Of a stretch of 43,024 nucleotides of DNA, positions 1-43,024 are shown in pieces (within the stretch, counting starts at the first letter, position 1; every line of letters starts with the position of its first letter). Source of the DNA: Treponemataceae bacterium (GTDB lineage: Bacteria > Spirochaetota > Spirochaetia > Treponematales > Treponemataceae); contig JAILBN010000087.1 of the NCBI GenBank assembly GCA_024680915.1, forward strand, positions 1 to 43,024. Reading direction: 5' to 3'. The notes below the pieces were generated by a model. That model was not told where the DNA came from and made no database searches. It saw nothing but the letters and a program-made list of their open reading frames with translations. The position numbers were made by a program, and so were the translations under genes.

Positions 1-27
1 CCGGGCATTACACAGGAGTATATATAT

Positions 28-3000
28 ATGAAACGAGAAGACATCAACAAGGTGTTGATTATTGGTTCGGGACCGATTGTTATTGGTCAGGCTTGTGAAT
101 TTGACTATTCGGGAACTCAGGCTTGTAAGGCTTTGCGCGAACAGGGCTACAAGATTGTTCTGGTTAACTCTAACCCTGCTACTATCATGACTGACCCGGT
201 TATGGCAGACGCTACTTATATTGAACCGCTGAACGTTGAGCGTCTTTCTCAGATTATCGAAAAGGAACGTCCTGACGCACTTTTGCCTAACCTTGGCGGC
301 CAGACTGGTTTGAACATGGCTATGGAGCTGAACAAGGCCGGCGTTCTTGATAAGTACGGCGTTAAGGTTATTGGTGTTAATCTTGATGCTATTGAACGCG
401 GTGAAGACCGCGAAATCTTTAAGGAAACTATGAAGGGACTTGGAATTGATACTCCTCGTTCCGGAATCTGTCATACTATCGAAGGTGCTGAAAAGATTGC
501 TGAAGAAATCGGCTTCCCACTGGTTGTTCGTCCTGCTTATACTATGGGCGGTCAGGGTGGAGGTTTCTGCTACAATGTTGAAGAGCTGCGTACTATTGTT
601 TCAAACGGTCTTGACCTTTCTATAACTCACCAATGTTTGATTGAAGAGTCTATTCTTGGCTGGGAAGAGCTTGAGGTTGAAGTTGTTCGCGACGCTAAGA
701 ATCAGATGATTGCTATCTGTTTTATTGAAAACATTGATGCTGTTGGTGTTCATACCGGTGACTCCTTCTGTTCAGCTCCTTTCATGACTATTGATAAAGA
801 GCTTGAAGAGAGACTTAAGAGAGATGCCTTTAAGATTGTTGAGTCGATTGGTGTAATCGGTGGTACTAACGTTCAGTTTGCACATAATCCAAAAACTGGT
901 CGCGTTGTTATTATTGAGATTAACCCTAGAACTTCCCGCTCTTCTGCCCTTGCTTCTAAGGCTACCGGTTTTCCTATTGCACTGATTTCTGCAAAGCTTG
1001 CCAGCGGAATGACTTTGGACGAGATTCCTTACTGGCGTGACGGTACTCTTGAAAAATATACTCCGGGTGGAGCTCCTGACGGGGACTATGTTGTTCTTAA
1101 GTTTGCACGCTGGGCCTTTGAAAAGTTCCGTGGGGTTGAGGATTCGCTTGGTACTTCCATGAAGGCTGTCGGCGAGGTTATGTCCATCGGTAAGACTTTT
1201 AAGGAAACCTTCCAGAAGGCTATCCGTGGCCTTGAAAACGGCCGCTCAGGTCTTGGCTTTGCTAAGGACTTCAACCGTAAATCTGCTGATGAACTTTGCG
1301 AAATGCTTAAGACTGCTTCCAGCGAAAGATATTTTCAGTTGTATGAAGCAATCCGTAAGGGTGTTGCTTTGGATAAGCTTGAGGATATTACTCATGTTAA
1401 GACTTACTTTCTGCAGCAGATGAAGGAGCTGGTTGAGCTTGAAGAGGAAATGCTTAAGAATCCGGGCCGCGTTCCAGAAGACAAGCTTTTGATTCAGGCT
1501 AAGAAGGACGGCTTCAGTGACAAGTATTTGAGCAAGATTCTGAAGGTTTCTGAAAAGGATATCCGTAATCGTCGTAAGGAGCTTGGCGTAACCGAGGCTT
1601 GGCTTGCGGTTCCTGTTAGCGGTGTAAAAAATGCTAATTACTATTATTCAACATACAATGCGGAGGACAAGGCTCCTGCAACTACAAACCCTAAGAAGAT
1701 TATGATTTTGGGCGGTGGTCCTAACAGAATCGGCCAGGGTATTGAGTTTGACTACTGCTGCTGTCATGCGGCTATGCAGCTTAAGGAGCTGGGCTACGAG
1801 ACAATCATCGTAAACTGTAACCCTGAGACTGTTTCTACTGACTATGATACTTCTGACAAGCTCTACTTCGAGCCTGTTACCACAGAGGATGTTCTTCAGA
1901 TTTACGAGAAGGAAAAGCCCTTCGGAGTTATCGTTCAGTTCGGTGGACAGACTCCGCTTAATATTGCCCGGGAGCTTCAGGAAAACGGCGTAAACATTCT
2001 TGGTACATCAATTGACTCAATCGACATTGCCGAGGACCGTGACCTCTTCCGCCATATGATGGAAAAGCTTGAGATTCCTATGCCGGAAAGTGGAATGGCA
2101 ATTGACTTTGAAGAAGCCAAGGCTTGTGCAGACAAGATCGGCTATCCCATTATGATTCGTCCTTCCTTTGTTCTGGGCGGCCGCGGTATGGAAGTTATTT
2201 ATGATGAGGCAACCCTCAAGGAATACGTTGCAAAGGCTGTTGGTGTAACACCGGATAGACCTTTGCTGATTGACCGCTTCTTAAAGAATGCCCTTGAGTG
2301 CGAGGCTGATGCTCTTGCAGACAGTAAGCACGTTTACATTCCGGCAGTAATGGAGCACGTTGAGCTTGCCGGCGTTCACTCCGGAGATTCTGCCTGTGTA
2401 ATTCCTCCGGTTAGTATTCCTCAGAACAATCTGGATACAATCAAGGAATATACAAAGAAGATTGCGGAGGCCCTTCACGTCTGCGGCTTGATGAATATGC
2501 AGTACGCTATTGAAGACGGCAAGGTTTATGTTATCGAAGCCAACCCCCGTGCTTCGCGAACTGTTCCTCTTGTTTCAAAGGTTTGTGACACACAGATGGC
2601 CCGTCTTGCTACCCGCATGATGCTGGGTGAATCTTTGGAGTCGCTTGGTCTTAAGGACAAGGTTATTCCTTACTTTGGCGCAAAAGAGGCTGTTCTGCCT
2701 TGGAGCCGCTTCCCTGGAGTTGACCCTATTCTTGGACCTGAAATGCGTTCCACTGGTGAGGTTCTTGGCCTTGCCGAAAGCTTCCCTCTGGCCTTCTACA
2801 AATCACAGGAAGCTGCCGGAAGTGAGCTGCCACATGCCCCTGCTGCCTGGGAAAACAAGAAGGTTCTTATTTCTTTAAGCAACAAGGAAAGCCAGAAGGA
2901 AGAGGTGCTTACAATCGGTAGGACCTTGAAGGATCTTGGCTTCACCCTGGTGGCCACAGAGGGAACCGCAGACTTCTACAACAGCAATGGTATAAAGTGC

Positions 3001-3276
3001 GACCTGGTGAACAAGATTGGTGCCGGCCGCCCTGACGTGGTGGACATGATTATGAACAAGGAAGTCTGCCTGGTTATCAACACTCCGAAAGCCAAACGCA
3101 ACTACGCCGAAGACCGCAAGACAATCCGCAAGGCTTGTCTCAAGTATAAGGTTTCTTACATCACTACACTTGCGGGTGCTCTGGCAGCGGTTCAGGGTAT
3201 AGCATCCGTAAAGAACGGTAACGGTGGTGAAGGCGGAGTTCGCTCACTTCAAGAGTATCATTCAATGATTAAGTAG
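28..3276 (+). CDS. carB: Carbamoyl-phosphate synthase large subunit (copy 1)
   Basis: The 1082-residue protein makes carbamoyl phosphate from bicarbonate, ammonia (tunnelled from the CarA glutaminase) and two ATP, for pyrimidine and arginine synthesis in the cytoplasm. The length matches the family (about 1070). The first ATP-grasp half opens with VLIIGSGPIVIGQACEFDY. The second half starts near residue 554 with IMILGGGPNRIGQGIEFDY, followed by the VLGGRGMEV loop. A C-terminal MGS-like allosteric domain runs from about residue 943 and includes INTPKAK. The start is set by ACAGGAG about 9 bases upstream. The 5' two thirds prefer T-ending codons (gct, gtt, ctt), and the 3' end is richer in C-ending codons. 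A second carB lies at 12046; only one carA is visible. Any leader lies outside the window. The 3' end is copied twice downstream. Confidence 0.97.
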   Translation: MKREDINKVLIIGSGPIVIGQACEFDYSGTQACKALREQGYKIVLVNSNPATIMTDPVMADATYIEPLNVERLSQIIEKERPDALLPNLGGQTGLNMAMELNKAGVLDKYGVKVIGVNLDAIERGEDREIFKETMKGLGIDTPRSGICHTIEGAEKIAEEIGFPLVVRPAYTMGGQGGGFCYNVEELRTIVSNGLDLSITHQCLIEESILGWEELEVEVVRDAKNQMIAICFIENIDAVGVHTGDSFCSAPFMTIDKELEERLKRDAFKIVESIGVIGGTNVQFAHNPKTGRVVIIEINPRTSRSSALASKATGFPIALISAKLASGMTLDEIPYWRDGTLEKYTPGGAPDGDYVVLKFARWAFEKFRGVEDSLGTSMKAVGEVMSIGKTFKETFQKAIRGLENGRSGLGFAKDFNRKSADELCEMLKTASSERYFQLYEAIRKGVALDKLEDITHVKTYFLQQMKELVELEEEMLKNPGRVPEDKLLIQAKKDGFSDKYLSKILKVSEKDIRNRRKELGVTEAWLAVPVSGVKNANYYYSTYNAEDKAPATTNPKKIMILGGGPNRIGQGIEFDYCCCHAAMQLKELGYETIIVNCNPETVSTDYDTSDKLYFEPVTTEDVLQIYEKEKPFGVIVQFGGQTPLNIARELQENGVNILGTSIDSIDIAEDRDLFRHMMEKLEIPMPESGMAIDFEEAKACADKIGYPIMIRPSFVLGGRGMEVIYDEATLKEYVAKAVGVTPDRPLLIDRFLKNALECEADALADSKHVYIPAVMEHVELAGVHSGDSACVIPPVSIPQNNLDTIKEYTKKIAEALHVCGLMNMQYAIEDGKVYVIEANPRASRTVPLVSKVCDTQMARLATRMMLGESLESLGLKDKVIPYFGAKEAVLPWSRFPGVDPILGPEMRSTGEVLGLAESFPLAFYKSQEAAGSELPHAPAAWENKKVLISLSNKESQKEEVLTIGRTLKDLGFTLVATEGTADFYNSNGIKCDLVNKIGAGRPDVVDMIMNKEVCLVINTPKAKRNYAEDRKTIRKACLKYKVSYITTLAGALAAVQGIASVKNGNGGEGGVRSLQEYHSMIK

Positions 3277-3425
3277 GTGAGCGAGTTTGCGAAGCAAACT
3301 CGGTAAGCACGCTTGCGTGCGACTAATATCACTCGCTTATTAAATAAGTGCGAGTTTGCGGAGCAAACTCGGTGAGCACGCTTGCGTGCGACTAATATCA
3401 TTCGTTGATTAAATAGGCGCGAGTT
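3256..3425 (+). repeat. Palindromic repeat with tandem copies of the carB 3' end
   Basis: Three units begin at 3256 (inside carB), 3327 and 3396. Each begins with codons reading YHS(M/L)IK-stop. The first two continue into a palindrome GCGAGTTTGCG..GCAAACTCG and a second hairpin CACGCTTGCGTG; the third runs into GCGAGTTTTGG only. The two downstream copies read YHSLIK-stop with synonymous changes (cat/cac, tca/tcg, aag/aaa, and tag/taa at the stop). This is an element of about 70 bp that contains the gene end, not only an intergenic palindrome. Confidence 0.85.
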
Positions 3426-3460
3426 TTGGCTTAGGCGAAAGCCCGGGCTTTGATCTAAAA

Positions 3461-3500
3461 GCACCAGTTCTGACTTGGGTTGGATCTGGTGTTTTTTTTT
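3461..3500 (+). terminator. Intrinsic terminator after carB
   Basis: GCACCAG pairs with CTGGTGT around a loop of about 20 bases, followed by a run of nine T. It closes the carB unit before the unknown gene at 3588. Confidence 0.7.
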
Positions 3501-3587
3501 CAGGAAAAACAAACTTTTCTATGTATAATCAGCTCTGTTAGGAAATTCTGTGCTAGAATATTTCTGTAAAAAGAAACAGGAGGCTTT

Positions 3588-5519
3588 ATGTTCTATAAGA
3601 ATTTCAAGACAGTCACTTATTGTGTGGCTGGTTGGGTCAACCGTGTCACTGAGGAGCAGCTTCGTAAAGATGCGGATTTTTTCCAGAAGTATGTGAAGCT
3701 GGACAAAATCTATTTGGAGACATACCGGGATGAGTTTGCCTCCAAGGAAAAAATAGAGATGGTCAAGGGTGTGATGAAGGAATACGGAATAGAAGTTTCC
3801 GGCGGAATCACGACTGTGACTCCCAATCTCAATGAAAGCGACAAAAAAAGACAGCGCCTTTTCAATACCTTCTGTTACTGCAATGAAGCCATGAGAGCTC
3901 GTCTTAAGGAGGTCAGCGAGTACACGGCCTCCCTCTTCGACGAATTCATCATAGATGACTTTTTCTTCACCCAGTGCATGTGCGAGGACTGCATCCGTGA
4001 GAAAGGCAAGAGAAGCTGGCAGGACTTCCGGCTTGAGAAGATGCTGGAGGTTTCCGAGAATCTGATAATAAAGCCTGCCAAAAAGATCAATCCTAAAATC
4101 CACATCATAATAAAATATCCCAACTGGCGCGAAAGCTTCCAGGAGACAGGCTATAATCCCGGACAGCAGCGTGAGATTTTCGATTCAATCTACACAGGAA
4201 CAGAGACTCGCCATGGGGCCCAGCAGGATCAGCACCTGCCCCGTTACCTGAGCTATTCCCTTATGCGCTATTTTGAGAATGTGGCTCCGGGAAGAAACGG
4301 CGGAGGCTGGTTTGATCCCTTCGACTGCGACAGAATCGATACTTATCTTGAACAGGCATATCTGACGGCCTTCTCAAAGCCCAAGGAAATCATGATGTTC
4401 TGCTGGCCGGCTTTGGCTGGTAACAGAAGAGCGACACCCCTGGGCTTTATGTACGACAGGCTGGATGCTGTGCTGGGCCGGCTGGGAGAGCCCCAGGGCC
4501 TTAAGGTCTATATCCCCTTTAACTCTCAGGGGGATGACCATATAGAGGATTTCCTTGGGATGGCGGGTATCCCCATGGAGCCTGTCTGCGATTTCCCTGA
4601 GTTCGGTCTTTGCAGCTCCGGAGGAAAAGCTGGGGGCACAGCCTCCTCCTTCCATGCCTTCAATAATTCTGTCCTGGTCACTGCAGCCTCCCTTAAGGAC
4701 GAAAAAATCGTGGACAAGCTGAAGCTTTTTGTGGCGGCCGGAGGACATGCTGCAGCCACCTCAAGCTTCATGATAGGGGCTTTGGAAAAATACCCTGAGA
4801 TCAGGGATCTTACCAGTGTCCGCTACACAGGACGGTATCTTGCTGCAGATGAGTTCCAGTACAAGGTCTGCAGCCAGAATGGACGTAATTATATCAAGAG
4901 TGGAGAGACCATAGATTTTCCTATCCTTGAGCATCGAAACAACGCTTCCTGGTCTTTGATAAATGCAGGCCATGGGGAGTACCATGAGAGCATCCTCTGT
5001 TACGATACCTACGGAAAAGGCCGCTTCACCGTGCTTACTCTGCCTGATATGCCTTCAAGAATCTACAAGCTGCCTGCTCCTGTCCTGACCGCAATCCGGG
5101 AGGAGCTTGAGGTTTCAGGCATCTGGCTTGACTGTGGCAGTGGAGTTTCCCTTTTCACCTATGACAACAAATGCTTCGGGCTTTACTGCTATACCTGGGA
5201 CGGATGTGCTCCTTTGGATTTCAATGTCCATATCCGGGGAAAAATCAAAGAGCTTGTCCCTATCCCTGACAGTGACATTCCTAATCCTTGGAAATCGAAA
5301 CTCCTCGATCCCTTGTACGCAAGGAGTCTTGGCAGGCATTACACAGGCAGCTCTATCCCTGCCACACTTGAAGCTGAGATAAAGGCCAATGACTTGAGTG
5401 ATAAATCCACTCCGAAGAAGGGTGCTGACTCAGGAGAAGGTATTTGCGATTCCTGTGAGACAGTTTTCAATATCCGTATGATGCCGGGAGATTTCCAATT
5501 TTTCCAGATTAAGGAGTGA
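3588..5519 (+). CDS. Unknown protein, possibly glycoside-hydrolase-like
   Basis: I do not recognise this 643-residue protein with confidence. It has no signal peptide or membrane segment, so it is probably cytoplasmic. The first 300 residues look like a TIM-barrel sugar enzyme: regularly spaced beta-strand segments such as VTYCVAGWVN, KIYLETY and EFIIDDFFF, plus IHIIIKYPNW and EIMMFCWPAL, with acidic and Trp/Tyr residues at strand ends. A cysteine cluster CMCEDC follows the DD pair. The later part resembles a glutaminase-like flavodoxin fold plus a beta domain (GKGRFTVLTLPDMP), as in some multi-domain glycosidases. These are inferences from pattern only. The start is set by AGGAGG just before ATG. 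A TATAAT at 3524-3529 could be a -10 box, but I see no good -35. The small gene at 5533 follows after 13 bases and is probably co-transcribed. Confidence 0.75.
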   Translation: MFYKNFKTVTYCVAGWVNRVTEEQLRKDADFFQKYVKLDKIYLETYRDEFASKEKIEMVKGVMKEYGIEVSGGITTVTPNLNESDKKRQRLFNTFCYCNEAMRARLKEVSEYTASLFDEFIIDDFFFTQCMCEDCIREKGKRSWQDFRLEKMLEVSENLIIKPAKKINPKIHIIIKYPNWRESFQETGYNPGQQREIFDSIYTGTETRHGAQQDQHLPRYLSYSLMRYFENVAPGRNGGGWFDPFDCDRIDTYLEQAYLTAFSKPKEIMMFCWPALAGNRRATPLGFMYDRLDAVLGRLGEPQGLKVYIPFNSQGDDHIEDFLGMAGIPMEPVCDFPEFGLCSSGGKAGGTASSFHAFNNSVLVTAASLKDEKIVDKLKLFVAAGGHAAATSSFMIGALEKYPEIRDLTSVRYTGRYLAADEFQYKVCSQNGRNYIKSGETIDFPILEHRNNASWSLINAGHGEYHESILCYDTYGKGRFTVLTLPDMPSRIYKLPAPVLTAIREELEVSGIWLDCGSGVSLFTYDNKCFGLYCYTWDGCAPLDFNVHIRGKIKELVPIPDSDIPNPWKSKLLDPLYARSLGRHYTGSSIPATLEAEIKANDLSDKSTPKKGADSGEGICDSCETVFNIRMMPGDFQFFQIKE

Positions 5520-5532
5520 TTCAGGAGAAAAT

Positions 5533-5757
5533 ATGGATAGCATTCTTATCAAGTATACCACCCGTGAGCAGAGGGAGGAGATTGTCCGTAATTCTCTTGG
5601 TGATGATTATGATTTGGGCTGTGGCGTGGAGTCCGCTGGAATAGATTACCAGCTTTATATAGACGGTAAGATGGAGCTCCGGGACCTGAACGCACAGGCC
5701 CGCTGCGGCTTGCAGGTTGCCCATCCTGAGGAAAACAAGAGGGGCTGTATGATGTGA
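5533..5757 (+). CDS. Small conserved-looking hypothetical protein (74 aa)
   Basis: It begins 13 bases after the preceding stop codon, with AGGAG five bases before ATG, so it has a convincing ribosome site and is probably translated together with its neighbour. The 74 residues are hydrophilic and mixed charge (YTTREQREEIVRNSLG near the N-terminus, IDYQLYIDGKMELRDLN in the middle), with no signal peptide or membrane helix. I do not recognise the family or a function. It ends only six bases before the -35 box of the asnB promoter. No other strand or frame offers a better gene here. Confidence 0.6.
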   Translation: MDSILIKYTTREQREEIVRNSLGDDYDLGCGVESAGIDYQLYIDGKMELRDLNAQARCGLQVAHPEENKRGCMM

Positions 5758-5763
5758 CTGACC

Positions 5764-5792
5764 TTGACAAGAGGAGGTCAATTCACTAACAT
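5764..5792 (+). promoter_or_regulatory. asnB promoter
   Basis: TTGACA (5764-5769), 17-bp spacer, TAACAT (5787-5792). The predicted RNA start is near 5799, three bases before the antiterminator hairpin. Confidence 0.75.
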
Positions 5793-5801
5793 AAAAGCAT
5801 C

Positions 5802-5866
5802 ACGACAAAGAGGTCGTAGATAATGGTTCGAATACTCGAATCACTGTCTACGGCCTCTTTTTTTTT
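5802..5866 (+). promoter_or_regulatory. ANTAR-type attenuator of asnB (hexaloop hairpin plus terminator)
   Basis: The hairpin ACGAC-[AAAGAG]-GTCGT (5802-5817) has A at loop position 1 and G at position 4. Its loop and 3' arm (5807-5820) also pair with TCTACGGCCTCTTT (5847-5860) to form a terminator ending in a T run at 5866. The two folds exclude each other. An ANTAR protein holding the first hairpin would prevent termination and allow asnB expression. Confidence 0.82.
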
Positions 5867-5897
5867 GCCCTTTGCCTTGGGGTTGGAGGTTTTTTTT

Positions 5898-7739
5898 ATG
5901 TGCGGTTTCGTAGGATGTTTTGATTTGGATAGCGGGAGCAGGCCTATTGATCAAGGATTAAGAGAGGAGCTTCGTTCTCAGGTTCTGGAGATGAGCAAGA
6001 GAATCCGGCACAGGGGGCCTGACTGGAGCGGAGTTTATACCGGCGACAATGCCATTTTGAGCCATGAAAGGCTTTCCATCGTCGACCCTCTTTCCGGCAA
6101 ACAGCCCTTGGTCAGCGATGACGGAAAAATCATCCTGGCGGCTAATGGTGAGATCTACAATCACAAGAGCCTGCGACAGGAATTCCAAGGCAGCTACAAG
6201 TTCAGGACTGGCAGTGATTGCGAGGTCATAATCCCTCTTTATAAGGAAGCCATGAAAAGGTTTGAGAATTCCTCCTGCTCAAAAGAGGCTTCGTCCTCCT
6301 CGGCTGCCTTTTGCGATTTTACCACGATGATAGAAAAGCTTTCCGGCATCTTCGCCTTCGCCTTGTATGACAGTGAGCGGGATGTCTATCTGATTGCCCG
6401 GGATGAGATTGGAGTCATCCCCCTTTACCAGGGCTGGGACAAGAACGGCCGCTACTATGTGGCCAGCGAGCTTAAGGCCTTGGAGGGTGAGTGCGTATCC
6501 ATAGAGGAGTTCCCCAACGGCAGCTACCTTTTTTCAGGGGCAAGCGTCCGCTGGTACAAACGCCCTTGGGAAGCCTACGACAGTGTGAAGTCTGCGGCAA
6601 GAGCCACGGATGACAAGGGTCAAGTCATAAATCCTGCAGTTATAGACAAGGTTCGTAACGGTCTTGAAGCTGCTGTAAAGGCCCAGCTTATGAGTGACGT
6701 TCCTTACGGAGTTCTCTTGAGCGGCGGTCTTGATTCTTCAATCATAGCGGCTATAACTCAGAAATATTCAAAGAAGCGTATAGAGACAGACAGCAGGGAA
6801 AGCGCCTGGTGGCCCCAGCTCCACTCCTTCGCCGTGGGCCTTGAAGGCTCCCCTGACTTGATCGCTGCCCAGAAAGCCGCGGACTACATCGGCACCGTGC
6901 ACCACGAGGTTCACTTCACAATTCAGGAGGCTCTGGATGCCCTTCCTGACGTAATCTACCACATAGAGACCTACGACATAACCACGGTCCGGGCCAGTAC
7001 CCCCATGTACCTTCTTGCCAGGGTCATAAAATCCATGGGTATAAAAATGGTCCTGAGCGGAGAGGGCAGTGACGAGCTTTTCGGCGGCTACCTTTACTTT
7101 CACAAGGCTCCCAATGCCAGGGAATTCCACGAGGAGCTGGTCCGCAAGATGAGTAAGCTCCATCTTTACGATTGCCTCAGGGCTAACAAAAGTCTTATGG
7201 CCTGGGGCGTGGAGGGGCGGGTCCCCTTCCTGGACAAGGACTTCATCGACATCGCCATGGGACTGAACCCTAGTGACAAAATGAATATAAAGCTGTCTGG
7301 CAGCGCATCAAAGTCAGCTGGAGCAAGTCCGGCTTGCGGGGCAGGCGGACAGCGCATCGAGAAGTGGATTTTGCGTAAGGCCTTCGAGGATATGCTGCCT
7401 GAGGAAATCGTATGGCGGCAGAAGGAGCAGTTCTCTGACGGTGTTGGCTACAGCTGGATAGATACTCTGAAAAAAATCACTGAGGAGAAGGTCAGCGACC
7501 AGGAGTTCGCCCGCAGGGAAAACCGCTTCCCGGTGAATCCTCCAAAAACCAAAGAAGAATACTACTATCGGGAGATATACAGCCGGCTTTTCCCCAGCGA
7601 CAGTGCGGCAAAATGCGTGCCCCACGAGGCTGGAGTGGCCTGCAGCACGGCCAAAGCTCTGGAATGGGATGAGGCTTGGAAGAATATGGATGAACCCTCG
7701 GGGCGTTCAATCGCAGGGGTTCATGAGAAATCCTATTGA
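5898..7739 (+). CDS. asnB: Asparagine synthase, glutamine-hydrolysing
   Basis: The enzyme converts aspartate, glutamine and ATP to asparagine and glutamate. The start is placed at 5898 because it gives MCGFVGCF, with the class II glutaminase nucleophile Cys2, after a GGAGG site; the upstream in-frame ATG at 5823 lies inside the terminator. The glutaminase domain fills about residues 2-200. The PP-loop LLSGGLDSS is near residues 273-281, followed by GEGSDELFGGY. At 613 residues it is longer than typical AsnB (about 550). The excess is in a Ser-rich insert (SSCSKEASSSSAAF, about residue 127) and an Ala/Gly/Ser insert between MNIKL and RIEKWILR (about 465-485). It is controlled by the attenuator at 5802 and is followed by pyrG and carA, two further glutamine users. 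Confidence 0.95.
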   Translation: MCGFVGCFDLDSGSRPIDQGLREELRSQVLEMSKRIRHRGPDWSGVYTGDNAILSHERLSIVDPLSGKQPLVSDDGKIILAANGEIYNHKSLRQEFQGSYKFRTGSDCEVIIPLYKEAMKRFENSSCSKEASSSSAAFCDFTTMIEKLSGIFAFALYDSERDVYLIARDEIGVIPLYQGWDKNGRYYVASELKALEGECVSIEEFPNGSYLFSGASVRWYKRPWEAYDSVKSAARATDDKGQVINPAVIDKVRNGLEAAVKAQLMSDVPYGVLLSGGLDSSIIAAITQKYSKKRIETDSRESAWWPQLHSFAVGLEGSPDLIAAQKAADYIGTVHHEVHFTIQEALDALPDVIYHIETYDITTVRASTPMYLLARVIKSMGIKMVLSGEGSDELFGGYLYFHKAPNAREFHEELVRKMSKLHLYDCLRANKSLMAWGVEGRVPFLDKDFIDIAMGLNPSDKMNIKLSGSASKSAGASPACGAGGQRIEKWILRKAFEDMLPEEIVWRQKEQFSDGVGYSWIDTLKKITEEKVSDQEFARRENRFPVNPPKTKEEYYYREIYSRLFPSDSAAKCVPHEAGVACSTAKALEWDEAWKNMDEPSGRSIAGVHEKSY

Positions 7740-7752
7740 TACTGAATGCGAT

Positions 7753-9517
<1,765 letters not shown>

Positions 9518-11053
9518 ATGAGTGGGAAAAAATCGGTTGAGAAGTCCAAGGAAAATGTCTTGGTTCAGAGCGCCTCTGACAAAGACCTTGGAAAAGTCCC
9601 TGTGAAAGCACCTGGCAAAGTCCCTGGGAATCACTGCAATAAAGGGAGCCAGTGCTCTGAAGAGTCCAAATGCTTTGAAGGGCCTAAATCTTCTGAAGGG
9701 CCCCAAAGCTCTGTGGTCAGCTCTCAAAAAGAGGCCTACCTGATTCTTGCCGACGGCACTGTTTTCAAGGGGCTTTCCATTGGAGCCAGCGGTTCTGTCA
9801 TAGGCGAGACTGTTTTCACCACAGGAATGACAGGCTACCTGGAGACCCTCACCGACCCCAGCTACTACGGTCAGATAGTCACCCAGACCTTCCCCCTTAT
9901 AGGCAACTACGGCCTTATCCCGTCGGACTTTGAGAGCCGAAAATCCTGGGTACGGGGTTACATAGTCCGGGAGCTTTGCCAAAAGCCCAGCAACTTCCGC
10001 TCCTCAGGCGACCTGGACAGCTTCCTTAAGGCTCAGGGAATCGTGGGCATCTGCGGTATAGACACCCGGGCCCTGACCAAGAAGCTGAGGGATGTGGGTG
10101 TCATGAACGGAATGATTGTGAGCGGAAAGACCGCCCATGATTTTACTTCCCGCCCGCAAAAAGTTCCTGCCGCTGATTTTCTTGAAAAAATAAAGGCCTA
10201 CACAATTACGGAGGCCGTAAAAGCCGTGAATATAAAGGAGGGGAAGGCCTCGCTCGAAACTTCGCACATTCGTGCTCGTTGCGAATACCCCTCGTCGCGA
10301 GTTTTCGTAGAAAACTCGGTAAGTTCGCCTTTGGCGAACGACCTACCCCTTCCCCCTGGGGGGACGCAGCAAGACTGCTTACCCCCCAAACCCCCGTACT
10401 CAAGCCAAGAGACTTCAAAAACTGCCCCTGCCAAGCGTGTTGTCCTCTTCGATTTCGGGGCCAAGGCAAATATCCAGAGGGAATTGGAAAAACGTGGCCT
10501 TCTTGTCTCTGTAGTGCCCTTCGATACCACAGCAGAAGAGGTCCTATCCCTCAAGCCCGACGGAATCATGCTCAGCAACGGCCCCGGCGACCCGGCCGAA
10601 AACACAGGCCTTATTGAAGAAATCAGGAAGCTGTGTGAGTGGAATAAAAGCCTTGTGGAAGCTGGTGCTGGAGAAAAATGCGCTGAAGCCTGCCAGACAA
10701 GGGGAAAGCTTATCCCTATTTTCGGTATCTGCCTTGGTCACCAGATGCTGGCTCTGGCCCGGGGAGCAAAAACCAGTAAGCTCAAATACGGACATCGCGG
10801 TGGCAATCACCCTGTAAAGGACACCTCTTCCGGCCGTGTCTACATCACAAGCCAGAACCACGGCTACGCGGTGGAAGCCTCAAGCCTGCCGGCCTGTGCC
10901 CGCCTAAGCTTCGTTAACGTGAATGACGACACCTGCGAGGGGCTGGACTACACCGACATCCCGGCCTTCAGCGTCCAGTTCCACCCGGAAGCCTGCGGCG
11001 GTCCCCATGACACAAACTTTTTGTTCGACAAGTTTTTAGAGATGCTTGGCTGA
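9518..11053 (+). CDS. carA: Carbamoyl-phosphate synthase small (glutaminase) subunit
   Basis: CarA hydrolyses glutamine and passes ammonia to CarB. The catalytic Cys405 lies in FGICLGHQ, and His489 in FHPEACGGPHD. At 511 residues it is much longer than usual (about 360-380). Extra parts are a Ser/Lys-rich N-terminal tail of about 70 residues before AYLILADGTVF, an insert of about 60 residues (about 243-303) between the N-terminal and glutaminase domains, and about 20 residues before LIPIFGICLG. AGGAG lies six bases before the ATG, which directly abuts the pyrG stop, so the long N-terminus is likely genuine and translation coupled. The partner could be either CarB; carB2 is about 1 kb downstream, beyond a gene on the other strand. 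Confidence 0.95.
   Translation: MSGKKSVEKSKENVLVQSASDKDLGKVPVKAPGKVPGNHCNKGSQCSEESKCFEGPKSSEGPQSSVVSSQKEAYLILADGTVFKGLSIGASGSVIGETVFTTGMTGYLETLTDPSYYGQIVTQTFPLIGNYGLIPSDFESRKSWVRGYIVRELCQKPSNFRSSGDLDSFLKAQGIVGICGIDTRALTKKLRDVGVMNGMIVSGKTAHDFTSRPQKVPAADFLEKIKAYTITEAVKAVNIKEGKASLETSHIRARCEYPSSRVFVENSVSSPLANDLPLPPGGTQQDCLPPKPPYSSQETSKTAPAKRVVLFDFGAKANIQRELEKRGLLVSVVPFDTTAEEVLSLKPDGIMLSNGPGDPAENTGLIEEIRKLCEWNKSLVEAGAGEKCAEACQTRGKLIPIFGICLGHQMLALARGAKTSKLKYGHRGGNHPVKDTSSGRVYITSQNHGYAVEASSLPACARLSFVNVNDDTCEGLDYTDIPAFSVQFHPEACGGPHDTNFLFDKFLEMLG
10246..10425 (+). repeat. In-frame palindromic insert inside carA
   Basis: This stretch encodes the extra 60 residues between the two CarA domains. It is built of palindromes also seen between genes here: GCGAGTTTTCG..GAAAACTCG (about 10299-10319), GTTCGCCTTTGGCGAAC (about 10325-10341) and a CCCC-rich/GGGG-rich inverted pair. 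The reading frame stays open throughout. Confidence 0.75.
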
Positions 11054-11088
11054 TTGGACTTTGGGCTTTTTAGACAGGCTTTATAAAA

Positions 11089-11829
11089 TCAAGCTTTTTC
11101 CGCTTTTATGAGAAGGAAATCCGGCTTGTGTAAAAGCTTGTGATTATCAGGATTCTCCTTGAGCATCTCCTCAGAAGGAGCGGGCTCTATCATCTCTTTT
11201 ATTTGGAAATCGGCTTTGACCAGACTGTTTATTATGGACGAGAAGGTCCGGTGATATTTCACAACGCCGTCTACAAGCCACTTTTGTTCTCTTTTTCCTT
11301 GGACACTATAATTAGAAATATTTGCATAGAGCTTATGTCCCTCTTTATCCAGGGTCCACCTCTCACCTGAGGAAAAGCAGGTGGTCAAGGGGTTTTCCTG
11401 GGAGAATACCAGACTTCCGCCGGCTTTCAGCAGCTTGTGGATATTTTTGACCAGTTCATCAAAGTTTTCTACGTAATGAAAGGCAAGGGAGCTTACCACA
11501 AGGTCAAACTCCTCCTTCAAAGCAGGAATATCCTCCATAGGCATATTAAGATATTCTACCCTGGGGTGTGAGTTTTCTTCACGGGCAATTTCAAGCATCT
11601 TTGAGGAAATATCAAGTCCGATGACCTTTGAAGCCCCTTTCTGGGCAAAAAGAAGGCAGTTCTCTCCATAGCCGCAGCCCAGATCCAGAACCTTCTTGTG
11701 GGTCAAATCCGGCAGGAGAGAGAAAAGTGCCGGCTTCTCATAAAGGTTATTGGCGCTGTTTTTATAATCCCTGAGGCTTTTATAACCTTGGAAAAAAGCT
11801 TCATTGTCGTATATGTTTTGCTTTGACAT
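11089..11829 (-). CDS. Class I SAM-dependent methyltransferase
   Basis: The 246-residue soluble protein has the SAM-binding motif VLDLGCGYG at residues 47-55, the acidic strand-2 end VIGLDIS, and a motif IV-like segment FDLVVSSLAFHYV. This is the UbiE/type-11 methyltransferase layout. The substrate cannot be told from sequence; relatives act on small molecules or quinones. The C-terminus lacks further domains. The gene stands alone on the minus strand between carA and carB2, and nothing links it to nitrogen metabolism. Its start region overlaps neither leader. I see no clear terminator after it. Confidence 0.85.
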   Translation of the reverse strand: MSKQNIYDNEAFFQGYKSLRDYKNSANNLYEKPALFSLLPDLTHKKVLDLGCGYGENCLLFAQKGASKVIGLDISSKMLEIAREENSHPRVEYLNMPMEDIPALKEEFDLVVSSLAFHYVENFDELVKNIHKLLKAGGSLVFSQENPLTTCFSSGERWTLDKEGHKLYANISNYSVQGKREQKWLVDGVVKYHRTFSSIINSLVKADFQIKEMIEPAPSEEMLKENPDNHKLLHKPDFLLIKAEKA

Positions 11830-11891
11830 TCCATTATCCTAATGGGTTTGCAGCCCCAAGTCAAAGGCTTTTCGAATTTCTCTTTTTCCAC

Positions 11892-11920
11892 TTCCCAAAA
11901 AGCTGTTTTTTCGTTATAGT
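11892..11920 (+). promoter_or_regulatory. carB2 operon promoter
   Basis: TTCCCA (11892-11897), 17-bp spacer, TATAGT (11915-11920). The predicted RNA start at about 11927 is the base before the hairpin. The -35 is weaker than in the sister leaders. Confidence 0.6.
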
Positions 11921-11927
11921 ATCCCCA

Positions 11928-11971
11928 GTCAAAGGCGACACTATCCTTAGAGATGGTGTCGCCTTTTTTTT
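11928..11971 (+). promoter_or_regulatory. ANTAR-type attenuator of carB2-glnA-ANTAR
   Basis: GTC-[AAAGGC]-GAC (11928-11939) has loop A1 and G4. AAAGGCGACACTA (11931-11943) alternatively pairs with TGGTGTCGCCTTT (11954-11966), followed by a T run to 11971. The terminator is strong. The antiterminator stem has only three pairs and is the weakest of the set, but its position relative to promoter and terminator matches the others. Confidence 0.68.
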
Positions 11972-12045
11972 GTTGATGGGGATATTTTGGCAGGCAGGGA
12001 ATTGTTAGCCGCATGCTGCCATTATACCTGTTCGGGAGGTGTGTT

Positions 12046-15000
12046 TTGTCCTTGAAGAAAGATATTCATAAGGTGATGATCATAGGCTCCGGCCCCATTG
12101 TCATAGGGCAGGCGGCAGAATTCGACTACGCCGGCAACCAGGCTTGTAAGGCCTTGAAGCAGCTGGGCTTGGAGGTCTGCCTTGTGAACTCCAACCCGGC
12201 GACTCTTATGACTGACAGGACAATGGCTGACCAGATATACCTGGAGCCTCTTACCCTGACCACTCTTGAGCGTATTATCGAAAAAGAAAAACCAGATTCC
12301 CTGCTTTCCACCCTGGGAGGTCAGACAGGACTTACCCTGAGTATGGAGCTTGCTAAATCGGGCTTTTTGGAAAGTCACGGGGTTCAGCTGCTGGGAGCCC
12401 GGCCGGCCACAATTGACAAGGCTGAGGACAGGCAGCTTTTCAAGGACACCATGGAAGCCATAGGGGAGCCCTGTATTCCTTCCAAGGTTGTGACCAGCTA
12501 CGAGGCCGCTTCTGACTTCGTCCATAATGAGATAGGCTTTCCTGCCATTATCCGGCCGGCCTTTACCCTGGGGGGCACCGGGGGCGGTATAGTGAGCAAT
12601 GACAGGGAGCTTGACGAGATTGCCCACAACGGACTTCACCGTTCTCCCATCCATCAGATACTGGTGGAGAAATGCATATCCGGCTGGAAGGAAGTCGAGT
12701 TCGAGGTTATGCGAGATTCCAAGGGAAACGTGATAACAGTCTGCTCCATGGAGAACTTCGACCCGGTGGGCGTTCATACGGGAGACTCCATCGTTATAGC
12801 TCCCACAGTGACCCTTGCTGACAGGGAATATCAGATGCTGCGCTCGGCGGCCCTGAACATTATAAGTGCCCTGGAGATTGAGGGTGGCTGTAACTGTCAG
12901 TTTGCCTTGAATCCTGAAAGCTTTGAATATGCTGTGATAGAAGTGAATCCCCGTGTCTCCCGGTCCTCGGCCCTTGCCAGCAAGGCTACCGGCTACCCCA
13001 TCGCCAAGGTGGCCGCCCTTATTGCGGTAGGGCTTACCCTGGATGAGATTCCCAACTTCGTCACAAAAAAGACCAAGGCCTGCTTTGAGCCGGTGCTGGA
13101 CTATGTGGTGGTGAAAATGCCCAAGTTCCCCTTCGACAAATTCGTTTATGCCGCCAGAAAGCTGGGCACCCAGATGAAGGCCACCGGCGAGGTCATGGCC
13201 ATAGGTCAGAGCTTTGAGGAGGCCATTCTTAAGGCTGTGCGGGGCCTTGAGGTGGGAGTGAAGGATTTGAACCTGCCTGCTTTTGAGAAAGAAGGGGATG
13301 AGAAAATCAGGGAGAGGGTAGGCCAGTGCAGTGACCAGAGGATTTTTGCCCTTTACCAGGCTCTTAAGCGGAGCCTTTTCAGTGTGGAAGAGCTTCACCA
13401 TATAACGAAGATTGACAAGTGGTTTTTGTGGAAGCTGGAGAATATAGTAGAGCTGGAAAAGCAGGCTGAGGAAGCGGCCACGAAAGCTGAAGCGGCCGAG
13501 AAAGCCGGAGCTGCCGCCAAGACCCAAGGCAAGGGCTCTTCTTCAAAACTTTTATTTCCTCCCCGCTCCTTCAAAATGGTTGACACCTGTGCCGGCGAGT
13601 TCGATGCGGAGACTCCCTATTTTTATTCCACCACAGGCGGTGAAAATGAGGCTGAGCTTTTCTTGAAAGAGGGTAGCGGGGGTTTTACGGGGGCGGCAGC
13701 CCCTGTAGAAGGGGGTGTCGGCGCGACCTTGTGCGCCGCAGGGGGAAGGCCTTCCCCCTCCCAGTCCTCCAAGGGGACCATCGTGGTTTTGGGGTCGGGT
13801 CCTATCCGTATTGGTCAGGGAATTGAGTTCGACTATTCTTCGGTCCAGTGCATCTGGGCCTTGAAAAAGCTGGGCTATCAGGTGGCTATCATCAACAATA
13901 ATCCGGAGACTGTCTCCACAGATTTTGATATTGCTGACCGGCTTTATTTTGAGCCGCTGACTCCTGAGGATGTGATGAATGTCCTGGCTGTGGAAAAGCC
14001 CTTGGGGGTTGTGGTGGCCTTTGGTGGCGGGACTGCCATCAAGCTGGCGAAATTTCTGGACGGGCAGGGAGTCCGCATTTTTGGAACCAGTGCCGATGCC
14101 ATAGATCTGGCGGAGGACAGGGAGCGCTTTGAGGAGCTTTGTGAGAAGCTTTCCATCAACCGACCCCGGGGTATTACGGTATTCACGGAGGTGGAGGCTC
14201 TGGAGGCAGGCGCACGCTTGGGCTACCCTGTTCTTATGAGGCCCAGCTATGTTCTGGGCGGTCAGAATATGATCATTGCCCGTAACAGTGCCGACGTGAA
14301 GGAGTACATGAAGATTATCCTGAGGGGCGGAATCGAGAATCCAATCCTTATCGATAAATACATGGAGGGTAAGGAGCTGGAGATTGACTGCATCTGTGAC
14401 GGTGAGGATGTGCTTATTCCCGGTATTATGGAGCATGTGGAGAGGACGGGTATACATTCCGGTGACTCTATCGCAGTTTATCCACCCTGGAGCTTTACCC
14501 CGGAGATGACCCGGGAGGTGGTGGAGAAGTCTACTGCCATGGCTCTGGCCCTTGGGACCAAGGGCTTGGTGAACATCCAGTGGCTTTTTTACCAAGGCCA
14601 GCTGAACATTATTGAGGCCAATCCCCGGTCAAGCCGCACGGTTCCCTATTTGAGCAAGGTTACCGGCATTCCCATGGTGGAGCTTGCCACGCGGGCCATG
14701 CTGGGGGAAAGGGTCCGGGACCTGGGCTTCGGAACCGGTCTTTACCGCCGGCCTTCCTACTATGCGGTAAAGGTACCTGTCTTCAGCTTTGAGAAGCTTA
14801 TGGACGTGGATACCCACCTGGGGCCGGAGATGAAATCCACCGGCGAGGTTCTGGGTATTGCTGCCAGCCGGGAGGAGGCTCTTTTCAAGGGAATGGCGGC
14901 GGCCGGCTGGAAGATGCTTCACCCCAAAGCTGCGACCGCCGGAAATGAGGCGGTTTCGACCACAGGAGCGGTTGGAGCTTCTGGTGGGGCTTGGGGCGAA

Positions 15001-15456
15001 GGGGCTGCGACCGCTGGGGAGTCTGCGACCGCCGGAGGGGCTGCTACCAGTGGCGCCACTGCGGGAATCCTCTTTTCTGTCCGTCAGTCCGACCTGCCTG
15101 AGCTGCCGGAGCTGGCCCGTAAGTTCTACCAGCTGGGCTTCAAGCTCTATGCCACAACTGGAAATGCCGTCACCATAGAGCGCAGCGGTATGCCAGTCAC
15201 CCATGTGGCCAAGGTCCACGAGGATTACCACAATAACGTTATGACCCTGCTGGAAAGCGGTAAGGTTGTCTATGTGGTCTCCACCTCGGCCAAGGGACGG
15301 GACCCGGTGGCAGAAAGCGTTAAGCTGCGCCGTCTTGCCGTGGAGAGGGATATTGATTGCTTCACAGCCCTGGACACAGCCAATGCACTGGCTGACTGTC
15401 TTTTGTCCGGTTATAGCTTGGAAAAAGCCCAGTTGCTTGATATTTGTAGATTATAG
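12046..15456 (+). CDS. carB: Carbamoyl-phosphate synthase large subunit (copy 2, with inserts)
   Basis: A second complete CarB, about 1136 residues. I start it at TTG 12046, because GGAGGT ends five bases before it and the product then begins SLKKDIHKVMIIGSG; ATG 12013 is in frame but has no good ribosome site. Both ATP-grasp halves are present (LGGTGGG in the first, VLGSGPIRIGQGIEFDY opening the second, VLGGQNM in its loop). A C-terminal MGS domain with VVSTSAKGRDPVAES follows. Two inserts absent from copy 1 are a low-complexity Ala/Gly/Pro stretch before the second half (about 475-575) and an Ala/Thr/Gly-rich linker before the MGS domain (about 960-1006). glnA-like follows after 43 bases without a terminator. 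Confidence 0.95.
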   Translation: MSLKKDIHKVMIIGSGPIVIGQAAEFDYAGNQACKALKQLGLEVCLVNSNPATLMTDRTMADQIYLEPLTLTTLERIIEKEKPDSLLSTLGGQTGLTLSMELAKSGFLESHGVQLLGARPATIDKAEDRQLFKDTMEAIGEPCIPSKVVTSYEAASDFVHNEIGFPAIIRPAFTLGGTGGGIVSNDRELDEIAHNGLHRSPIHQILVEKCISGWKEVEFEVMRDSKGNVITVCSMENFDPVGVHTGDSIVIAPTVTLADREYQMLRSAALNIISALEIEGGCNCQFALNPESFEYAVIEVNPRVSRSSALASKATGYPIAKVAALIAVGLTLDEIPNFVTKKTKACFEPVLDYVVVKMPKFPFDKFVYAARKLGTQMKATGEVMAIGQSFEEAILKAVRGLEVGVKDLNLPAFEKEGDEKIRERVGQCSDQRIFALYQALKRSLFSVEELHHITKIDKWFLWKLENIVELEKQAEEAATKAEAAEKAGAAAKTQGKGSSSKLLFPPRSFKMVDTCAGEFDAETPYFYSTTGGENEAELFLKEGSGGFTGAAAPVEGGVGATLCAAGGRPSPSQSSKGTIVVLGSGPIRIGQGIEFDYSSVQCIWALKKLGYQVAIINNNPETVSTDFDIADRLYFEPLTPEDVMNVLAVEKPLGVVVAFGGGTAIKLAKFLDGQGVRIFGTSADAIDLAEDRERFEELCEKLSINRPRGITVFTEVEALEAGARLGYPVLMRPSYVLGGQNMIIARNSADVKEYMKIILRGGIENPILIDKYMEGKELEIDCICDGEDVLIPGIMEHVERTGIHSGDSIAVYPPWSFTPEMTREVVEKSTAMALALGTKGLVNIQWLFYQGQLNIIEANPRSSRTVPYLSKVTGIPMVELATRAMLGERVRDLGFGTGLYRRPSYYAVKVPVFSFEKLMDVDTHLGPEMKSTGEVLGIAASREEALFKGMAAAGWKMLHPKAATAGNEAVSTTGAVGASGGAWGEGAATAGESATAGGAATSGATAGILFSVRQSDLPELPELARKFYQLGFKLYATTGNAVTIERSGMPVTHVAKVHEDYHNNVMTLLESGKVVYVVSTSAKGRDPVAESVKLRRLAVERDIDCFTALDTANALADCLLSGYSLEKAQLLDICRL
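13660..13770 (+). repeat. In-frame palindromic insert in carB2 (first)
   Basis: It contains GGGGAAGGCCTTCCCC and GGCGCGACCTTGTGCGCC in open frame, just before the second ATP-grasp half. The first palindrome is nearly the same as the one inside purF. Confidence 0.7.
14930..15060 (+). repeat. In-frame low-complexity insert in carB2 (second)
   Basis: Imperfect repeats of GCTGCGACCGCYGG encode an Ala/Thr/Gly-rich linker between the second synthetase half and the MGS domain. Confidence 0.65.
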
Positions 15457-15499
15457 AATAAGTCCTATAGAAGCAGTATAATTTTTGAAGAGGTGAAAT

Positions 15500-16678
15500 A
15501 TGTACACAGAAAGCGAAGTTTTGGATTATGTGAAAGAAGAGGATGTTAAGTTTGTCCGCCTTGCCTTTTTTGACTTAAAGGGTGTTCAGAAGAATATCTC
15601 CATTATGGCGGGTCAGCTGGAAAATGCCTTCCGCAACGGGGTCAGCTTTGATGCCTCGGCCATATACGGCTTTGAGAAAGCTGAGAAATCCGACCTCTTT
15701 CTATTTCCTGATCCTGCCACCCTTTCTGTTCTTCCCTGGCGCCCAACTGCAGGTAAGGTAGTCAGAATGTTCTGTACCATAAAATACCCAGATGGCCGGG
15801 AATATGAGAAGGATTGCCGCACCCTGCTCCGCAATACCGTTAAAAGGGCAAAGGATGAGTACGGCATAGATTTCAGAATCGGTACGGAGATTGAATTTTA
15901 CCTCTTTAAGCTTGATGAGAAGGGTGAGCCCACAAAGATTCCTTTCGATAACGCCAGGTATATGGATATTGCCCCCATGGATAAGGGAGAGAATATCAGA
16001 CGGGAAATCTGCTTTACACTGGAGCAGATGGGTATTCAGCCTGAGACCAGTCACCACGAGGAAGGTCCCGGCCAGAACGAGATAGACTTCCATTACTCCG
16101 ATGCGGTGACTGCCGCAGATAATGCCGCTACCTTCAAGTGGATTGTCCGGACTCGGGCTGCCAATGCAGGACTTTATGCGGATTTCTCCCCTAAACCCCT
16201 GGAGAATGAGGCTGGAAGCGGACTGCATATAAACCTCTCCTGCTCAGATTCTTCTAAAAATCTCAATGCCCTGGCAGGAATACTCAAACATGCGGAGGAA
16301 ATCACCTATTACCTTAATTGCAAGGGAGAGTCTTACCTAAGATTGGGTGAGAAGAAAGCACCCAAGTATATCTGCTGGGGACCGGAGAACCGCCTTGCCC
16401 TTATCCGACTGCCGGCTGTGACCACGGCCTCTTCCCAGCGTCTGGAGATACGCTCCGCTGACTGCGAATGCAATATCTATCTTGTGCTTAATCTTTTGAT
16501 TCATGCCGCACTGGATGGAATAAAGAATAATCTGGAGCCGCCGGCAGCCATGGCGGGTGACGGCATGAGTGAACAGCTGGCAAAGGACGCAGGGCTTAAA
16601 AGCCTGCCTTCATCCCTGGACGAGGCGAAAAGGCTTGCGGAAGCCAGCAGCTTCGTCAAGGAAGCTCTTGGCTTTTAG
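15500..16678 (+). CDS. glnA: Glutamine synthetase-like protein (type I family, short form)
   Basis: A 392-residue member of the GSI family (usual 440-470). Family marks in order: FDASAIYGF with Asp51 (E. coli Asp50), metal ligands Glu130 and Glu132 in TEIEF, Glu188 and Glu194 in HHEEGPGQNEID, and His243 in GSGLHINLS. They continue with Arg281, Arg298 and Arg303 in the flap/NRLALIRLP region, then Arg314-Glu316. The flap position that carries catalytic Glu327 in GSI (normally EAP) is Lys286 in GEKKAP. The metal site is therefore kept while a catalytic residue is changed. It could be a poor enzyme, a variant ligase or a nitrogen sensor. GAGGTG precedes ATG. It lies between carB2 (43 bases) and the ANTAR gene (9 bases), so a shared operon is likely. 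Confidence 0.88.
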   Translation: MYTESEVLDYVKEEDVKFVRLAFFDLKGVQKNISIMAGQLENAFRNGVSFDASAIYGFEKAEKSDLFLFPDPATLSVLPWRPTAGKVVRMFCTIKYPDGREYEKDCRTLLRNTVKRAKDEYGIDFRIGTEIEFYLFKLDEKGEPTKIPFDNARYMDIAPMDKGENIRREICFTLEQMGIQPETSHHEEGPGQNEIDFHYSDAVTAADNAATFKWIVRTRAANAGLYADFSPKPLENEAGSGLHINLSCSDSSKNLNALAGILKHAEEITYYLNCKGESYLRLGEKKAPKYICWGPENRLALIRLPAVTTASSQRLEIRSADCECNIYLVLNLLIHAALDGIKNNLEPPAAMAGDGMSEQLAKDAGLKSLPSSLDEAKRLAEASSFVKEALGF

Positions 16679-16687
16679 GGGAATTAA

Positions 16688-17254
16688 ATGACTGCTGATA
16701 CACACAGCGTTCTTGTGGTGACGAAGGACAGTAAGCTTTCCTCCATGACCAGCACCTTCCTTATGCCTCCTCTTTTTGACACTCAGATTGTGGGTGATTT
16801 CAACGAGGCCCGCCGTATGACCTCCGAGCGTGTCTACAATATAGTGCTGGTGGATTATGGTGAAGGAGCCGGCGTGGATTTTGCCAGGGACCTTTCGGAT
16901 TCTCTCAGTACTATCCTTTTGCTTACACCCCAGACCCTTTACGAGGAGATAAGCTACCGGGTGGAAGGCTACGGTATAATAACGGTGGGCACACCCTTTG
17001 ACCAGTTCATCTTTTACAACAACCTTAAGACTGCCATTGCAGTCAGCTACAAGGTGAAGATGCTGCAAAGCCAGACTACAAAGCTTAAGATAAAGATGGA
17101 GGAGATCCGCCTGGTCAATCGTGCCAAGATGCTGCTTATGCAGACCTTGAAGCTGACGGAGCAGGAAGCCCATCACTATATTGAGAAGGAAGCCATGAAC
17201 CGCGGCCTTAGAAAGACCGCAGTCGCTGAGGAGATTATCAAAACCTACGGTTGA
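16688..17254 (+). CDS. ANTAR-domain transcription antiterminator (atypical receiver)
   Basis: The 188-residue protein has an N-terminal receiver-like domain (about 6-120), a coiled linker, and a C-terminal ANTAR RNA-binding domain (about 130-186). The ANTAR part shows the three-helix pattern with VNRAKMLLMQTLKLTEQEAH and the AMNRG turn. The receiver keeps Asp56 and Thr80 but has only one N-terminal acidic residue (Asp14) and Thr102 in place of the conserved Lys. Phosphorylation control is therefore doubtful. ANTAR proteins (AmiR, NasR, EutV) bind hexaloop RNA hairpins and block terminators. Clostridia are known to carry an AmiR-like gene next to glnA. Here the gene follows glnA-like after nine bases and is the obvious regulator of the eight hexaloop attenuators in this window. 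Confidence 0.92.
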   Translation: MTADTHSVLVVTKDSKLSSMTSTFLMPPLFDTQIVGDFNEARRMTSERVYNIVLVDYGEGAGVDFARDLSDSLSTILLLTPQTLYEEISYRVEGYGIITVGTPFDQFIFYNNLKTAIAVSYKVKMLQSQTTKLKIKMEEIRLVNRAKMLLMQTLKLTEQEAHHYIEKEAMNRGLRKTAVAEEIIKTYG

Positions 17255-17302
17255 TTATCTGAAGGATACTTATATATCAGCGTCGGATTTTCATTCTTCT
17301 GC

Positions 17303-18934
17303 CTATTCCAGATATTCGTAGGCGTAGCTGAAGGGATCCTCTCTCATCAGGCATTGGTCACCCAGCTCCATGACCAAGCCACCGCATTCTGAGGACTCCT
17401 CCCATTCAGGCAGTGGCTTCCCCTTGGAGTCGCTGCCATTGGGATTCCCTGTCTTTATGAAATTCAGCCAGTAGGAGCTCATAATCTCTTCCAGCTCATA
17501 ATCCCTCTCAGAGTATCTGTCGTTTTCAGGCACATTATGGTAGGCATAGATTATCTCGCCTGAGTGGTTGGTGCCTACGGAGCCGTTCTCCCGGGAAAAA
17601 TAATATTCCCATACGGGCCGTCCCTGCTCCCTCATGAAGGCTGTCCAGCAGTCGTGAGGGTAAGTGAAGCAGACAACTGAGAAAATATCTGTGTAAAGAG
17701 CTTTTGCCTCTTTGTTGCTTTTTACAGGATGCTTTTCAAGGAATTCCTCTGTCCTGTCCTTGAAAGAAGGTCTCAGCAAGTCTGCTATATTGCCTTTCGT
17801 CACATGGGTAAAGAAGGCGAAGCCGAAGCCTTCCCTCTTGTTGAAGCCGTTGAGCAGGGCTTCCTCATTGTTCTGTCCATTCTTGTATATCTGGTAGGGT
17901 GTATCAGGCAGAGCGTAACCGTCCACCGTCATGGAATTATTAGCATAATCAGTTTTTATCAGCTTTTCTGCAGGAATCGCCCGCATCTCTTCTATGCTTG
18001 TGGCTTTGAACTCTTTTTTTATGTCCTCACCCATTTCAAGGGCGGCTTCCATGGTGCGGAAGGTGTGGGGAGGAGTTTCCTGCACGATAGAGGAGCTTTC
18101 AGCAATGGCCCGGCGGAAAAGTCCCTTGGCCAGAGGACTGGCGCAAAGAGCGTTCACTGAGGAGGATCCTGCGGATTCTCCGGCAATCGTCACATTGCCT
18201 GCGTCTCCGCCGAAAGAGGCTATATTTTCCTGAACCCATTCCAAGCCCTTGATCTGGTCCAGAAGTCCGTAGTTTCCTGTAGTTCCATGGGGACTTTCTG
18301 CCGCAAGAGCCTCATCGGCGAAGTAACCGAAAACCCCCAGTCTGTAGGCTAGGGTCACCACGATAATTCCTTGCTTAGAAAGAGCCTCTCCGTCAAAATG
18401 TTCATGCCAGTTCTGTCCGCTCATAAGGCTTCCACCATGGATATAAACCAATACGGGCAGCTTTTCTTCCATCTTTTCAGCTCCCACAGGCTTCCACACG
18501 TTCAGATAAAGGCAGTCCTCGCTCATGGCTGCCTTATATGTGCGGCTTGTGTCCTGGTGGGTGTAAAGATTCATCAGAAAATTGAAAAAAGCACTGTTCT
18601 GAGTCTGCATAGCCATAGGAGGAAAGTGGTCGGCCTTGTAGATACCCTCCCAAGGGATGACGTCCTCTGGTTCCTTCCACCGTAAGTCGCCCACAGGGGG
18701 AGCTGCAAAGGGGATGCCGGCATAGATTTCTACTGTCCCGTCATCACTGATTATGCCTTGGATATCTCCGCCGGATACCCTTACACATTCTGTGGTCAAA
18801 GGTGCTTCCCCTTCTACCGGACTGACTGCGTCTTTCGTAGTAGTACAGGATGCCAGCATAAAGACCCCCGCTATGATTACCGCAAAAAATACGGTATATG
18901 TCGATTTATTTATAAACTGCTTCATAAACTCCAT
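17303..18934 (-). CDS. Type B carboxylesterase family lipoprotein
   Basis: A 543-residue alpha/beta hydrolase of the para-nitrobenzyl esterase (COG2272) type, hydrolysing carboxyl esters. An N-terminal hydrophobic signal ends in lipobox LASC with Cys30, so it is likely an exported lipid-anchored protein. The oxyanion loop HGGSL is at 166-170, nucleophile Ser254 in GESAG, and a probable catalytic His in GTNHSGE near the C-terminus. The natural substrate is unknown. The start could be 18934 or the ATG at 18925 (MKQF), which has GGAG but only three bases away. It is convergent with the ANTAR gene (48-base gap, no clear terminator). Confidence 0.88.
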   Translation of the reverse strand: MEFMKQFINKSTYTVFFAVIIAGVFMLASCTTTKDAVSPVEGEAPLTTECVRVSGGDIQGIISDDGTVEIYAGIPFAAPPVGDLRWKEPEDVIPWEGIYKADHFPPMAMQTQNSAFFNFLMNLYTHQDTSRTYKAAMSEDCLYLNVWKPVGAEKMEEKLPVLVYIHGGSLMSGQNWHEHFDGEALSKQGIIVVTLAYRLGVFGYFADEALAAESPHGTTGNYGLLDQIKGLEWVQENIASFGGDAGNVTIAGESAGSSSVNALCASPLAKGLFRRAIAESSSIVQETPPHTFRTMEAALEMGEDIKKEFKATSIEEMRAIPAEKLIKTDYANNSMTVDGYALPDTPYQIYKNGQNNEEALLNGFNKREGFGFAFFTHVTKGNIADLLRPSFKDRTEEFLEKHPVKSNKEAKALYTDIFSVVCFTYPHDCWTAFMREQGRPVWEYYFSRENGSVGTNHSGEIIYAYHNVPENDRYSERDYELEEIMSSYWLNFIKTGNPNGSDSKGKPLPEWEESSECGGLVMELGDQCLMREDPFSYAYEYLE

Positions 18935-18997
18935 AATATCAAATTCTTATATAAAATAACAGTATATAGGAAGTGTCCGAAAAGCTTTTTTCAGCTT

Positions 18998-19049
18998 GGG
19001 TTTGTCAGTTGAGTTTGTCAGTTGAGTTTGTCAGCTGAGTTTGTCGGCG
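18998..19049 (+). repeat. 13-bp tandem repeat, four copies
   Basis: Four units of GAGTTTGTCAGTT type in the 325-bp gap between esterase and purB. The rest of the gap shows no gene, only the purB promoter at its end. Confidence 0.8.
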
Positions 19050-19247
19050 GGCTCTGCACCCAAGTCTGGCATGCAGACAAGCTATAGGGGGCTTGTTGCT
19101 GCCGGTCAAGCAGCTTTTACGGGCTGGCTCTGCTTCTTATGCTTTGGTTTTGTGGTTAGCTTTCTGGCTCTGCCGCTCAAGCCACTTTCTCCGGTGTACT
19201 GGGGATACTGATGCCCCCCGAATATTCCATATTCTTCAAAAAAAAGA

Positions 19248-19253
19248 TATAAT
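19248..19253 (+). promoter_or_regulatory. purB -10 box; predicted leaderless transcript
   Basis: A perfect TATAAT ends seven bases before the A of the purB start codon, which would then be the first transcribed base. There is no Shine-Dalgarno sequence. No clear -35 is visible (TTCCAT at about 17 bp). Confidence 0.6.
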
Positions 19254-19259
19254 GCGCCT

Positions 19260-20681
19260 ATGGAAACACGTAACATTTTTGAGAACCTTTCATGTATCGA
19301 TCACAGATACTCTTTGTCGGAGGCCGATGCTTTCGCCGGTCTTTCTAAATACATTTCAGAAGAGGCCAGCATCCGTTCCTGCGCCAAGTGCGAGGCGGCT
19401 CTTGTTAAAGCCCATCTTAAGATCCGGGGGCAGCTGACAGACCAAGTAGCATGCAAGCTGGACCAGGTGGCGGACAATATCGACCCCCAGGAGGTCTATG
19501 CCGAGGAAGAGAAAACAAAGCATAATATCCGTGCCTTGGTGAACGTTATGAAGACTAAGGTCGATTCAGAGATCGGCCCTCTTATCCACCTGGGTGCCAC
19601 CTCCGTGGATATTTTGGACACGGCTCTCAGCTGCCGTATGCGTGACGTTACCCAGAATGTAGTGCTTCCAGAACTGAAAAAGCTTGAGAATTACCTTTGC
19701 GACATTGCGGAGCGTGAGTGCGCAACCCCCCAGGTGGGCCGTACCCACGGACAGCATGCCGTTCCCATAACCTTCGGCTGGAGCATTGCTGAATTCGTCA
19801 GCCGCCTTGGAAAGTCCATCCTCCGCATCGAGGAGCTTTCCAAGCAGCTTGTGGGTAAGCTTGCCGGCCCTGTGGGAAGCTACAACGGTCCTTCCATGAT
19901 CGTAAAAGACCCTGAGGAGCTGGAGCGCATTTACACCAACTTCCTGGGCCTTGCTCCCAGCGAATACTCCAATCAGCTGGTGGAGCCCGAATACGTCCTC
20001 CGCCTGCTCCTTGAGATGAACGTGGCCTTCGGAATCATCGCCAACCTGGCTGATGACCTTCGTAACCTGCAGAGAAGCGAGATCGGTGAGGTTTTCGAAT
20101 ACTTCTCTGCCACACAGGTGGGCTCCTCCACCATGCCCCAGAAGAGAAATCCCTGGAACAGCGAGCACGTAAAGTCCCTGTGGAAGGCCATGTGCCCCCG
20201 TGTCATCACCTTCTATATGGATCAGATTTCCGAGCATCAGAGGGATCTTACCAACTCCGCCAGTCAGCGTTTTATCTCTGACTATGTGTCTGGCTTTACC
20301 ATGGCCGTTGCCCGCATGAACAGCGTGGTCAAGGGACTTCAGGCCGATAAGGAGGGCATGGCCCGCAACCTGGAGAATGCCGGCGGTAAAGTAAAGGGCG
20401 GTGTTCTTGCAGAGCCAGCCTACATCCTTCTGGGAGAGGCAGGCTACAATGATGGTCACGAGATTATCCGTAAGATTACCCTGGAAGCGGAGCAGACGGG
20501 AAAAACCTTCTTTGAGGTGCTTAAAACCCATGAGAAGGAATATAAGGACATCACCGCCCAGCTGGAGAAACTGGGGGTAGAGAACCCGGCCAGCTTCTTC
20601 GAGCATCCGTCAAACTACTGCGGTCTTGCGGCTCTTAAGTCCAAAAGGCTTGCCCAGAAGTACCGGGAATTGATGAAATAA
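19260..20681 (+). CDS. purB: Adenylosuccinate lyase
   Basis: The enzyme removes fumarate from SAICAR and from adenylosuccinate in purine synthesis. At 473 residues it matches the longer PurB group. The fumarase/aspartase superfamily signature SSTMPQKRNP is near residues 288-298. GRTHGQHA carries a catalytic His, and LGATSVDI is the early conserved block. The start at 19260 agrees with the usual METRNIFENLSCIDHRYS beginning, but no ribosome site precedes it and a TATAAT sits seven bases upstream, suggesting a leaderless mRNA. It is on the plus strand, convergent with cysK-purC-purA-purF, the other purine genes in the window. A degenerate copy of its last codons follows the stop. Confidence 0.96.
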   Translation: METRNIFENLSCIDHRYSLSEADAFAGLSKYISEEASIRSCAKCEAALVKAHLKIRGQLTDQVACKLDQVADNIDPQEVYAEEEKTKHNIRALVNVMKTKVDSEIGPLIHLGATSVDILDTALSCRMRDVTQNVVLPELKKLENYLCDIAERECATPQVGRTHGQHAVPITFGWSIAEFVSRLGKSILRIEELSKQLVGKLAGPVGSYNGPSMIVKDPEELERIYTNFLGLAPSEYSNQLVEPEYVLRLLLEMNVAFGIIANLADDLRNLQRSEIGEVFEYFSATQVGSSTMPQKRNPWNSEHVKSLWKAMCPRVITFYMDQISEHQRDLTNSASQRFISDYVSGFTMAVARMNSVVKGLQADKEGMARNLENAGGKVKGGVLAEPAYILLGEAGYNDGHEIIRKITLEAEQTGKTFFEVLKTHEKEYKDITAQLEKLGVENPASFFEHPSNYCGLAALKSKRLAQKYRELMK

Positions 20682-20689
20682 ACAGGCGG

Positions 20690-20725
20690 GGTTTGCGCCA
20701 AAAATACCGCGAACTCTGCAAGTAA
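20690..20725 (+). repeat. Second copy of the purB 3' end
   Basis: In its own frame this reads GLRQKYRELCK-stop, against RLAQKYRELMK-stop for purB. Most matching codons differ synonymously (cag/caa, aag/aaa, cgg/cgc, ttg/ctc). It is out of frame with purB and begins eight bases after its stop. Confidence 0.7.
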
Positions 20726-20742
20726 CACACATTGCATAATCC

Positions 20743-21684
20743 TTACAAATGAAGGTCCTCGTTGAAAAGAGGCGTGCTGAAATAGCGTTCTGCCGTATCC
20801 GGCAGGACCGTCACCACGGTCTTGCCCTTACCTAGCTTTCTTGCAAGCTCAAGAGCCGCAGCAACGTTAGTTCCGCTTGAGATGCCGCACATGATGCCTT
20901 CTTTCCTGGCCAAATCGCGGGAAGTACGGATTGCCTCCGCATCTGTAACAATGTAGATGTCATCGTAAATATCCTGATTCAAATTCTCAGGAATCAATCC
21001 GTCCCCAATCCCCATCTGAAGATGAGTACCCACAGTTCCGCCTGCAAGAATAGCCGCATTCTCCGGCTCCACAGCCCAGATCGTAATCTCAGGGTTCTTG
21101 GCCTTAAGAGCTTCACCAATGCCGGTGATTGTGCCACCAGTACCTATGCCGGAACAGAAGCCGTCAATGGGACCATTAACGTCCTCAAGGATTTCCATAG
21201 CGGTTGATGAACGGTGGACAGCCGGATTCGCAGGATTTTCGAACTGCTGAGGAATATAGACATGGGGATCTTCGTGCTGCATACAGAAAGCTGTATTTAT
21301 ACACTCATCTATACATGCGCCTATGTCTCCGGAGTCGTGAATCAGCATGACTTCTGCGCCATAGTGCTTTACCAGCTTTCGCCGCTCCTCACTTACAGAA
21401 TCCGGCATGATGATGATTGTGCGGTAGCCGCGGACAGCCCCGATCAATGCCAGCCCTATGCCCTGGTTGCCGCTCGTGGGCTCTACAATCACTGTGTCTT
21501 TATTGATAAGACCTTTTTCCTCGGCCTCTACGATCATGTTGTAGGCGGTGCGCGTTTTTATGGAGCCTCCCACATTAAGCCCCTCGAATTTAACCAGCAC
21601 ACGGGCGGCGTTTTCATCCTTCATCCGCTGAAGCTCAATTAAAGGCGTATGACCGATTGCGTCTAAAATTGTCTTGTATATCAT
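20743..21684 (-). CDS. cysK: Cysteine synthase family PLP enzyme
   Basis: A 313-residue fold-type II PLP enzyme, most likely O-acetylserine sulfhydrylase making cysteine. The start is placed at 21684, where ATGA overlaps the purC stop codon; this also gives the usual MIYKTILDAIGHTPLIEL beginning. PLP Lys43 lies in GGSIKTR, and the phosphate loop is GTGGTITG. Two motif changes are visible: SIKDR is SIKTR, and the substrate loop TSGNTG is TSGNQG (residues 70-75). A related beta-replacing enzyme is therefore possible. It is the last gene of the minus-strand purF-purA-purC-cysK series and translationally coupled to purC. Confidence 0.88.
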   Translation of the reverse strand: MIYKTILDAIGHTPLIELQRMKDENAARVLVKFEGLNVGGSIKTRTAYNMIVEAEEKGLINKDTVIVEPTSGNQGIGLALIGAVRGYRTIIIMPDSVSEERRKLVKHYGAEVMLIHDSGDIGACIDECINTAFCMQHEDPHVYIPQQFENPANPAVHRSSTAMEILEDVNGPIDGFCSGIGTGGTITGIGEALKAKNPEITIWAVEPENAAILAGGTVGTHLQMGIGDGLIPENLNQDIYDDIYIVTDAEAIRTSRDLARKEGIMCGISSGTNVAAALELARKLGKGKTVVTVLPDTAERYFSTPLFNEDLHL

Positions 21685-22526
21685 TTGTGGCAAATGCGAC
21701 GCTCGCACTCCTTGTAAATCTCAGAAGTCTTGGCCACAACCTCAGCCGGAACTTCTTTGATGCTGGGGTCGCCCGCCAGATTGTTGGCCTTAAGCCAGTC
21801 GCGGATAAACTGCTTGTCATACGATGCCGGGCTTCCTCCCACCTGATACTTGGAGGCATCCCAGAAGCGTGAGCTGTCCGGAGTGAGAACCTCGTCTCCC
21901 AGCACAAGCTCCCCCTTCTCATCAAGCCCGAACTCGAACTTTGTGTCCGCTATGATGATTCCGTTCTTTGCGGCGTGCTCGTAGCATTTCTTGTAGATTT
22001 CCAGGGCAACCTTCTCTATTTTTGAGCCCAGCTCTTGGCCCAGGTCTTTTTTCATATATTCCAGAGTCACGTTGATGTCGTGGCCCTCAGCAGCCTTTGT
22101 GGATGGAGTGACTATCGGCTCCTCCAGCTTCTCTGCCTGCATATATTCCTTGTCGAACTTGTGTCCCAGGAAGGGCTCACCCTTTTTGTAGGCCTCGTAC
22201 ATAGAGCCGAACATATAGCCTCGGACGATTACCTCGTAGGGAATCATCTTAAGCTTTTTCACAAGAATGGTACGGCCTTCGAACTCCGGCTTCTGGAAAT
22301 CTGCCGGCATATCCTTCAAATCACTTGAGATCATGTGATTCTTGACTATATCCTTTGTGTAGTCGAACCAGAAATTGGCCAGAGCGTTCAAAACCTTGCC
22401 CTTGTCTGTAATCATGGTAGGCAGAATAACATCAAAGGCAGAAATCCTGTCAGTGGTGACAATAACCATACGTCCGTCCTCAAGGTCATAAACCTCCCGG
22501 ACCTTTCCCGAAATAATTTTCTTCAT
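21681..22526 (-). CDS. purC: SAICAR synthase
   Basis: The enzyme condenses CAIR with aspartate using ATP. The 281 residues match the family's size for the longer form (about 240-300). Signatures present are GKVREVYDL at the N-terminus, TDRISAFDVILP, the signature region around VIVRGYMFGSMYEAYKKGE, and ADTKFEFGLDE with DEVLTPDSSRFW near the C-terminus. GAGG precedes the ATG. It lies 91 bases after purA, in a gap holding a GC-rich GGGGCGCCCC palindrome. Its stop overlaps the cysK start. Confidence 0.96.
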   Translation of the reverse strand: MKKIISGKVREVYDLEDGRMVIVTTDRISAFDVILPTMITDKGKVLNALANFWFDYTKDIVKNHMISSDLKDMPADFQKPEFEGRTILVKKLKMIPYEVIVRGYMFGSMYEAYKKGEPFLGHKFDKEYMQAEKLEEPIVTPSTKAAEGHDINVTLEYMKKDLGQELGSKIEKVALEIYKKCYEHAAKNGIIIADTKFEFGLDEKGELVLGDEVLTPDSSRFWDASKYQVGGSPASYDKQFIRDWLKANNLAGDPSIKEVPAEVVAKTSEIYKECERRICHK

Positions 22527-22617
22527 GCTTTATATCCTCGTCAAACATTAGAAATACATTTTTTTTCTGCGGTGCACTGGGGCGCCCCGGGCCTCCATCA
22601 CGAAGCTTCTCTGACAG

Positions 22618-23844
22618 CTATTTCTTCCACGGATTCTTTCTTATGAAGGTTTCGTTACGTTCATAACCGACGGAAACAATCGTCACAGGTGTCTCGCAAA
22701 AATCTTCTATGTATTTTATATATGTTCGCGCGTTTTCAGGCAATCCCTCATAGCTACGGCACTGCTTGAGCTCGGTTTTCCAGCCCTTGAATTTCTCCAG
22801 TACTGGCTTTGCGCTCTCAAGCTCCCTTACGTTGGCGGGGAAGTCTGTGACTATCTTGCCGTCTATCTCATAGGCGGTGCAGGCTTCAATCTGATCCATG
22901 GCATCATAAATATCCAGGTGGGTAAGAACCAGACCATCCAAGGAGTTGACCCGGCAGGCATAGCGCAGAGCCACCAAATCCAGGTAACCGCAGCGGCGGG
23001 CGCGGCCGGTGGTAACACCGTACTCACGGCCTGTGTCCCGGACATACTGGCAAAGCTCACCTTCGCTGTCATTGTTGAATTCTGTAGGCATGGGACCGTT
23101 CCCTACCCTGGTCTGATAGGCCTTGAAAACTCCCACAATCTGATCAAGGTCATGGGGTCCTATTCCGCAGCCTGAGGCCGCGCCCGCCGCACAAGAGGCT
23201 CCTGAGCTGACGTAGGGATAGGAACCGCTGTCCAAATCCAGCATGGCACCTTGAGCTCCTTCAAAAAGGACGTTCCTGCCCTTTACCTTGTGCATCTCAG
23301 CGGCCATGTTGACCCTCATGCTCATAAGAGGGGAGCGGAACTTATCCAGATATTCCTTGTCCTCCCCGTCGAATTCAGCCATTTTCTCAGGCCAGTCCAA
23401 GTCCGCAAGGCGCACACCGTCGCGATGGGCTTTTTCTGAATAGGCTATTCCCATTCCCCGGCCAGTGGTTCCTATAGGACGCTTCCGCTGAGCATCCCTA
23501 TCCTTGTCCATCTGACGGTAGCGGGGAAGAATCAAGTGGGCCCGGTCGGAGATAAAAACCCGGCCCTCCCAGTTTATTCCATTGTCCTTAAGCATCTGAA
23601 GCTCCTTGAATAGTGCCTCAGCATCGATCACCATACCAGAGCCAAGAAAGACTTTTTTGTCCGGGTAAAGAATACCTGAGGGAACCTGGTGCAAAGCATA
23701 CTGCTTGCCATCCACCACTATAGTGTGGCCTGCGTTGGGGCCCCCCGCATAACGGACGACGTATTCTGCGTCCTCCGCCAGGAAGTCCACGATTTTTCCC
23801 TTTCCCTCATCGCCCCATTGGGCACCGATTACAACGACATTCAT
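22618..23844 (-). CDS. purA: Adenylosuccinate synthetase
   Basis: It joins IMP and aspartate with GTP to form adenylosuccinate, the first step to AMP. The 408 residues start MNVVVIGAQWGDEGKGK, the GTP P-loop with catalytic Asp. GGPNAGHT carries the catalytic His, followed by GTTGRGMGIAY and VTTGRARRCGYLD. The guanine motif region is LTHLD. GGAGG lies about eight bases before ATG. The gene is separated from purF by a 377-base gap filled with short tandem repeats. Whether it relies on the purF attenuated promoter or has its own is unclear; I see no convincing promoter close to the start. Confidence 0.97.
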   Translation of the reverse strand: MNVVVIGAQWGDEGKGKIVDFLAEDAEYVVRYAGGPNAGHTIVVDGKQYALHQVPSGILYPDKKVFLGSGMVIDAEALFKELQMLKDNGINWEGRVFISDRAHLILPRYRQMDKDRDAQRKRPIGTTGRGMGIAYSEKAHRDGVRLADLDWPEKMAEFDGEDKEYLDKFRSPLMSMRVNMAAEMHKVKGRNVLFEGAQGAMLDLDSGSYPYVSSGASCAAGAASGCGIGPHDLDQIVGVFKAYQTRVGNGPMPTEFNNDSEGELCQYVRDTGREYGVTTGRARRCGYLDLVALRYACRVNSLDGLVLTHLDIYDAMDQIEACTAYEIDGKIVTDFPANVRELESAKPVLEKFKGWKTELKQCRSYEGLPENARTYIKYIEDFCETPVTIVSVGYERNETFIRKNPWKK

Positions 23845-23911
23845 CTATATACCTCCGAAATGGCTATAAAATCGCACAAAGCTCATGTTTCGCATAAAGC
23901 TTAAAACTTGC

Positions 23912-23983
23912 GTACAAAAGCACAAAAAGCACAAAAAGCACAAAAAGCACAAAAAGCACAAAAAAACACAAAAAGCACAAAAG
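23912..23983 (-). repeat. 9-bp tandem repeat (CACAAAAAG), about eight copies
   Basis: Consecutive CACAAAAAG units with slight length changes lie in the purF-purA spacer, about 70 bases before purA. Confidence 0.85.
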
Positions 23984-24056
23984 TCGCATAACTGCAGCTG
24001 CAGAAAATCCCCGTAAGCGCAAAATCCCCACGAGCTGAAAAAGCAGGGCCGGCACC

Positions 24057-24209
24057 GAACTGACGCGGCTCCAGAACTGATGTAGCCCCAGAACTGACGT
24101 GAGCCTGGAACTGATGTAGCCCCGGAACTGATGTAGCCCCGGAACTGACGCGGCCCAGGAACTGACGCGGCTCCAGAACTGATGTAGCCCCGGAACTGAT
24201 ACGCCTCAG
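24057..24209 (-). repeat. 17-bp tandem repeat, nine copies, between purF and purA
   Basis: Units GAACTGAYGYRGCYCCR begin at 24057, 24074, 24091, 24108, 24125, 24142, 24159, 24176 and 24193, exactly 17 bp apart. Seventeen is not a multiple of three, so a coding role is unlikely. The array begins just after the purF stop in the transcribed direction. Confidence 0.9.
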
Positions 24210-24221
24210 CCCGGATATGGT

Positions 24222-25796
24222 CTACACCGGATATTGACCGCAGAAGCAGCCCTCGCACCAGTCCTGATCCTCTGCCTGGCAGCAGGAACGAAGAGCCTTT
24301 TTCATCCCCTCCAGCGAGATAAAGGCCAAAGAATCTGCCCCTATCTCCTGCCTTATTTCCTCCAGCTTATGTGTGCTGGATATAAGCTCGTTCTTACTGG
24401 GAGTATCAATTCCCAGATGGCAGGGAAACTTTACCGGAGGGGAGGATACCCTGAAATGAACTTCCCTGGCTCCGGCCCGGCGTAAAACCTCCACAAGGCG
24501 GCGGCTGGTGGTTCCTCTTACAATTGAGTCGTCTATTACTATGACCCTCTTCCCCTCCAGATCGTCCTTTATAGCGTTCAGCTTGACGAAGACCATGGCC
24601 TCCCTTTCCTCCTGGGTAGGAGCTATGAAGGTACGCCCTATATATTTGTTCTTGATTATTCCTGTCACGTAAGGAATCCCGCTTGCCCTTGAATAGCCAA
24701 GGGCCGCTCCTATACCACTGTCAGGTACTCCCACCACCACGTCGGCCTCAATCCCCGACTCATGGGCCAGAATCTCTCCCATCTTGTAGCGGGCCTTCTG
24801 CACCGGGATCCCGTCAATCTTGGAGTCCGGCCGGGCAAAGTAAACGTACTCGAAGATGCAGGTTCGCTTCTTGCCCTCATCATACATGGTCGAGCTTATA
24901 CCGTCCTTGGTTATCACGACGATCTCACCGGGAGCCAGATCCCTGATAAAGCTTCCGTTGACCGCATCCACGGCACAGGATTCTGAGGCAAGGATATATG
25001 AAGCTGAAGGGGAAAGCCTTCCCCTCGCTTCAAATGTCGCTGACGCGCCATTTTCCGCTACCCCTTCTGCGGGGGGCTCCCCCGCAAGGCCCCCGGACTT
25101 GTCGCTCTTCTTTATCTGCCCCAGACAGAGGGGCCTTATTCCGTTGGGATCGCGGACACCTATAAGCATATTCTCAGTCATAATGCATAGGGCGAAGGAG
25201 CCCTTTATGAGCTTTGCTGTCTGAATTACAGAATCTATGAAAAGTCTCTGGCTTTCGTCCTCTATATTGGAGAAATCCGCCCAATCAGACTGGGAGGGAG
25301 CCTGCTTTTTCCTGGGGCTGCCCAGCTTTCCTCCGTTCTCTATGAATTTGCGTACTATAAGCTTAAGTATTACTTCACTGTCACTGGAGCTTGAGAAGGT
25401 GCTGCCGTGATCCTCCAGCATCTCTCTCAGTTCTGTATGGTTCACCAGCTGACCATTGTGGGCCAGGGCTATGGAGCCGTTCTTGAAGGTGTTAAGAAAA
25501 GGCTGGGCATTCTCTATGGTCCTTCCGCCGGCTGTGGCATAGCGGACATGACCCACGGCTATGGAGCCCTTCAGGTTGTCGAAATCGGACTGCTTGAAGG
25601 TCTCTCCCACAAGCCCCATACCCTTGTGAAGGGTAATCTTTTTTTTATCCTCCAGCTTGCTTTTGGGGTCGCTTACCGCTATACCCGCGCTTTCCTGACC
25701 GCGATGCTGCAGAGCAGTCAGCGCGAAATAAGAAAGCCCCGCCGCATTCTCGGCCCCGAAAATACCTACGACACCACATTCGTCATGAAAACCCAT
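24222..25796 (-). CDS. purF: Amidophosphoribosyltransferase
   Basis: The first committed enzyme of purine synthesis, making phosphoribosylamine from PRPP and glutamine. The 524 residues are of the Bacillus type. A six-residue propeptide precedes nucleophile Cys7 in DECGVVGIFG. The PRPP loop VIVIDDSIVRGTT is near 417-429. Four [4Fe-4S] ligands are visible: Cys in CIFEYVYFARPDS, in CHLGIDTP and two in CEGCF near the C-terminus. An insert of about 30 residues (about 230-264) before YILASESCAVD is palindrome-derived. GAGGGG precedes ATG. Expression is probably governed by the attenuator at 25815-25880, and purA, purC and cysK follow on the same strand. Confidence 0.97.
   Translation of the reverse strand: MGFHDECGVVGIFGAENAAGLSYFALTALQHRGQESAGIAVSDPKSKLEDKKKITLHKGMGLVGETFKQSDFDNLKGSIAVGHVRYATAGGRTIENAQPFLNTFKNGSIALAHNGQLVNHTELREMLEDHGSTFSSSSDSEVILKLIVRKFIENGGKLGSPRKKQAPSQSDWADFSNIEDESQRLFIDSVIQTAKLIKGSFALCIMTENMLIGVRDPNGIRPLCLGQIKKSDKSGGLAGEPPAEGVAENGASATFEARGRLSPSASYILASESCAVDAVNGSFIRDLAPGEIVVITKDGISSTMYDEGKKRTCIFEYVYFARPDSKIDGIPVQKARYKMGEILAHESGIEADVVVGVPDSGIGAALGYSRASGIPYVTGIIKNKYIGRTFIAPTQEEREAMVFVKLNAIKDDLEGKRVIVIDDSIVRGTTSRRLVEVLRRAGAREVHFRVSSPPVKFPCHLGIDTPSKNELISSTHKLEEIRQEIGADSLAFISLEGMKKALRSCCQAEDQDWCEGCFCGQYPV
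24990..25100 (-). repeat. In-frame palindromic insert inside purF
   Basis: It contains GGGGAAAGCCTTCCCC and a G-run/C-run inverted pair around GGGGGGCTCCCCC, in open frame, between the glutaminase and transferase parts. It is closely similar to the insert in carB2. Confidence 0.7.
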
Positions 25797-25814
25797 GTTC
25801 GACCCCTCAAGAAA

Positions 25815-25880
25815 AAGAAAAAAAGACGTCGTAAAAAATGCCCGACATTCTCAGACTCTTTTTACGGCGTCTTTGCCATA
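25815..25880 (-). promoter_or_regulatory. ANTAR-type attenuator of purF
   Basis: Read on the minus strand, TATGGC-[AAAGAC]-GCCGTA (25880 to 25863) is a six-pair stem with one wobble and loop A1, G4. The segment AAAGACGCCGTAAAAA alternatively pairs with TTTTTTACGACGTCTTT, followed by T residues to about 25815. Confidence 0.82.
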
Positions 25881-25889
25881 CACCTAGCC

Positions 25890-25918
25890 ATTATTGTGAA
25901 ATGGAGCCTTAATGTCAA
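25890..25918 (-). promoter_or_regulatory. purF promoter
   Basis: Minus strand TTGACA (25918-25913), 17-bp spacer, AATAAT (25895-25890). The RNA start is predicted near 25883, three bases before the hairpin. Confidence 0.72.
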
Positions 25919-26119
25919 TAAGATTAGGGCTGTGAAAAAAGGCTGGGAATTTAATGATAAAGGTCCGTCTCTTATTGACTTTTTACTATTCTATTGCAAA
26001 AATATGCTAGGTTATTTTATAGAAGCTTGTACTTTTATGAATAACTAAGTTTCATTTGAGACTACAGCTTATGGGTTGACCTCTAAAGCATGAGGGGAGT
26101 TAACCAAAAGGATTTATCA

Positions 26120-26716
26120 GTGAAGAGAAAAATTTTAGTGTCTGTTTTTTTCACACTTCTTGTATCAGTATTATTCACAAGTTGTTTTATTACTGATTTG
26201 CTGGCTGGAGCCGCCTTCAACTCTGTTTCTTCAGAAGTAGAGAGTCGTGTTGAGGATGCTGTATATGAGGAAGTAGCTATTTCAGAAGGTGGCTCTCCGC
26301 TTTCAGATGTCCCAAGGAATCCTACTGGAAAGGTTACCAACCTAACAAAGAGCGATATGGATAATTTTATTGCGAATTATTATAAGATTGACGAATATTT
26401 ACACCCCTCTGAAAAAGACGATGTTTACATTGAGCCTACAGAAGAAGGCTTAAAGAGTGTTCTTAATCAGTATGGAGTATCCGGAGACAATGCTCTTCTG
26501 AAATATGATATGATATTTGACTGCTATACTGTTCTCTATGAGGAAATCCTTAATGAGAACCAGTATGTATCTGATCTGAAGGGAACTCCAAATGATCCAT
26601 ATGTAAGTTATTGGGTTGCAATTGACGAATGCAGAAAGAGAACAAATGAGACAGATATGGCTGTCGTAAGACCTTACCGTGATACTCTTTCTACCATAAT
26701 AGCTCCTAATCTATAG
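26120..26716 (+). CDS. Small exported lipoprotein, function unknown
   Basis: I start this at GTG 26120, eight bases after AAAGGAT, which gives the signal VKRKILVSVFFTLLVSVLF with lipobox LFTSC; the ATG at 26090 would put an odd hydrophilic tail in front. The mature part (about 175 residues) is acidic and hydrophilic with no domain I recognise. It has segments such as KSDMDNFIANYYKIDEYLHP and conserved-looking Tyr and Cys residues in the second half (YDMIFDCYTVLYEEI). It probably sits on the periplasmic face of a membrane. A terminator follows directly, so it appears to be a single-gene unit, divergent from purF. Base composition is lower in GC than its neighbours. Confidence 0.75.
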   Translation: MKRKILVSVFFTLLVSVLFTSCFITDLLAGAAFNSVSSEVESRVEDAVYEEVAISEGGSPLSDVPRNPTGKVTNLTKSDMDNFIANYYKIDEYLHPSEKDDVYIEPTEEGLKSVLNQYGVSGDNALLKYDMIFDCYTVLYEEILNENQYVSDLKGTPNDPYVSYWVAIDECRKRTNETDMAVVRPYRDTLSTIIAPNL

Positions 26717-26761
26717 TAAATTCAGTTCTTTTTGCAGCAGAAGACTGCTAAGAACAGAAAG

Positions 26762-26804
26762 GCGCCCCGAAAGTTGGAGACAATTTCCGGGGTGCTTTTT
26801 TTTT
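26762..26804 (+). terminator. Intrinsic terminator after the lipoprotein gene
   Basis: GCGCCCCG pairs with CGGGGTGC around a loop of about 18 bases, followed by nine T. Confidence 0.8.
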
Positions 26805-26932
26805 AGTAATTTAGACTTTTTATAGTAAATTTTTCCTTTTTATTTAAATTTGACAGGAGTAGTATATAGATACTTAAATTCTTTTTCCGATACCAGATTA
26901 ACATACTGGATAGGGTCAAGCAGGAGGATATG

Positions 26933-29092
26933 ATGAGGTTCAGCTTGAAATTTAAAATAATTGTCTTTGTAGGTTTTTTGATTAATCTTGCTGTCATAAT
27001 AATCGGTCTTTTCGCCAGAAACGAGTTGGCAATTTCAATTACAAAAGACACAGAAGAAATCATGAACTTGAATGCTCAGAAATCAGCCCGTGTTTTACAA
27101 GATGTAAATAAGAAAGAATTCTATCTTTTGGAGTCATTAGCCACCATTCCTTTTATCCGGGATGAATCTATCTCTCTGGAAGAAAAGACAGCACAGCTTG
27201 AGGTCGTCGTAAAATCAAACCCTGTTCATTTCGAGAATCTTGCCTTTTACAGCAAAGAAGGTATCTGTATCAGGCCGGATGGGGAATATGTGGATGTCTC
27301 TGAAATAGATTTTTTCCTGCAGACCATTGCAGGAAACAGGGTTATAATAGATCCTCTTCCCAAAAGTTTTATGATGGAAGGTGGTTCCGACGATACCATT
27401 ATGTTCTACTGTGTTCCTGTCTATGGTAATGAAGACCCCACAAAGCCTGTAGGAATCTTAACCTCCATAGTCAACGGTTCTGATGTCTATAATCTTTCAG
27501 AGTCAATCCTTATCGGAAAAAACTCCCATCCGACAATTATCTCCACGACCTCAGGAATGATAATAGGACCTACTACTTATGATGGTCTCACCCAAGAGGA
27601 TATCGCCACAATTCAGGAGACCGGTAGTATGGATGCAGTCGCCGCGGAGTTTGAAGAAGATCCGGACAAAGTAAAAACTCCTTGGGATCTGATGGTAGAG
27701 TCAGTTGTTGCGGGTAACACTGGTTTCGAGATCCTGACGGAGCCAACCTCTAACGAGAAAAAAGTCGTTTCCTATGTACCGGTAGGGGATGAGAGCGGCT
27801 GGGCTATTCTTTGTGTGGCTCCTTATGATGAATATTTCTCAAGCCTTTCCAAGATCACTAGAATCATTTTAATTTCAATTATAGCGGCTGTTATTATCGT
27901 AATTTCCGGCAGCCTGATTCTTGTCTCATATCTTATCAAACCTCTTGGCTTCGTAAAAACAACGATTAATGATATCTCCACCGGTGATGCAGACCTGACA
28001 AAACGCATCAATATCAATTTGAATGATGAGATAGGTGATGTCGTTACAGGATTCAATAAATTCACAGAAAAGCTGCAGACTATTATCGCTCAGGTGAAAA
28101 AATCCAGGGATACTTTGGGAAATGTCGGAGTCACTCTGGATACTTCTACCCAGGATACAGCTTCCTCCATTGACGAGATTCTTACCAGTATAGATTCCGT
28201 CCATAATCAAATTGATAACCAATATAAATCCGTACAGCAGACCGCGGGTGCTGTAAATGAGATTGCAAGCAATATTGAATCCTTGGGTCATATGATTGAA
28301 AAGCAGTCCCTGCAGGTGTCCGATGCCTCCTCTGCTATCGAGGAGATGATCGGGAATATCAAGTCTGTCAATGGTTCCGTGGAAAAAATGTCAAATTCCT
28401 TCGAAGGACTTGCGGATTCAGCCCAGACTGGTATACAAATGCAGTTGAACGTAAATGAAATAATCGAGGATATCAAAAACCAGAGTGAGACCTTGCAGGA
28501 TGCGAACACTGCTATAGCGGCCATTGCTGAGCAGACGAACCTCCTCGCTATGAATGCTGCTATCGAGGCGGCCCATGCTGGTGATGCAGGAAAGGGCTTC
28601 TCTGTAGTTGCGGACGAAATACGTAAGCTTTCAGAGACTTCTTCTTCTCAGTCAAAGACAATCGGTAACCAATTGAACAGCATTAAAGAGTCAATCGATC
28701 ACGTGGTTTCTGCTTCAGAAGAGTCAAGCAAGGCCTTCCAGTCCGTGACTAATAAGATTACCGATACCGAACAGCTTGTACATCAGATCCAGGCTGCGAT
28801 GGAAGAGCAGAATACTGGTTCCATGCAGATTTCCCAGGCTCTCCATTCTATGAACGATTCTACGGTCGAGGTAAAGACAGCCAGCTTGGAGATGTCACAA
28901 GGAAACAAGGCTATCCTTGAGGAAGTACGCAATCTGCAGGATGCGACCGGAATTATGCAGTCCAGCGTGGAAGAAATGACATACGGTGCCCAGAAAATAA
29001 AGGAGACAGGTCATGCTCTCCGTGAGATTTCCGAAGAAATGAAGGTTTCAATCGATGATATTGGCGGTCAGATCGACAAATTCAGGGTTTAG
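26933..29092 (+). CDS. Methyl-accepting chemotaxis protein
   Basis: A transmembrane chemoreceptor of about 719 residues. TM1 lies near residues 6-27, followed by a periplasmic dCache-like sensor (about 30-300). TM2 is IILISIIAAVIIVISGSLILV, and a HAMP domain contains PLGFVKTTINDISTGDADLTKR. A long MA signalling coiled coil has the hairpin tip around AEQTNLLAMNAAIEAAHAGD. The tip couples to CheA/CheW. No C-terminal CheR-binding pentapeptide is present. AGGAGG lies five bases before ATG 26933 but only two before ATG 26930, so I favour 26933. The ligand cannot be predicted. The convergent GGDEF gene is separated by a shared hairpin. Confidence 0.95.
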   Translation: MRFSLKFKIIVFVGFLINLAVIIIGLFARNELAISITKDTEEIMNLNAQKSARVLQDVNKKEFYLLESLATIPFIRDESISLEEKTAQLEVVVKSNPVHFENLAFYSKEGICIRPDGEYVDVSEIDFFLQTIAGNRVIIDPLPKSFMMEGGSDDTIMFYCVPVYGNEDPTKPVGILTSIVNGSDVYNLSESILIGKNSHPTIISTTSGMIIGPTTYDGLTQEDIATIQETGSMDAVAAEFEEDPDKVKTPWDLMVESVVAGNTGFEILTEPTSNEKKVVSYVPVGDESGWAILCVAPYDEYFSSLSKITRIILISIIAAVIIVISGSLILVSYLIKPLGFVKTTINDISTGDADLTKRININLNDEIGDVVTGFNKFTEKLQTIIAQVKKSRDTLGNVGVTLDTSTQDTASSIDEILTSIDSVHNQIDNQYKSVQQTAGAVNEIASNIESLGHMIEKQSLQVSDASSAIEEMIGNIKSVNGSVEKMSNSFEGLADSAQTGIQMQLNVNEIIEDIKNQSETLQDANTAIAAIAEQTNLLAMNAAIEAAHAGDAGKGFSVVADEIRKLSETSSSQSKTIGNQLNSIKESIDHVVSASEESSKAFQSVTNKITDTEQLVHQIQAAMEEQNTGSMQISQALHSMNDSTVEVKTASLEMSQGNKAILEEVRNLQDATGIMQSSVEEMTYGAQKIKETGHALREISEEMKVSIDDIGGQIDKFRV

Positions 29093-29117
29093 AACATAGC
29101 TTTTGTCTTTTGATCAA

Positions 29118-29166
29118 AGAGGCCCTGGTGCTTGCAGGTATTCCTGCCAAGTGCCGGGGCCTTGTC
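29118..29166. terminator. Probable terminator between convergent genes
   Basis: AGAGGCCCTGGTGCTTGCAGG pairs imperfectly with CCTGCCAAGTGCCGGGGCCT. The flanking T runs are short on both strands. Confidence 0.55.
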
Positions 29167-30456
29167 TTATTCTATTACTATGCAGTTCCTGCCACTTGAT
29201 TTTGCTTCGTACATGGCCTTGTCGATTCTATCGAAAACAACCTGGGCGTTGTCATCTTTCTTCACTTCCGTAAGGCCGATGCTGCAGGTAAGTTTCCCTA
29301 TTTTCTCAAAGCTTTCCCCGGTAATCCTGTCTTTCAGCGATTTAGAAAAGAGCTCTGACTTTTCTATGTCCATGTCATAGCAGACCAGGACGAATTCTTC
29401 TCCGCCCCAACGGCCTATTCTGATATCGTAATCTTTTATGAAATCTACGATTACGTTTACGAACTGCTTAAGTACCATATCACCCGCGGAATGTCCGAAC
29501 CTGTCATTGACGGTCTTGAAGTGGTCTATATCTATCATCAGGTAGGAGACAGGCTTGCCCTTAGAATTGAATGTTTCTATGGAGTTATTCATCTCTGTTT
29601 CTATTCTTCCGTGGTTAAAGATGGATGTAAGGGGGTCCTTTGAAGCGAGTTCCTCATATTCTTTCAGGGCGTCGAAGAGCTTGAGCGAGCTTTCATGTAT
29701 GTTCTGGACCATGAATACGAATCTGAAATCATCTTCATTAGTGGTTTTTGCCCGGCTGAAAATAAGCTTTACCCAGATAAAAACACCGTTAAGATTTTTC
29801 ATCTGGCAGTCAAAAGATGTGGTACGTCCAGATTCAAGATTTCTCTTAAGGTATTCAGGATCCGTCCTTTCCATGAATAGTTTCTGATCCTCCGGCCATA
29901 TCATATTCACTATCATAAGACGCCATACTGAATACTTTACATCGTAATTCTGGGGACTGTTTGTCATTTCCGTGACATTTATGCTGTATGCCTGATCCTT
30001 TATTAAATCTACATACATGGAGAAAAGGAAAGAGCTTTGTATAGTATCGACTTTCTTGTCAGTGAGGAATTCCCTCAGGTATTCGCTGTTATCAAGCTCA
30101 TCAAGGATGAACATATATTTATTGCAGACTTCATCAAGGGGATATATTGATATTTGCACCAGGTGAATCTTGTCCTGATATTTGAGCTTTACTCTGTCCA
30201 CATATTTTCCCTTGAACTTGCCGACCATGGGAATGAAGATGTGGTAATCCTCTGCGATTTTCGTCGATTCATCCTTAAGATGGAACCAGAGCTTCTCCAC
30301 CAGCTTTTGATAGGTTCCTTTAGCCTCAATGAGATTCTCGAAAAGTCCGCTTTTCTTTATTGTCTTGTAGCTGTCTTCTTTTGCATCAACAATGATTATT
30401 GCGTCAATCTTCTCATACAATGAAGCAGAGACACTTTCTTTGGTATATACACTCAT
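29167..30456 (-). CDS. Diguanylate cyclase (PAS-like and GGDEF domains)
   Basis: A 429-residue cytoplasmic protein that probably makes cyclic di-GMP from GTP. The active-site motif is intact as RWGGEEF, and the GGDEF fold runs from about residue 270 (LASKDPLTSIFNHGRIE, MIDIDHFKTVNDRFGH). The usual inhibitory RxxD site is not at its normal distance (KDYD instead). Upstream residues about 170-250 look like a PAS fold (WRLMIVNMIWPEDQ, GVFIWVKLIFS). The first 170 residues are unassigned and may be another sensor. No membrane segments are seen. AGGAT precedes ATG. It lies 145 bases after gltD on the same strand; that gap holds the gltD end duplication. Confidence 0.9.
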   Translation of the reverse strand: MSVYTKESVSASLYEKIDAIIIVDAKEDSYKTIKKSGLFENLIEAKGTYQKLVEKLWFHLKDESTKIAEDYHIFIPMVGKFKGKYVDRVKLKYQDKIHLVQISIYPLDEVCNKYMFILDELDNSEYLREFLTDKKVDTIQSSFLFSMYVDLIKDQAYSINVTEMTNSPQNYDVKYSVWRLMIVNMIWPEDQKLFMERTDPEYLKRNLESGRTTSFDCQMKNLNGVFIWVKLIFSRAKTTNEDDFRFVFMVQNIHESSLKLFDALKEYEELASKDPLTSIFNHGRIETEMNNSIETFNSKGKPVSYLMIDIDHFKTVNDRFGHSAGDMVLKQFVNVIVDFIKDYDIRIGRWGGEEFVLVCYDMDIEKSELFSKSLKDRITGESFEKIGKLTCSIGLTEVKKDDNAQVVFDRIDKAMYEAKSSGRNCIVIE

Positions 30457-30586
30457 GCATCCGATCCTGAAAAAAGATATTTCTATTTTTACATTGAATC
30501 AGTAAGTTTTCAATCTTTTTTTCAGGAAAGTAATTTTTTTACGAAGATATCAATATATTGTTGTTCCTCAAAAAACATCTATCCGG

Positions 30587-30632
30587 TAATCAAGTAGGCA
30601 TCTACTTGTCAATCAGGTAGTTATCTACTTGA
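30587..30632 (-). repeat. 23-bp tandem duplication across the gltD stop codon
   Basis: Two 23-bp units lie at 30632-30610 and 30609-30587 (minus strand), about 18 of 23 bases alike. The gene reads QVDNYLIDK-stop. The second unit, in another frame, reads QVDAYLITG-stop and begins inside the last codons of the gene. Confidence 0.75.
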
Positions 30633-32245
30633 TTCGCGCACTGACGACCTTCTGCAATAGCCCATACTACCAGGGATTGTCCCCGGTGCATGTCTCCGGC
30701 GGTAAAGACCTTTGCCCTTGTCGTGGCAAAGCCGGAGGGGCTGGTGCTGTAGTCACTGGCTGGGGCTGTCTCCGCCTGCTGGACCACGGATTTTACCCGG
30801 CCTCTTTCGTCAAGCTCCACACCGAATGCCCTGGCTGTATATTCCTCACATCCGGTGAAGCCTGCCGCAACGAGGAGCAGGTCACAGGGTAGAGTCTTTT
30901 CCGTACCCTGCCTTTCCACAAGCTGGCGTTTCCCGTCTATCATCTTAAACCCTACCTCCACAGTGGTGACTGCCCTGATATGGCCTTCCTGGCTGAGGAC
31001 TTCCTTCACTGTTGTCTCGTAAATGCGGGGGTCATGGCCGAACTTTGCGATAGATTCCTCCGCCCCGTAATCCACCTTAAGGGTTTTAGGCCACTCCGGC
31101 CATGGATTGCTGGCGGCCCTTTCTGCAGGAGGGCAGGGCATCATCTCTATCTGTGTTACGGATTTACAGCCCAGACGGATGGCTGAGCCGCAGCAGTCGT
31201 TTCCTGTATCTCCTCCTCCCACTATGATCACATGCTTACCTGCCACCTCTATTCCCTGGCGTTCCAGAAGCATCTCTGCGATCTGGCCGTTGGTGGGCTC
31301 CATGCCTATCTGATGAAGGGCTTCACTGGTGGCGATTACACATTTCGTCACTGCTGAAAGAAAGTCTACTGCAAAGAGCATTCCTCCCTCCGCACCCTTA
31401 TGGCCTGAAGAAAGCTCGTTTACTCCTGCGGCTCCCAGCTGCCGGGCTTTTTTTGCCCCGCAGCAAAGGACCACTGCATCGAATTCCGTCAGAATATGAT
31501 CCGCTGAGATTGACCTTCCCACATCCGCATTGAATACGAATTCCACACCTTCATCCTTCATCAGCTTTATGCGTCGTTCTATTATGTTTTTCTCCAGCTT
31601 CATGTTGGGGATTCCGTACATCAGAAGTCCACCGGCCTTGTCCTCTCTTTCATAAACTGTAACGCTGTGTCCTCGCCTGTTGAGCCAGTCCGCAGCCGCC
31701 AGTCCGGAGGGGCCTGCTCCTATGACAGCGATTTTTTTCCCGCTTCTGTGGGCAGGGGGCTCCGGCTTCATGTAGCCTGTCTCAAAGGCCTTTTCTATTA
31801 TGAAAAGTTCATTGTCATGAACGGTGACAGGGCCTGCCCCCGGTTCTCCTTCAGAGGAGATGCCGTCCAGTCCCATTCCCATGACCACGGGACTGCCGCA
31901 GTTACAGGCTTTTTCACAGAGGGCAGGGCAGACCCTTCCTGTGAATTCCGGAAAGCTGGAGGTTTTCAAAAGTCTCCAGGCGGCCATGTCGAACTGTCCC
32001 TTGTAGAGGGCATCGTTCCATTCCGGGATATAATTGTGGAGGGGGCAGCCTGTGACCATTCCTTTAAGCTTTATGGCAGAGCCACACATGGGAACTCCGC
32101 AGTTCATGCAGCGGGCAGCCTGTTCCCGCCTGGCCTTCTCATCCAGCTTAGGGTGGAACTCCCTGAAATTAGTGATTCTCTCCAGGGGAGGAAGCTTTCC
32201 GTTCTCAATTCTTGTATATTCCATGAATCCTTGTGCTTTTGACAT
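30602..32245 (-). CDS. gltD: Glutamate synthase small subunit
   Basis: GltD takes electrons from NADPH through FAD and passes them to GltB for glutamate synthesis. The start at 32245 has AGGAGG seven bases upstream and gives MSKAQGFMEY. Near the N-terminus are Fe-S cysteines (CMNCGVPMCG, then GCPLHNYIPEW). The FAD site is IAVIGAGPSGLAAADWL, the NADPH site VIIVGGGDTGNDC, and the C-terminal FAD motif is FTAGDMHRGQSLVVWAI. At 547 residues it is longer than usual (about 480-490), with extra loops near SSEGEPGAGPV and SSGHKGAEGG. It follows gltB after 17 bases, so both depend on the gltB leader. Confidence 0.96.
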   Translation of the reverse strand: MSKAQGFMEYTRIENGKLPPLERITNFREFHPKLDEKARREQAARCMNCGVPMCGSAIKLKGMVTGCPLHNYIPEWNDALYKGQFDMAAWRLLKTSSFPEFTGRVCPALCEKACNCGSPVVMGMGLDGISSEGEPGAGPVTVHDNELFIIEKAFETGYMKPEPPAHRSGKKIAVIGAGPSGLAAADWLNRRGHSVTVYEREDKAGGLLMYGIPNMKLEKNIIERRIKLMKDEGVEFVFNADVGRSISADHILTEFDAVVLCCGAKKARQLGAAGVNELSSGHKGAEGGMLFAVDFLSAVTKCVIATSEALHQIGMEPTNGQIAEMLLERQGIEVAGKHVIIVGGGDTGNDCCGSAIRLGCKSVTQIEMMPCPPAERAASNPWPEWPKTLKVDYGAEESIAKFGHDPRIYETTVKEVLSQEGHIRAVTTVEVGFKMIDGKRQLVERQGTEKTLPCDLLLVAAGFTGCEEYTARAFGVELDERGRVKSVVQQAETAPASDYSTSPSGFATTRAKVFTAGDMHRGQSLVVWAIAEGRQCANQVDNYLIDK

Positions 32246-32262
32246 GTTTTCCTCCTGTTTTC

Positions 32263-35200
32263 CTACGCTGTGCATTTTTTGAAGGCTGCAAGGACTGCGT
32301 CCTCCGGCTTCATTCCGTTGCGTTCTTGGGCTGCGATCTCTGTCTTTATGCGGAGATAGTCCTTGGGGATTATTTTCTTGAAGCAGGTGCGGTAATGAGA
32401 CCAGTCGGCTAGTATTTCCTGGGCTCTTTCGCTGCCTGTCTCTGTGGCATGCAGGCTTATCAGGGTGTAAAGGTAATCCTCATCCCTTTTGTCCTGAAGG
32501 GTGGTGGTCTCGTCATCCAGGGCATACATTTTCACCAGCTCATGGTTCAGCCGCTTGTAGAGGTCGTGCTTTTCGTCCAGTACATAGGCGACCCCTCCGC
32601 TCATTCCGGCGCATAGGTTCTTGCCCGTATCTCCCAGGATTACCGCAGTGCCCCCTGTCATGTACTCAAGTCCGTGGTCGCCGCAGCCTTCAGCCACTAC
32701 GGTGGCTCCGGAATTACGCACGCAGAAGCGCTCTCCTGCGACTCCGTTTATAAAGGCACTTCCGCTTGTGGCTCCGAACAAAGCCACATTCCCTACGATT
32801 ATGTTTTTGTCAGCGTCGCCCTCAAAGCCCTCTGCCTTTTTCACCACAAGCTTTCCACCGCTAAGGCCCTTGCCAAAAGCATCGTTGGCGTCACCTGTAA
32901 GACGTAAAGAAAGTCCTCTTGGAATGAAGGCACCGAAGCTTTGCCCCGCTCCTCCGGTGAAGTTCACGCAGAAGCTGTCCTCCTGCAGTGAGTTGCCGAA
33001 GCTCTTTTGTATCTGGCTTCCCAAAATTGTTCCTGCCGTTCTGTCCGTGGACTGTATGGGGATGGACTGACTATACTGGCAAGCCACTGCTTTAAGGTCG
33101 CCCATGCCGGAGTTGGAGCTATACTTACATAAGACCCCCTCTTTGCCGGAGGTCTGCTTTTTGTCTGCCAGCAGCTTATCCAGCCAGGGCAGGAGGATTT
33201 TTTCGTCAATGGTCTTTTCTAAGCCGAAGTCGTAAAGGGAGCGGTCAGCTTTCCATGAATCAGAGCTCTGCCTTGTGTCTGCTCCTTGCTTTGTATCTGA
33301 AGATGACACTGCAGCAGCTTGGGAAGATGTGGCAGCAGAGGATGCGCAAACTGCTCCACTGCCTGCCTCGGACTCTGATGCCAGGACTCGGCTCAAATCC
33401 ACAAGGTCTGAGCGCTTAAAGCCCTGTCTTTCCTTGAGCTTGAGCAGATCGCTACGGCCACACAGCTCATTCAGGGTCTTTACACCCAGCTTTGCCATAA
33501 GCTCCCTCATTTCCTGGGCTATGAACTTCATGAAGTTCTCCACGTATTCAGGCTTTCCCGGGAACCTGGAGCGTAGCTTCTCATTCTGGGTGGCCACACC
33601 GAAGGGACAGGTATCAAGCTGGCAGACCCTCATCATGGAGCAGCCCATGGAGATAAGGGGAGCTGTGGCAAAGCCGAATTCCTCTGCTCCCAGCAAGGCC
33701 GCTATCACCACGTCACGGCCGCTCATAAGCTTGCCGTCGGTTTCTATGACCACCCGGCCCCGGAGCCCGTTCTGTATCAAGCTTTGGTGGGTTTCTGCCA
33801 GACCCAGCTCCCAGGGGAGTCCTGCATGATGGATGGAGCTTATGGGAGCCGCTCCTGTTCCTCCGTCGTGGCCGCTTATCAAAATAACCTGGGCTCCGGC
33901 CTTGGCCACGCCGGCTGCGATTGTTCCGACTCCCGCTTCGCTTACCAGCTTCACTGAGATACGGGCCTCACGATTTGCGTTCTTCAAATCGTAGATAAGC
34001 TGAGCCAAGTCCTCTATGGAATAGATGTCGTGGTGGGGTGGGGGTGAGATCAAAGCCACTCCCGGTGTGGCATAGCGGGTTTTCGCAATCCAGGGATAAA
34101 CCTTTTTGCCGGGCAGGTGGCCGCCCTCCCCAGGCTTGGCACCCTGGGCCATCTTTATCTGAATCTCCCTGGCGCTCAGAAGATATTCCTCCGTCACTCC
34201 GAAGCGTCCGGAGGCGACCTGCTTGATGGCCGAGTTGTATTCCGTCCCAAGCCTCTCCGGCTTTTCTCCACCCTCACCGCTGTTGGATTTACCGTGAAGG
34301 TGGTTCATGGCGGCGGCCATGCATTTGTGAGCTTCCTCACTTATGGAGCCGTAGGACATGGCACCAGTCTTAAAGTGCTGGACTATGGACTCCACGCTCT
34401 CTACCTGGTCCAGGGGGATACCTCCGTCCGGGGCAAAGGCAAAATCCAGCATGGCACGGAGGGTGTGGGGATGCTCGTTGGAATCCACCAAGGCCGTATA
34501 TTCCTTGAAGCGCTCATAATCCCCGTTCCTGGTGGCCTGCTGCAGGGCAACTATAGTCTCAGGGTTATAGAGGTGGCTTTCTGCTGTGGGCCCCATACGG
34601 AGCTTGTGATTTCCCACAGAATCCAAATGCTGGTTAACGGTGAGTCCCGCCGGATCGAAGCCCTGGGCGTGATGGTAGCGCACATCCTCCTCAATTTCCT
34701 TAAGGCCTATACCGCCAACCCTGCTCACTGTATTCGTAAAATATTTCTCAACCACATCCTGGGCTATGCCAACAGCCTCAAAAATCTGAGCTGACTGGTA
34801 GGACTGGATGGTGCTTATTCCCATCTTGGCCGCAATTTTCACAATTCCGTTTATGATGCCCTTGTTGTAGTCGTCTATGGCCGTGTGATAATCCTTGTCC
34901 AAAAGCTTTTGGTCTATGAGCTCTGCTATGGCTTCATGGGCCAGGTAGGGGTTCACTGCCCGGGCACCGTAGCTCAGGCACATGGCGGCCTGATGCACGT
35001 CCCTGACCTCCGCGCTCTCAAGGATTATGGAGACGGCGGTTCTTTTTTTCGTCCGGATCAGATACTGCTCCACCGCAGAGACTGCCAGAATTGCCGGGAT
35101 GGCTGCATGGCTTTTGTCCACGTCCCTGTCACTGAGGATGATAATGTTATATCCCTCGGCGTAGGCCTGGTCTATTCCTTTGAAAAGCTTGTCCAGAGCT

Positions 35201-37095
35201 TTTTCCAGCAAGGGGGAGTCTGAAGTCTTTTCCTCCAAATCGAAAAGGAGGGAAAGTGTCTTAGCTTTAAGACCATTTGAGTCCAGGACCGCAATCTTCA
35301 TCAGGTCGGTTCCAGTAAGAATCGGGTTATTGATCTCCAGAACCCGGCAGTTTTTAGCCTGGGGCTCCAAAAGGTTTCCGTCCTTTCCCACATAGACTGT
35401 GGTGTCCGTGACGATTTTCTCCCTGAGACTGTCTATGGGCGGGTTCGTTACCTGGGCAAAAAGCTGCTTGAAATAGCTGAAAAGGCTTTGGTGCTTCTCG
35501 CTCATCACTGCCAGAGGTGTATCAATTCCCATACTGGCGGTGGGCTCCACTCCGTTTTGTGCCAGGGGCAGGACCATCTCGTTCACATCCTCGTAATTCC
35601 AGCCGAAGGCCCGGTAGAGGATATTTCTTTCTTCCAGTGTGTGGACAGGAATCTTTTTGTTGGGAATCTTCAGGCTGGAAAGATGGACAAGGTTCATATC
35701 CAGCCATTCGCCGTAAGGATAAAGCTTGGCGTACTGGGTCTTGCATTCCTCGTCGCTGATGATTTTTTTCTGGACTGTATCCACCAAAAGTATTCGTCCT
35801 GGCTGCAGGCGGGACTTTATCTTGATATTCTCCTCCGGGATATCCAGAACCCCCACCTCACTGGACAGGATAAGCATACCGTCCTTCGTGATGTAGTAAC
35901 GGCTGGGGCGAAGACCATTACGGTCGAGGGTAGCTCCCAGAAGGTCGCCGTCGCTGAAGAGGATGGCGGCAGGTCCGTCCCAGCTTTCCATCATGGTTGC
36001 CCAGTAATGGTAGAAATCCTTTTTCAGCGGGCTCATGTTGTCGTCATGCTTCCAGGGCTCCGGGATGCACATCATCACAGCCAGGGGCAGGGGAAGTCCG
36101 TTCATAAGCAGGAACTCCAGAGTATTGTCCAGCATGGCGGAGTCGGAACCGCTGGTATCCACCGCAGGCAGAACCTGCTTCATTTCGCCCTCAGAAAGCT
36201 TGGTGGACTGTAGGGTTTCTTCCCGGGCCAGCATCCTGTCAACATTTCCCCGGATAGTATTGATTTCTCCGTTGTGGGCTATGAAGCGGTTGGGGTGTGC
36301 CCGCTGCCAGCTGGGCTGGGTGTTGGTGGAGAAGCGGGAGTGGACTATGGCCAGGGCGGACTTGTAATCCTCTGACTGAAGGTCTGTGTAGAAGGTGCGG
36401 AGCTGGTGGACAAGGAACATGCCCTTGTAGACTATGGTACGGGAGGAAAGGGAGCAGACATAGCTTTTGGAGGAGGAAGCCTGCTTGCAGCTTTCCTCAG
36501 TTGCCTGGCCCTTCTCAAAGTCCCGCCTTAGAACATAAAGACGGCGGTCAAAGTCCAAGCCCTTTGCACACTCCTCCTGGCCCTTTTTCCCCTCCGGACG
36601 GGCTATAAAGCACTGCCAAATCTCAGGCATACAGACCAGGGCCTTCTTTCCCAGAACCTGAGCCTTGGTGGGAACTTTTCTCCAGCCTATAAGCCTTAAG
36701 CCATGAGAGGCGCAGCAGCTTTCGAAGCGGAGCTTTTCAGACTCAAAGGACTGGGCTGGGAAAAAGAACATACCGATACCGTAGTCCCTCTCGTCTCCCA
36801 GCGAAAGGCTGCCGTCCGGAGTCAGAATCTCTCCCTTCCTTGCCACCTCCGTGAAAAAGTCGTGACTTATCTGAAGAAGGATTCCCACTCCATCTCCGGT
36901 CTCCCCGGAAGCGTCCTTTCCTGCACGGTGCTCCAGTTTTTCTACTATGCTCAGGGCATTGTCCACGATTTTGTGGCTTTTTTTGCCGTCAATGTTTACC
37001 ACCGCCCCTATTCCACAAGCGTCATGTTCGAAGGAAGCTTCGTAAAGGGTCTTCCTTATGCTTTCTTTTGTGGTCCTTTCATTCTCTTTCATCAT
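32263..37095 (-). CDS. gltB: Glutamate synthase large subunit
   Basis: GltB transfers the amide of glutamine to 2-oxoglutarate. The start is set at 37095 (ATGATG after GGGGAAGG); the longer opening runs back through terminator 2. A propeptide of about 26 residues ends before nucleophile Cys27 in DACGIGAVV. The class II glutaminase domain is followed by the central domain, then the FMN domain with GEGGEKPERLG. The [3Fe-4S] cysteines lie in CQLDTCPFGVATQ, and a C-terminal Gly-rich beta-helix contains GGTAVILGDTGKN. The length, about 1610, is above the usual 1480-1530. Most of the excess is a Ser/Ala-rich insert near EAGSGAVCASSAATSSQ, before the last domain. Two attenuators in series precede the gene. 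Confidence 0.97.
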   Translation of the reverse strand: MMKENERTTKESIRKTLYEASFEHDACGIGAVVNIDGKKSHKIVDNALSIVEKLEHRAGKDASGETGDGVGILLQISHDFFTEVARKGEILTPDGSLSLGDERDYGIGMFFFPAQSFESEKLRFESCCASHGLRLIGWRKVPTKAQVLGKKALVCMPEIWQCFIARPEGKKGQEECAKGLDFDRRLYVLRRDFEKGQATEESCKQASSSKSYVCSLSSRTIVYKGMFLVHQLRTFYTDLQSEDYKSALAIVHSRFSTNTQPSWQRAHPNRFIAHNGEINTIRGNVDRMLAREETLQSTKLSEGEMKQVLPAVDTSGSDSAMLDNTLEFLLMNGLPLPLAVMMCIPEPWKHDDNMSPLKKDFYHYWATMMESWDGPAAILFSDGDLLGATLDRNGLRPSRYYITKDGMLILSSEVGVLDIPEENIKIKSRLQPGRILLVDTVQKKIISDEECKTQYAKLYPYGEWLDMNLVHLSSLKIPNKKIPVHTLEERNILYRAFGWNYEDVNEMVLPLAQNGVEPTASMGIDTPLAVMSEKHQSLFSYFKQLFAQVTNPPIDSLREKIVTDTTVYVGKDGNLLEPQAKNCRVLEINNPILTGTDLMKIAVLDSNGLKAKTLSLLFDLEEKTSDSPLLEKALDKLFKGIDQAYAEGYNIIILSDRDVDKSHAAIPAILAVSAVEQYLIRTKKRTAVSIILESAEVRDVHQAAMCLSYGARAVNPYLAHEAIAELIDQKLLDKDYHTAIDDYNKGIINGIVKIAAKMGISTIQSYQSAQIFEAVGIAQDVVEKYFTNTVSRVGGIGLKEIEEDVRYHHAQGFDPAGLTVNQHLDSVGNHKLRMGPTAESHLYNPETIVALQQATRNGDYERFKEYTALVDSNEHPHTLRAMLDFAFAPDGGIPLDQVESVESIVQHFKTGAMSYGSISEEAHKCMAAAMNHLHGKSNSGEGGEKPERLGTEYNSAIKQVASGRFGVTEEYLLSAREIQIKMAQGAKPGEGGHLPGKKVYPWIAKTRYATPGVALISPPPHHDIYSIEDLAQLIYDLKNANREARISVKLVSEAGVGTIAAGVAKAGAQVILISGHDGGTGAAPISSIHHAGLPWELGLAETHQSLIQNGLRGRVVIETDGKLMSGRDVVIAALLGAEEFGFATAPLISMGCSMMRVCQLDTCPFGVATQNEKLRSRFPGKPEYVENFMKFIAQEMRELMAKLGVKTLNELCGRSDLLKLKERQGFKRSDLVDLSRVLASESEAGSGAVCASSAATSSQAAAVSSSDTKQGADTRQSSDSWKADRSLYDFGLEKTIDEKILLPWLDKLLADKKQTSGKEGVLCKYSSNSGMGDLKAVACQYSQSIPIQSTDRTAGTILGSQIQKSFGNSLQEDSFCVNFTGGAGQSFGAFIPRGLSLRLTGDANDAFGKGLSGGKLVVKKAEGFEGDADKNIIVGNVALFGATSGSAFINGVAGERFCVRNSGATVVAEGCGDHGLEYMTGGTAVILGDTGKNLCAGMSGGVAYVLDEKHDLYKRLNHELVKMYALDDETTTLQDKRDEDYLYTLISLHATETGSERAQEILADWSHYRTCFKKIIPKDYLRIKTEIAAQERNGMKPEDAVLAAFKKCTA

Positions 37096-37144
37096 AGTAC
37101 CTTCCCCTGGATTGAGCCCAATCCGTCCGAAAATATGCCCGGAC

Positions 37145-37197
37145 AAAAAAAGCCGCACCTACAGAAAGACTTTCCTGCGGATGCGGCTTCGTTGCCG
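37145..37197 (-). promoter_or_regulatory. Second ANTAR-type attenuator of gltB
   Basis: Minus strand CGGC-[AACGAA]-GCCG (37197 to 37184), loop A1 and G4. Its 3' arm is the start of a terminator pairing GCCGCATCC with GGTGCGGC, followed by seven T (to 37145). It lies about 100 bases downstream of the first module and about 50 bases before the start codon. Confidence 0.72.
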
Positions 37198-37245
37198 ACT
37201 TTGAGATAGCATTGTCTTGGCAGCCTGGCTTTTGGAGGCCGGCCA

Positions 37246-37309
37246 TAAAAAAAGGTCGTAGATATAACCTCGTCCATACACGAAATTTTATCTACGACCT
37301 CTTTGTCGT
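37246..37309 (-). promoter_or_regulatory. First ANTAR-type attenuator of gltB
   Basis: Minus strand ACGAC-[AAAGAG]-GTCGT (37309 to 37294), identical in stem and loop to the asnB hairpin. AGGTCGTAGATA alternatively pairs with TATCTACGACCT near 37264-37253, followed by a T run (to about 37246). Confidence 0.83.
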
Positions 37310-37319
37310 TCTGAAAGGC

Positions 37320-37348
37320 ATACTAATAAAATAATTTGTAAGTGTCAA
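37320..37348 (-). promoter_or_regulatory. gltB promoter
   Basis: Minus strand TTGACA (37348-37343), 17-bp spacer, TAGTAT (37325-37320). RNA start near 37313, about four bases before the hairpin. Back to back with the dapF promoter; the two -35 boxes are 37 bp apart. Confidence 0.78.
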
Positions 37349-37385
37349 GTTTTTTGATTCTTTTGTCAAAAAAATCCTCTCTTGC

Positions 37386-37414
37386 TTGACAATTTTTTTT
37401 CAAAACTGTATAAG
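37386..37414 (+). promoter_or_regulatory. dapF promoter
   Basis: TTGACA (37386-37391), 17-bp spacer, TATAAG (37409-37414). RNA start near 37421, about six bases before the hairpin stem. Confidence 0.78.
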
Positions 37415-37426
37415 CAAAATATAAGA

Positions 37427-37474
37427 CGACAAAGAGGTCGCAAAGTTTTTTTACTTTGCGGCCTCTTTTTTTTT
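37427..37474 (+). promoter_or_regulatory. ANTAR-type attenuator of dapF
   Basis: CGAC-[AAAGAG]-GTCG (37427-37440), loop A1 and G4. AAAGAGGTCGCAAAGT (37431-37446) alternatively pairs with ACTTTGCGGCCTCTTT (37453-37468), followed by T residues to 37474. Confidence 0.82.
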
Positions 37475-37520
37475 GCTTCAGCCCGCTTCAGAGCAGAAAG
37501 AGTATGAGCAGGCGGAGGCA

Positions 37521-38040
37521 AGGTCAGGGGCAGCCTCAAAACTGCCGCACCGGCACGGTCAGGGGCAACCTCAAAACTGCCGCCACCGGCAAGGACAGAG
37601 GCAGCCTCAAAAACTGCCGCTACCGGCAAGGTCAGGGGCAGCCTCAAAACTGCCGCTACCGGCAAGGTCAGGGGCAGCCTCAAAAACTGCCGCACCGGCA
37701 AGGGCAGTGGCAACCGCAAAACTGCCGCCACCGGCAAGGTCAGGGGCCGCCTCAAAAACTGCCACCACCGGCAAGGACAGGGGCAGCCTCAAAAACTGCC
37801 GCTACCGGCACGGTCAGGGGCAGCCTCAAAACTGCCGCACCGGCACGGTCAGGGGCAGCCTCAAAAACTGCCGCACCGGCACGGGCAGGGGCAGCCTCAA
37901 AACTGCCGCCACCGGCACGGACAGGGGCAGCCTCAAAAACTGCCGCCACCGGCAAGGACAAAGGCAGCTTCAAAAACTGCCGCACCGGCAAGGGCAAAGG
38001 CAGCCTCAAAAACTGCCGCTACCGGCACGGTCAGGGGCCT
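37521..38040 (+). repeat. Tandem array of 35-37 bp units in the dapF leader
   Basis: Fourteen full units and a partial fifteenth lie between the attenuator and the dapF ribosome site. Each contains GGCAG, CCTCAAAA(A) and CTGCC, a small hairpin, followed by a GC(Y)ACCGGC segment. Units vary by A4/A5 and by GCACC or GCYACC, so reading frames are not preserved. There are no unique spacers, so it is not a CRISPR array. It would be transcribed as a leader RNA of about 600 bases. Confidence 0.92.
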
Positions 38041-38059
38041 TTTTCATAAGGAGGAAAGC

Positions 38060-38944
38060 ATGAGATTCACGAAAATGCATGGCTGTGGGAATGATTATAT
38101 CTATTTCGATTGTACAGATGAGGATTTTCCCGGCGGTGGGGTGGGCGAGCGTCTTGCGGCCATTAAGCTTTCGGACAGGCATTTCGGAGTGGGTGGAGAC
38201 GGCATCATTCTCATAAAGAAAGGGCAGAAGGCAGATTTCGAGATGGTCATGTACAACGCAGACGGTAGCAGGAGCCAGATGTGCGGTAACGGAATCCGTT
38301 GTGTGGGAAAATATGTGTATGACGCAGGCTATACAAAGGGGCGTGAGTTTACCGTTGAGTCTATGGGAGCTGTGAAGGTCCTGAAAGTTGAGGATGGCAA
38401 GCGCGGCGACAAGGTTTCAAATCTTTCTGTTGATATGGGATGCCCTATTCTTGAGGCGGCAAAAATTCCTGTGGCCACAGACAGGGGAGATGTGTTCGCC
38501 GCAGAAAGCCCAGTGATTATGAAGCCCTTGCTGGTCTCAGGCACTGAATATAAAATCACCTGCCTTTCCATGGGAAACCCACATGCGGTGGTCTTTTTGG
38601 ACAAGTCGCCGTCACAATTCCCTGTGTGCGAAATCGGTCCTCTTTTCGAAATGCATGAGTTTTTCCCGGAGCGTACCAACACTGAATTCGCCTTTGTGGA
38701 GGACCGACACACCATCTGGATGCGGGTATGGGAGAGGGGCACCGGGGAGACCCTGGCCTGCGGAACCGGAACCTGTGCCACTGTGGTGGCCGCAATCCTC
38801 AACGGCTTTGTGGATGCGGGACAGAAGGTTAGGGTGCATCTTCTTGGTGGGGATCTGGAGATTGAATGGAGCGGAAAGCCTCAGAATTCTGTTTTTATGA
38901 CTGGACCTGCGGAAACAGTCTTTACCGGAGATGTTGAGCTATAA
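38060..38944 (+). CDS. dapF: Diaminopimelate epimerase
   Basis: The enzyme interconverts LL- and meso-diaminopimelate on the lysine and peptidoglycan route. The 294 residues are slightly longer than usual (about 275). The two catalytic cysteines are Cys75 in MCGNGIRC and Cys234 in ACGTGTCA. FTKMHGCGNDY starts the protein, and GNPHAVVFLD is the second substrate loop. AAGGAGG lies about seven bases before ATG. The promoter and attenuator are more than 600 bases upstream, with a tandem repeat array between. dapL follows after about 100 bases, giving the two steps from tetrahydrodipicolinate to meso-diaminopimelate. A direct repeat AGGCCTGGGCC occurs twice in that gap. Confidence 0.97.
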   Translation: MRFTKMHGCGNDYIYFDCTDEDFPGGGVGERLAAIKLSDRHFGVGGDGIILIKKGQKADFEMVMYNADGSRSQMCGNGIRCVGKYVYDAGYTKGREFTVESMGAVKVLKVEDGKRGDKVSNLSVDMGCPILEAAKIPVATDRGDVFAAESPVIMKPLLVSGTEYKITCLSMGNPHAVVFLDKSPSQFPVCEIGPLFEMHEFFPERTNTEFAFVEDRHTIWMRVWERGTGETLACGTGTCATVVAAILNGFVDAGQKVRVHLLGGDLEIEWSGKPQNSVFMTGPAETVFTGDVEL

Positions 38945-39045
38945 GCCCCTTTTTAAGGCCTGGGCCCGCTAGAACTTGAGGAGCTTCGCCTTTTTTTAGG
39001 CCTGGGCCTTTCCTTTATCGGTAATCACAGGAGGATACAATAACT

Positions 39046-40338
39046 ATGACTATTAACAAGAACTTTTTGGATTTGGAAGCGAGCTATCTTTTTTCCACAG
39101 TGAATAAGAAAACCCGTGAGTTTATGGCTTCTCATCCTGATGTGGATGTGATAAAGCTTTCCATAGGGGATGTGACCCGACCTCTTTGCCCTGCGGTTAT
39201 TGAGGCAATGCACAGGGCTGTGGACGAGATGGCTGACGAAAAGACCTTCCGGGGCTATCCGCCGGAACAGGGCTACGATTTTATTCTTGATGCTATCCTC
39301 CAGTACGACTACCTTAAGCGGGGCATCAGCCTGAAAAAAGATGAGATTTTCCTTTCGGATGGCGCCAAAAGCGATTGCGGAAATATCGGGGACATTTTCG
39401 CCGTGGACAACACTGTGGCAATATGTGATCCCGTTTATCCTGTTTATATAGACACAAACATCATGAACGGACGGGGCAAGAAAATCATCCTGATGCCCTG
39501 TTCGGAGGAGAAGGGTTTTTTGCCTGATTTGCCGGAGCTTCCCACGGAGGATGTCTCGTCTTGTTCATGTGGCGCGGAGAAGCTTACCTGCGCAGAAGGT
39601 GCCACAAAGGGAAGAGCTCCTAATTCTGCATCAGATACCGCTCCCGTCCCGGATATCATCTACCTCTGCTTTCCCAATAACCCCACCGGAGCTGTCGCCT
39701 CAAAGGCCTACCTGAAAAAATGGGTGGATTATGCCAACGCCCACCACAGCTTGATTCTTTTCGATTCCGCCTACGAGGCCTTCATCACCCAGCCGGATAT
39801 CCCCCGCTCAATTTATGAGATTGAGGGTGCCAAAAGCTGTGCCATAGAACTGAGGTCCTTCTCAAAAACAGCCGGCTTCACAGGCCTGCGCTGCGGATAT
39901 ACTGTGGTGCCCCATGAGCTTGTCTTTGAGGGGGTGGAGCTTAACTCCCTCTGGTTGCGGCGACAGTCCACAAAGTTCAATGGCGTTTCCTACATAACCC
40001 AGCGTGCGGCCGAAGCTGTATATTCAGAAGAGGGACAAAAGCAGATTCAGGAAAATCTTTCCTATTACCGCGAGAATGCCCGGCTCATATACGAAGGCGT
40101 GAGGGAAGCCGGCTTCAAGGCCTTCGGCGGTAAAAACTCTCCTTATGTGTGGATGAAAATTCCTGCCGGCTTTACAAGCTGGAGCTTCTTCGACCAGCTT
40201 TTAGAGAAATGCCAGGTTGTGGGAACCCCAGGCAGCGGATTCGGCAAGATGGGGGAGGGCTACCTCAGGCTCACAGGCTTCGGCAGCCGGGAAAGGACTT
40301 TGGAGGCCATAGAAAGAATAAAGAAGTACTTCGGTTAG
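39046..40338 (+). CDS. dapL: LL-diaminopimelate aminotransferase
   Basis: This PLP enzyme makes LL-diaminopimelate from tetrahydrodipicolinate using glutamate as amino donor, bypassing DapD/C/E. The 430 residues are close to the family (about 410). Marks present are the N-terminal [49 protein letters not shown], and PLP Lys274 in [16 protein letters not shown] Cys/Ala/Ser-rich insert of about 20 residues (about 168-195, [20 protein letters not shown]) lies before [19 protein letters not shown] precedes ATG. It is probably co-transcribed with dapF. The downstream region shows no terminator before the hairpin array. Confidence 0.96.
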
Positions 40339-40428
40339 GTGTCAAAAAGAGAATCTGTTACTGAAAGCTGTCGCTCCCCCAGGCATTTCTTAATAAGCTT
40401 TTTACTTTAGTCAGTAAATTCCATCGTA

Positions 40429-41078
40429 TTTCCCGACTAAACTTGAGTTTTGTGACTTCTAGTCGGGAAAATTTCCGCCTCCTTCTGAAGCTTTCCCGAC
40501 TGAACGCTTGTTATCCTGCATTTAGTCGGGAATTTCTACCTTACTTCTGTGAATTTCATCTCTCCTTTTTTGATGTTTCCCGACTGAGTGAGAGTTTTTC
40601 GGCTTTCAGTCGGGAAATTTTCCGCCTCCTTCTGAAGCTTTCCCGACTGAACGCTTGTTATCCTGCATTTAGTCGGGAAACCCTGCTTTGGTACCAGAAC
40701 TTTCCCGACTAAACGCGAGTTTTGTGACTTCTAGTCGGGAAATTTTCCGCCTCCTTCTGAAGCTTTCCCGACTAAACGCGAGTTTTTTGACTTCTAGTCG
40801 GGAAATTTTCCGCCTCCTTCTGAAGCTTTCCCGACTGAATTTGGGTTTTGTGATTTTTAGTCGGGAATTCCTAGCTTGCTTCTGGGAATTTCATCTGTCC
40901 CTTTTTGATGTTTCCCGACTGAAAGCACTATTATTTTCAATTAGTCGGGAAAACTTGCTTTAATACCATGACTTTTCCCGACTAAACGCGAGTTTTTTGA
41001 CTTCTAGTCGGGAATTCCTACTTCTAAAAAGAGCTATTTCCCGACTGAACGCTTGTTATCCTGCATTTAGTCGGGAAT
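40429..41078 (+). repeat. Hairpin array A: ten 42-bp palindromic units
   Basis: Each unit is TTTCCCGACT, about 22 loop bases, then AGTCGGGAA(A). Starts: 40429, 40492, 40576, 40639, 40701, 40764, 40827, 40911, 40974, 41037. Intervals are 63, 84, 63, 62, 63, 63, 84, 63 and 63. Loops fall into a few types, including GAACGCTTGTTATCC and AAACGCGAGTTTTTTGAC. The spacers between units also recur, for example CCGCCTCCTTCTGAAGC. The array lies downstream (3') of the nuclease-like gene, which is on the minus strand. Confidence 0.95.
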
Positions 41079-41117
41079 TTCTTGTTCCTCTCTTTCATCT
41101 TTCTCTGTTTAAAGTTG

Positions 41118-41999
41118 TCAGAAGTATTCCTTTATTGTTTTCTCTATACTTTGAGTGCTAAGTGGTTGATTTTTGGTTTCCATTGTAGTTATAAGTCTAT
41201 GTCCTGGAAAAATGCCATTTTCAGTATAGATATTGAGTTTACGGATTGCATTTTGTGAATATTCTTTGAAATCCATAAGACCGAAATGTTCCCATATAAT
41301 TTCTTGACGTGAATGTGTATTTAGACAAAGAAAATCAGGATAGAATATCAAAGACTCTTTTTTTGATTCGGAATTTCTGGAATATTTCTCTAGAATAGCA
41401 GGATATTCATATCTGTATGGAATTTTGTGTCGGTGAAGAGCATCTGCTATCAAAACTTCGGATTTGGATCTGACACGTTCTCCTCTTGCTGTATAGAAAA
41501 ACTGCAAGTCTGTTGATACTTGAATCCCTTGCCATGTTACTTTCTGCCATTTCTCTGCATATTCTTCATCTGTGAGAGTCACTGGAATTATGAATTCTTT
41601 TCGGGCAGGATTCAAATCATTGTAAAACTTAATGATTTTACTTTGGAAGCGATAGTGTGTTTTCTCTGGAGAAGGTGTTTCTCCACATATTTTTGAGATG
41701 TATTTTTTTGTGGCCAGTATCTCATCTTCCAAAAGCTTTATTAGTTTTCTGTTGTAGTCCTTTTGGGCAAGCTGTCTAATTAGTTTTTCATTTTTCAGGG
41801 AGATATAATTTCCCAGAGGTGCATTTTCTTCTTCGACTTGATAATACTCTATGTATTTTCCCTTTTTTGATATTCTTAGATGTTCACTTTGCTTATGGTC
41901 ATTTCTTGTCTTTAGTGTTTTTAAGGTTACTTCCAGCTTTTTCAACCTCGTGACAATAAGTTCTAATGTATTGTCTGGTGGTAATAAATCTAAAATCAT
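41118..41999 (-). CDS. PD-(D/E)XK nuclease-like protein within a hairpin array
   Basis: The 293-residue soluble protein has two parts. Residues 1-110 are largely helical and charged, with a probable coiled coil near 15-35 (VTRLKKLEVTLKTLK). The C-terminal part (about 165-270) fits the PD-(D/E)XK nuclease fold: Glu181 in RSKSE, Pro221-Asp222 in YPDFLCL, and Glu237 with His238 in IIWEHFG, set on alternating strands and helices. Cleavage of DNA or RNA is an inference from this motif order; I cannot name a subfamily. AGGAGG precedes ATG. The gene is flanked on both sides by the same palindromic units, which come within 26 bases of its start and about 40 of its stop. Base composition is AT-richer than neighbouring metabolic genes, which suggests transfer. 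Confidence 0.82.
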   Translation of the reverse strand: MILDLLPPDNTLELIVTRLKKLEVTLKTLKTRNDHKQSEHLRISKKGKYIEYYQVEEENAPLGNYISLKNEKLIRQLAQKDYNRKLIKLLEDEILATKKYISKICGETPSPEKTHYRFQSKIIKFYNDLNPARKEFIIPVTLTDEEYAEKWQKVTWQGIQVSTDLQFFYTARGERVRSKSEVLIADALHRHKIPYRYEYPAILEKYSRNSESKKESLIFYPDFLCLNTHSRQEIIWEHFGLMDFKEYSQNAIRKLNIYTENGIFPGHRLITTMETKNQPLSTQSIEKTIKEYF

Positions 42000-42024
42000 A
42001 AAAATCCTCCTGATGATTTCCTAT

Positions 42025-42275
42025 TTTCCCGACTAAACTTGGGTTTTGTGATTTTTAGTCGGGAATTTCTACCTTACTTCTGTGAATTTCATCTCTCCTT
42101 TTTTGATGTTTCCCGACTGAGTGAGAGTTTTTCGGCTTTCAGTCGGGAAAACTTCCGCCTCCTTCTGAAGCTTTCCCGACTGAACGCTTGTTATCCTGCA
42201 TTTAGTCGGGAAACCCTGCTTTAATACCATGACTTTTCCCGACTAAACGCGAGTTTTTTGACTTCTAGTCGGGAA
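42025..42275 (+). repeat. Hairpin array B: four 42-bp palindromic units
   Basis: The same units as array A start at 42025, 42109, 42172 and 42235 (intervals 84, 63, 63). They lie upstream of the nuclease-like gene start. Loop and spacer types match those of array A, in the order seen there. Confidence 0.95.
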
Positions 42276-42419
42276 GTGACTCCTTTATCCTAGCACCCCA
42301 CTACAGACGCAATACGCTAACCAAAAAAATCTTGTTCGATTTATTGTTCATATCTATTGTTGACAATGAATTGATTTTTTTGACGCTTTTCACAGGAAAA
42401 TTCTTTTTCTGAAAAATAG

Positions 42420-42448
42420 TTGACATATTTTTTCAGAAATTGTATAAA
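42420..42448 (+). promoter_or_regulatory. glnN promoter
   Basis: TTGACA (42420-42425), 17-bp spacer, TATAAA (42443-42448). RNA start near 42455, about six bases before the hairpin stem. Confidence 0.8.
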
Positions 42449-42460
42449 CGAATTATCAAA

Positions 42461-42502
42461 CGACAATGAGGTCGCGGAAATGATGTTTCTGCGACCTTTT
42501 TT
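42461..42502 (+). promoter_or_regulatory. First ANTAR-type attenuator of glnN
   Basis: CGAC-[AATGAG]-GTCG (42461-42474), loop A1 and G4. GGTCGCGGAAA (42470-42480) alternatively pairs with TTTCTGCGACC (42486-42496), followed by a T run to 42502. Confidence 0.82.
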
Positions 42503-42594
42503 GTTTTCTGACGACTTGTATTATAATCCCGCGAGTTATATGCAGTTTGCTGCATGGAACTCGCCAAACAAAAGTGCGAAAGCATTTTTGAGTA

Positions 42595-42659
42595 TGGCAA
42601 TGGCGCCGCATTTTTTTCCGGGGGACGCCCCGCGAAAAATATTGTGGCGCCTTTTTTTT
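42595..42659 (+). promoter_or_regulatory. Second ANTAR-type attenuator of glnN
   Basis: TGGC-[AATGGC]-GCCG (42595-42608), loop A1 and G4, resembling the purF hairpin. GGCGCCGCA (42602-42610) alternatively pairs with TGTGGCGCC (42643-42651), followed by eight T. Confidence 0.72.
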
Positions 42660-42672
42660 CGGGTTAGGGATT

Positions 42673-42774
42673 GTAGGGGCGAGCGAAGCGAGAACACGCG
42701 TAAGCGTGGTCGAAGGCGAATGCCGTAGCCCCGTAAAGCCCGACGGCGGTGTGAAACGACGCCGGAACCCCAAA
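42673..42774 (+). repeat. Multi-hairpin palindromic repeat before glnN
   Basis: An outer stem GGGGC/GCCCC encloses CACGC-GTAA-GCGTG and GGC-GAAT-GCC, followed by a hairpin made of CGGCG and CGCCG arms. It looks like the dispersed palindromes elsewhere in the window and would lie in the glnN leader RNA, just before the ribosome site. Confidence 0.7.
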
Positions 42775-42795
42775 ACTTATTGATGGAGGTTTATT

Positions 42796-43024
42796 ATGGA
42801 CGATGTAACAGCAATTTTTGGAGAGAATGTCTTTAACGAGGCGGTTATGAAAGCAAGGCTGCCCAAAGAGACTTTCAAGCAGTTGATGAAGACAATCGAG
42901 GGAGGCGAGAAGCTTGACCCCTCTGTGGCCACCGTTGTGGCAAACGCCATGAAGGACTGGGCCCTTGAGAAGGGAGCCACTCATTTCACCCACTGGTTCC
43001 AGCCTCTTACGGGCATCACGGCAG
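42796..43024 (+). CDS. glnN: Glutamine synthetase type III, N-terminal part (runs off the window)
   Basis: The first 76 codons of a type III glutamine synthetase, which joins ammonia to glutamate with ATP. The visible part begins [18 protein letters not shown] and ends in [22 protein letters not shown], the characteristic GSIII N-terminal block. The full family is about 700 residues, so most of the gene lies beyond the window. GGAGG lies six bases before ATG. Two attenuators in series and a multi-hairpin repeat make a leader of about 340 bases. This is probably the main ammonia-assimilating synthetase, since the glnA-like protein at 15500 has an altered active site. Confidence 0.93.

Follow-up and report, generated by a model that had tools for sequence, protein, structure and literature searches.

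The locus described here raises the question of whether a gene for a protein resembling glutamine synthetase (GS) and an ANTAR gene directly behind it are the hub of a nitrogen antitermination regulon. The window, that is, the whole stretch of 43,024 nucleotides that was analysed, is the entire contig C106 of a genome of 3.15 Mb in 134 contigs. The GS-like gene occupies positions 15500..16678 (+ strand, 392 aa) and is followed by the ANTAR gene at positions 16688..17254 (+ strand, 188 aa). This arrangement, which had been pointed out in a first-pass annotation of the DNA, was confirmed, and the window protein is the only ANTAR match in the 3.15-Mb genome. Both genes are preceded by carB2 (12013..15456, + strand), the first gene of what is probably one operon, carB2-GS-like-ANTAR; the same order of homologous genes recurs in the related loci L144, L152, L168 and L169. 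Besides the GS-like protein, the genome encodes a 442-aa GlnA (contig C74) and a type III GS. The reading that we favour, with a probability of about 0.68, is an ANTAR (NitR-type) nitrogen antitermination regulon, in which the target RNAs would carry a single hexaloop and a GS-derived sensor would sequester the ANTAR protein.

The ANTAR protein was assigned on the basis of the PF03861 domain (54.8 bits, against a gathering score of 27.3), a structural model and its receiver motifs. The model (pLDDT 90.1) consists of a receiver-like domain, a long helix or coiled coil and the ANTAR domain, and its best matches among solved structures are Rv1626, EutV and AmiR. In the receiver of the window protein, VTKDS replaces the acidic pair and VGTPF replaces the KP motif, the conserved Lys is absent, and Asp56 is retained. 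The acidic pair is lost throughout the relatives, and the phospho-Asp is an Asn in most Clostridia. The full set of acidic pair, phospho-Asp, Thr/Ser and Lys that characterizes EutV-type receivers is not found, and the domain is degenerate and probably not phosphorylated. Control by a partner rather than by phosphorylation seems more likely, by analogy with AmiR and NasT; in the AmiC-AmiR and NasS-NasT systems, partner proteins form complexes with the ANTAR proteins (PMC3795266).

The GS-like protein was analysed using Pfam and NCBIfam models, alignments and an AlphaFold model. It contains the domains Gln-synt_N and Gln-synt_C, and scores 333 bits with the NCBIfam model of type I glutamate-ammonia ligase, under the cut-off of 429. 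The AlphaFold model (pLDDT 94.6) matches solved GS structures over its full length, with Z scores of 53.4 to 8tfk and 49.8 to B. subtilis GS 4lni (chain residues 4-411); of the 443 residues of the B. subtilis chain, those up to 411 are covered, and the last segment of about 30 residues found in dodecameric GS-I is missing. In the alignments, K286 (bases 16355-16357) replaces the catalytic flap Glu of active GS-I, which we take to be E327 in Salmonella numbering, located at the ammonium site of GS-I. Within a clade of 75 sequences (support 100), here called the Lys clade, the flap Glu is replaced in all 74 sequences scored (70 Lys, 2 His, 1 Asp and 1 Ser), and it is present in four of four canonical Treponema GlnA. 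Compared with canonical GlnA, the Lys clade has one residue fewer in the flap and about 29 fewer at the C-terminus, where about 29 residues follow LPxSL instead of 57. The remaining active-site residues are kept in 93-100% of the Lys clade, and the window protein retains E129, E131, E212, E220, H269, R321, R339, R344, E357 and R359.

Outside the Lys clade, nine of the 11 paired GS keep the Glu and are mostly full length, so the flap change looks like a single event followed by retention; since some paired GS keep the flap Glu, loss of catalysis would be unnecessary for pairing. The conserved Lys and the conserved ligand sites together suggest a retained binding function and not decay. The GS-like protein appears to be catalytically inactive, and its role is probably to sense nitrogen and not to catalyse a reaction; it would not be needed as an enzyme, because the genome has the two other synthetases mentioned above. 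A literature search found no GS pseudoenzyme paired with an ANTAR protein.

All eight hairpins with an A1/G4 hexaloop that the first-pass annotation had placed over terminators in front of asnB, carB2, purF, gltB, dapF and glnN are present. The asnB leader (5801..5864, + strand, loop start 5807, E=1.9e-8) has the hairpin ACGAC[AAAGAG]GTCGT over a terminator; the start of asnB (5899..7739, + strand, first gene of asnB-pyrG-carA) was moved from 5823 to 5899 (MCGF), and the terminator therefore lies within the untranslated leader. In front of carB2, the leader (11925..11969, + strand, loop start 11931) has the weak 3-bp hairpin GTC[AAAGGC]GAC and a terminator at 11931-11966. The purF gene (24222..25796, - strand), after which purA and purC come next, is preceded by TATGGC[AAAGAC]GCCGTA over a terminator (25819..25880, - strand, loop start 25874, E=4.5e-8). 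Two tandem elements on the - strand precede gltB, namely ACGAC[AAAGAG]GTCGT (37248..37310, loop start 37304, E=4.5e-7) and CGGC[AACGAA]GCCG (37145..37199, loop start 37193), each over a terminator. The dapF leader (37425..37471, + strand, loop start 37431, E=8.8e-7) has ACGAC[AAAGAG]GTCGC over a terminator. The gene for type III glutamine synthetase, glnN, is present with its 5' end only (42797..43024, + strand) and is cut by the contig end; its tandem elements on the + strand are ACGAC[AATGAG]GTCGC (42459..42503, loop start 42465) and TGGC[AATGGC]GCCG (42593..42657, loop start 42599), both over terminators.

The loops of the eight elements are AAAGAG, AAAGAC, AAAGGC, AATGAG, AATGGC and AACGAA, with a C-G closing pair throughout, and the stems are 4-6 bp long in seven of the eight, the 3-bp carB2 stem being the weakest. 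Folding of the 5' half of each window leader alone gave hairpin energies of -2 to -7 kcal/mol, and folding of the full leader gave terminator energies of -22 to -35 kcal/mol, with shuffle z-scores of -4.3 to -9.6. The two structures are mutually exclusive, as the 5' arm of the terminator re-uses the loop and the 3' half of the hairpin stem. Given that the terminator is far more stable and shares bases with the hairpin, the latter is expected to win only co-transcriptionally or with help. No Rfam family reached its gathering score in the window and ten related loci, and a relaxed threshold gave matches at chance level only. An IUPAC pattern of hairpin plus T-run gave match counts near those of a control pattern among the first places listed, and a short pattern allowing two mismatches gave, beyond the known sites, fewer matches than its control.

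In the two regions scanned, the strongest promoter-like sequences sit directly 5' of the elements. The putative promoters are those of asnB (5764-5792, + strand, TTGACA-17-TAACAT), purF (25918-25890, - strand, TTGACA-17-AATAAT), gltB element 1 (37348-37320, - strand, TTGACA-17-TAGTAT), dapF (37386-37414, + strand, TTGACA-17-TATAAG) and glnN element 1 (42420-42448, + strand, TTGACA-17-TATAAA); additionally, a promoter-like sequence lies upstream of the carB2 leader (11892-11920, + strand). In related loci, the distance from the end of the -10 box to the loop is 10-20 nt, mostly 12-17 nt. With the transcription start taken about 7 nt downstream of the -10 box, the hairpin would begin a few bases from the 5' end of the transcript. 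A second A1/G4 hexaloop with a stem of at least 4 bp, sought in the 60 nt upstream, was found at none of the eight window elements, and at five of 64 promoter-linked related sites versus 2.8 expected by shuffling. A further hairpin downstream was observed at 17 of the 64 related sites; these are single elements arranged in tandem that each have a terminator of their own, and some operons have two or three of them. The hexaloop overlapping an intrinsic terminator, which corresponds to the P2 hairpin of the canonical dual-hexaloop ANTAR target RNA, was found at 8/8 window elements and in relatives, and the P1 hairpin of that RNA is absent. As read from the sequences, each leader element is a single hexaloop just after a TTGACA-17-TATAAT-like promoter. 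One hexaloop is the minimal ANTAR binding unit (PMC8934654).

What speaks against the favoured regulon is that antitermination at E. faecalis eutP requires both hairpins (PMC3369931, PMC8934654), so that the lone hexaloop of our leaders may be insufficient for the same kind of action.

Sites of hairpin plus terminator exceed chance: a scan of the Treponema loci (309 kb) found 25 and one of the Clostridia loci (536 kb) found 24, whereas shuffled copies yielded none. Earlier covariation counts, made with the sets A1 and A2, were set aside because most of their sites had been pre-selected for pairing. An unbiased set was instead formed from CAANGNNG sites that have, at a distance of 9-22 nt upstream, a promoter matching in 10/12 positions or more (n=76; background n=3315). 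In these 76 promoter-picked sites, stem positions 2-5 pair at 95, 93, 83 and 64%, respectively, versus 37-41% in the background, and a T-run is found 22-90 nt downstream of 84% of them versus 17% of the background. Stem position 2 is A-U, G-U, G-C or U-A, and position 4 is mostly C-G, G-C, A-U or U-G. The proposal that the hairpins covary in relatives is borne out for both stems and terminators, the promoter-picked set included, and this covariation supports the antiterminator hairpin itself.

The leaders and the ANTAR gene were then surveyed in 40 related genomes. The search with our leader model R1, which missed the carB2 and second gltB elements of the window and scored, per genome, only about 130-150 candidates out of several hundred to 3000, gave matches at E<=1e-4 always together with an ANTAR gene; exceptions to the co-occurrence are G006, G012 and G004. 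Among genomes at least 95% complete, a match at E<=1e-3 was found in 7/10 genomes with an ANTAR gene versus 0/19 without it (Fisher p = 8e-5), and, in the family alone, in 7/10 versus 0/5 (p = 0.026). The anticipated co-occurrence of leaders and ANTAR gene is thus observed. In G006 and G012, which do have leaders, the GS-like gene is truncated by the end of a contig, and the missing ANTAR gene is therefore explained as an assembly gap. In G004 (93% complete), leaders precede glnN, asnB, gltB and pyrG, and neither a GS-like nor an ANTAR gene was detected. Leaders kept in a genome that lacks the ANTAR gene had been named as evidence against the regulon, and this case is seen in part, in G004, and not in any of the 19 near-complete ANTAR-less genomes. 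The R1 search gave no leader match in the ANTAR-containing genomes G008, G019 and G023 and none that was convincing in G003; the divergent ANTAR gene of G008 and G023 is itself directly preceded by a hairpin-terminator. R1 matches in the ANTAR-less order-level relatives G025, G029 and G039 were rejected for want of an A1/G4 hairpin at the match, and the match in G038 has a hairpin of 3 bp only.

The genes located right after the elements in relatives are asnB, gltB, glnN, purF, pyrG, carA, carB2, dapF and the GS-like/ANTAR pair. In Clostridia, the targets are the GS-like gene, pyrG, a GOGAT glutaminase-type gene, glnN and a distant relative of asnB, to which asnA, gdhA and nadE may be added from a reading of the translations. 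Taken over Treponema and Clostridia together, the recurring targets also include amtB. The common theme is ammonium and glutamine assimilation together with glutamine-using enzymes. The breadth of such a regulon had been called unusual, a view that the literature does not support, as 13 RNA hits across six nitrogen transcription units of one bacterium were already reported by Ramesh 2012 (PMC3369931).

A scan of a genome collection with the ANTAR alignment yielded 29 loci from Treponema and spirochaetes and 50 other loci, nearly all of them from Clostridia; the named records nearest to the window are Treponema MAGs from rumen and gut. A GS-like gene lies directly upstream of the ANTAR gene in 29/29 Treponema loci and in nearly all of the other 50. 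Most clostridial GS partners share 50-58% identity with the window protein and are closer to it than the canonical GlnA of Treponema itself (41-43%). On the sequence level, the pair and the same leaders recur in Treponema and Clostridia. In a quick GS tree supported by SH-aLRT only, the Treponema pairs fall in three places, which suggests that the pair moved between the two phyla.

Taking the pair, leaders, folds, covariation, co-occurrence and residue losses together, we infer RNA binding, ligand, protein-protein contact and switch direction as follows. Transcription would start at a sigma-70-type promoter, and the first transcribed bases would form one hairpin of 4-6 bp with a C-G closed AANGNN hexaloop, whose 3' half doubles as the 5' arm of the intrinsic terminator. 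An ANTAR dimer would capture the hexaloop as it emerges from RNA polymerase, so that the terminator is blocked and the operon read through; without this capture, transcription would end within about 60 nt. With a degenerate receiver, the signal would enter via the partner encoded upstream, the GS-like protein, which keeps the nucleotide, metal and glutamate/glutamine sites and would most likely bind glutamine or another nitrogen-status metabolite. When nitrogen is plentiful, the glutamine-bound GS-like protein would hold the ANTAR protein inactive, and falling glutamine or nitrogen limitation would free it, a direction proposed because of the analogy with AmiC-AmiR, NasS-NasT and B. subtilis GS-TnrA. 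In its broadest form, the proposal is that single-hexaloop antitermination is widespread in gut Treponema and Clostridia, that a GS was converted, by the Glu-to-Lys change in its flap and by loss of its C-terminus, into a dedicated glutamine sensor sequestering the ANTAR protein, and that nitrogen, nucleotide and amino-acid synthesis are set together at the level of termination; we put this form at slightly better than even odds.

Three other explanations have to be weighed against the regulon with a GS-derived sensor. Antitermination could be real and the GS-like protein simply a co-transcribed enzyme, for example a gamma-glutamyl ligase acting on another nucleophile, with the ANTAR input coming from elsewhere. 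Its high-confidence GS fold and nearly complete set of other active-site residues would suit this explanation, as would the existence of amine-specific GS relatives, GmaS-type structures being among its structural matches. However, the pair is adjacent across two phyla, the genome has GlnA and the type III GS besides, and the flap residue is positively charged (Lys or His) in 72/74 sequences, a charge that would be expected to make the ammonium site unfavourable for an amine. Moreover, metal and substrate ligands are lost in different ways in proteins that are still paired: E131C, E212D and E220G in G018, E129D, R339L and E357K in G010, E129K in G007, and also in L189 and L216. We regard the enzyme explanation as unlikely.

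The leaders might alternatively be ordinary attenuators or mRNA-capping terminators read by another RNA-binding protein or by transcription-translation coupling, the ANTAR neighbour being a coincidence. G004, with its leaders and no detected ANTAR gene, fits such a picture, and terminators alone can raise R1 matches, as the palindromic ones in G004:C40 do. A bare attenuator, however, needs neither the loop bases A1, A2 and G4 nor the C-G closing pair that recur in both phyla, and A1 and G4 are the bases that EutV requires (PMC3369931). The absence of leader matches from the near-complete ANTAR-less genomes, the assembly gaps in G006 and G012, and the hairpins preceding the divergent ANTAR genes of G008 and G023 argue in the same direction, and we consider coincidence very improbable. 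Slightly less credible still is that the elements are canonical dual-hexaloop RNAs whose P1 was overlooked because the true transcription start lies farther upstream. Although antitermination has been demonstrated for dual hexaloops only (PMC8934654), this reading was rejected, since an upstream hexaloop is absent from all eight window elements and present at only five of 64 related sites versus 2.8 expected, and since the -10 box, 10-20 nt before the loop, leaves no room for P1.

Several parts of the favoured regulon have precedents, and antitermination of nitrogen genes by ANTAR proteins and its breadth are already known (PMC3369931, PMC3369936). In a review passage citing Stutz 2007, the GS/GOGAT genes of C. 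saccharobutylicum are described as being induced by NitR when nitrogen is limiting (PMC6316151); in C. thermocellum, the ANTAR gene Clo1313_2030 lies beside glnA Clo1313_2031 (PMC4676874), and deletion of the type I glnA, in the words of an article title, 'deregulates nitrogen metabolism' (pmid 28400329), which we take as context and not as proof. As in our locus, the clostridial ANTAR gene neighbours a type I GS-family gene and the targets belong to nitrogen assimilation; control of GS/GOGAT expression by antitermination under nitrogen limitation (PMC6316151, PMC4676874) would likewise be shared. The system described here differs in that the GS partner has a shorter C-terminus and a Lys at the position of the catalytic Glu, in that the host is a spirochaete, and in that purine, pyrimidine, asparagine, diaminopimelate and ammonium-transport genes are added to the targets; furthermore, its RNA is defined as a single hexaloop.

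EutV/EutW of Enterococcus faecalis shares the receiver-like domain with coiled coil, the A1/G4 hexaloop overlapping a terminator and the presence of several attenuators per regulon. Unlike the window protein with its degenerate receiver, EutV is a kinase substrate, and its leaders depend on two hexaloops where ours have one. In AmiC-AmiR and NasS-NasT, a neighbouring small-molecule-binding partner governs the ANTAR protein in place of phosphorylation, as shown there and proposed here; AmiC and NasS are ligand-binding receptors that free the ANTAR protein on inducer, whereas in our locus the proposed partner derives from a GS and is expected to work with the opposite logic. A GS that senses nitrogen by directly contacting a regulator is found in Bacillus GlnA-TnrA/GlnR, and under nitrogen-rich conditions TnrA is bound by the GS of B. 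subtilis (PMC6316151); that GS is catalytically active and controls a DNA-binding regulator, whereas our GS-like protein appears inactive and its regulator is expected to bind RNA. The regulons of Ramesh 2012, such as that of Desulfotomaculum acetoxidans (13 hits, six units), likewise have one motif before many nitrogen genes; they were found with a dual-hexaloop model, and the main text of that article mentions neither a spirochaete nor a single-hexaloop class. To judge from the searched literature, three features are new: a regulon in which the single hexaloop is the rule, a partner derived from GS in which the change from Glu to Lys is conserved, and the occurrence in spirochaetes.

The 2022 EutV-RNA structure paper, in which the minimal ANTAR site is one hexaloop, called for single-hexaloop searches and left the question of why eut leaders need two (PMC8934654). 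The dozens of natural single-hexaloop attenuators with defined targets make the question of one versus two hexaloops directly testable. The pair would also represent a case in which a single conserved substitution seems to have made a sensor of a central metabolic enzyme. For the spirochaetes and Clostridia of rumen and gut, it offers a concrete hypothesis of nitrogen control; the searched literature describes no nitrogen regulator of this kind in these bacteria.

Individual elements also recur beyond the window. Model R1 and the short pattern revealed a ninth element, located on contig C116 upstream of amtB, where additional elements stand in tandem with it. The carB2 leader sequence is identical in G005:C106:13415, tandem gltB elements are also present in G005, and the dapF leader is found in both G001 and G005.

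The co-occurrence of the leaders (a single A1/G4 hexaloop hairpin overlapping an intrinsic terminator) with the ANTAR gene among 40 relatives has one unexplained exception only, the related genome G004. Leaders precede each of glnN, asnB, gltB and pyrG in this genome (loci L103 and L107), and neither the GS-like nor the ANTAR gene was found in its assembly, which is 93% complete. Two other relatives, G023 and G008, each carry a divergent ANTAR gene that has no GS-like gene next to it. Because a single-hexaloop terminator is located 5' of this gene itself (L025:10718 and L026:10013, both on the minus strand), autoregulation by another ANTAR lineage is suggested in these genomes.

An additional element precedes amtB on another contig of the Treponemataceae genome (G000:C116:15782-15824; loci L033 and L109). 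It forms a tandem with one or two additional hexaloop-like hairpins; at loop position 1, the third hairpin of the series carries G, not A. In a clostridial genome (L253), identical hexaloop hairpins, AAAGGC[AAGGGC]GTCTTT, are found at L253:1507 and L253:1578, spaced by 71 nt, an apparent duplicated attenuator.

Two carB paralogues, approximately 9 kb apart, are present in the window (28-3276 and 12013-15456), one of which probably belongs to the GS-like/ANTAR operon; the asnB-pyrG operon includes carA. Between carB1 and asnB lies a 643-aa ORF (3588-5519), for which Pfam and NCBIfam gave no match.

The dapF leader is separated from dapF by approximately 590 nt, since the span up to the start codon is wholly occupied by an array (37517-38038) in which a GC-rich unit of 36 nt is repeated about 14 times. 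A 293-aa minus-strand ORF (41118-41999), also without a match in Pfam or NCBIfam, is flanked on both sides by arrays of ~63-nt hairpin units (cccgactaaa...tttagtcggga), located at 40400-41080 and 42025-42280.

Follow-up and report, generated by a model that had tools for sequence, protein, structure and literature searches.

Two predicted ANTAR-type attenuators in series in the gltB leader of a Treponemataceae bacterium

The gltB leader of this Treponemataceae bacterium probably carries two independent transcription attenuators of the ANTAR type, here called gates, one behind the other on one transcript. It lies in a stretch of 43,024 nt (the window; contig JAILBN010000087.1) of a draft genome of 3.15 Mb in 134 contigs (GCA_024680915.1). 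The order on the minus strand is promoter, gate 1, gate 2 and gltB, with the following features in window coordinates.

37320 to 37348, minus strand: sigma70-type promoter of the gltB leader, TTGACA-17 nt-TAGTAT (from sequence and covariance model R1)
37294 to 37309, minus strand: gate 1 hexaloop hairpin ACGAC[AAAGAG]GTCGT, loop 37304-37299 (from sequence; candidate ANTAR site and antiterminator)
37247 to 37300, minus strand: gate 1 intrinsic terminator, stem 37300-37253 and U-tract to about 37247 (-26.9 kcal/mol)
37184 to 37197, minus strand: gate 2 hexaloop hairpin CGGC[AACGAA]GCCG, loop 37193-37188 (from sequence, with homologues in relatives)
37145 to 37189, minus strand: gate 2 intrinsic terminator, stem 37189-37150 and U-tract to about 37145 (-24.1 kcal/mol)
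32263 to 37095, minus strand: gltB, glutamate synthase large subunit, ATG at 37095 (Pfam GATase_2, Glu_syn_central, Glu_synthase, GXGXG)
30602 to 32275: gltD-like gene, next after gltB (Pfam Pyr_redox_2, Fer4_20)

The sequence-only reading had placed the first hairpin over terminator 1 and the second over terminator 2 about 100 bases downstream, with A1 and G4 in both loops. All of this was confirmed: hairpin 1 (37309-37294) overlaps the stem at 37300-37253, the loops are 111 nt apart, and each loop has six nucleotides, A1 and G4 among them, and caps a short stem, as in classical ANTAR targets. At both gates the 5' arm of the terminator begins inside the hexaloop, indicating that hexaloop and terminator are mutually exclusive, as in ANTAR attenuation. 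Promoter and gate 1 were matched in the genome at 37348-37292 (E 2.5e-6) by R1, a covariance model that combines promoter and hexaloop and was trained on leaders from this family. Rfam gave no matches at the gathering threshold across the whole window. A flank resembling ATCTCaaAG is conserved 5' of the gate 2 stem (about 37206-37198 in the window) in many double-gated gltB leaders from several genera; it is absent before gate 1 and before glnN gate 2, and a search for a pairing partner found none.

The predicted arrangement of two attenuators in series, also proposed in the sequence-only reading, finds good comparative support within the family, where the upstream regions of 113 gltB and 70 glnN copies were scanned. 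Two gates were detected in 25 gltB leaders, one in 52 and none in 36. For glnN the corresponding numbers were 39, 21 and 10, where the window's own glnN gate 2 scores just under the detection threshold used and a few second matches (loops ATAGCA, ACGGCA) seem mis-registered. Two or three gates were present in 12 of 30 amtB leaders, some of these matches again appearing mis-registered. Homologues of gate 2 of the gltB leader were found in G001 (one stem mismatch), G005, G176, G128, G073, G034 and other genomes. Within the genus, G005 has one double-gated and one single-gated gltB copy; both gates are present in G001, whose second stem contains one C-C mismatch, a single gate in G004 and none in G006. 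This variability indicates that gate 2 is an old but optional module. The expectation that close relatives keeping gate 1 would also keep gate 2 therefore held only in part, since 52 of the 77 gated gltB leaders lack a detected gate 2 and the G001 copy is degenerate.

The second terminators of glnN in relatives (e.g., L209, L246 and L253) often share apical sequences like GGTGTACAACGG or GGAGGACGCTCC, and the hairpin has perhaps been copied between leaders. Two hexaloop-terminator units 65 nt apart also occur near an ANTAR gene of the Firmicute Longibaculum muris (L037, minus strand, 4533 and 4468), which suggests that serial gates exist outside Treponema.

The gate detector returned 203 gates in the 183 upstream regions of 400 nt from gltB and glnN; each of 10 dinucleotide shuffles gave 0 or 1, and a further 149 kb from elsewhere in the bacterium's own genome gave none. 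A chance origin of the gates was ruled out by the shuffles, this background and the loop-letter controls. The stem of gate 1 had a covariation score of 0.41, which was reached by 0 of 500 shuffles. A promoter was found before gate 1 in 69 of the 72 double leaders and before gate 2 in one, indicating that both gates are carried on one transcript; on the same count, the idea that gate 2 has its own promoter was rejected.

The genome search detected a single ANTAR gene, located directly behind glnA in the window. The closest named relatives of this locus are Treponema, many of them from the rumen. The gene and the other gated leaders of the window are as follows.

15500 to 16678: glnA
16688 to 17254, plus strand: ANTAR protein gene (PF03861, E 7.9e-15)
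5764 to 5852, plus strand: asnB leader with a single gate (promoter, ACGAC[AAAGAG]GTCGT, terminator)
25830 to 25918, minus strand: purF leader with a single gate (promoter, TATGGC[AAAGAC]GCCGTA, terminator)
37386 to 37467, plus strand: leader with a single gate, divergent from gltB and pointing to the dapF side
42420 to 42608, plus strand: glnN (GSIII) leader with promoter and two gates (from sequence and model R1)
42461 to 42474, plus strand: glnN gate 1, CGAC[AATGAG]GTCG
42595 to 42608, plus strand: glnN gate 2, TGGC[AATGGC]GCCG
42796 to the contig end: glnN (GSIII; Pfam GSIII_N)

Relatives of the ANTAR protein with solved structures are EutV, AmiR and Rv1626. The RNA contacts K149, E160 and Y164 of EutV align with K147, E158 and H162 of the window protein, and these three residues are invariant in 30 Treponemataceae ANTAR proteins. 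The RNA-contact residues are thus kept, apart from EutV Arg142, which is replaced by I140. The N-terminus resembles a degenerate receiver, in that Pfam gives ANTAR only and another residue stands where the PKP motif usually has its Lys. Between the gltB-divergent leader and dapF, a 36-bp unit is repeated in tandem about 14 times (37517-38038, plus strand), and an ORF within this array has no Pfam match.

Six sites in the genome gave strong matches to model R1 (E below 1e-4), at gltB, glnN, asnB, purF, the gltB-divergent leader and amtB (contig C116), and the seventh-ranked match had an E value of 0.41. Several of the six were training leaders and score highly by construction; amtB was not among these, and its ammonium transporter was confirmed by Pfam. 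The genes at these sites indicate a regulon mainly of glutamine and ammonia metabolism. The amtB leader of this genome (L307) has three consecutive terminators, the last with CGGC[GATGAA]GTCG, in which G1 replaces A1 and G4 is retained. Similar sequences also precede amtB in L317, L326, L333 and L334.

Among 195 genomes of the family, an ANTAR match above the cut-off was present in 136 and the element in 118. Both were present in 108 genomes, ANTAR only (an ANTAR gene without a model match) in 28, the element only in 10 and neither in 49 (Fisher P = 2e-16, odds ratio 19), although the association is inflated by genome relatedness and by the use of leaders from this family to train the model, so that the P value overstates independence. 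The 10 element-only genomes are mostly incomplete MAGs, yet G004, G140 and G148 are 92 to 94% complete. Another search covered 59 relatives, and in it the 23 genomes that belong to the order but not to the family had neither ANTAR nor the element.

The strength of this association bears on whether the gates might be read by a factor other than ANTAR, such as another RNA-binding protein or a small RNA. The ten element-bearing genomes without a detected ANTAR gene would fit such a factor, as would the degenerate receiver-like N-terminus of the ANTAR protein. Nevertheless, this reading is very improbable, because published work gives A1/G4 hexaloops over terminators as the ANTAR signature (PMC3369931), the element co-occurs strongly with ANTAR, and the ANTAR gene adjoins glnA in the window. 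It is also highly unlikely that regulation acts at gate 1 only, with gate 2 being an incidental or constitutive terminator, for example a guard against upstream read-through. Beyond gate 1, 60 hexaloops were found to overlap terminators; A1 and G4 are present in 57 of them, and compensatory stem changes also occur. When second terminators were collected without the hexaloop criterion, 61 were found, 54 of them with the A..G register at the arm start. In the second-terminator set the four stem pairs were 83 to 89% paired, compared with permutation means of 56 to 79%, and equaled or exceeded the maximum of 500 permutations. A strong constitutive terminator just before gltB would, moreover, silence the gene. 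The many gated gltB leaders in which gate 2 is absent or undetected (52/77) and the mismatched G001 stem are the observations that favor a role for gate 1 only.

The sequence-only reading had offered, as an alternative to serial gates, that the two hairpins together form the pair bound by an ANTAR dimer. They would then be P1 and P2 of one classical dual-hexaloop site, P1 recruiting and P2 antiterminating, and A1 and G4 in both loops as well as the published model of an EutV dimer that moves from P1 to P2 (PMC8934654) agree with this. The comparison did not support it, and such a pair is extremely unlikely. Loop spacing between the gates varies from 51 to 183 nt with a complete terminator in between, indicating that the hairpins do not form the classical motif, in which P1 and P2 stand close together, with a short linker between them, ahead of the terminator; in EutV, 20 extra nucleotides between P1 and P2 abolish antitermination (PMC8934654). 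Single gates are common at gltB, where they make up most gated leaders, and at asnB and purF. Nor does either gate appear to have a P1 of its own. The -10 box mostly ends 15 to 16 nt ahead of loop 1, so that with the predicted start the gate 1 stem falls at roughly the very beginning of the transcript, with no room for a preceding P1, and an A1/G4 hexaloop just upstream of gate 2 was not enriched (4/84). Every gate is therefore consistent with a single-hexaloop unit as in the minimal motif redefined by Walshe et al. 2022 (PMC8934654), although in EutV it was not demonstrated that a single hexaloop suffices for antitermination (PMC8934654).

For the two independent gates, the following mechanism is proposed. 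Transcription would start at the position predicted from the promoter. By default, RNA polymerase would halt at terminator 1, and any read-through would then meet terminator 2. Active ANTAR protein, presumably when more GS/GOGAT capacity is needed, would hold the single hexaloop at each gate; the held hexaloop would occupy the 5' arm of the terminator, no terminator would form and the polymerase would pass. ANTAR binding and antitermination at the gltB gates are predicted here from hairpin and protein features, and one hexaloop per gate would be enough, with gate 1 at the extreme 5' end of the RNA. Because read-through probabilities multiply when gates are stacked, leakage should fall and fold induction should rise at gltB, glnN and amtB. 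Low leakage with a steep response of the double leader is plausible on this arithmetic. The ammonia-assimilation genes gltB, glnN and amtB would thus be stacked, and asnB and purF would have one gate. A slightly favored extension is that the Treponemataceae ANTAR regulon consists wholly of single-hexaloop antiterminators at transcript starts, with control tuned by the number of serial gates: one at asnB and purF, two at gltB and glnN and up to three at amtB.

The closest parallel is the EutV/EutW system of the eut operon in Enterococcus faecalis, which likewise has A1/G4 hexaloops over intrinsic terminators, an ANTAR effector and several terminators per regulator. In contrast to EutV/EutW, the Treponema leaders have one hexaloop per terminator, at the predicted 5' end of the transcript, the gltB leader holds two complete gates, and no sensor kinase partner was identified. 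Ramesh et al. 2012 (PMC3369931) predicted ANTAR regulons of nitrogen genes by covariance search with a dual-hairpin model, including at least 13 ANTAR elements in six transcription units of Desulfotomaculum acetoxidans. These regulons resemble the present one in that genes for glutamate, glutamine and ammonium carry ANTAR elements, more than one per transcription unit, but the Treponema elements have a single hexaloop; the main text of that paper makes no mention of Treponema. AmiR and NasR share the ANTAR domain, and AmiR also has His at the position of EutV Tyr164, but they differ in having a single target locus with a dual hexaloop, as described in PMC3369931. No paper linking Treponema with an ANTAR domain was found in the open-access literature, and only two there connect ANTAR with a hexaloop; subscription papers lie outside this search, and novelty is provisional.

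Walshe et al. 2022 (PMC8934654), who redefined the minimal ANTAR binding motif from structures as a single hexaloop, asked how widely genomes use such sites. The Treponema leaders provide a large natural set in which only a single hexaloop fits. Their serial copies make the effect of stacked attenuators on the response directly measurable, and the gated leaders suggest how rumen Treponema control ammonia assimilation.

Follow-up and report, generated by a model that had tools for sequence, protein, structure and literature searches.

A putative stand-alone nuclease encoded beside helically phased palindrome arrays in Treponemataceae

Iteron and operator arrays consist of phased binding sites that adjoin the gene of a self-regulating DNA-binding protein. 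RAYTs are HUH tyrosine transposases that act on single-stranded, GTAG-tagged hairpins, and the REP tag is defined as a GTAG or CGTC palindrome end (PMC3733652). The genome of P. fluorescens SBW25 alone contains three enzyme-palindrome pairs (PMC3116915). I-Bth0305I, a homing endonuclease of the EDxHD / PD-(D/E)XK type, is reported to have several domains and to bind as a dimer to a target almost 60 bp long (PMC3943268). PDC-S68, a PADLOC defence candidate for which we found no description in the open-access literature, models a helicase-nuclease of more than 1200 aa.

We analysed a stretch of 43,024 nucleotides from a Treponemataceae contig (JAILBN010000087.1, assembly GCA_024680915.1), referred to here as the window, in which a 293-aa protein is encoded between two palindrome arrays. 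The system resembles REP/RAYT in having a palindrome family of its own beside each enzyme gene, several such pairs per genome and copies scattered through intergenic DNA. It differs in its PD-(D/E)XK-type enzyme, freely differing arms, 14-22 nt centres and helically phased arrays, and in that mostly the arms, rather than whole units, are conserved between arrays. I-Bth0305I gave the best fold match to the nuclease domain, but here there is no intron/intein and no phage context, the targets in the host genome are many, and arrays stand at the gene's own promoter. The window gene is free-standing and chromosomal, with three partial phage matches and one partial viral contig, and a plasmid search gave no match. 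PDC-S68 has the same nuclease domain, but the window protein is stand-alone with a proposed DNA-reading N-terminal half, and its length (293 against ~1200 aa) and match to only profile positions 1100-1218 of 1221 exclude membership. Iteron and operator arrays likewise place phased sites beside the gene of a protein that here is presumed to bind them, but in our case the nuclease site is conserved, the arrays are scattered on the chromosome, and the sites are interrupted palindromes of 34-50 bp. Our search of the open-access literature, with subscription papers outside its scope, brought up neither this family nor arrays of this kind; a first-pass annotation of this DNA had likewise known of no described system with this layout. 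The gene and its arrays occupy the following positions in the window.

40429 to 41078, no strand assigned: downstream array of 10 palindromes of 42 bp, starting at 40429, 40492, 40576, 40639, 40701, 40764, 40827, 40911, 40974 and 41037
40521 to 40706, no strand assigned: duplicated segment linking both arrays, 96% identical to 42054-42239
41118 to 41999, minus strand: two-domain nuclease gene, 293 aa, with a proposed DNA-reading N-terminal half and a PD-(D/E)XK-type C-terminal domain (from the ORF list, relatives and AF2 model)
41121 to 41504, minus strand: C-terminal nuclease domain, residues 166-293 (from invariant residues, fold matches and PADLOC PDC-S68)
41595 to 41999, minus strand: N-terminal half, residues 1-135, the proposed arm-reading part (from AF2, arm-protein covariation and the L056/L060 chimera)
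42007 to 42012, minus strand: Shine-Dalgarno-like AGGAGG directly before the start codon, read from the sequence
42025 to 42276, no strand assigned: promoter-side array of 4 palindromes (42025-42066, 42109-42150, 42172-42213, 42235-42276)
42054 to 42239, no strand assigned: partner copy of segment 40521-40706

All 14 window palindromes have a left arm TTTCCCGACT, a 22-nt centre and a right arm AGTCGGGAA(A), with start-to-start distances of 62-63 or 84 bp. The first-pass annotation had described 14 units (10 plus 4) with perfect 10-base arms; the count held, whereas pairing was perfect over 9 bp in 14/14 and reached the tenth base pair in only 8 of the 14. Its observation that both sides share loop and spacer types was borne out by the 186-nt segment common to both arrays. 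Across the whole genome (3.15 Mb), the palindrome pattern matched 24 times forward and 26 times in reverse, compared to 0 matches for the same pattern read backwards, so the window palindromes are not a product of chance. The 4-unit array lies on the upstream side of the gene, and because only 25 bp separate the start codon from the end of the nearest palindrome, it falls in the promoter or leader region. A promoter scan found no consensus promoter near the gene that stood out above shuffles. The GC content of the gene is 33.6% compared to 49.4% for the window, and it is flanked on one side by genes for DapF and a DapL-like aminotransferase and, across the array, by one for a type III glutamine synthetase.

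Elsewhere in the window, positions 28-37158 appeared by eye to hold a glutamine/nitrogen metabolism cluster (two carB-like ORFs and carA-, asnB-, pyrG-, glnA-, pur- and gltB/gltD-like ORFs); the type III glutamine synthetase, which starts at 42796, is the only cluster member checked by Pfam. Two further repeats were seen: a GC-rich unit of 36 bp (GGCAAGGTCAGGGGCAGCCTCAAAAACTGCCGC...) that recurs about 14 times at 37517-38038, between a gltB-like gene and dapF, and contains a small GGCAG/CTGCC inverted repeat in every copy, and a 17-bp tandem repeat (GAACTGACGTGGCCCCA) at 24057-24199 adjoining a purF-like ORF. Type II restriction-modification was considered and rejected, as no methyltransferase was recognised by eye among the window ORFs and the neighbours are metabolic. 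CRISPR-Cas was also rejected: what is conserved here is the inverted arms, the same centres and spacers turn up repeatedly in an array, and no neighbour is cas-like.

The AF2 model of the 293-aa protein had a pLDDT of 93.2 and agreed, together with its fold matches, with the first-pass assignment of a PD-(D/E)XK-like gene, showing a fold of this type with E/D/E residues. K179, E181, D222, E237, H238 and K254 were invariant in 74/74 family sequences, which in our reading is as expected of a working PD-(D/E)XK-type site, with a putative assignment of the motif. The nearest fold to the nuclease domain was I-Bth0305I (3r3p_A; Z 8.4, rmsd 2.5, 88 residues aligned), followed by TnsA (Z 8.0, rmsd 3.5, 117) and Bax1 (Z 7.6, rmsd 2.9, 98), although by the tool's own note a Z near 8 may reflect merely a common arrangement. 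The C-terminal domain of PDC-S68 matched the window protein with an E-value of 3e-24 and was matched by 74/74 members. We found no credible match for the protein family in Pfam, NCBIfam or PHROGs, no match in a PDB sequence search with the protein, and nothing at E below 0.001 with Foldseek, whether the query was the N-terminal half or the whole model. The enzyme had been expected to differ in type from RAYTs, and an HUH/Y1 tyrosine transposase was rejected on the basis of the fold, the E/D/E residues and the lack of any Pfam transposase match in the 74 members. In the AlphaFold model of the N-terminal half, a helix (residues 11-33) is followed by a three-stranded sheet (39-66) and then by a long helix (68-105). 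VIA returned only generic coiled coils for this half (Z up to 7.2) and no clear structural relative, so its fold is assigned to nothing, yet is not thereby new.

The same nuclease domain was also seen in other contexts. In L177 (336-3635, genome G112), a PDC-S68-type nuclease domain is fused C-terminally to an AAA/UvrD-type helicase, and other large helicase-nuclease ORFs with this domain occur in genomes without the two-domain family.

Our preferred explanation, to which we assign a probability of roughly 0.6, is that a stand-alone nuclease reads its own phased palindrome arrays, probably regulates itself through them, and may spread them in a REP/RAYT-like manner. The nuclease family is large, has no name, and is often encountered in spirochaetes of the gut and rumen. 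Among 84,980 genomes scanned, 384 relatives were found, and the best 80, which were retained, comprised 64 from Treponema and other Spirochaetes, 9 from Fibrobacter, 6 from Clostridia and 1 from another bacterium. The source genome encodes three paralogues (L002-L004) with ~40% identity to the window protein, each with an upstream array whose arms differ (GACTACGGGTC, TACGGACGAAA and GTACGGCTAAAA). Downstream of L003 (1057-1454, genome G000, contig C50), on the opposite side from its palindromes, we observed an array of a 37-40-bp direct repeat (GCTTTTCAGTTTGTGCGCGCTGGCCGATAACATAACT) with spacing off 10.6-bp steps.

The pairing of gene and array was computed directly over 94 of 100 loci, leaving out L053 (duplicate), L086, L100 and L116 (N-terminus incomplete or uncertain), and L080 and L110 (less than 150 bp upstream), and counting both of the identical L036 and L111. 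With mismatches allowed, at least three palindromes were present upstream in 72/94, downstream in 5/91, and in 2/219 distant windows. With exact 7-base arms, at least two same-arm palindromes lay within 700 bp upstream in 67/94 and downstream in 4/91, compared to 4/364 distant windows of the same loci and 0/470 dinucleotide shuffles. The five downstream matches belonged to L045, L058 and L132, which lack an upstream array, and to the window gene and L081. Both distant matches under the permissive setting were phased arrays with a TACATAT-type arm, from genomes that encode a homologue with that arm type on another contig (L116, L133). Fewer than three units were found upstream in 22/94 loci, 3 of which have a downstream array, and the Lachnospiraceae-type members L104, L122 and L131 had no convincing array. 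Homologues without palindromes are therefore a minority, and the proposal that gene and palindromes form one system was upheld. Close homologues mostly keep the same neighbours, so frequent movement of the gene is not suggested.

The helical repeat of B-form DNA is about 10.6 bp. Neighbouring palindromes were spaced at 53, 63, 74, 84, 95, 105, 116, 126, 137, 148 and 158 bp, and onward. Among the 66 loci with at least three units, to which the test was limited, the best period was 10.6 bp with an R of 0.849 (250 spacings), while the highest value in 2000 jittered sets was 0.215. The signal persisted when one spacing per locus was used (R 0.826, n=66), in a permissive palindrome set (R 0.884 at 10.65 bp, n=232), and in 13 arrays of the source genome that lie apart from any family gene (R 0.841, 51 spacings). 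Because the spacing follows the helical turn, the sites appear to be read on double-stranded DNA from one face. Phasing thus points to one-faced binding to the duplex and not to RNA or single-strand hairpins.

The first-pass annotation had suggested that the hairpins may be RNA substrates, and the wider form of that idea is that the enzyme cleaves RNA or single-stranded DNA hairpins, as in REP/RAYT or CRISPR-type processing. The arms are inverted repeats, and the layout resembles that of RAYT genes adjoining REPIN clusters (PMC3116915). The helical spacing of 10.5-10.6 bp, which extends over 5 to ~20 turns, would have no reason in RNA, and it argues for double-stranded DNA instead. The 14-22 nt centres also vary freely, the protein fold is not HUH/Y1, and Rfam gave no match over window positions 38000-43024. 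We consider this explanation very improbable. As in REP/RAYT, an enzyme gene adjoins its own repeats and the repeats are scattered in the genome; the REP/RAYT tag was nevertheless rejected, since the window arms lack GTAG or CGTC and arms differ between family members. Differences in enzyme, arm tags and DNA logic place the system outside the REP/RAYT family.

Aligned on their dyads, the arms showed a variable stretch of 7-10 bp, often with an inner AA(A). Sorted on the initial seven bases of their called arms, the protein-arm pairs fell into 49 classes, an overcount because called arms begin at different bases. Arm similarity followed protein similarity over 61 loci (Mantel r 0.545, 0/2000 permutations as high), in agreement with the expectation that arm sequence changes with the protein; incomplete proteins and L039, L043, L047, L048, L068, L070, L085 and L121, which had uncertain unit calls, were left out. 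The correlation was 0.562 for the N-terminal half and 0.438 for the C-terminal half (0/2000). A block-by-block analysis that corrected for the rest of the protein localised the signal to residues 31-70 and 91-130. The partial r reached 0.20 for residues 41-60, none of 200 permutations exceeded 0.116, and the value in the nuclease domain was about 0. Placed on the AlphaFold model, the residues that covary most strongly correspond to the three-stranded sheet. Arm sequence therefore tracks the protein through its N-terminal half and not through the nuclease domain.

Between L056 and L060, residues 1-75 were 28-47% identical and later blocks 68-92% identical, except for the last (47%), and their arms differ; judged from these alignments, the two look like a natural domain swap. 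L059/L060 and L056/L060 are mosaic proteins in which the two ends of the chain are related to different sequences, N-terminal and C-terminal parts each having relatives of their own; this pattern suggests that members of the gene family recombine. Collectively, the data strongly imply that the protein binds its own arms specifically, and arm sequence might be predictable from, and re-assigned by, the N-terminal half. The arms of paralogues within a genome were no more distinct than those of between-genome pairs at equal protein distance, so active arm avoidance gets no support.

Selection on the arms was measured in 13 related-locus pairs, with arm positions taken from one species and scored in its partner, a design in which alignment error inflates both rates. 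Substitutions were found in 76/883 arm columns (8.6%) compared to 1030/3970 columns between arms (25.9%). Substitution is thus three times slower in the arms, which are maintained while the intervening DNA drifts. This test is fairer than arm identities from the comparison of separate arrays, which are inflated because the arms themselves served to locate the units.

The 13 gene-free arrays of the source genome represent all four arms (A 8, B 2, C 1, D 2). They lie in gaps between longer ORFs, with doubtful ORFs of 131-173 aa overlapping three of them, and one arm-A array lies between pstA-like and pstB-like genes of a phosphate-transport operon. The gaps are tandem, convergent and divergent, with no common neighbour. 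Homology between separate arrays was computed directly. The D array C28 was 88% identical to the gene-linked D array over 446 bp and may be its continuation or a close copy. The arm-A arrays C25 and C27 aligned over 251 bp at 75% identity, and their similarity stopped at the outermost palindromes; C16 and C27 have 32 identical bases in common, including a whole centre. Because separate arm-A arrays are homologous up to their palindrome edges, copying of palindrome-bounded arrays followed by divergence is supported, and array copying within the genome is indicated by these alignments. In separate arrays, centres were mostly 29-66% and spacers mostly 28-43% alike, so any copying was old or the copied part short. 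No empty site was obtained among the sister genomes, whose flanks carry other genes or are too diverged: in G003 and G006, other sequence lies downstream of dapL in place of the element, and the DNA corresponding to the pst-operon array is too diverged for comparison.

These arrays could also be selected operators or chromosome-folding sites of a protein that acts mainly in DNA architecture or regulation, with a minor or different role for the nuclease fold. Such a role would fit arms that are kept while the surrounding DNA diverges, gene-free arrays that stay phased, and their placement between longer ORFs, including the pst genes. It would not account for putative catalytic residues that are invariant in 74/74 sequences, for array gaps of every orientation with no common neighbour, or for new-arm paralogues that are numerous and sporadic, and we consider it unlikely.

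Gene-free arrays were found only where the gene family is present. Of 145 family genomes, the protein profile matched 29, and in six of these every match fell within ORFs of 690-1242 aa. The TACGGATAA palindrome occurred in 4/145 genomes and the CCGACTTAAC palindrome in 2/145, all among the 29 profile-positive genomes (hypergeometric p 1.3e-3 and p 0.04, respectively). In G085 and G128, TACGGATAA copies lie on contigs without any family match, and in G098 one TACGGATAA group is ~300 kb from the nearest family match on its contig. The window arm was absent from six sister genomes (0/6), four of which have no family member. Identical palindromes in genomes lacking the gene had been named as a check on the original idea, and for the two arms the count was 0/116. 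The palindromes might instead be ordinary intergenic repeats or terminators with the gene as a bystander, in a genome rich in other intergenic repeats such as the 37-bp array beside L003. Association, covariation and co-occurrence refute this reading unless hidden selection of loci explains them, and we give it almost no weight.

Under our preferred explanation, a stand-alone, sequence-specific nuclease would read its own interrupted palindromes as double-stranded DNA, with the N-terminal half (the coiled-coil arm and three-stranded sheet) contacting the palindrome arm. We infer binding, dimerisation and cleavage by the nuclease: each arm of a palindrome would probably be occupied by one of two protomers, whose nuclease domains would lie close to the variable centre. 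Whole helical turns between palindromes would align bound proteins on one face and allow cooperative binding. At the gene's own promoter, the array would provide self-regulation, which we regard as likely, and gene-free arrays at other chromosomal locations would be bound by the same protein. By acting on arrays or close to them, the nuclease probably causes them to duplicate and to be copied into further intergenic positions. Nuclease-promoted recombination or copying, of the kind proposed for RAYTs and REPs, is the likeliest route of spread, since the arrays look copied and the putative active site does not vary, although cleavage as the driver of copying is put forward tentatively. Gene and arrays would then resemble a REP/RAYT-type family in their behaviour, with an enzyme unrelated to RAYTs. 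Counting against this explanation, a nuclease that cuts its own chromosomal arrays would need restraint, of which no sign was seen here.

Restraint is central to another possibility, a defence nuclease whose arrays act as operator, decoy or self-mark to hold a toxic enzyme in check until foreign DNA or release activates it. The match of the nuclease domain to the C-terminal domain of a PADLOC candidate in 74/74 members, its fusion to a helicase in L177, and the sporadic, multi-copy, low-GC genes fit accessory defence genes. PDC-S68 is, however, merely a candidate whose helicase part is absent from the window protein, no known defence genes adjoin the window gene, whose neighbours are dapL-like and type III glutamine synthetase genes, and gene-free arrays at many loci are not predicted. 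We regard a defence role as rather improbable.

We rate the gene and its phased palindrome arrays, returning to our preferred explanation, as a categorically new kind of system of putative function. It is possible, though we would not bet on it, that the system is mobile or self-maintaining, with a nuclease whose interchangeable DNA-reading half builds, maintains and spreads phased palindrome arrays, many protein-arm pairs coexisting per cell. If this explanation is true, it would represent a second, unrelated bacterial solution to the REP/RAYT problem, acting on double-stranded DNA, and the many natural protein-arm pairs would serve as a data set from which to work out the DNA-recognition code of a protein domain not yet described. 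It would also readily explain why spirochaete and Fibrobacter genomes from rumen and gut contain phased arrays of palindromes, and offer a direct route to asking why a nuclease keeps intact targets in its own chromosome.

Follow-up and report, generated by a model that had tools for sequence, protein, structure and literature searches.

The gene lying between two arrays of short palindromes in a Treponemataceae contig is the key to what those arrays are. We consider it likely that the arrays are multi-site platforms recognised by the product of this gene, gene and array making up one element that combines a putative nuclease with helically phased cognate half-sites. On the best reading, this is probably a selfish, REPIN/RAYT-like element whose nuclease binds half-sites aligned on one face of the DNA. 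More tentatively, it may represent a new class of selfish bacterial element, in which a family of PD-(D/E)XK/EDxHD nucleases with no relation to RAYTs would spread its own arrays of helically phased binding sites and keep them homogeneous. Protein and site specificity would shift in step, quickly enough for close species to carry different versions at one locus. No published description of such an element of gut spirochaetes, gene plus phased array, was found in open-access papers.

The palindromic units and the gene between them

The window, that is, the whole 43,024-bp stretch that was analysed, is contig C106 of a draft assembly (3.15 Mb, 134 contigs). Array 1 (40429-41078, no strand) consists of ten 42-bp palindromic units on the 3' side of the gene P0001, with unit starts at 40429, 40492, 40576, 40639, 40701, 40764, 40827, 40911, 40974, and 41037. 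Array 2 (42025-42276, no strand) has four units, starting at 42025, 42109, 42172, and 42235, and lies on the 5' side of P0001, upstream of the gene and 25 bp from its ATG. Array 1, P0001, and array 2 form a single block. Both arrays have the unit consensus TTTCCCGACT-N22-AGTCGGGAAA; in an example unit the half-site TTTCCCGACT (40429-40438, plus strand) is paired with its inverted partner AGTCGGGAAA (40461-40470), and the half-site centres are 32 bp apart, about three helical turns. Exact matches to the pattern numbered 14 in the window vs 0 in 100 dinucleotide shuffles. The intervals between unit starts are 63, 84, 63, 62, 63, 63, 84, 63, and 63 bp in array 1 and 84, 63, and 63 bp in array 2, with spacers of 20-21 or 42 bp, and the order of units and spacers in array 2 resembles that of units 2-5 of array 1 by inspection. 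The unit length and interval count given by the first-pass annotation were reproduced, with 14 palindromic 42-bp units and 12 within-array intervals, of which eleven are 63 or 84 bp and one is 62 bp. The coordinates that it gave, 40429-41078, take in array 1 but leave array 2 outside, across the gene.

P0001 (41118-41999, minus strand, 293 aa) is a member of the array-associated protein family and has no credible match in Pfam or NCBIfam. Its AlphaFold2 model (pLDDT 93) shows a long helix, a beta-hairpin, and a second long helix, followed by a nuclease-type alpha/beta domain, and this C-terminal part (about residues 168-293) is predicted to be PD-(D/E)XK/EDxHD-like. The top VIA-align match was the catalytic domain of I-Bth0305I (3r3p; 88 residues, 2.5 A), with a Z of 8.3 that sits at the noise border of the tool. 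Further matches included Bax1, a VRR_NUC domain, and Holliday-junction resolvases, all of them members of the wider restriction-nuclease fold. Foldseek found nothing significant for the model, with no match below E 0.09. E237 is shared by all 58 family members, and at least 90% of them keep E181, D222, E233, and H238; these five are candidate active-site residues. The PDC-S68 candidate defence helicases end in the same nuclease domain (E 3e-24 for P0001, with 58 of 58 members matching); the P0001 match spans only residues 168-292 and reaches the end of the profile. When folded alone, the N-terminal part gave only generic coiled-coil matches, none above Z 6.6, and weak VIA-align matches to TasH and IS621 (Z 5.6-5.7) fall over the coiled coil. 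The protein is under purifying selection, with dN/dS of 0.09-0.14 in most pairs and 0.37-0.40 in two.

Other features were seen elsewhere in the window. A 36-bp tandem repeat of about 14 copies (GGCAAGGTCAGGGGCAGCCTCAAAAACTGCCGC) at 37517-38038 is unrelated in sequence to the arrays, and short tandem repeats with 17-bp and 69-bp units occur at 24057-24199 and 3281-3426, respectively; the genome seems repeat-rich. The predicted aminotransferase at 39046-40338 carries an insertion of about 30 residues (about 164-196) that is unaligned in 87-94% identical relatives of two congeners. The leader upstream of a glutamine-synthetase-like gene (42420-42500) has a GGTCGC..GCGACC hairpin and a T-run, and a similar leader occurs in another genome (G005, locus L068).

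Family distribution and the coupling of protein and site

P0001 belongs to an unnamed, multicopy spirochaete protein family with a patchy distribution. Relatives were found in 37 of the 195 genomes of the taxonomic family, often several per genome. Within the genus there are four copies in this genome, 11 in G002 (the highest), five in another, and none in four congeners. The genomes searched were mostly draft assemblies, and the arrays often lay at contig ends. About 75 loci were fetched with their flanks, and array association was scored on the first 61. An array of at least three units was found beside the gene at 44 of these 61 loci (41 upstream and 4 downstream, the window having both) and in none of the shuffles, and a shorter seed added two loci (46/61). 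The same detector found arrays in 0 of 199 control windows, drawn from other loci and from more distant flanking sequence of the family loci (upstream side, Fisher p 6e-33). No array was detected at the other 15 loci, which is weak evidence of absence because an array with fewer than three similar units escapes the detector. The usual position of the array was 60-500 bp ahead of the start codon. Most array families have units of about 38-44 bp, and the inner spacer is nearly constant in length (near 22 bp) across loci with diverse arm words, including TTCCCATA, TACCTACA, TACGGATA, GGCTTATA, TACGGACG, GACTACGG, TTACCACT, and TTTACATA. No conserved partner gene was found across the loci, only generic ABC and XRE clusters, and the arrays showed neither a target-site duplication nor a consensus end.

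Relatives on viral contigs match the C-terminal nuclease domain only. Beyond Spirochaetota, a limited search gave one homolog over most of the length (MT839528, L252:3033-3830), with no array detected near it, and no more relatives of this human-gut homolog were confirmed in the viral collection. The MT839528 record is labelled as a phage from human faeces, and the stand-alone homolog lies in an apparent bacterial chromosome fragment.

The four gene copies in this genome adjoin four arm families (TTTCCCGACT, TACGGGTC, TACGGACG, and TACGGCTA), and further arrays of each family, with no gene nearby, are dispersed in intergenic DNA. For the arm family of the window, the whole genome holds 40 exact TTTCCCGACT-type units on eight contigs, and a reversed control pattern gave none; with mismatches allowed, arrays were found on contigs C4, C16, C25 (two), C27, C34, C41, C121, and C106. 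The TTTCCCGACT-type units are absent from six genomes of the same genus, matches to the arms in other GTDB species (15) compare with about 11 estimated by chance, and viral contigs had two isolated single units and no arrays. One of the 15 matches lies in a Treponema MAG from yak omasum (JAGCDP010000022.1, L072:6590-6900), which has about four TTTCCCGACT-type units, a degenerate array by inspection, adjoining a type III restriction Res-like gene.

The main rival explanation is autoregulation, in which the arrays would be operators through which the protein represses its own promoter, and the dispersed arrays would be decoys or a small regulon. The array directly 5' of the gene at 41 of 61 loci and the promoter-like sequence between array and start codon at several of them agree with this, but three loci have an array only 3' of the gene, the window and some loci of the distant spirochaete G413 have arrays on both sides, and gene-less arrays occur between convergent genes and inside a pst operon. 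A repressor would also need no nuclease domain with invariant or near-invariant key residues. We regard autoregulation as unlikely, and it is compatible with the selfish-element reading.

The similarity of arm consensuses correlated with protein identity across 44 loci (Mantel r 0.54, 0 of 5000 permutations). Between orthologous arrays of related species, the inner segments diverged by 31%, the spacers by 27%, the flanks by 31%, the genes by 15%, and the arms by 4.6%, the last figure leaning slightly low because arm positions were set from the consensus within one locus; there were no indels in 347 bp of inner segments. Turnover at a single site was seen between rpsO and pnp, a gene pair that stands side by side in most of 30 related genomes. 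An array and a gene lie between the two in five species, and related genomes with adjacent rpsO and pnp have neither at that site. In these five species the N-terminal part of Pnp matches the query at 99-100% identity, yet identity among the array-associated proteins is often no more than about 60%, and three kinds of arm occur, namely TTTCCCAT (G122 and G161), TCCGACTT (G117), and ACCTACAA (G121 and G154, the latter on a short contig with rpsO unseen). The pattern may reflect either a single old insertion that has since diversified or repeated replacement.

This combination of near-identical neighbours, diverged proteins, and different arms is also what an anti-phage or competition nuclease could produce, one that cuts invading DNA with similar sites, the array storing, titrating, or licensing and the fast turnover of specificity reflecting conflict. 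The nuclease domain is indeed common to the PDC-S68 candidate defence helicases (58/58 members), but the loci share no partner gene, a linked methylase was unseen among the neighbours, and intact target sites are dispersed in the host genome. A defence role thus defined appears improbable to us.

Helical phasing of the units

Unit spacings, 228 in all, were compiled from the arrays beside family genes and from those arrays of this genome that lack a gene. Of these, 218 were within 53-107 bp and ten were longer, and 34 of the 55 possible lengths in that range never occur. Within this range the values were 53 (one), 62-65, 73-76, 83-86, 94-97, and 104-107 bp, with none between; the other TTTCCCGACT-family arrays in this genome have spacings of 62, 63, 73, 74, 75, 76, and 106 bp. 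Using array-distinct spacings (n=98), the best period was 10.55 bp (R 0.864, phase -0.01 bp), and the period obtained from the spacing classes was 10.5 (bootstrap range 10.45-11.15). Because arrays grow by duplication, the phasing was retested with one modal spacing per protein cluster (60% identity, n=30), which gave R 0.89 (p 4e-11). In G413, which belongs to another family of the same class, six gene copies were examined, and four of them are flanked, on one side or on both, by small arrays of palindromes spaced 41-43 bp, near four turns. All six gene copies of G413 (L202-L207) have a common leader, CTCAGCGA.., near the gene start, possibly an element end or a promoter.

The first-pass annotation had proposed, from the window, that the units face one side of the DNA in steps of 21 bp. 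The helical phasing is real and far stronger than a single locus could show, and the arrays of relatives, in which irregular spacing had been named as a counter-indication, use whole-turn quanta, odd as well as even. The two-turn quantum is local to the window locus; elsewhere the step is one turn, about 10.55 bp, and the array-distinct spacings gave R 0.08 at 21 bp. The whole-turn spacing suggests a protein coating one face of its own DNA array.

Tandem palindromes adjoining a nuclease-like gene could alternatively act at the RNA level, as transcribed hairpins or guides for the protein in the manner of TIGR-Tas or CRISPR; Tas proteins occur with stem-loop arrays (PMC12045711), and the weak coiled-coil alignments to TasH and IS621 point the same way. 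We consider this very unlikely, as the spacing tracks the B-DNA pitch with zero phase, arm changes showed no G-U preference (48 wobble-keeping vs 42 other transitions), no Rfam match was obtained, the Nop family is absent among the Pfam matches listed, and constant arms with free inner sequence are the reverse of guide arrays.

A last candidate was coding, the multiples of three in unit length being those of a repetitive protein. Eleven of the 12 window intervals are divisible by three, and two chance open frames on the plus strand run over array 1, one of 89 aa (40443-40712, not counted as a gene) and one of 91 aa (40688-40963). The annotation had taken the reading frame to be kept along the array; the LSRLN..FSRE peptides do appear on translation of the first frame, but at the 62-bp interval they pass into a different one, which is why the two open frames are out of register. 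The spacings show neither a 3-bp nor a 21-bp period, so coding does not explain the phasing, and the multiples of three in the window are incidental, most other spacings not being multiples of three. We dismiss the coding reading, as the arrays taken together lack a 3-bp period (R 0.07), conserved arms enclose unconstrained inner sequence, and relatives with spacings of 73, 74, 85, 95, and 106 bp refute it. Nor is the conservation a protein-level pattern, the possibility that the annotation had set against its own proposal; outside the conserved arms, the unit diverges as fast as its flanks.

Proposed mechanism and comparison with known systems

For the reading of gene and cognate array as one element, we propose that a protein dimer would bind each palindrome, contacting two half-sites that share one face of the helix and are separated by about three turns. 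With adjacent units held at whole turns, several P0001-type dimers could assemble cooperatively on one face. DNA cleavage or nicking in or near the arrays, together with recombination between arrays, would then spread and homogenise array and gene. We infer that a selfish role via cleavage or nicking and recombination is the most likely one; the explanation is weakest where it passes from binding to spread, and we put that step forward as somewhat doubtful. The family would offer a natural series of about 30 diverged protein-DNA specificity pairs with a built-in helical-phase ruler, from which one could learn how a compact nuclease recognises DNA and shifts its specificity. With no Pfam, NCBIfam, or Rfam match, the proteins and arrays are likely to go unannotated.

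Among known systems, CRISPR-Cas was rejected, as the repeats here are inverted half-sites, the spacer lengths vary by whole turns, and the spacers recur; no Cas family was found for P0001 in Pfam or NCBIfam. TIGR-Tas loci are similar in having a compact gene next to a locus-specific array with palindromic features, but in TIGR arrays repeats of 8-12 nt alternate with 9-nt spacers, and these arrays are processed to 36-nt RNAs and go with Nop-domain proteins (PMC12045711). That format differs from units of about 38-44 bp spaced 62-107 bp, and no Nop domain was found for P0001 in Pfam or among the matches listed for its family, the structural match to TasH being weak (Z 5.7). PDC-S68 (PADLOC) has a C-terminal nuclease domain homologous to that of P0001, but its members are helicase proteins of about 1,200 aa, and P0001 has 293 aa and no helicase. 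In H-NS-type assemblies the spatial arrangement of sites directs cooperative DNA assembly (PMC5418058), and site arrangement may be a similar guide here; H-NS, however, is an abundant nucleoid protein, and the present arrays are specific palindromes with a dedicated nuclease-like gene.

By analogy, the best guide to the probable chemistry of P0001 is I-Bth0305I, the top structural match to its C-terminal domain (Z 8.3, borderline), which is reported to dimerise on a target of nearly 60 bp, a long DNA site with multiple contacts (PMC3943268). The P0001 gene differs in being free-standing and flanked by many intact candidate sites instead of interrupting a single one, with no intron or intein seen and no family match at the sequence level.

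REPIN/RAYT systems are the closest in arrangement. Extragenic palindrome families come one per associated gene, clustered beside that gene as well as dispersed, and diverge with the protein (PMC3116915), and the same holds here for cognate palindromes beside the gene and across the genome. The enzyme, in contrast, is not a Y1/HUH transposase, and the arrays are long and spaced by whole turns. PF01797 (Y1_Tnp) had no match in P0001, among the Pfam matches listed for the family, or in the genomes G000, G122, G117, G208, and G413, and inspection of consensus units and array flanks revealed no common GTAG/CGTC tag. As the defining Y1 transposase is absent, the element is not a member of REPIN/RAYT. 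It would instead be a second solution to the RAYT/REPIN arrangement, reached with an unrelated enzyme, and as such would make the persistence of dispersed bacterial palindromes testable.
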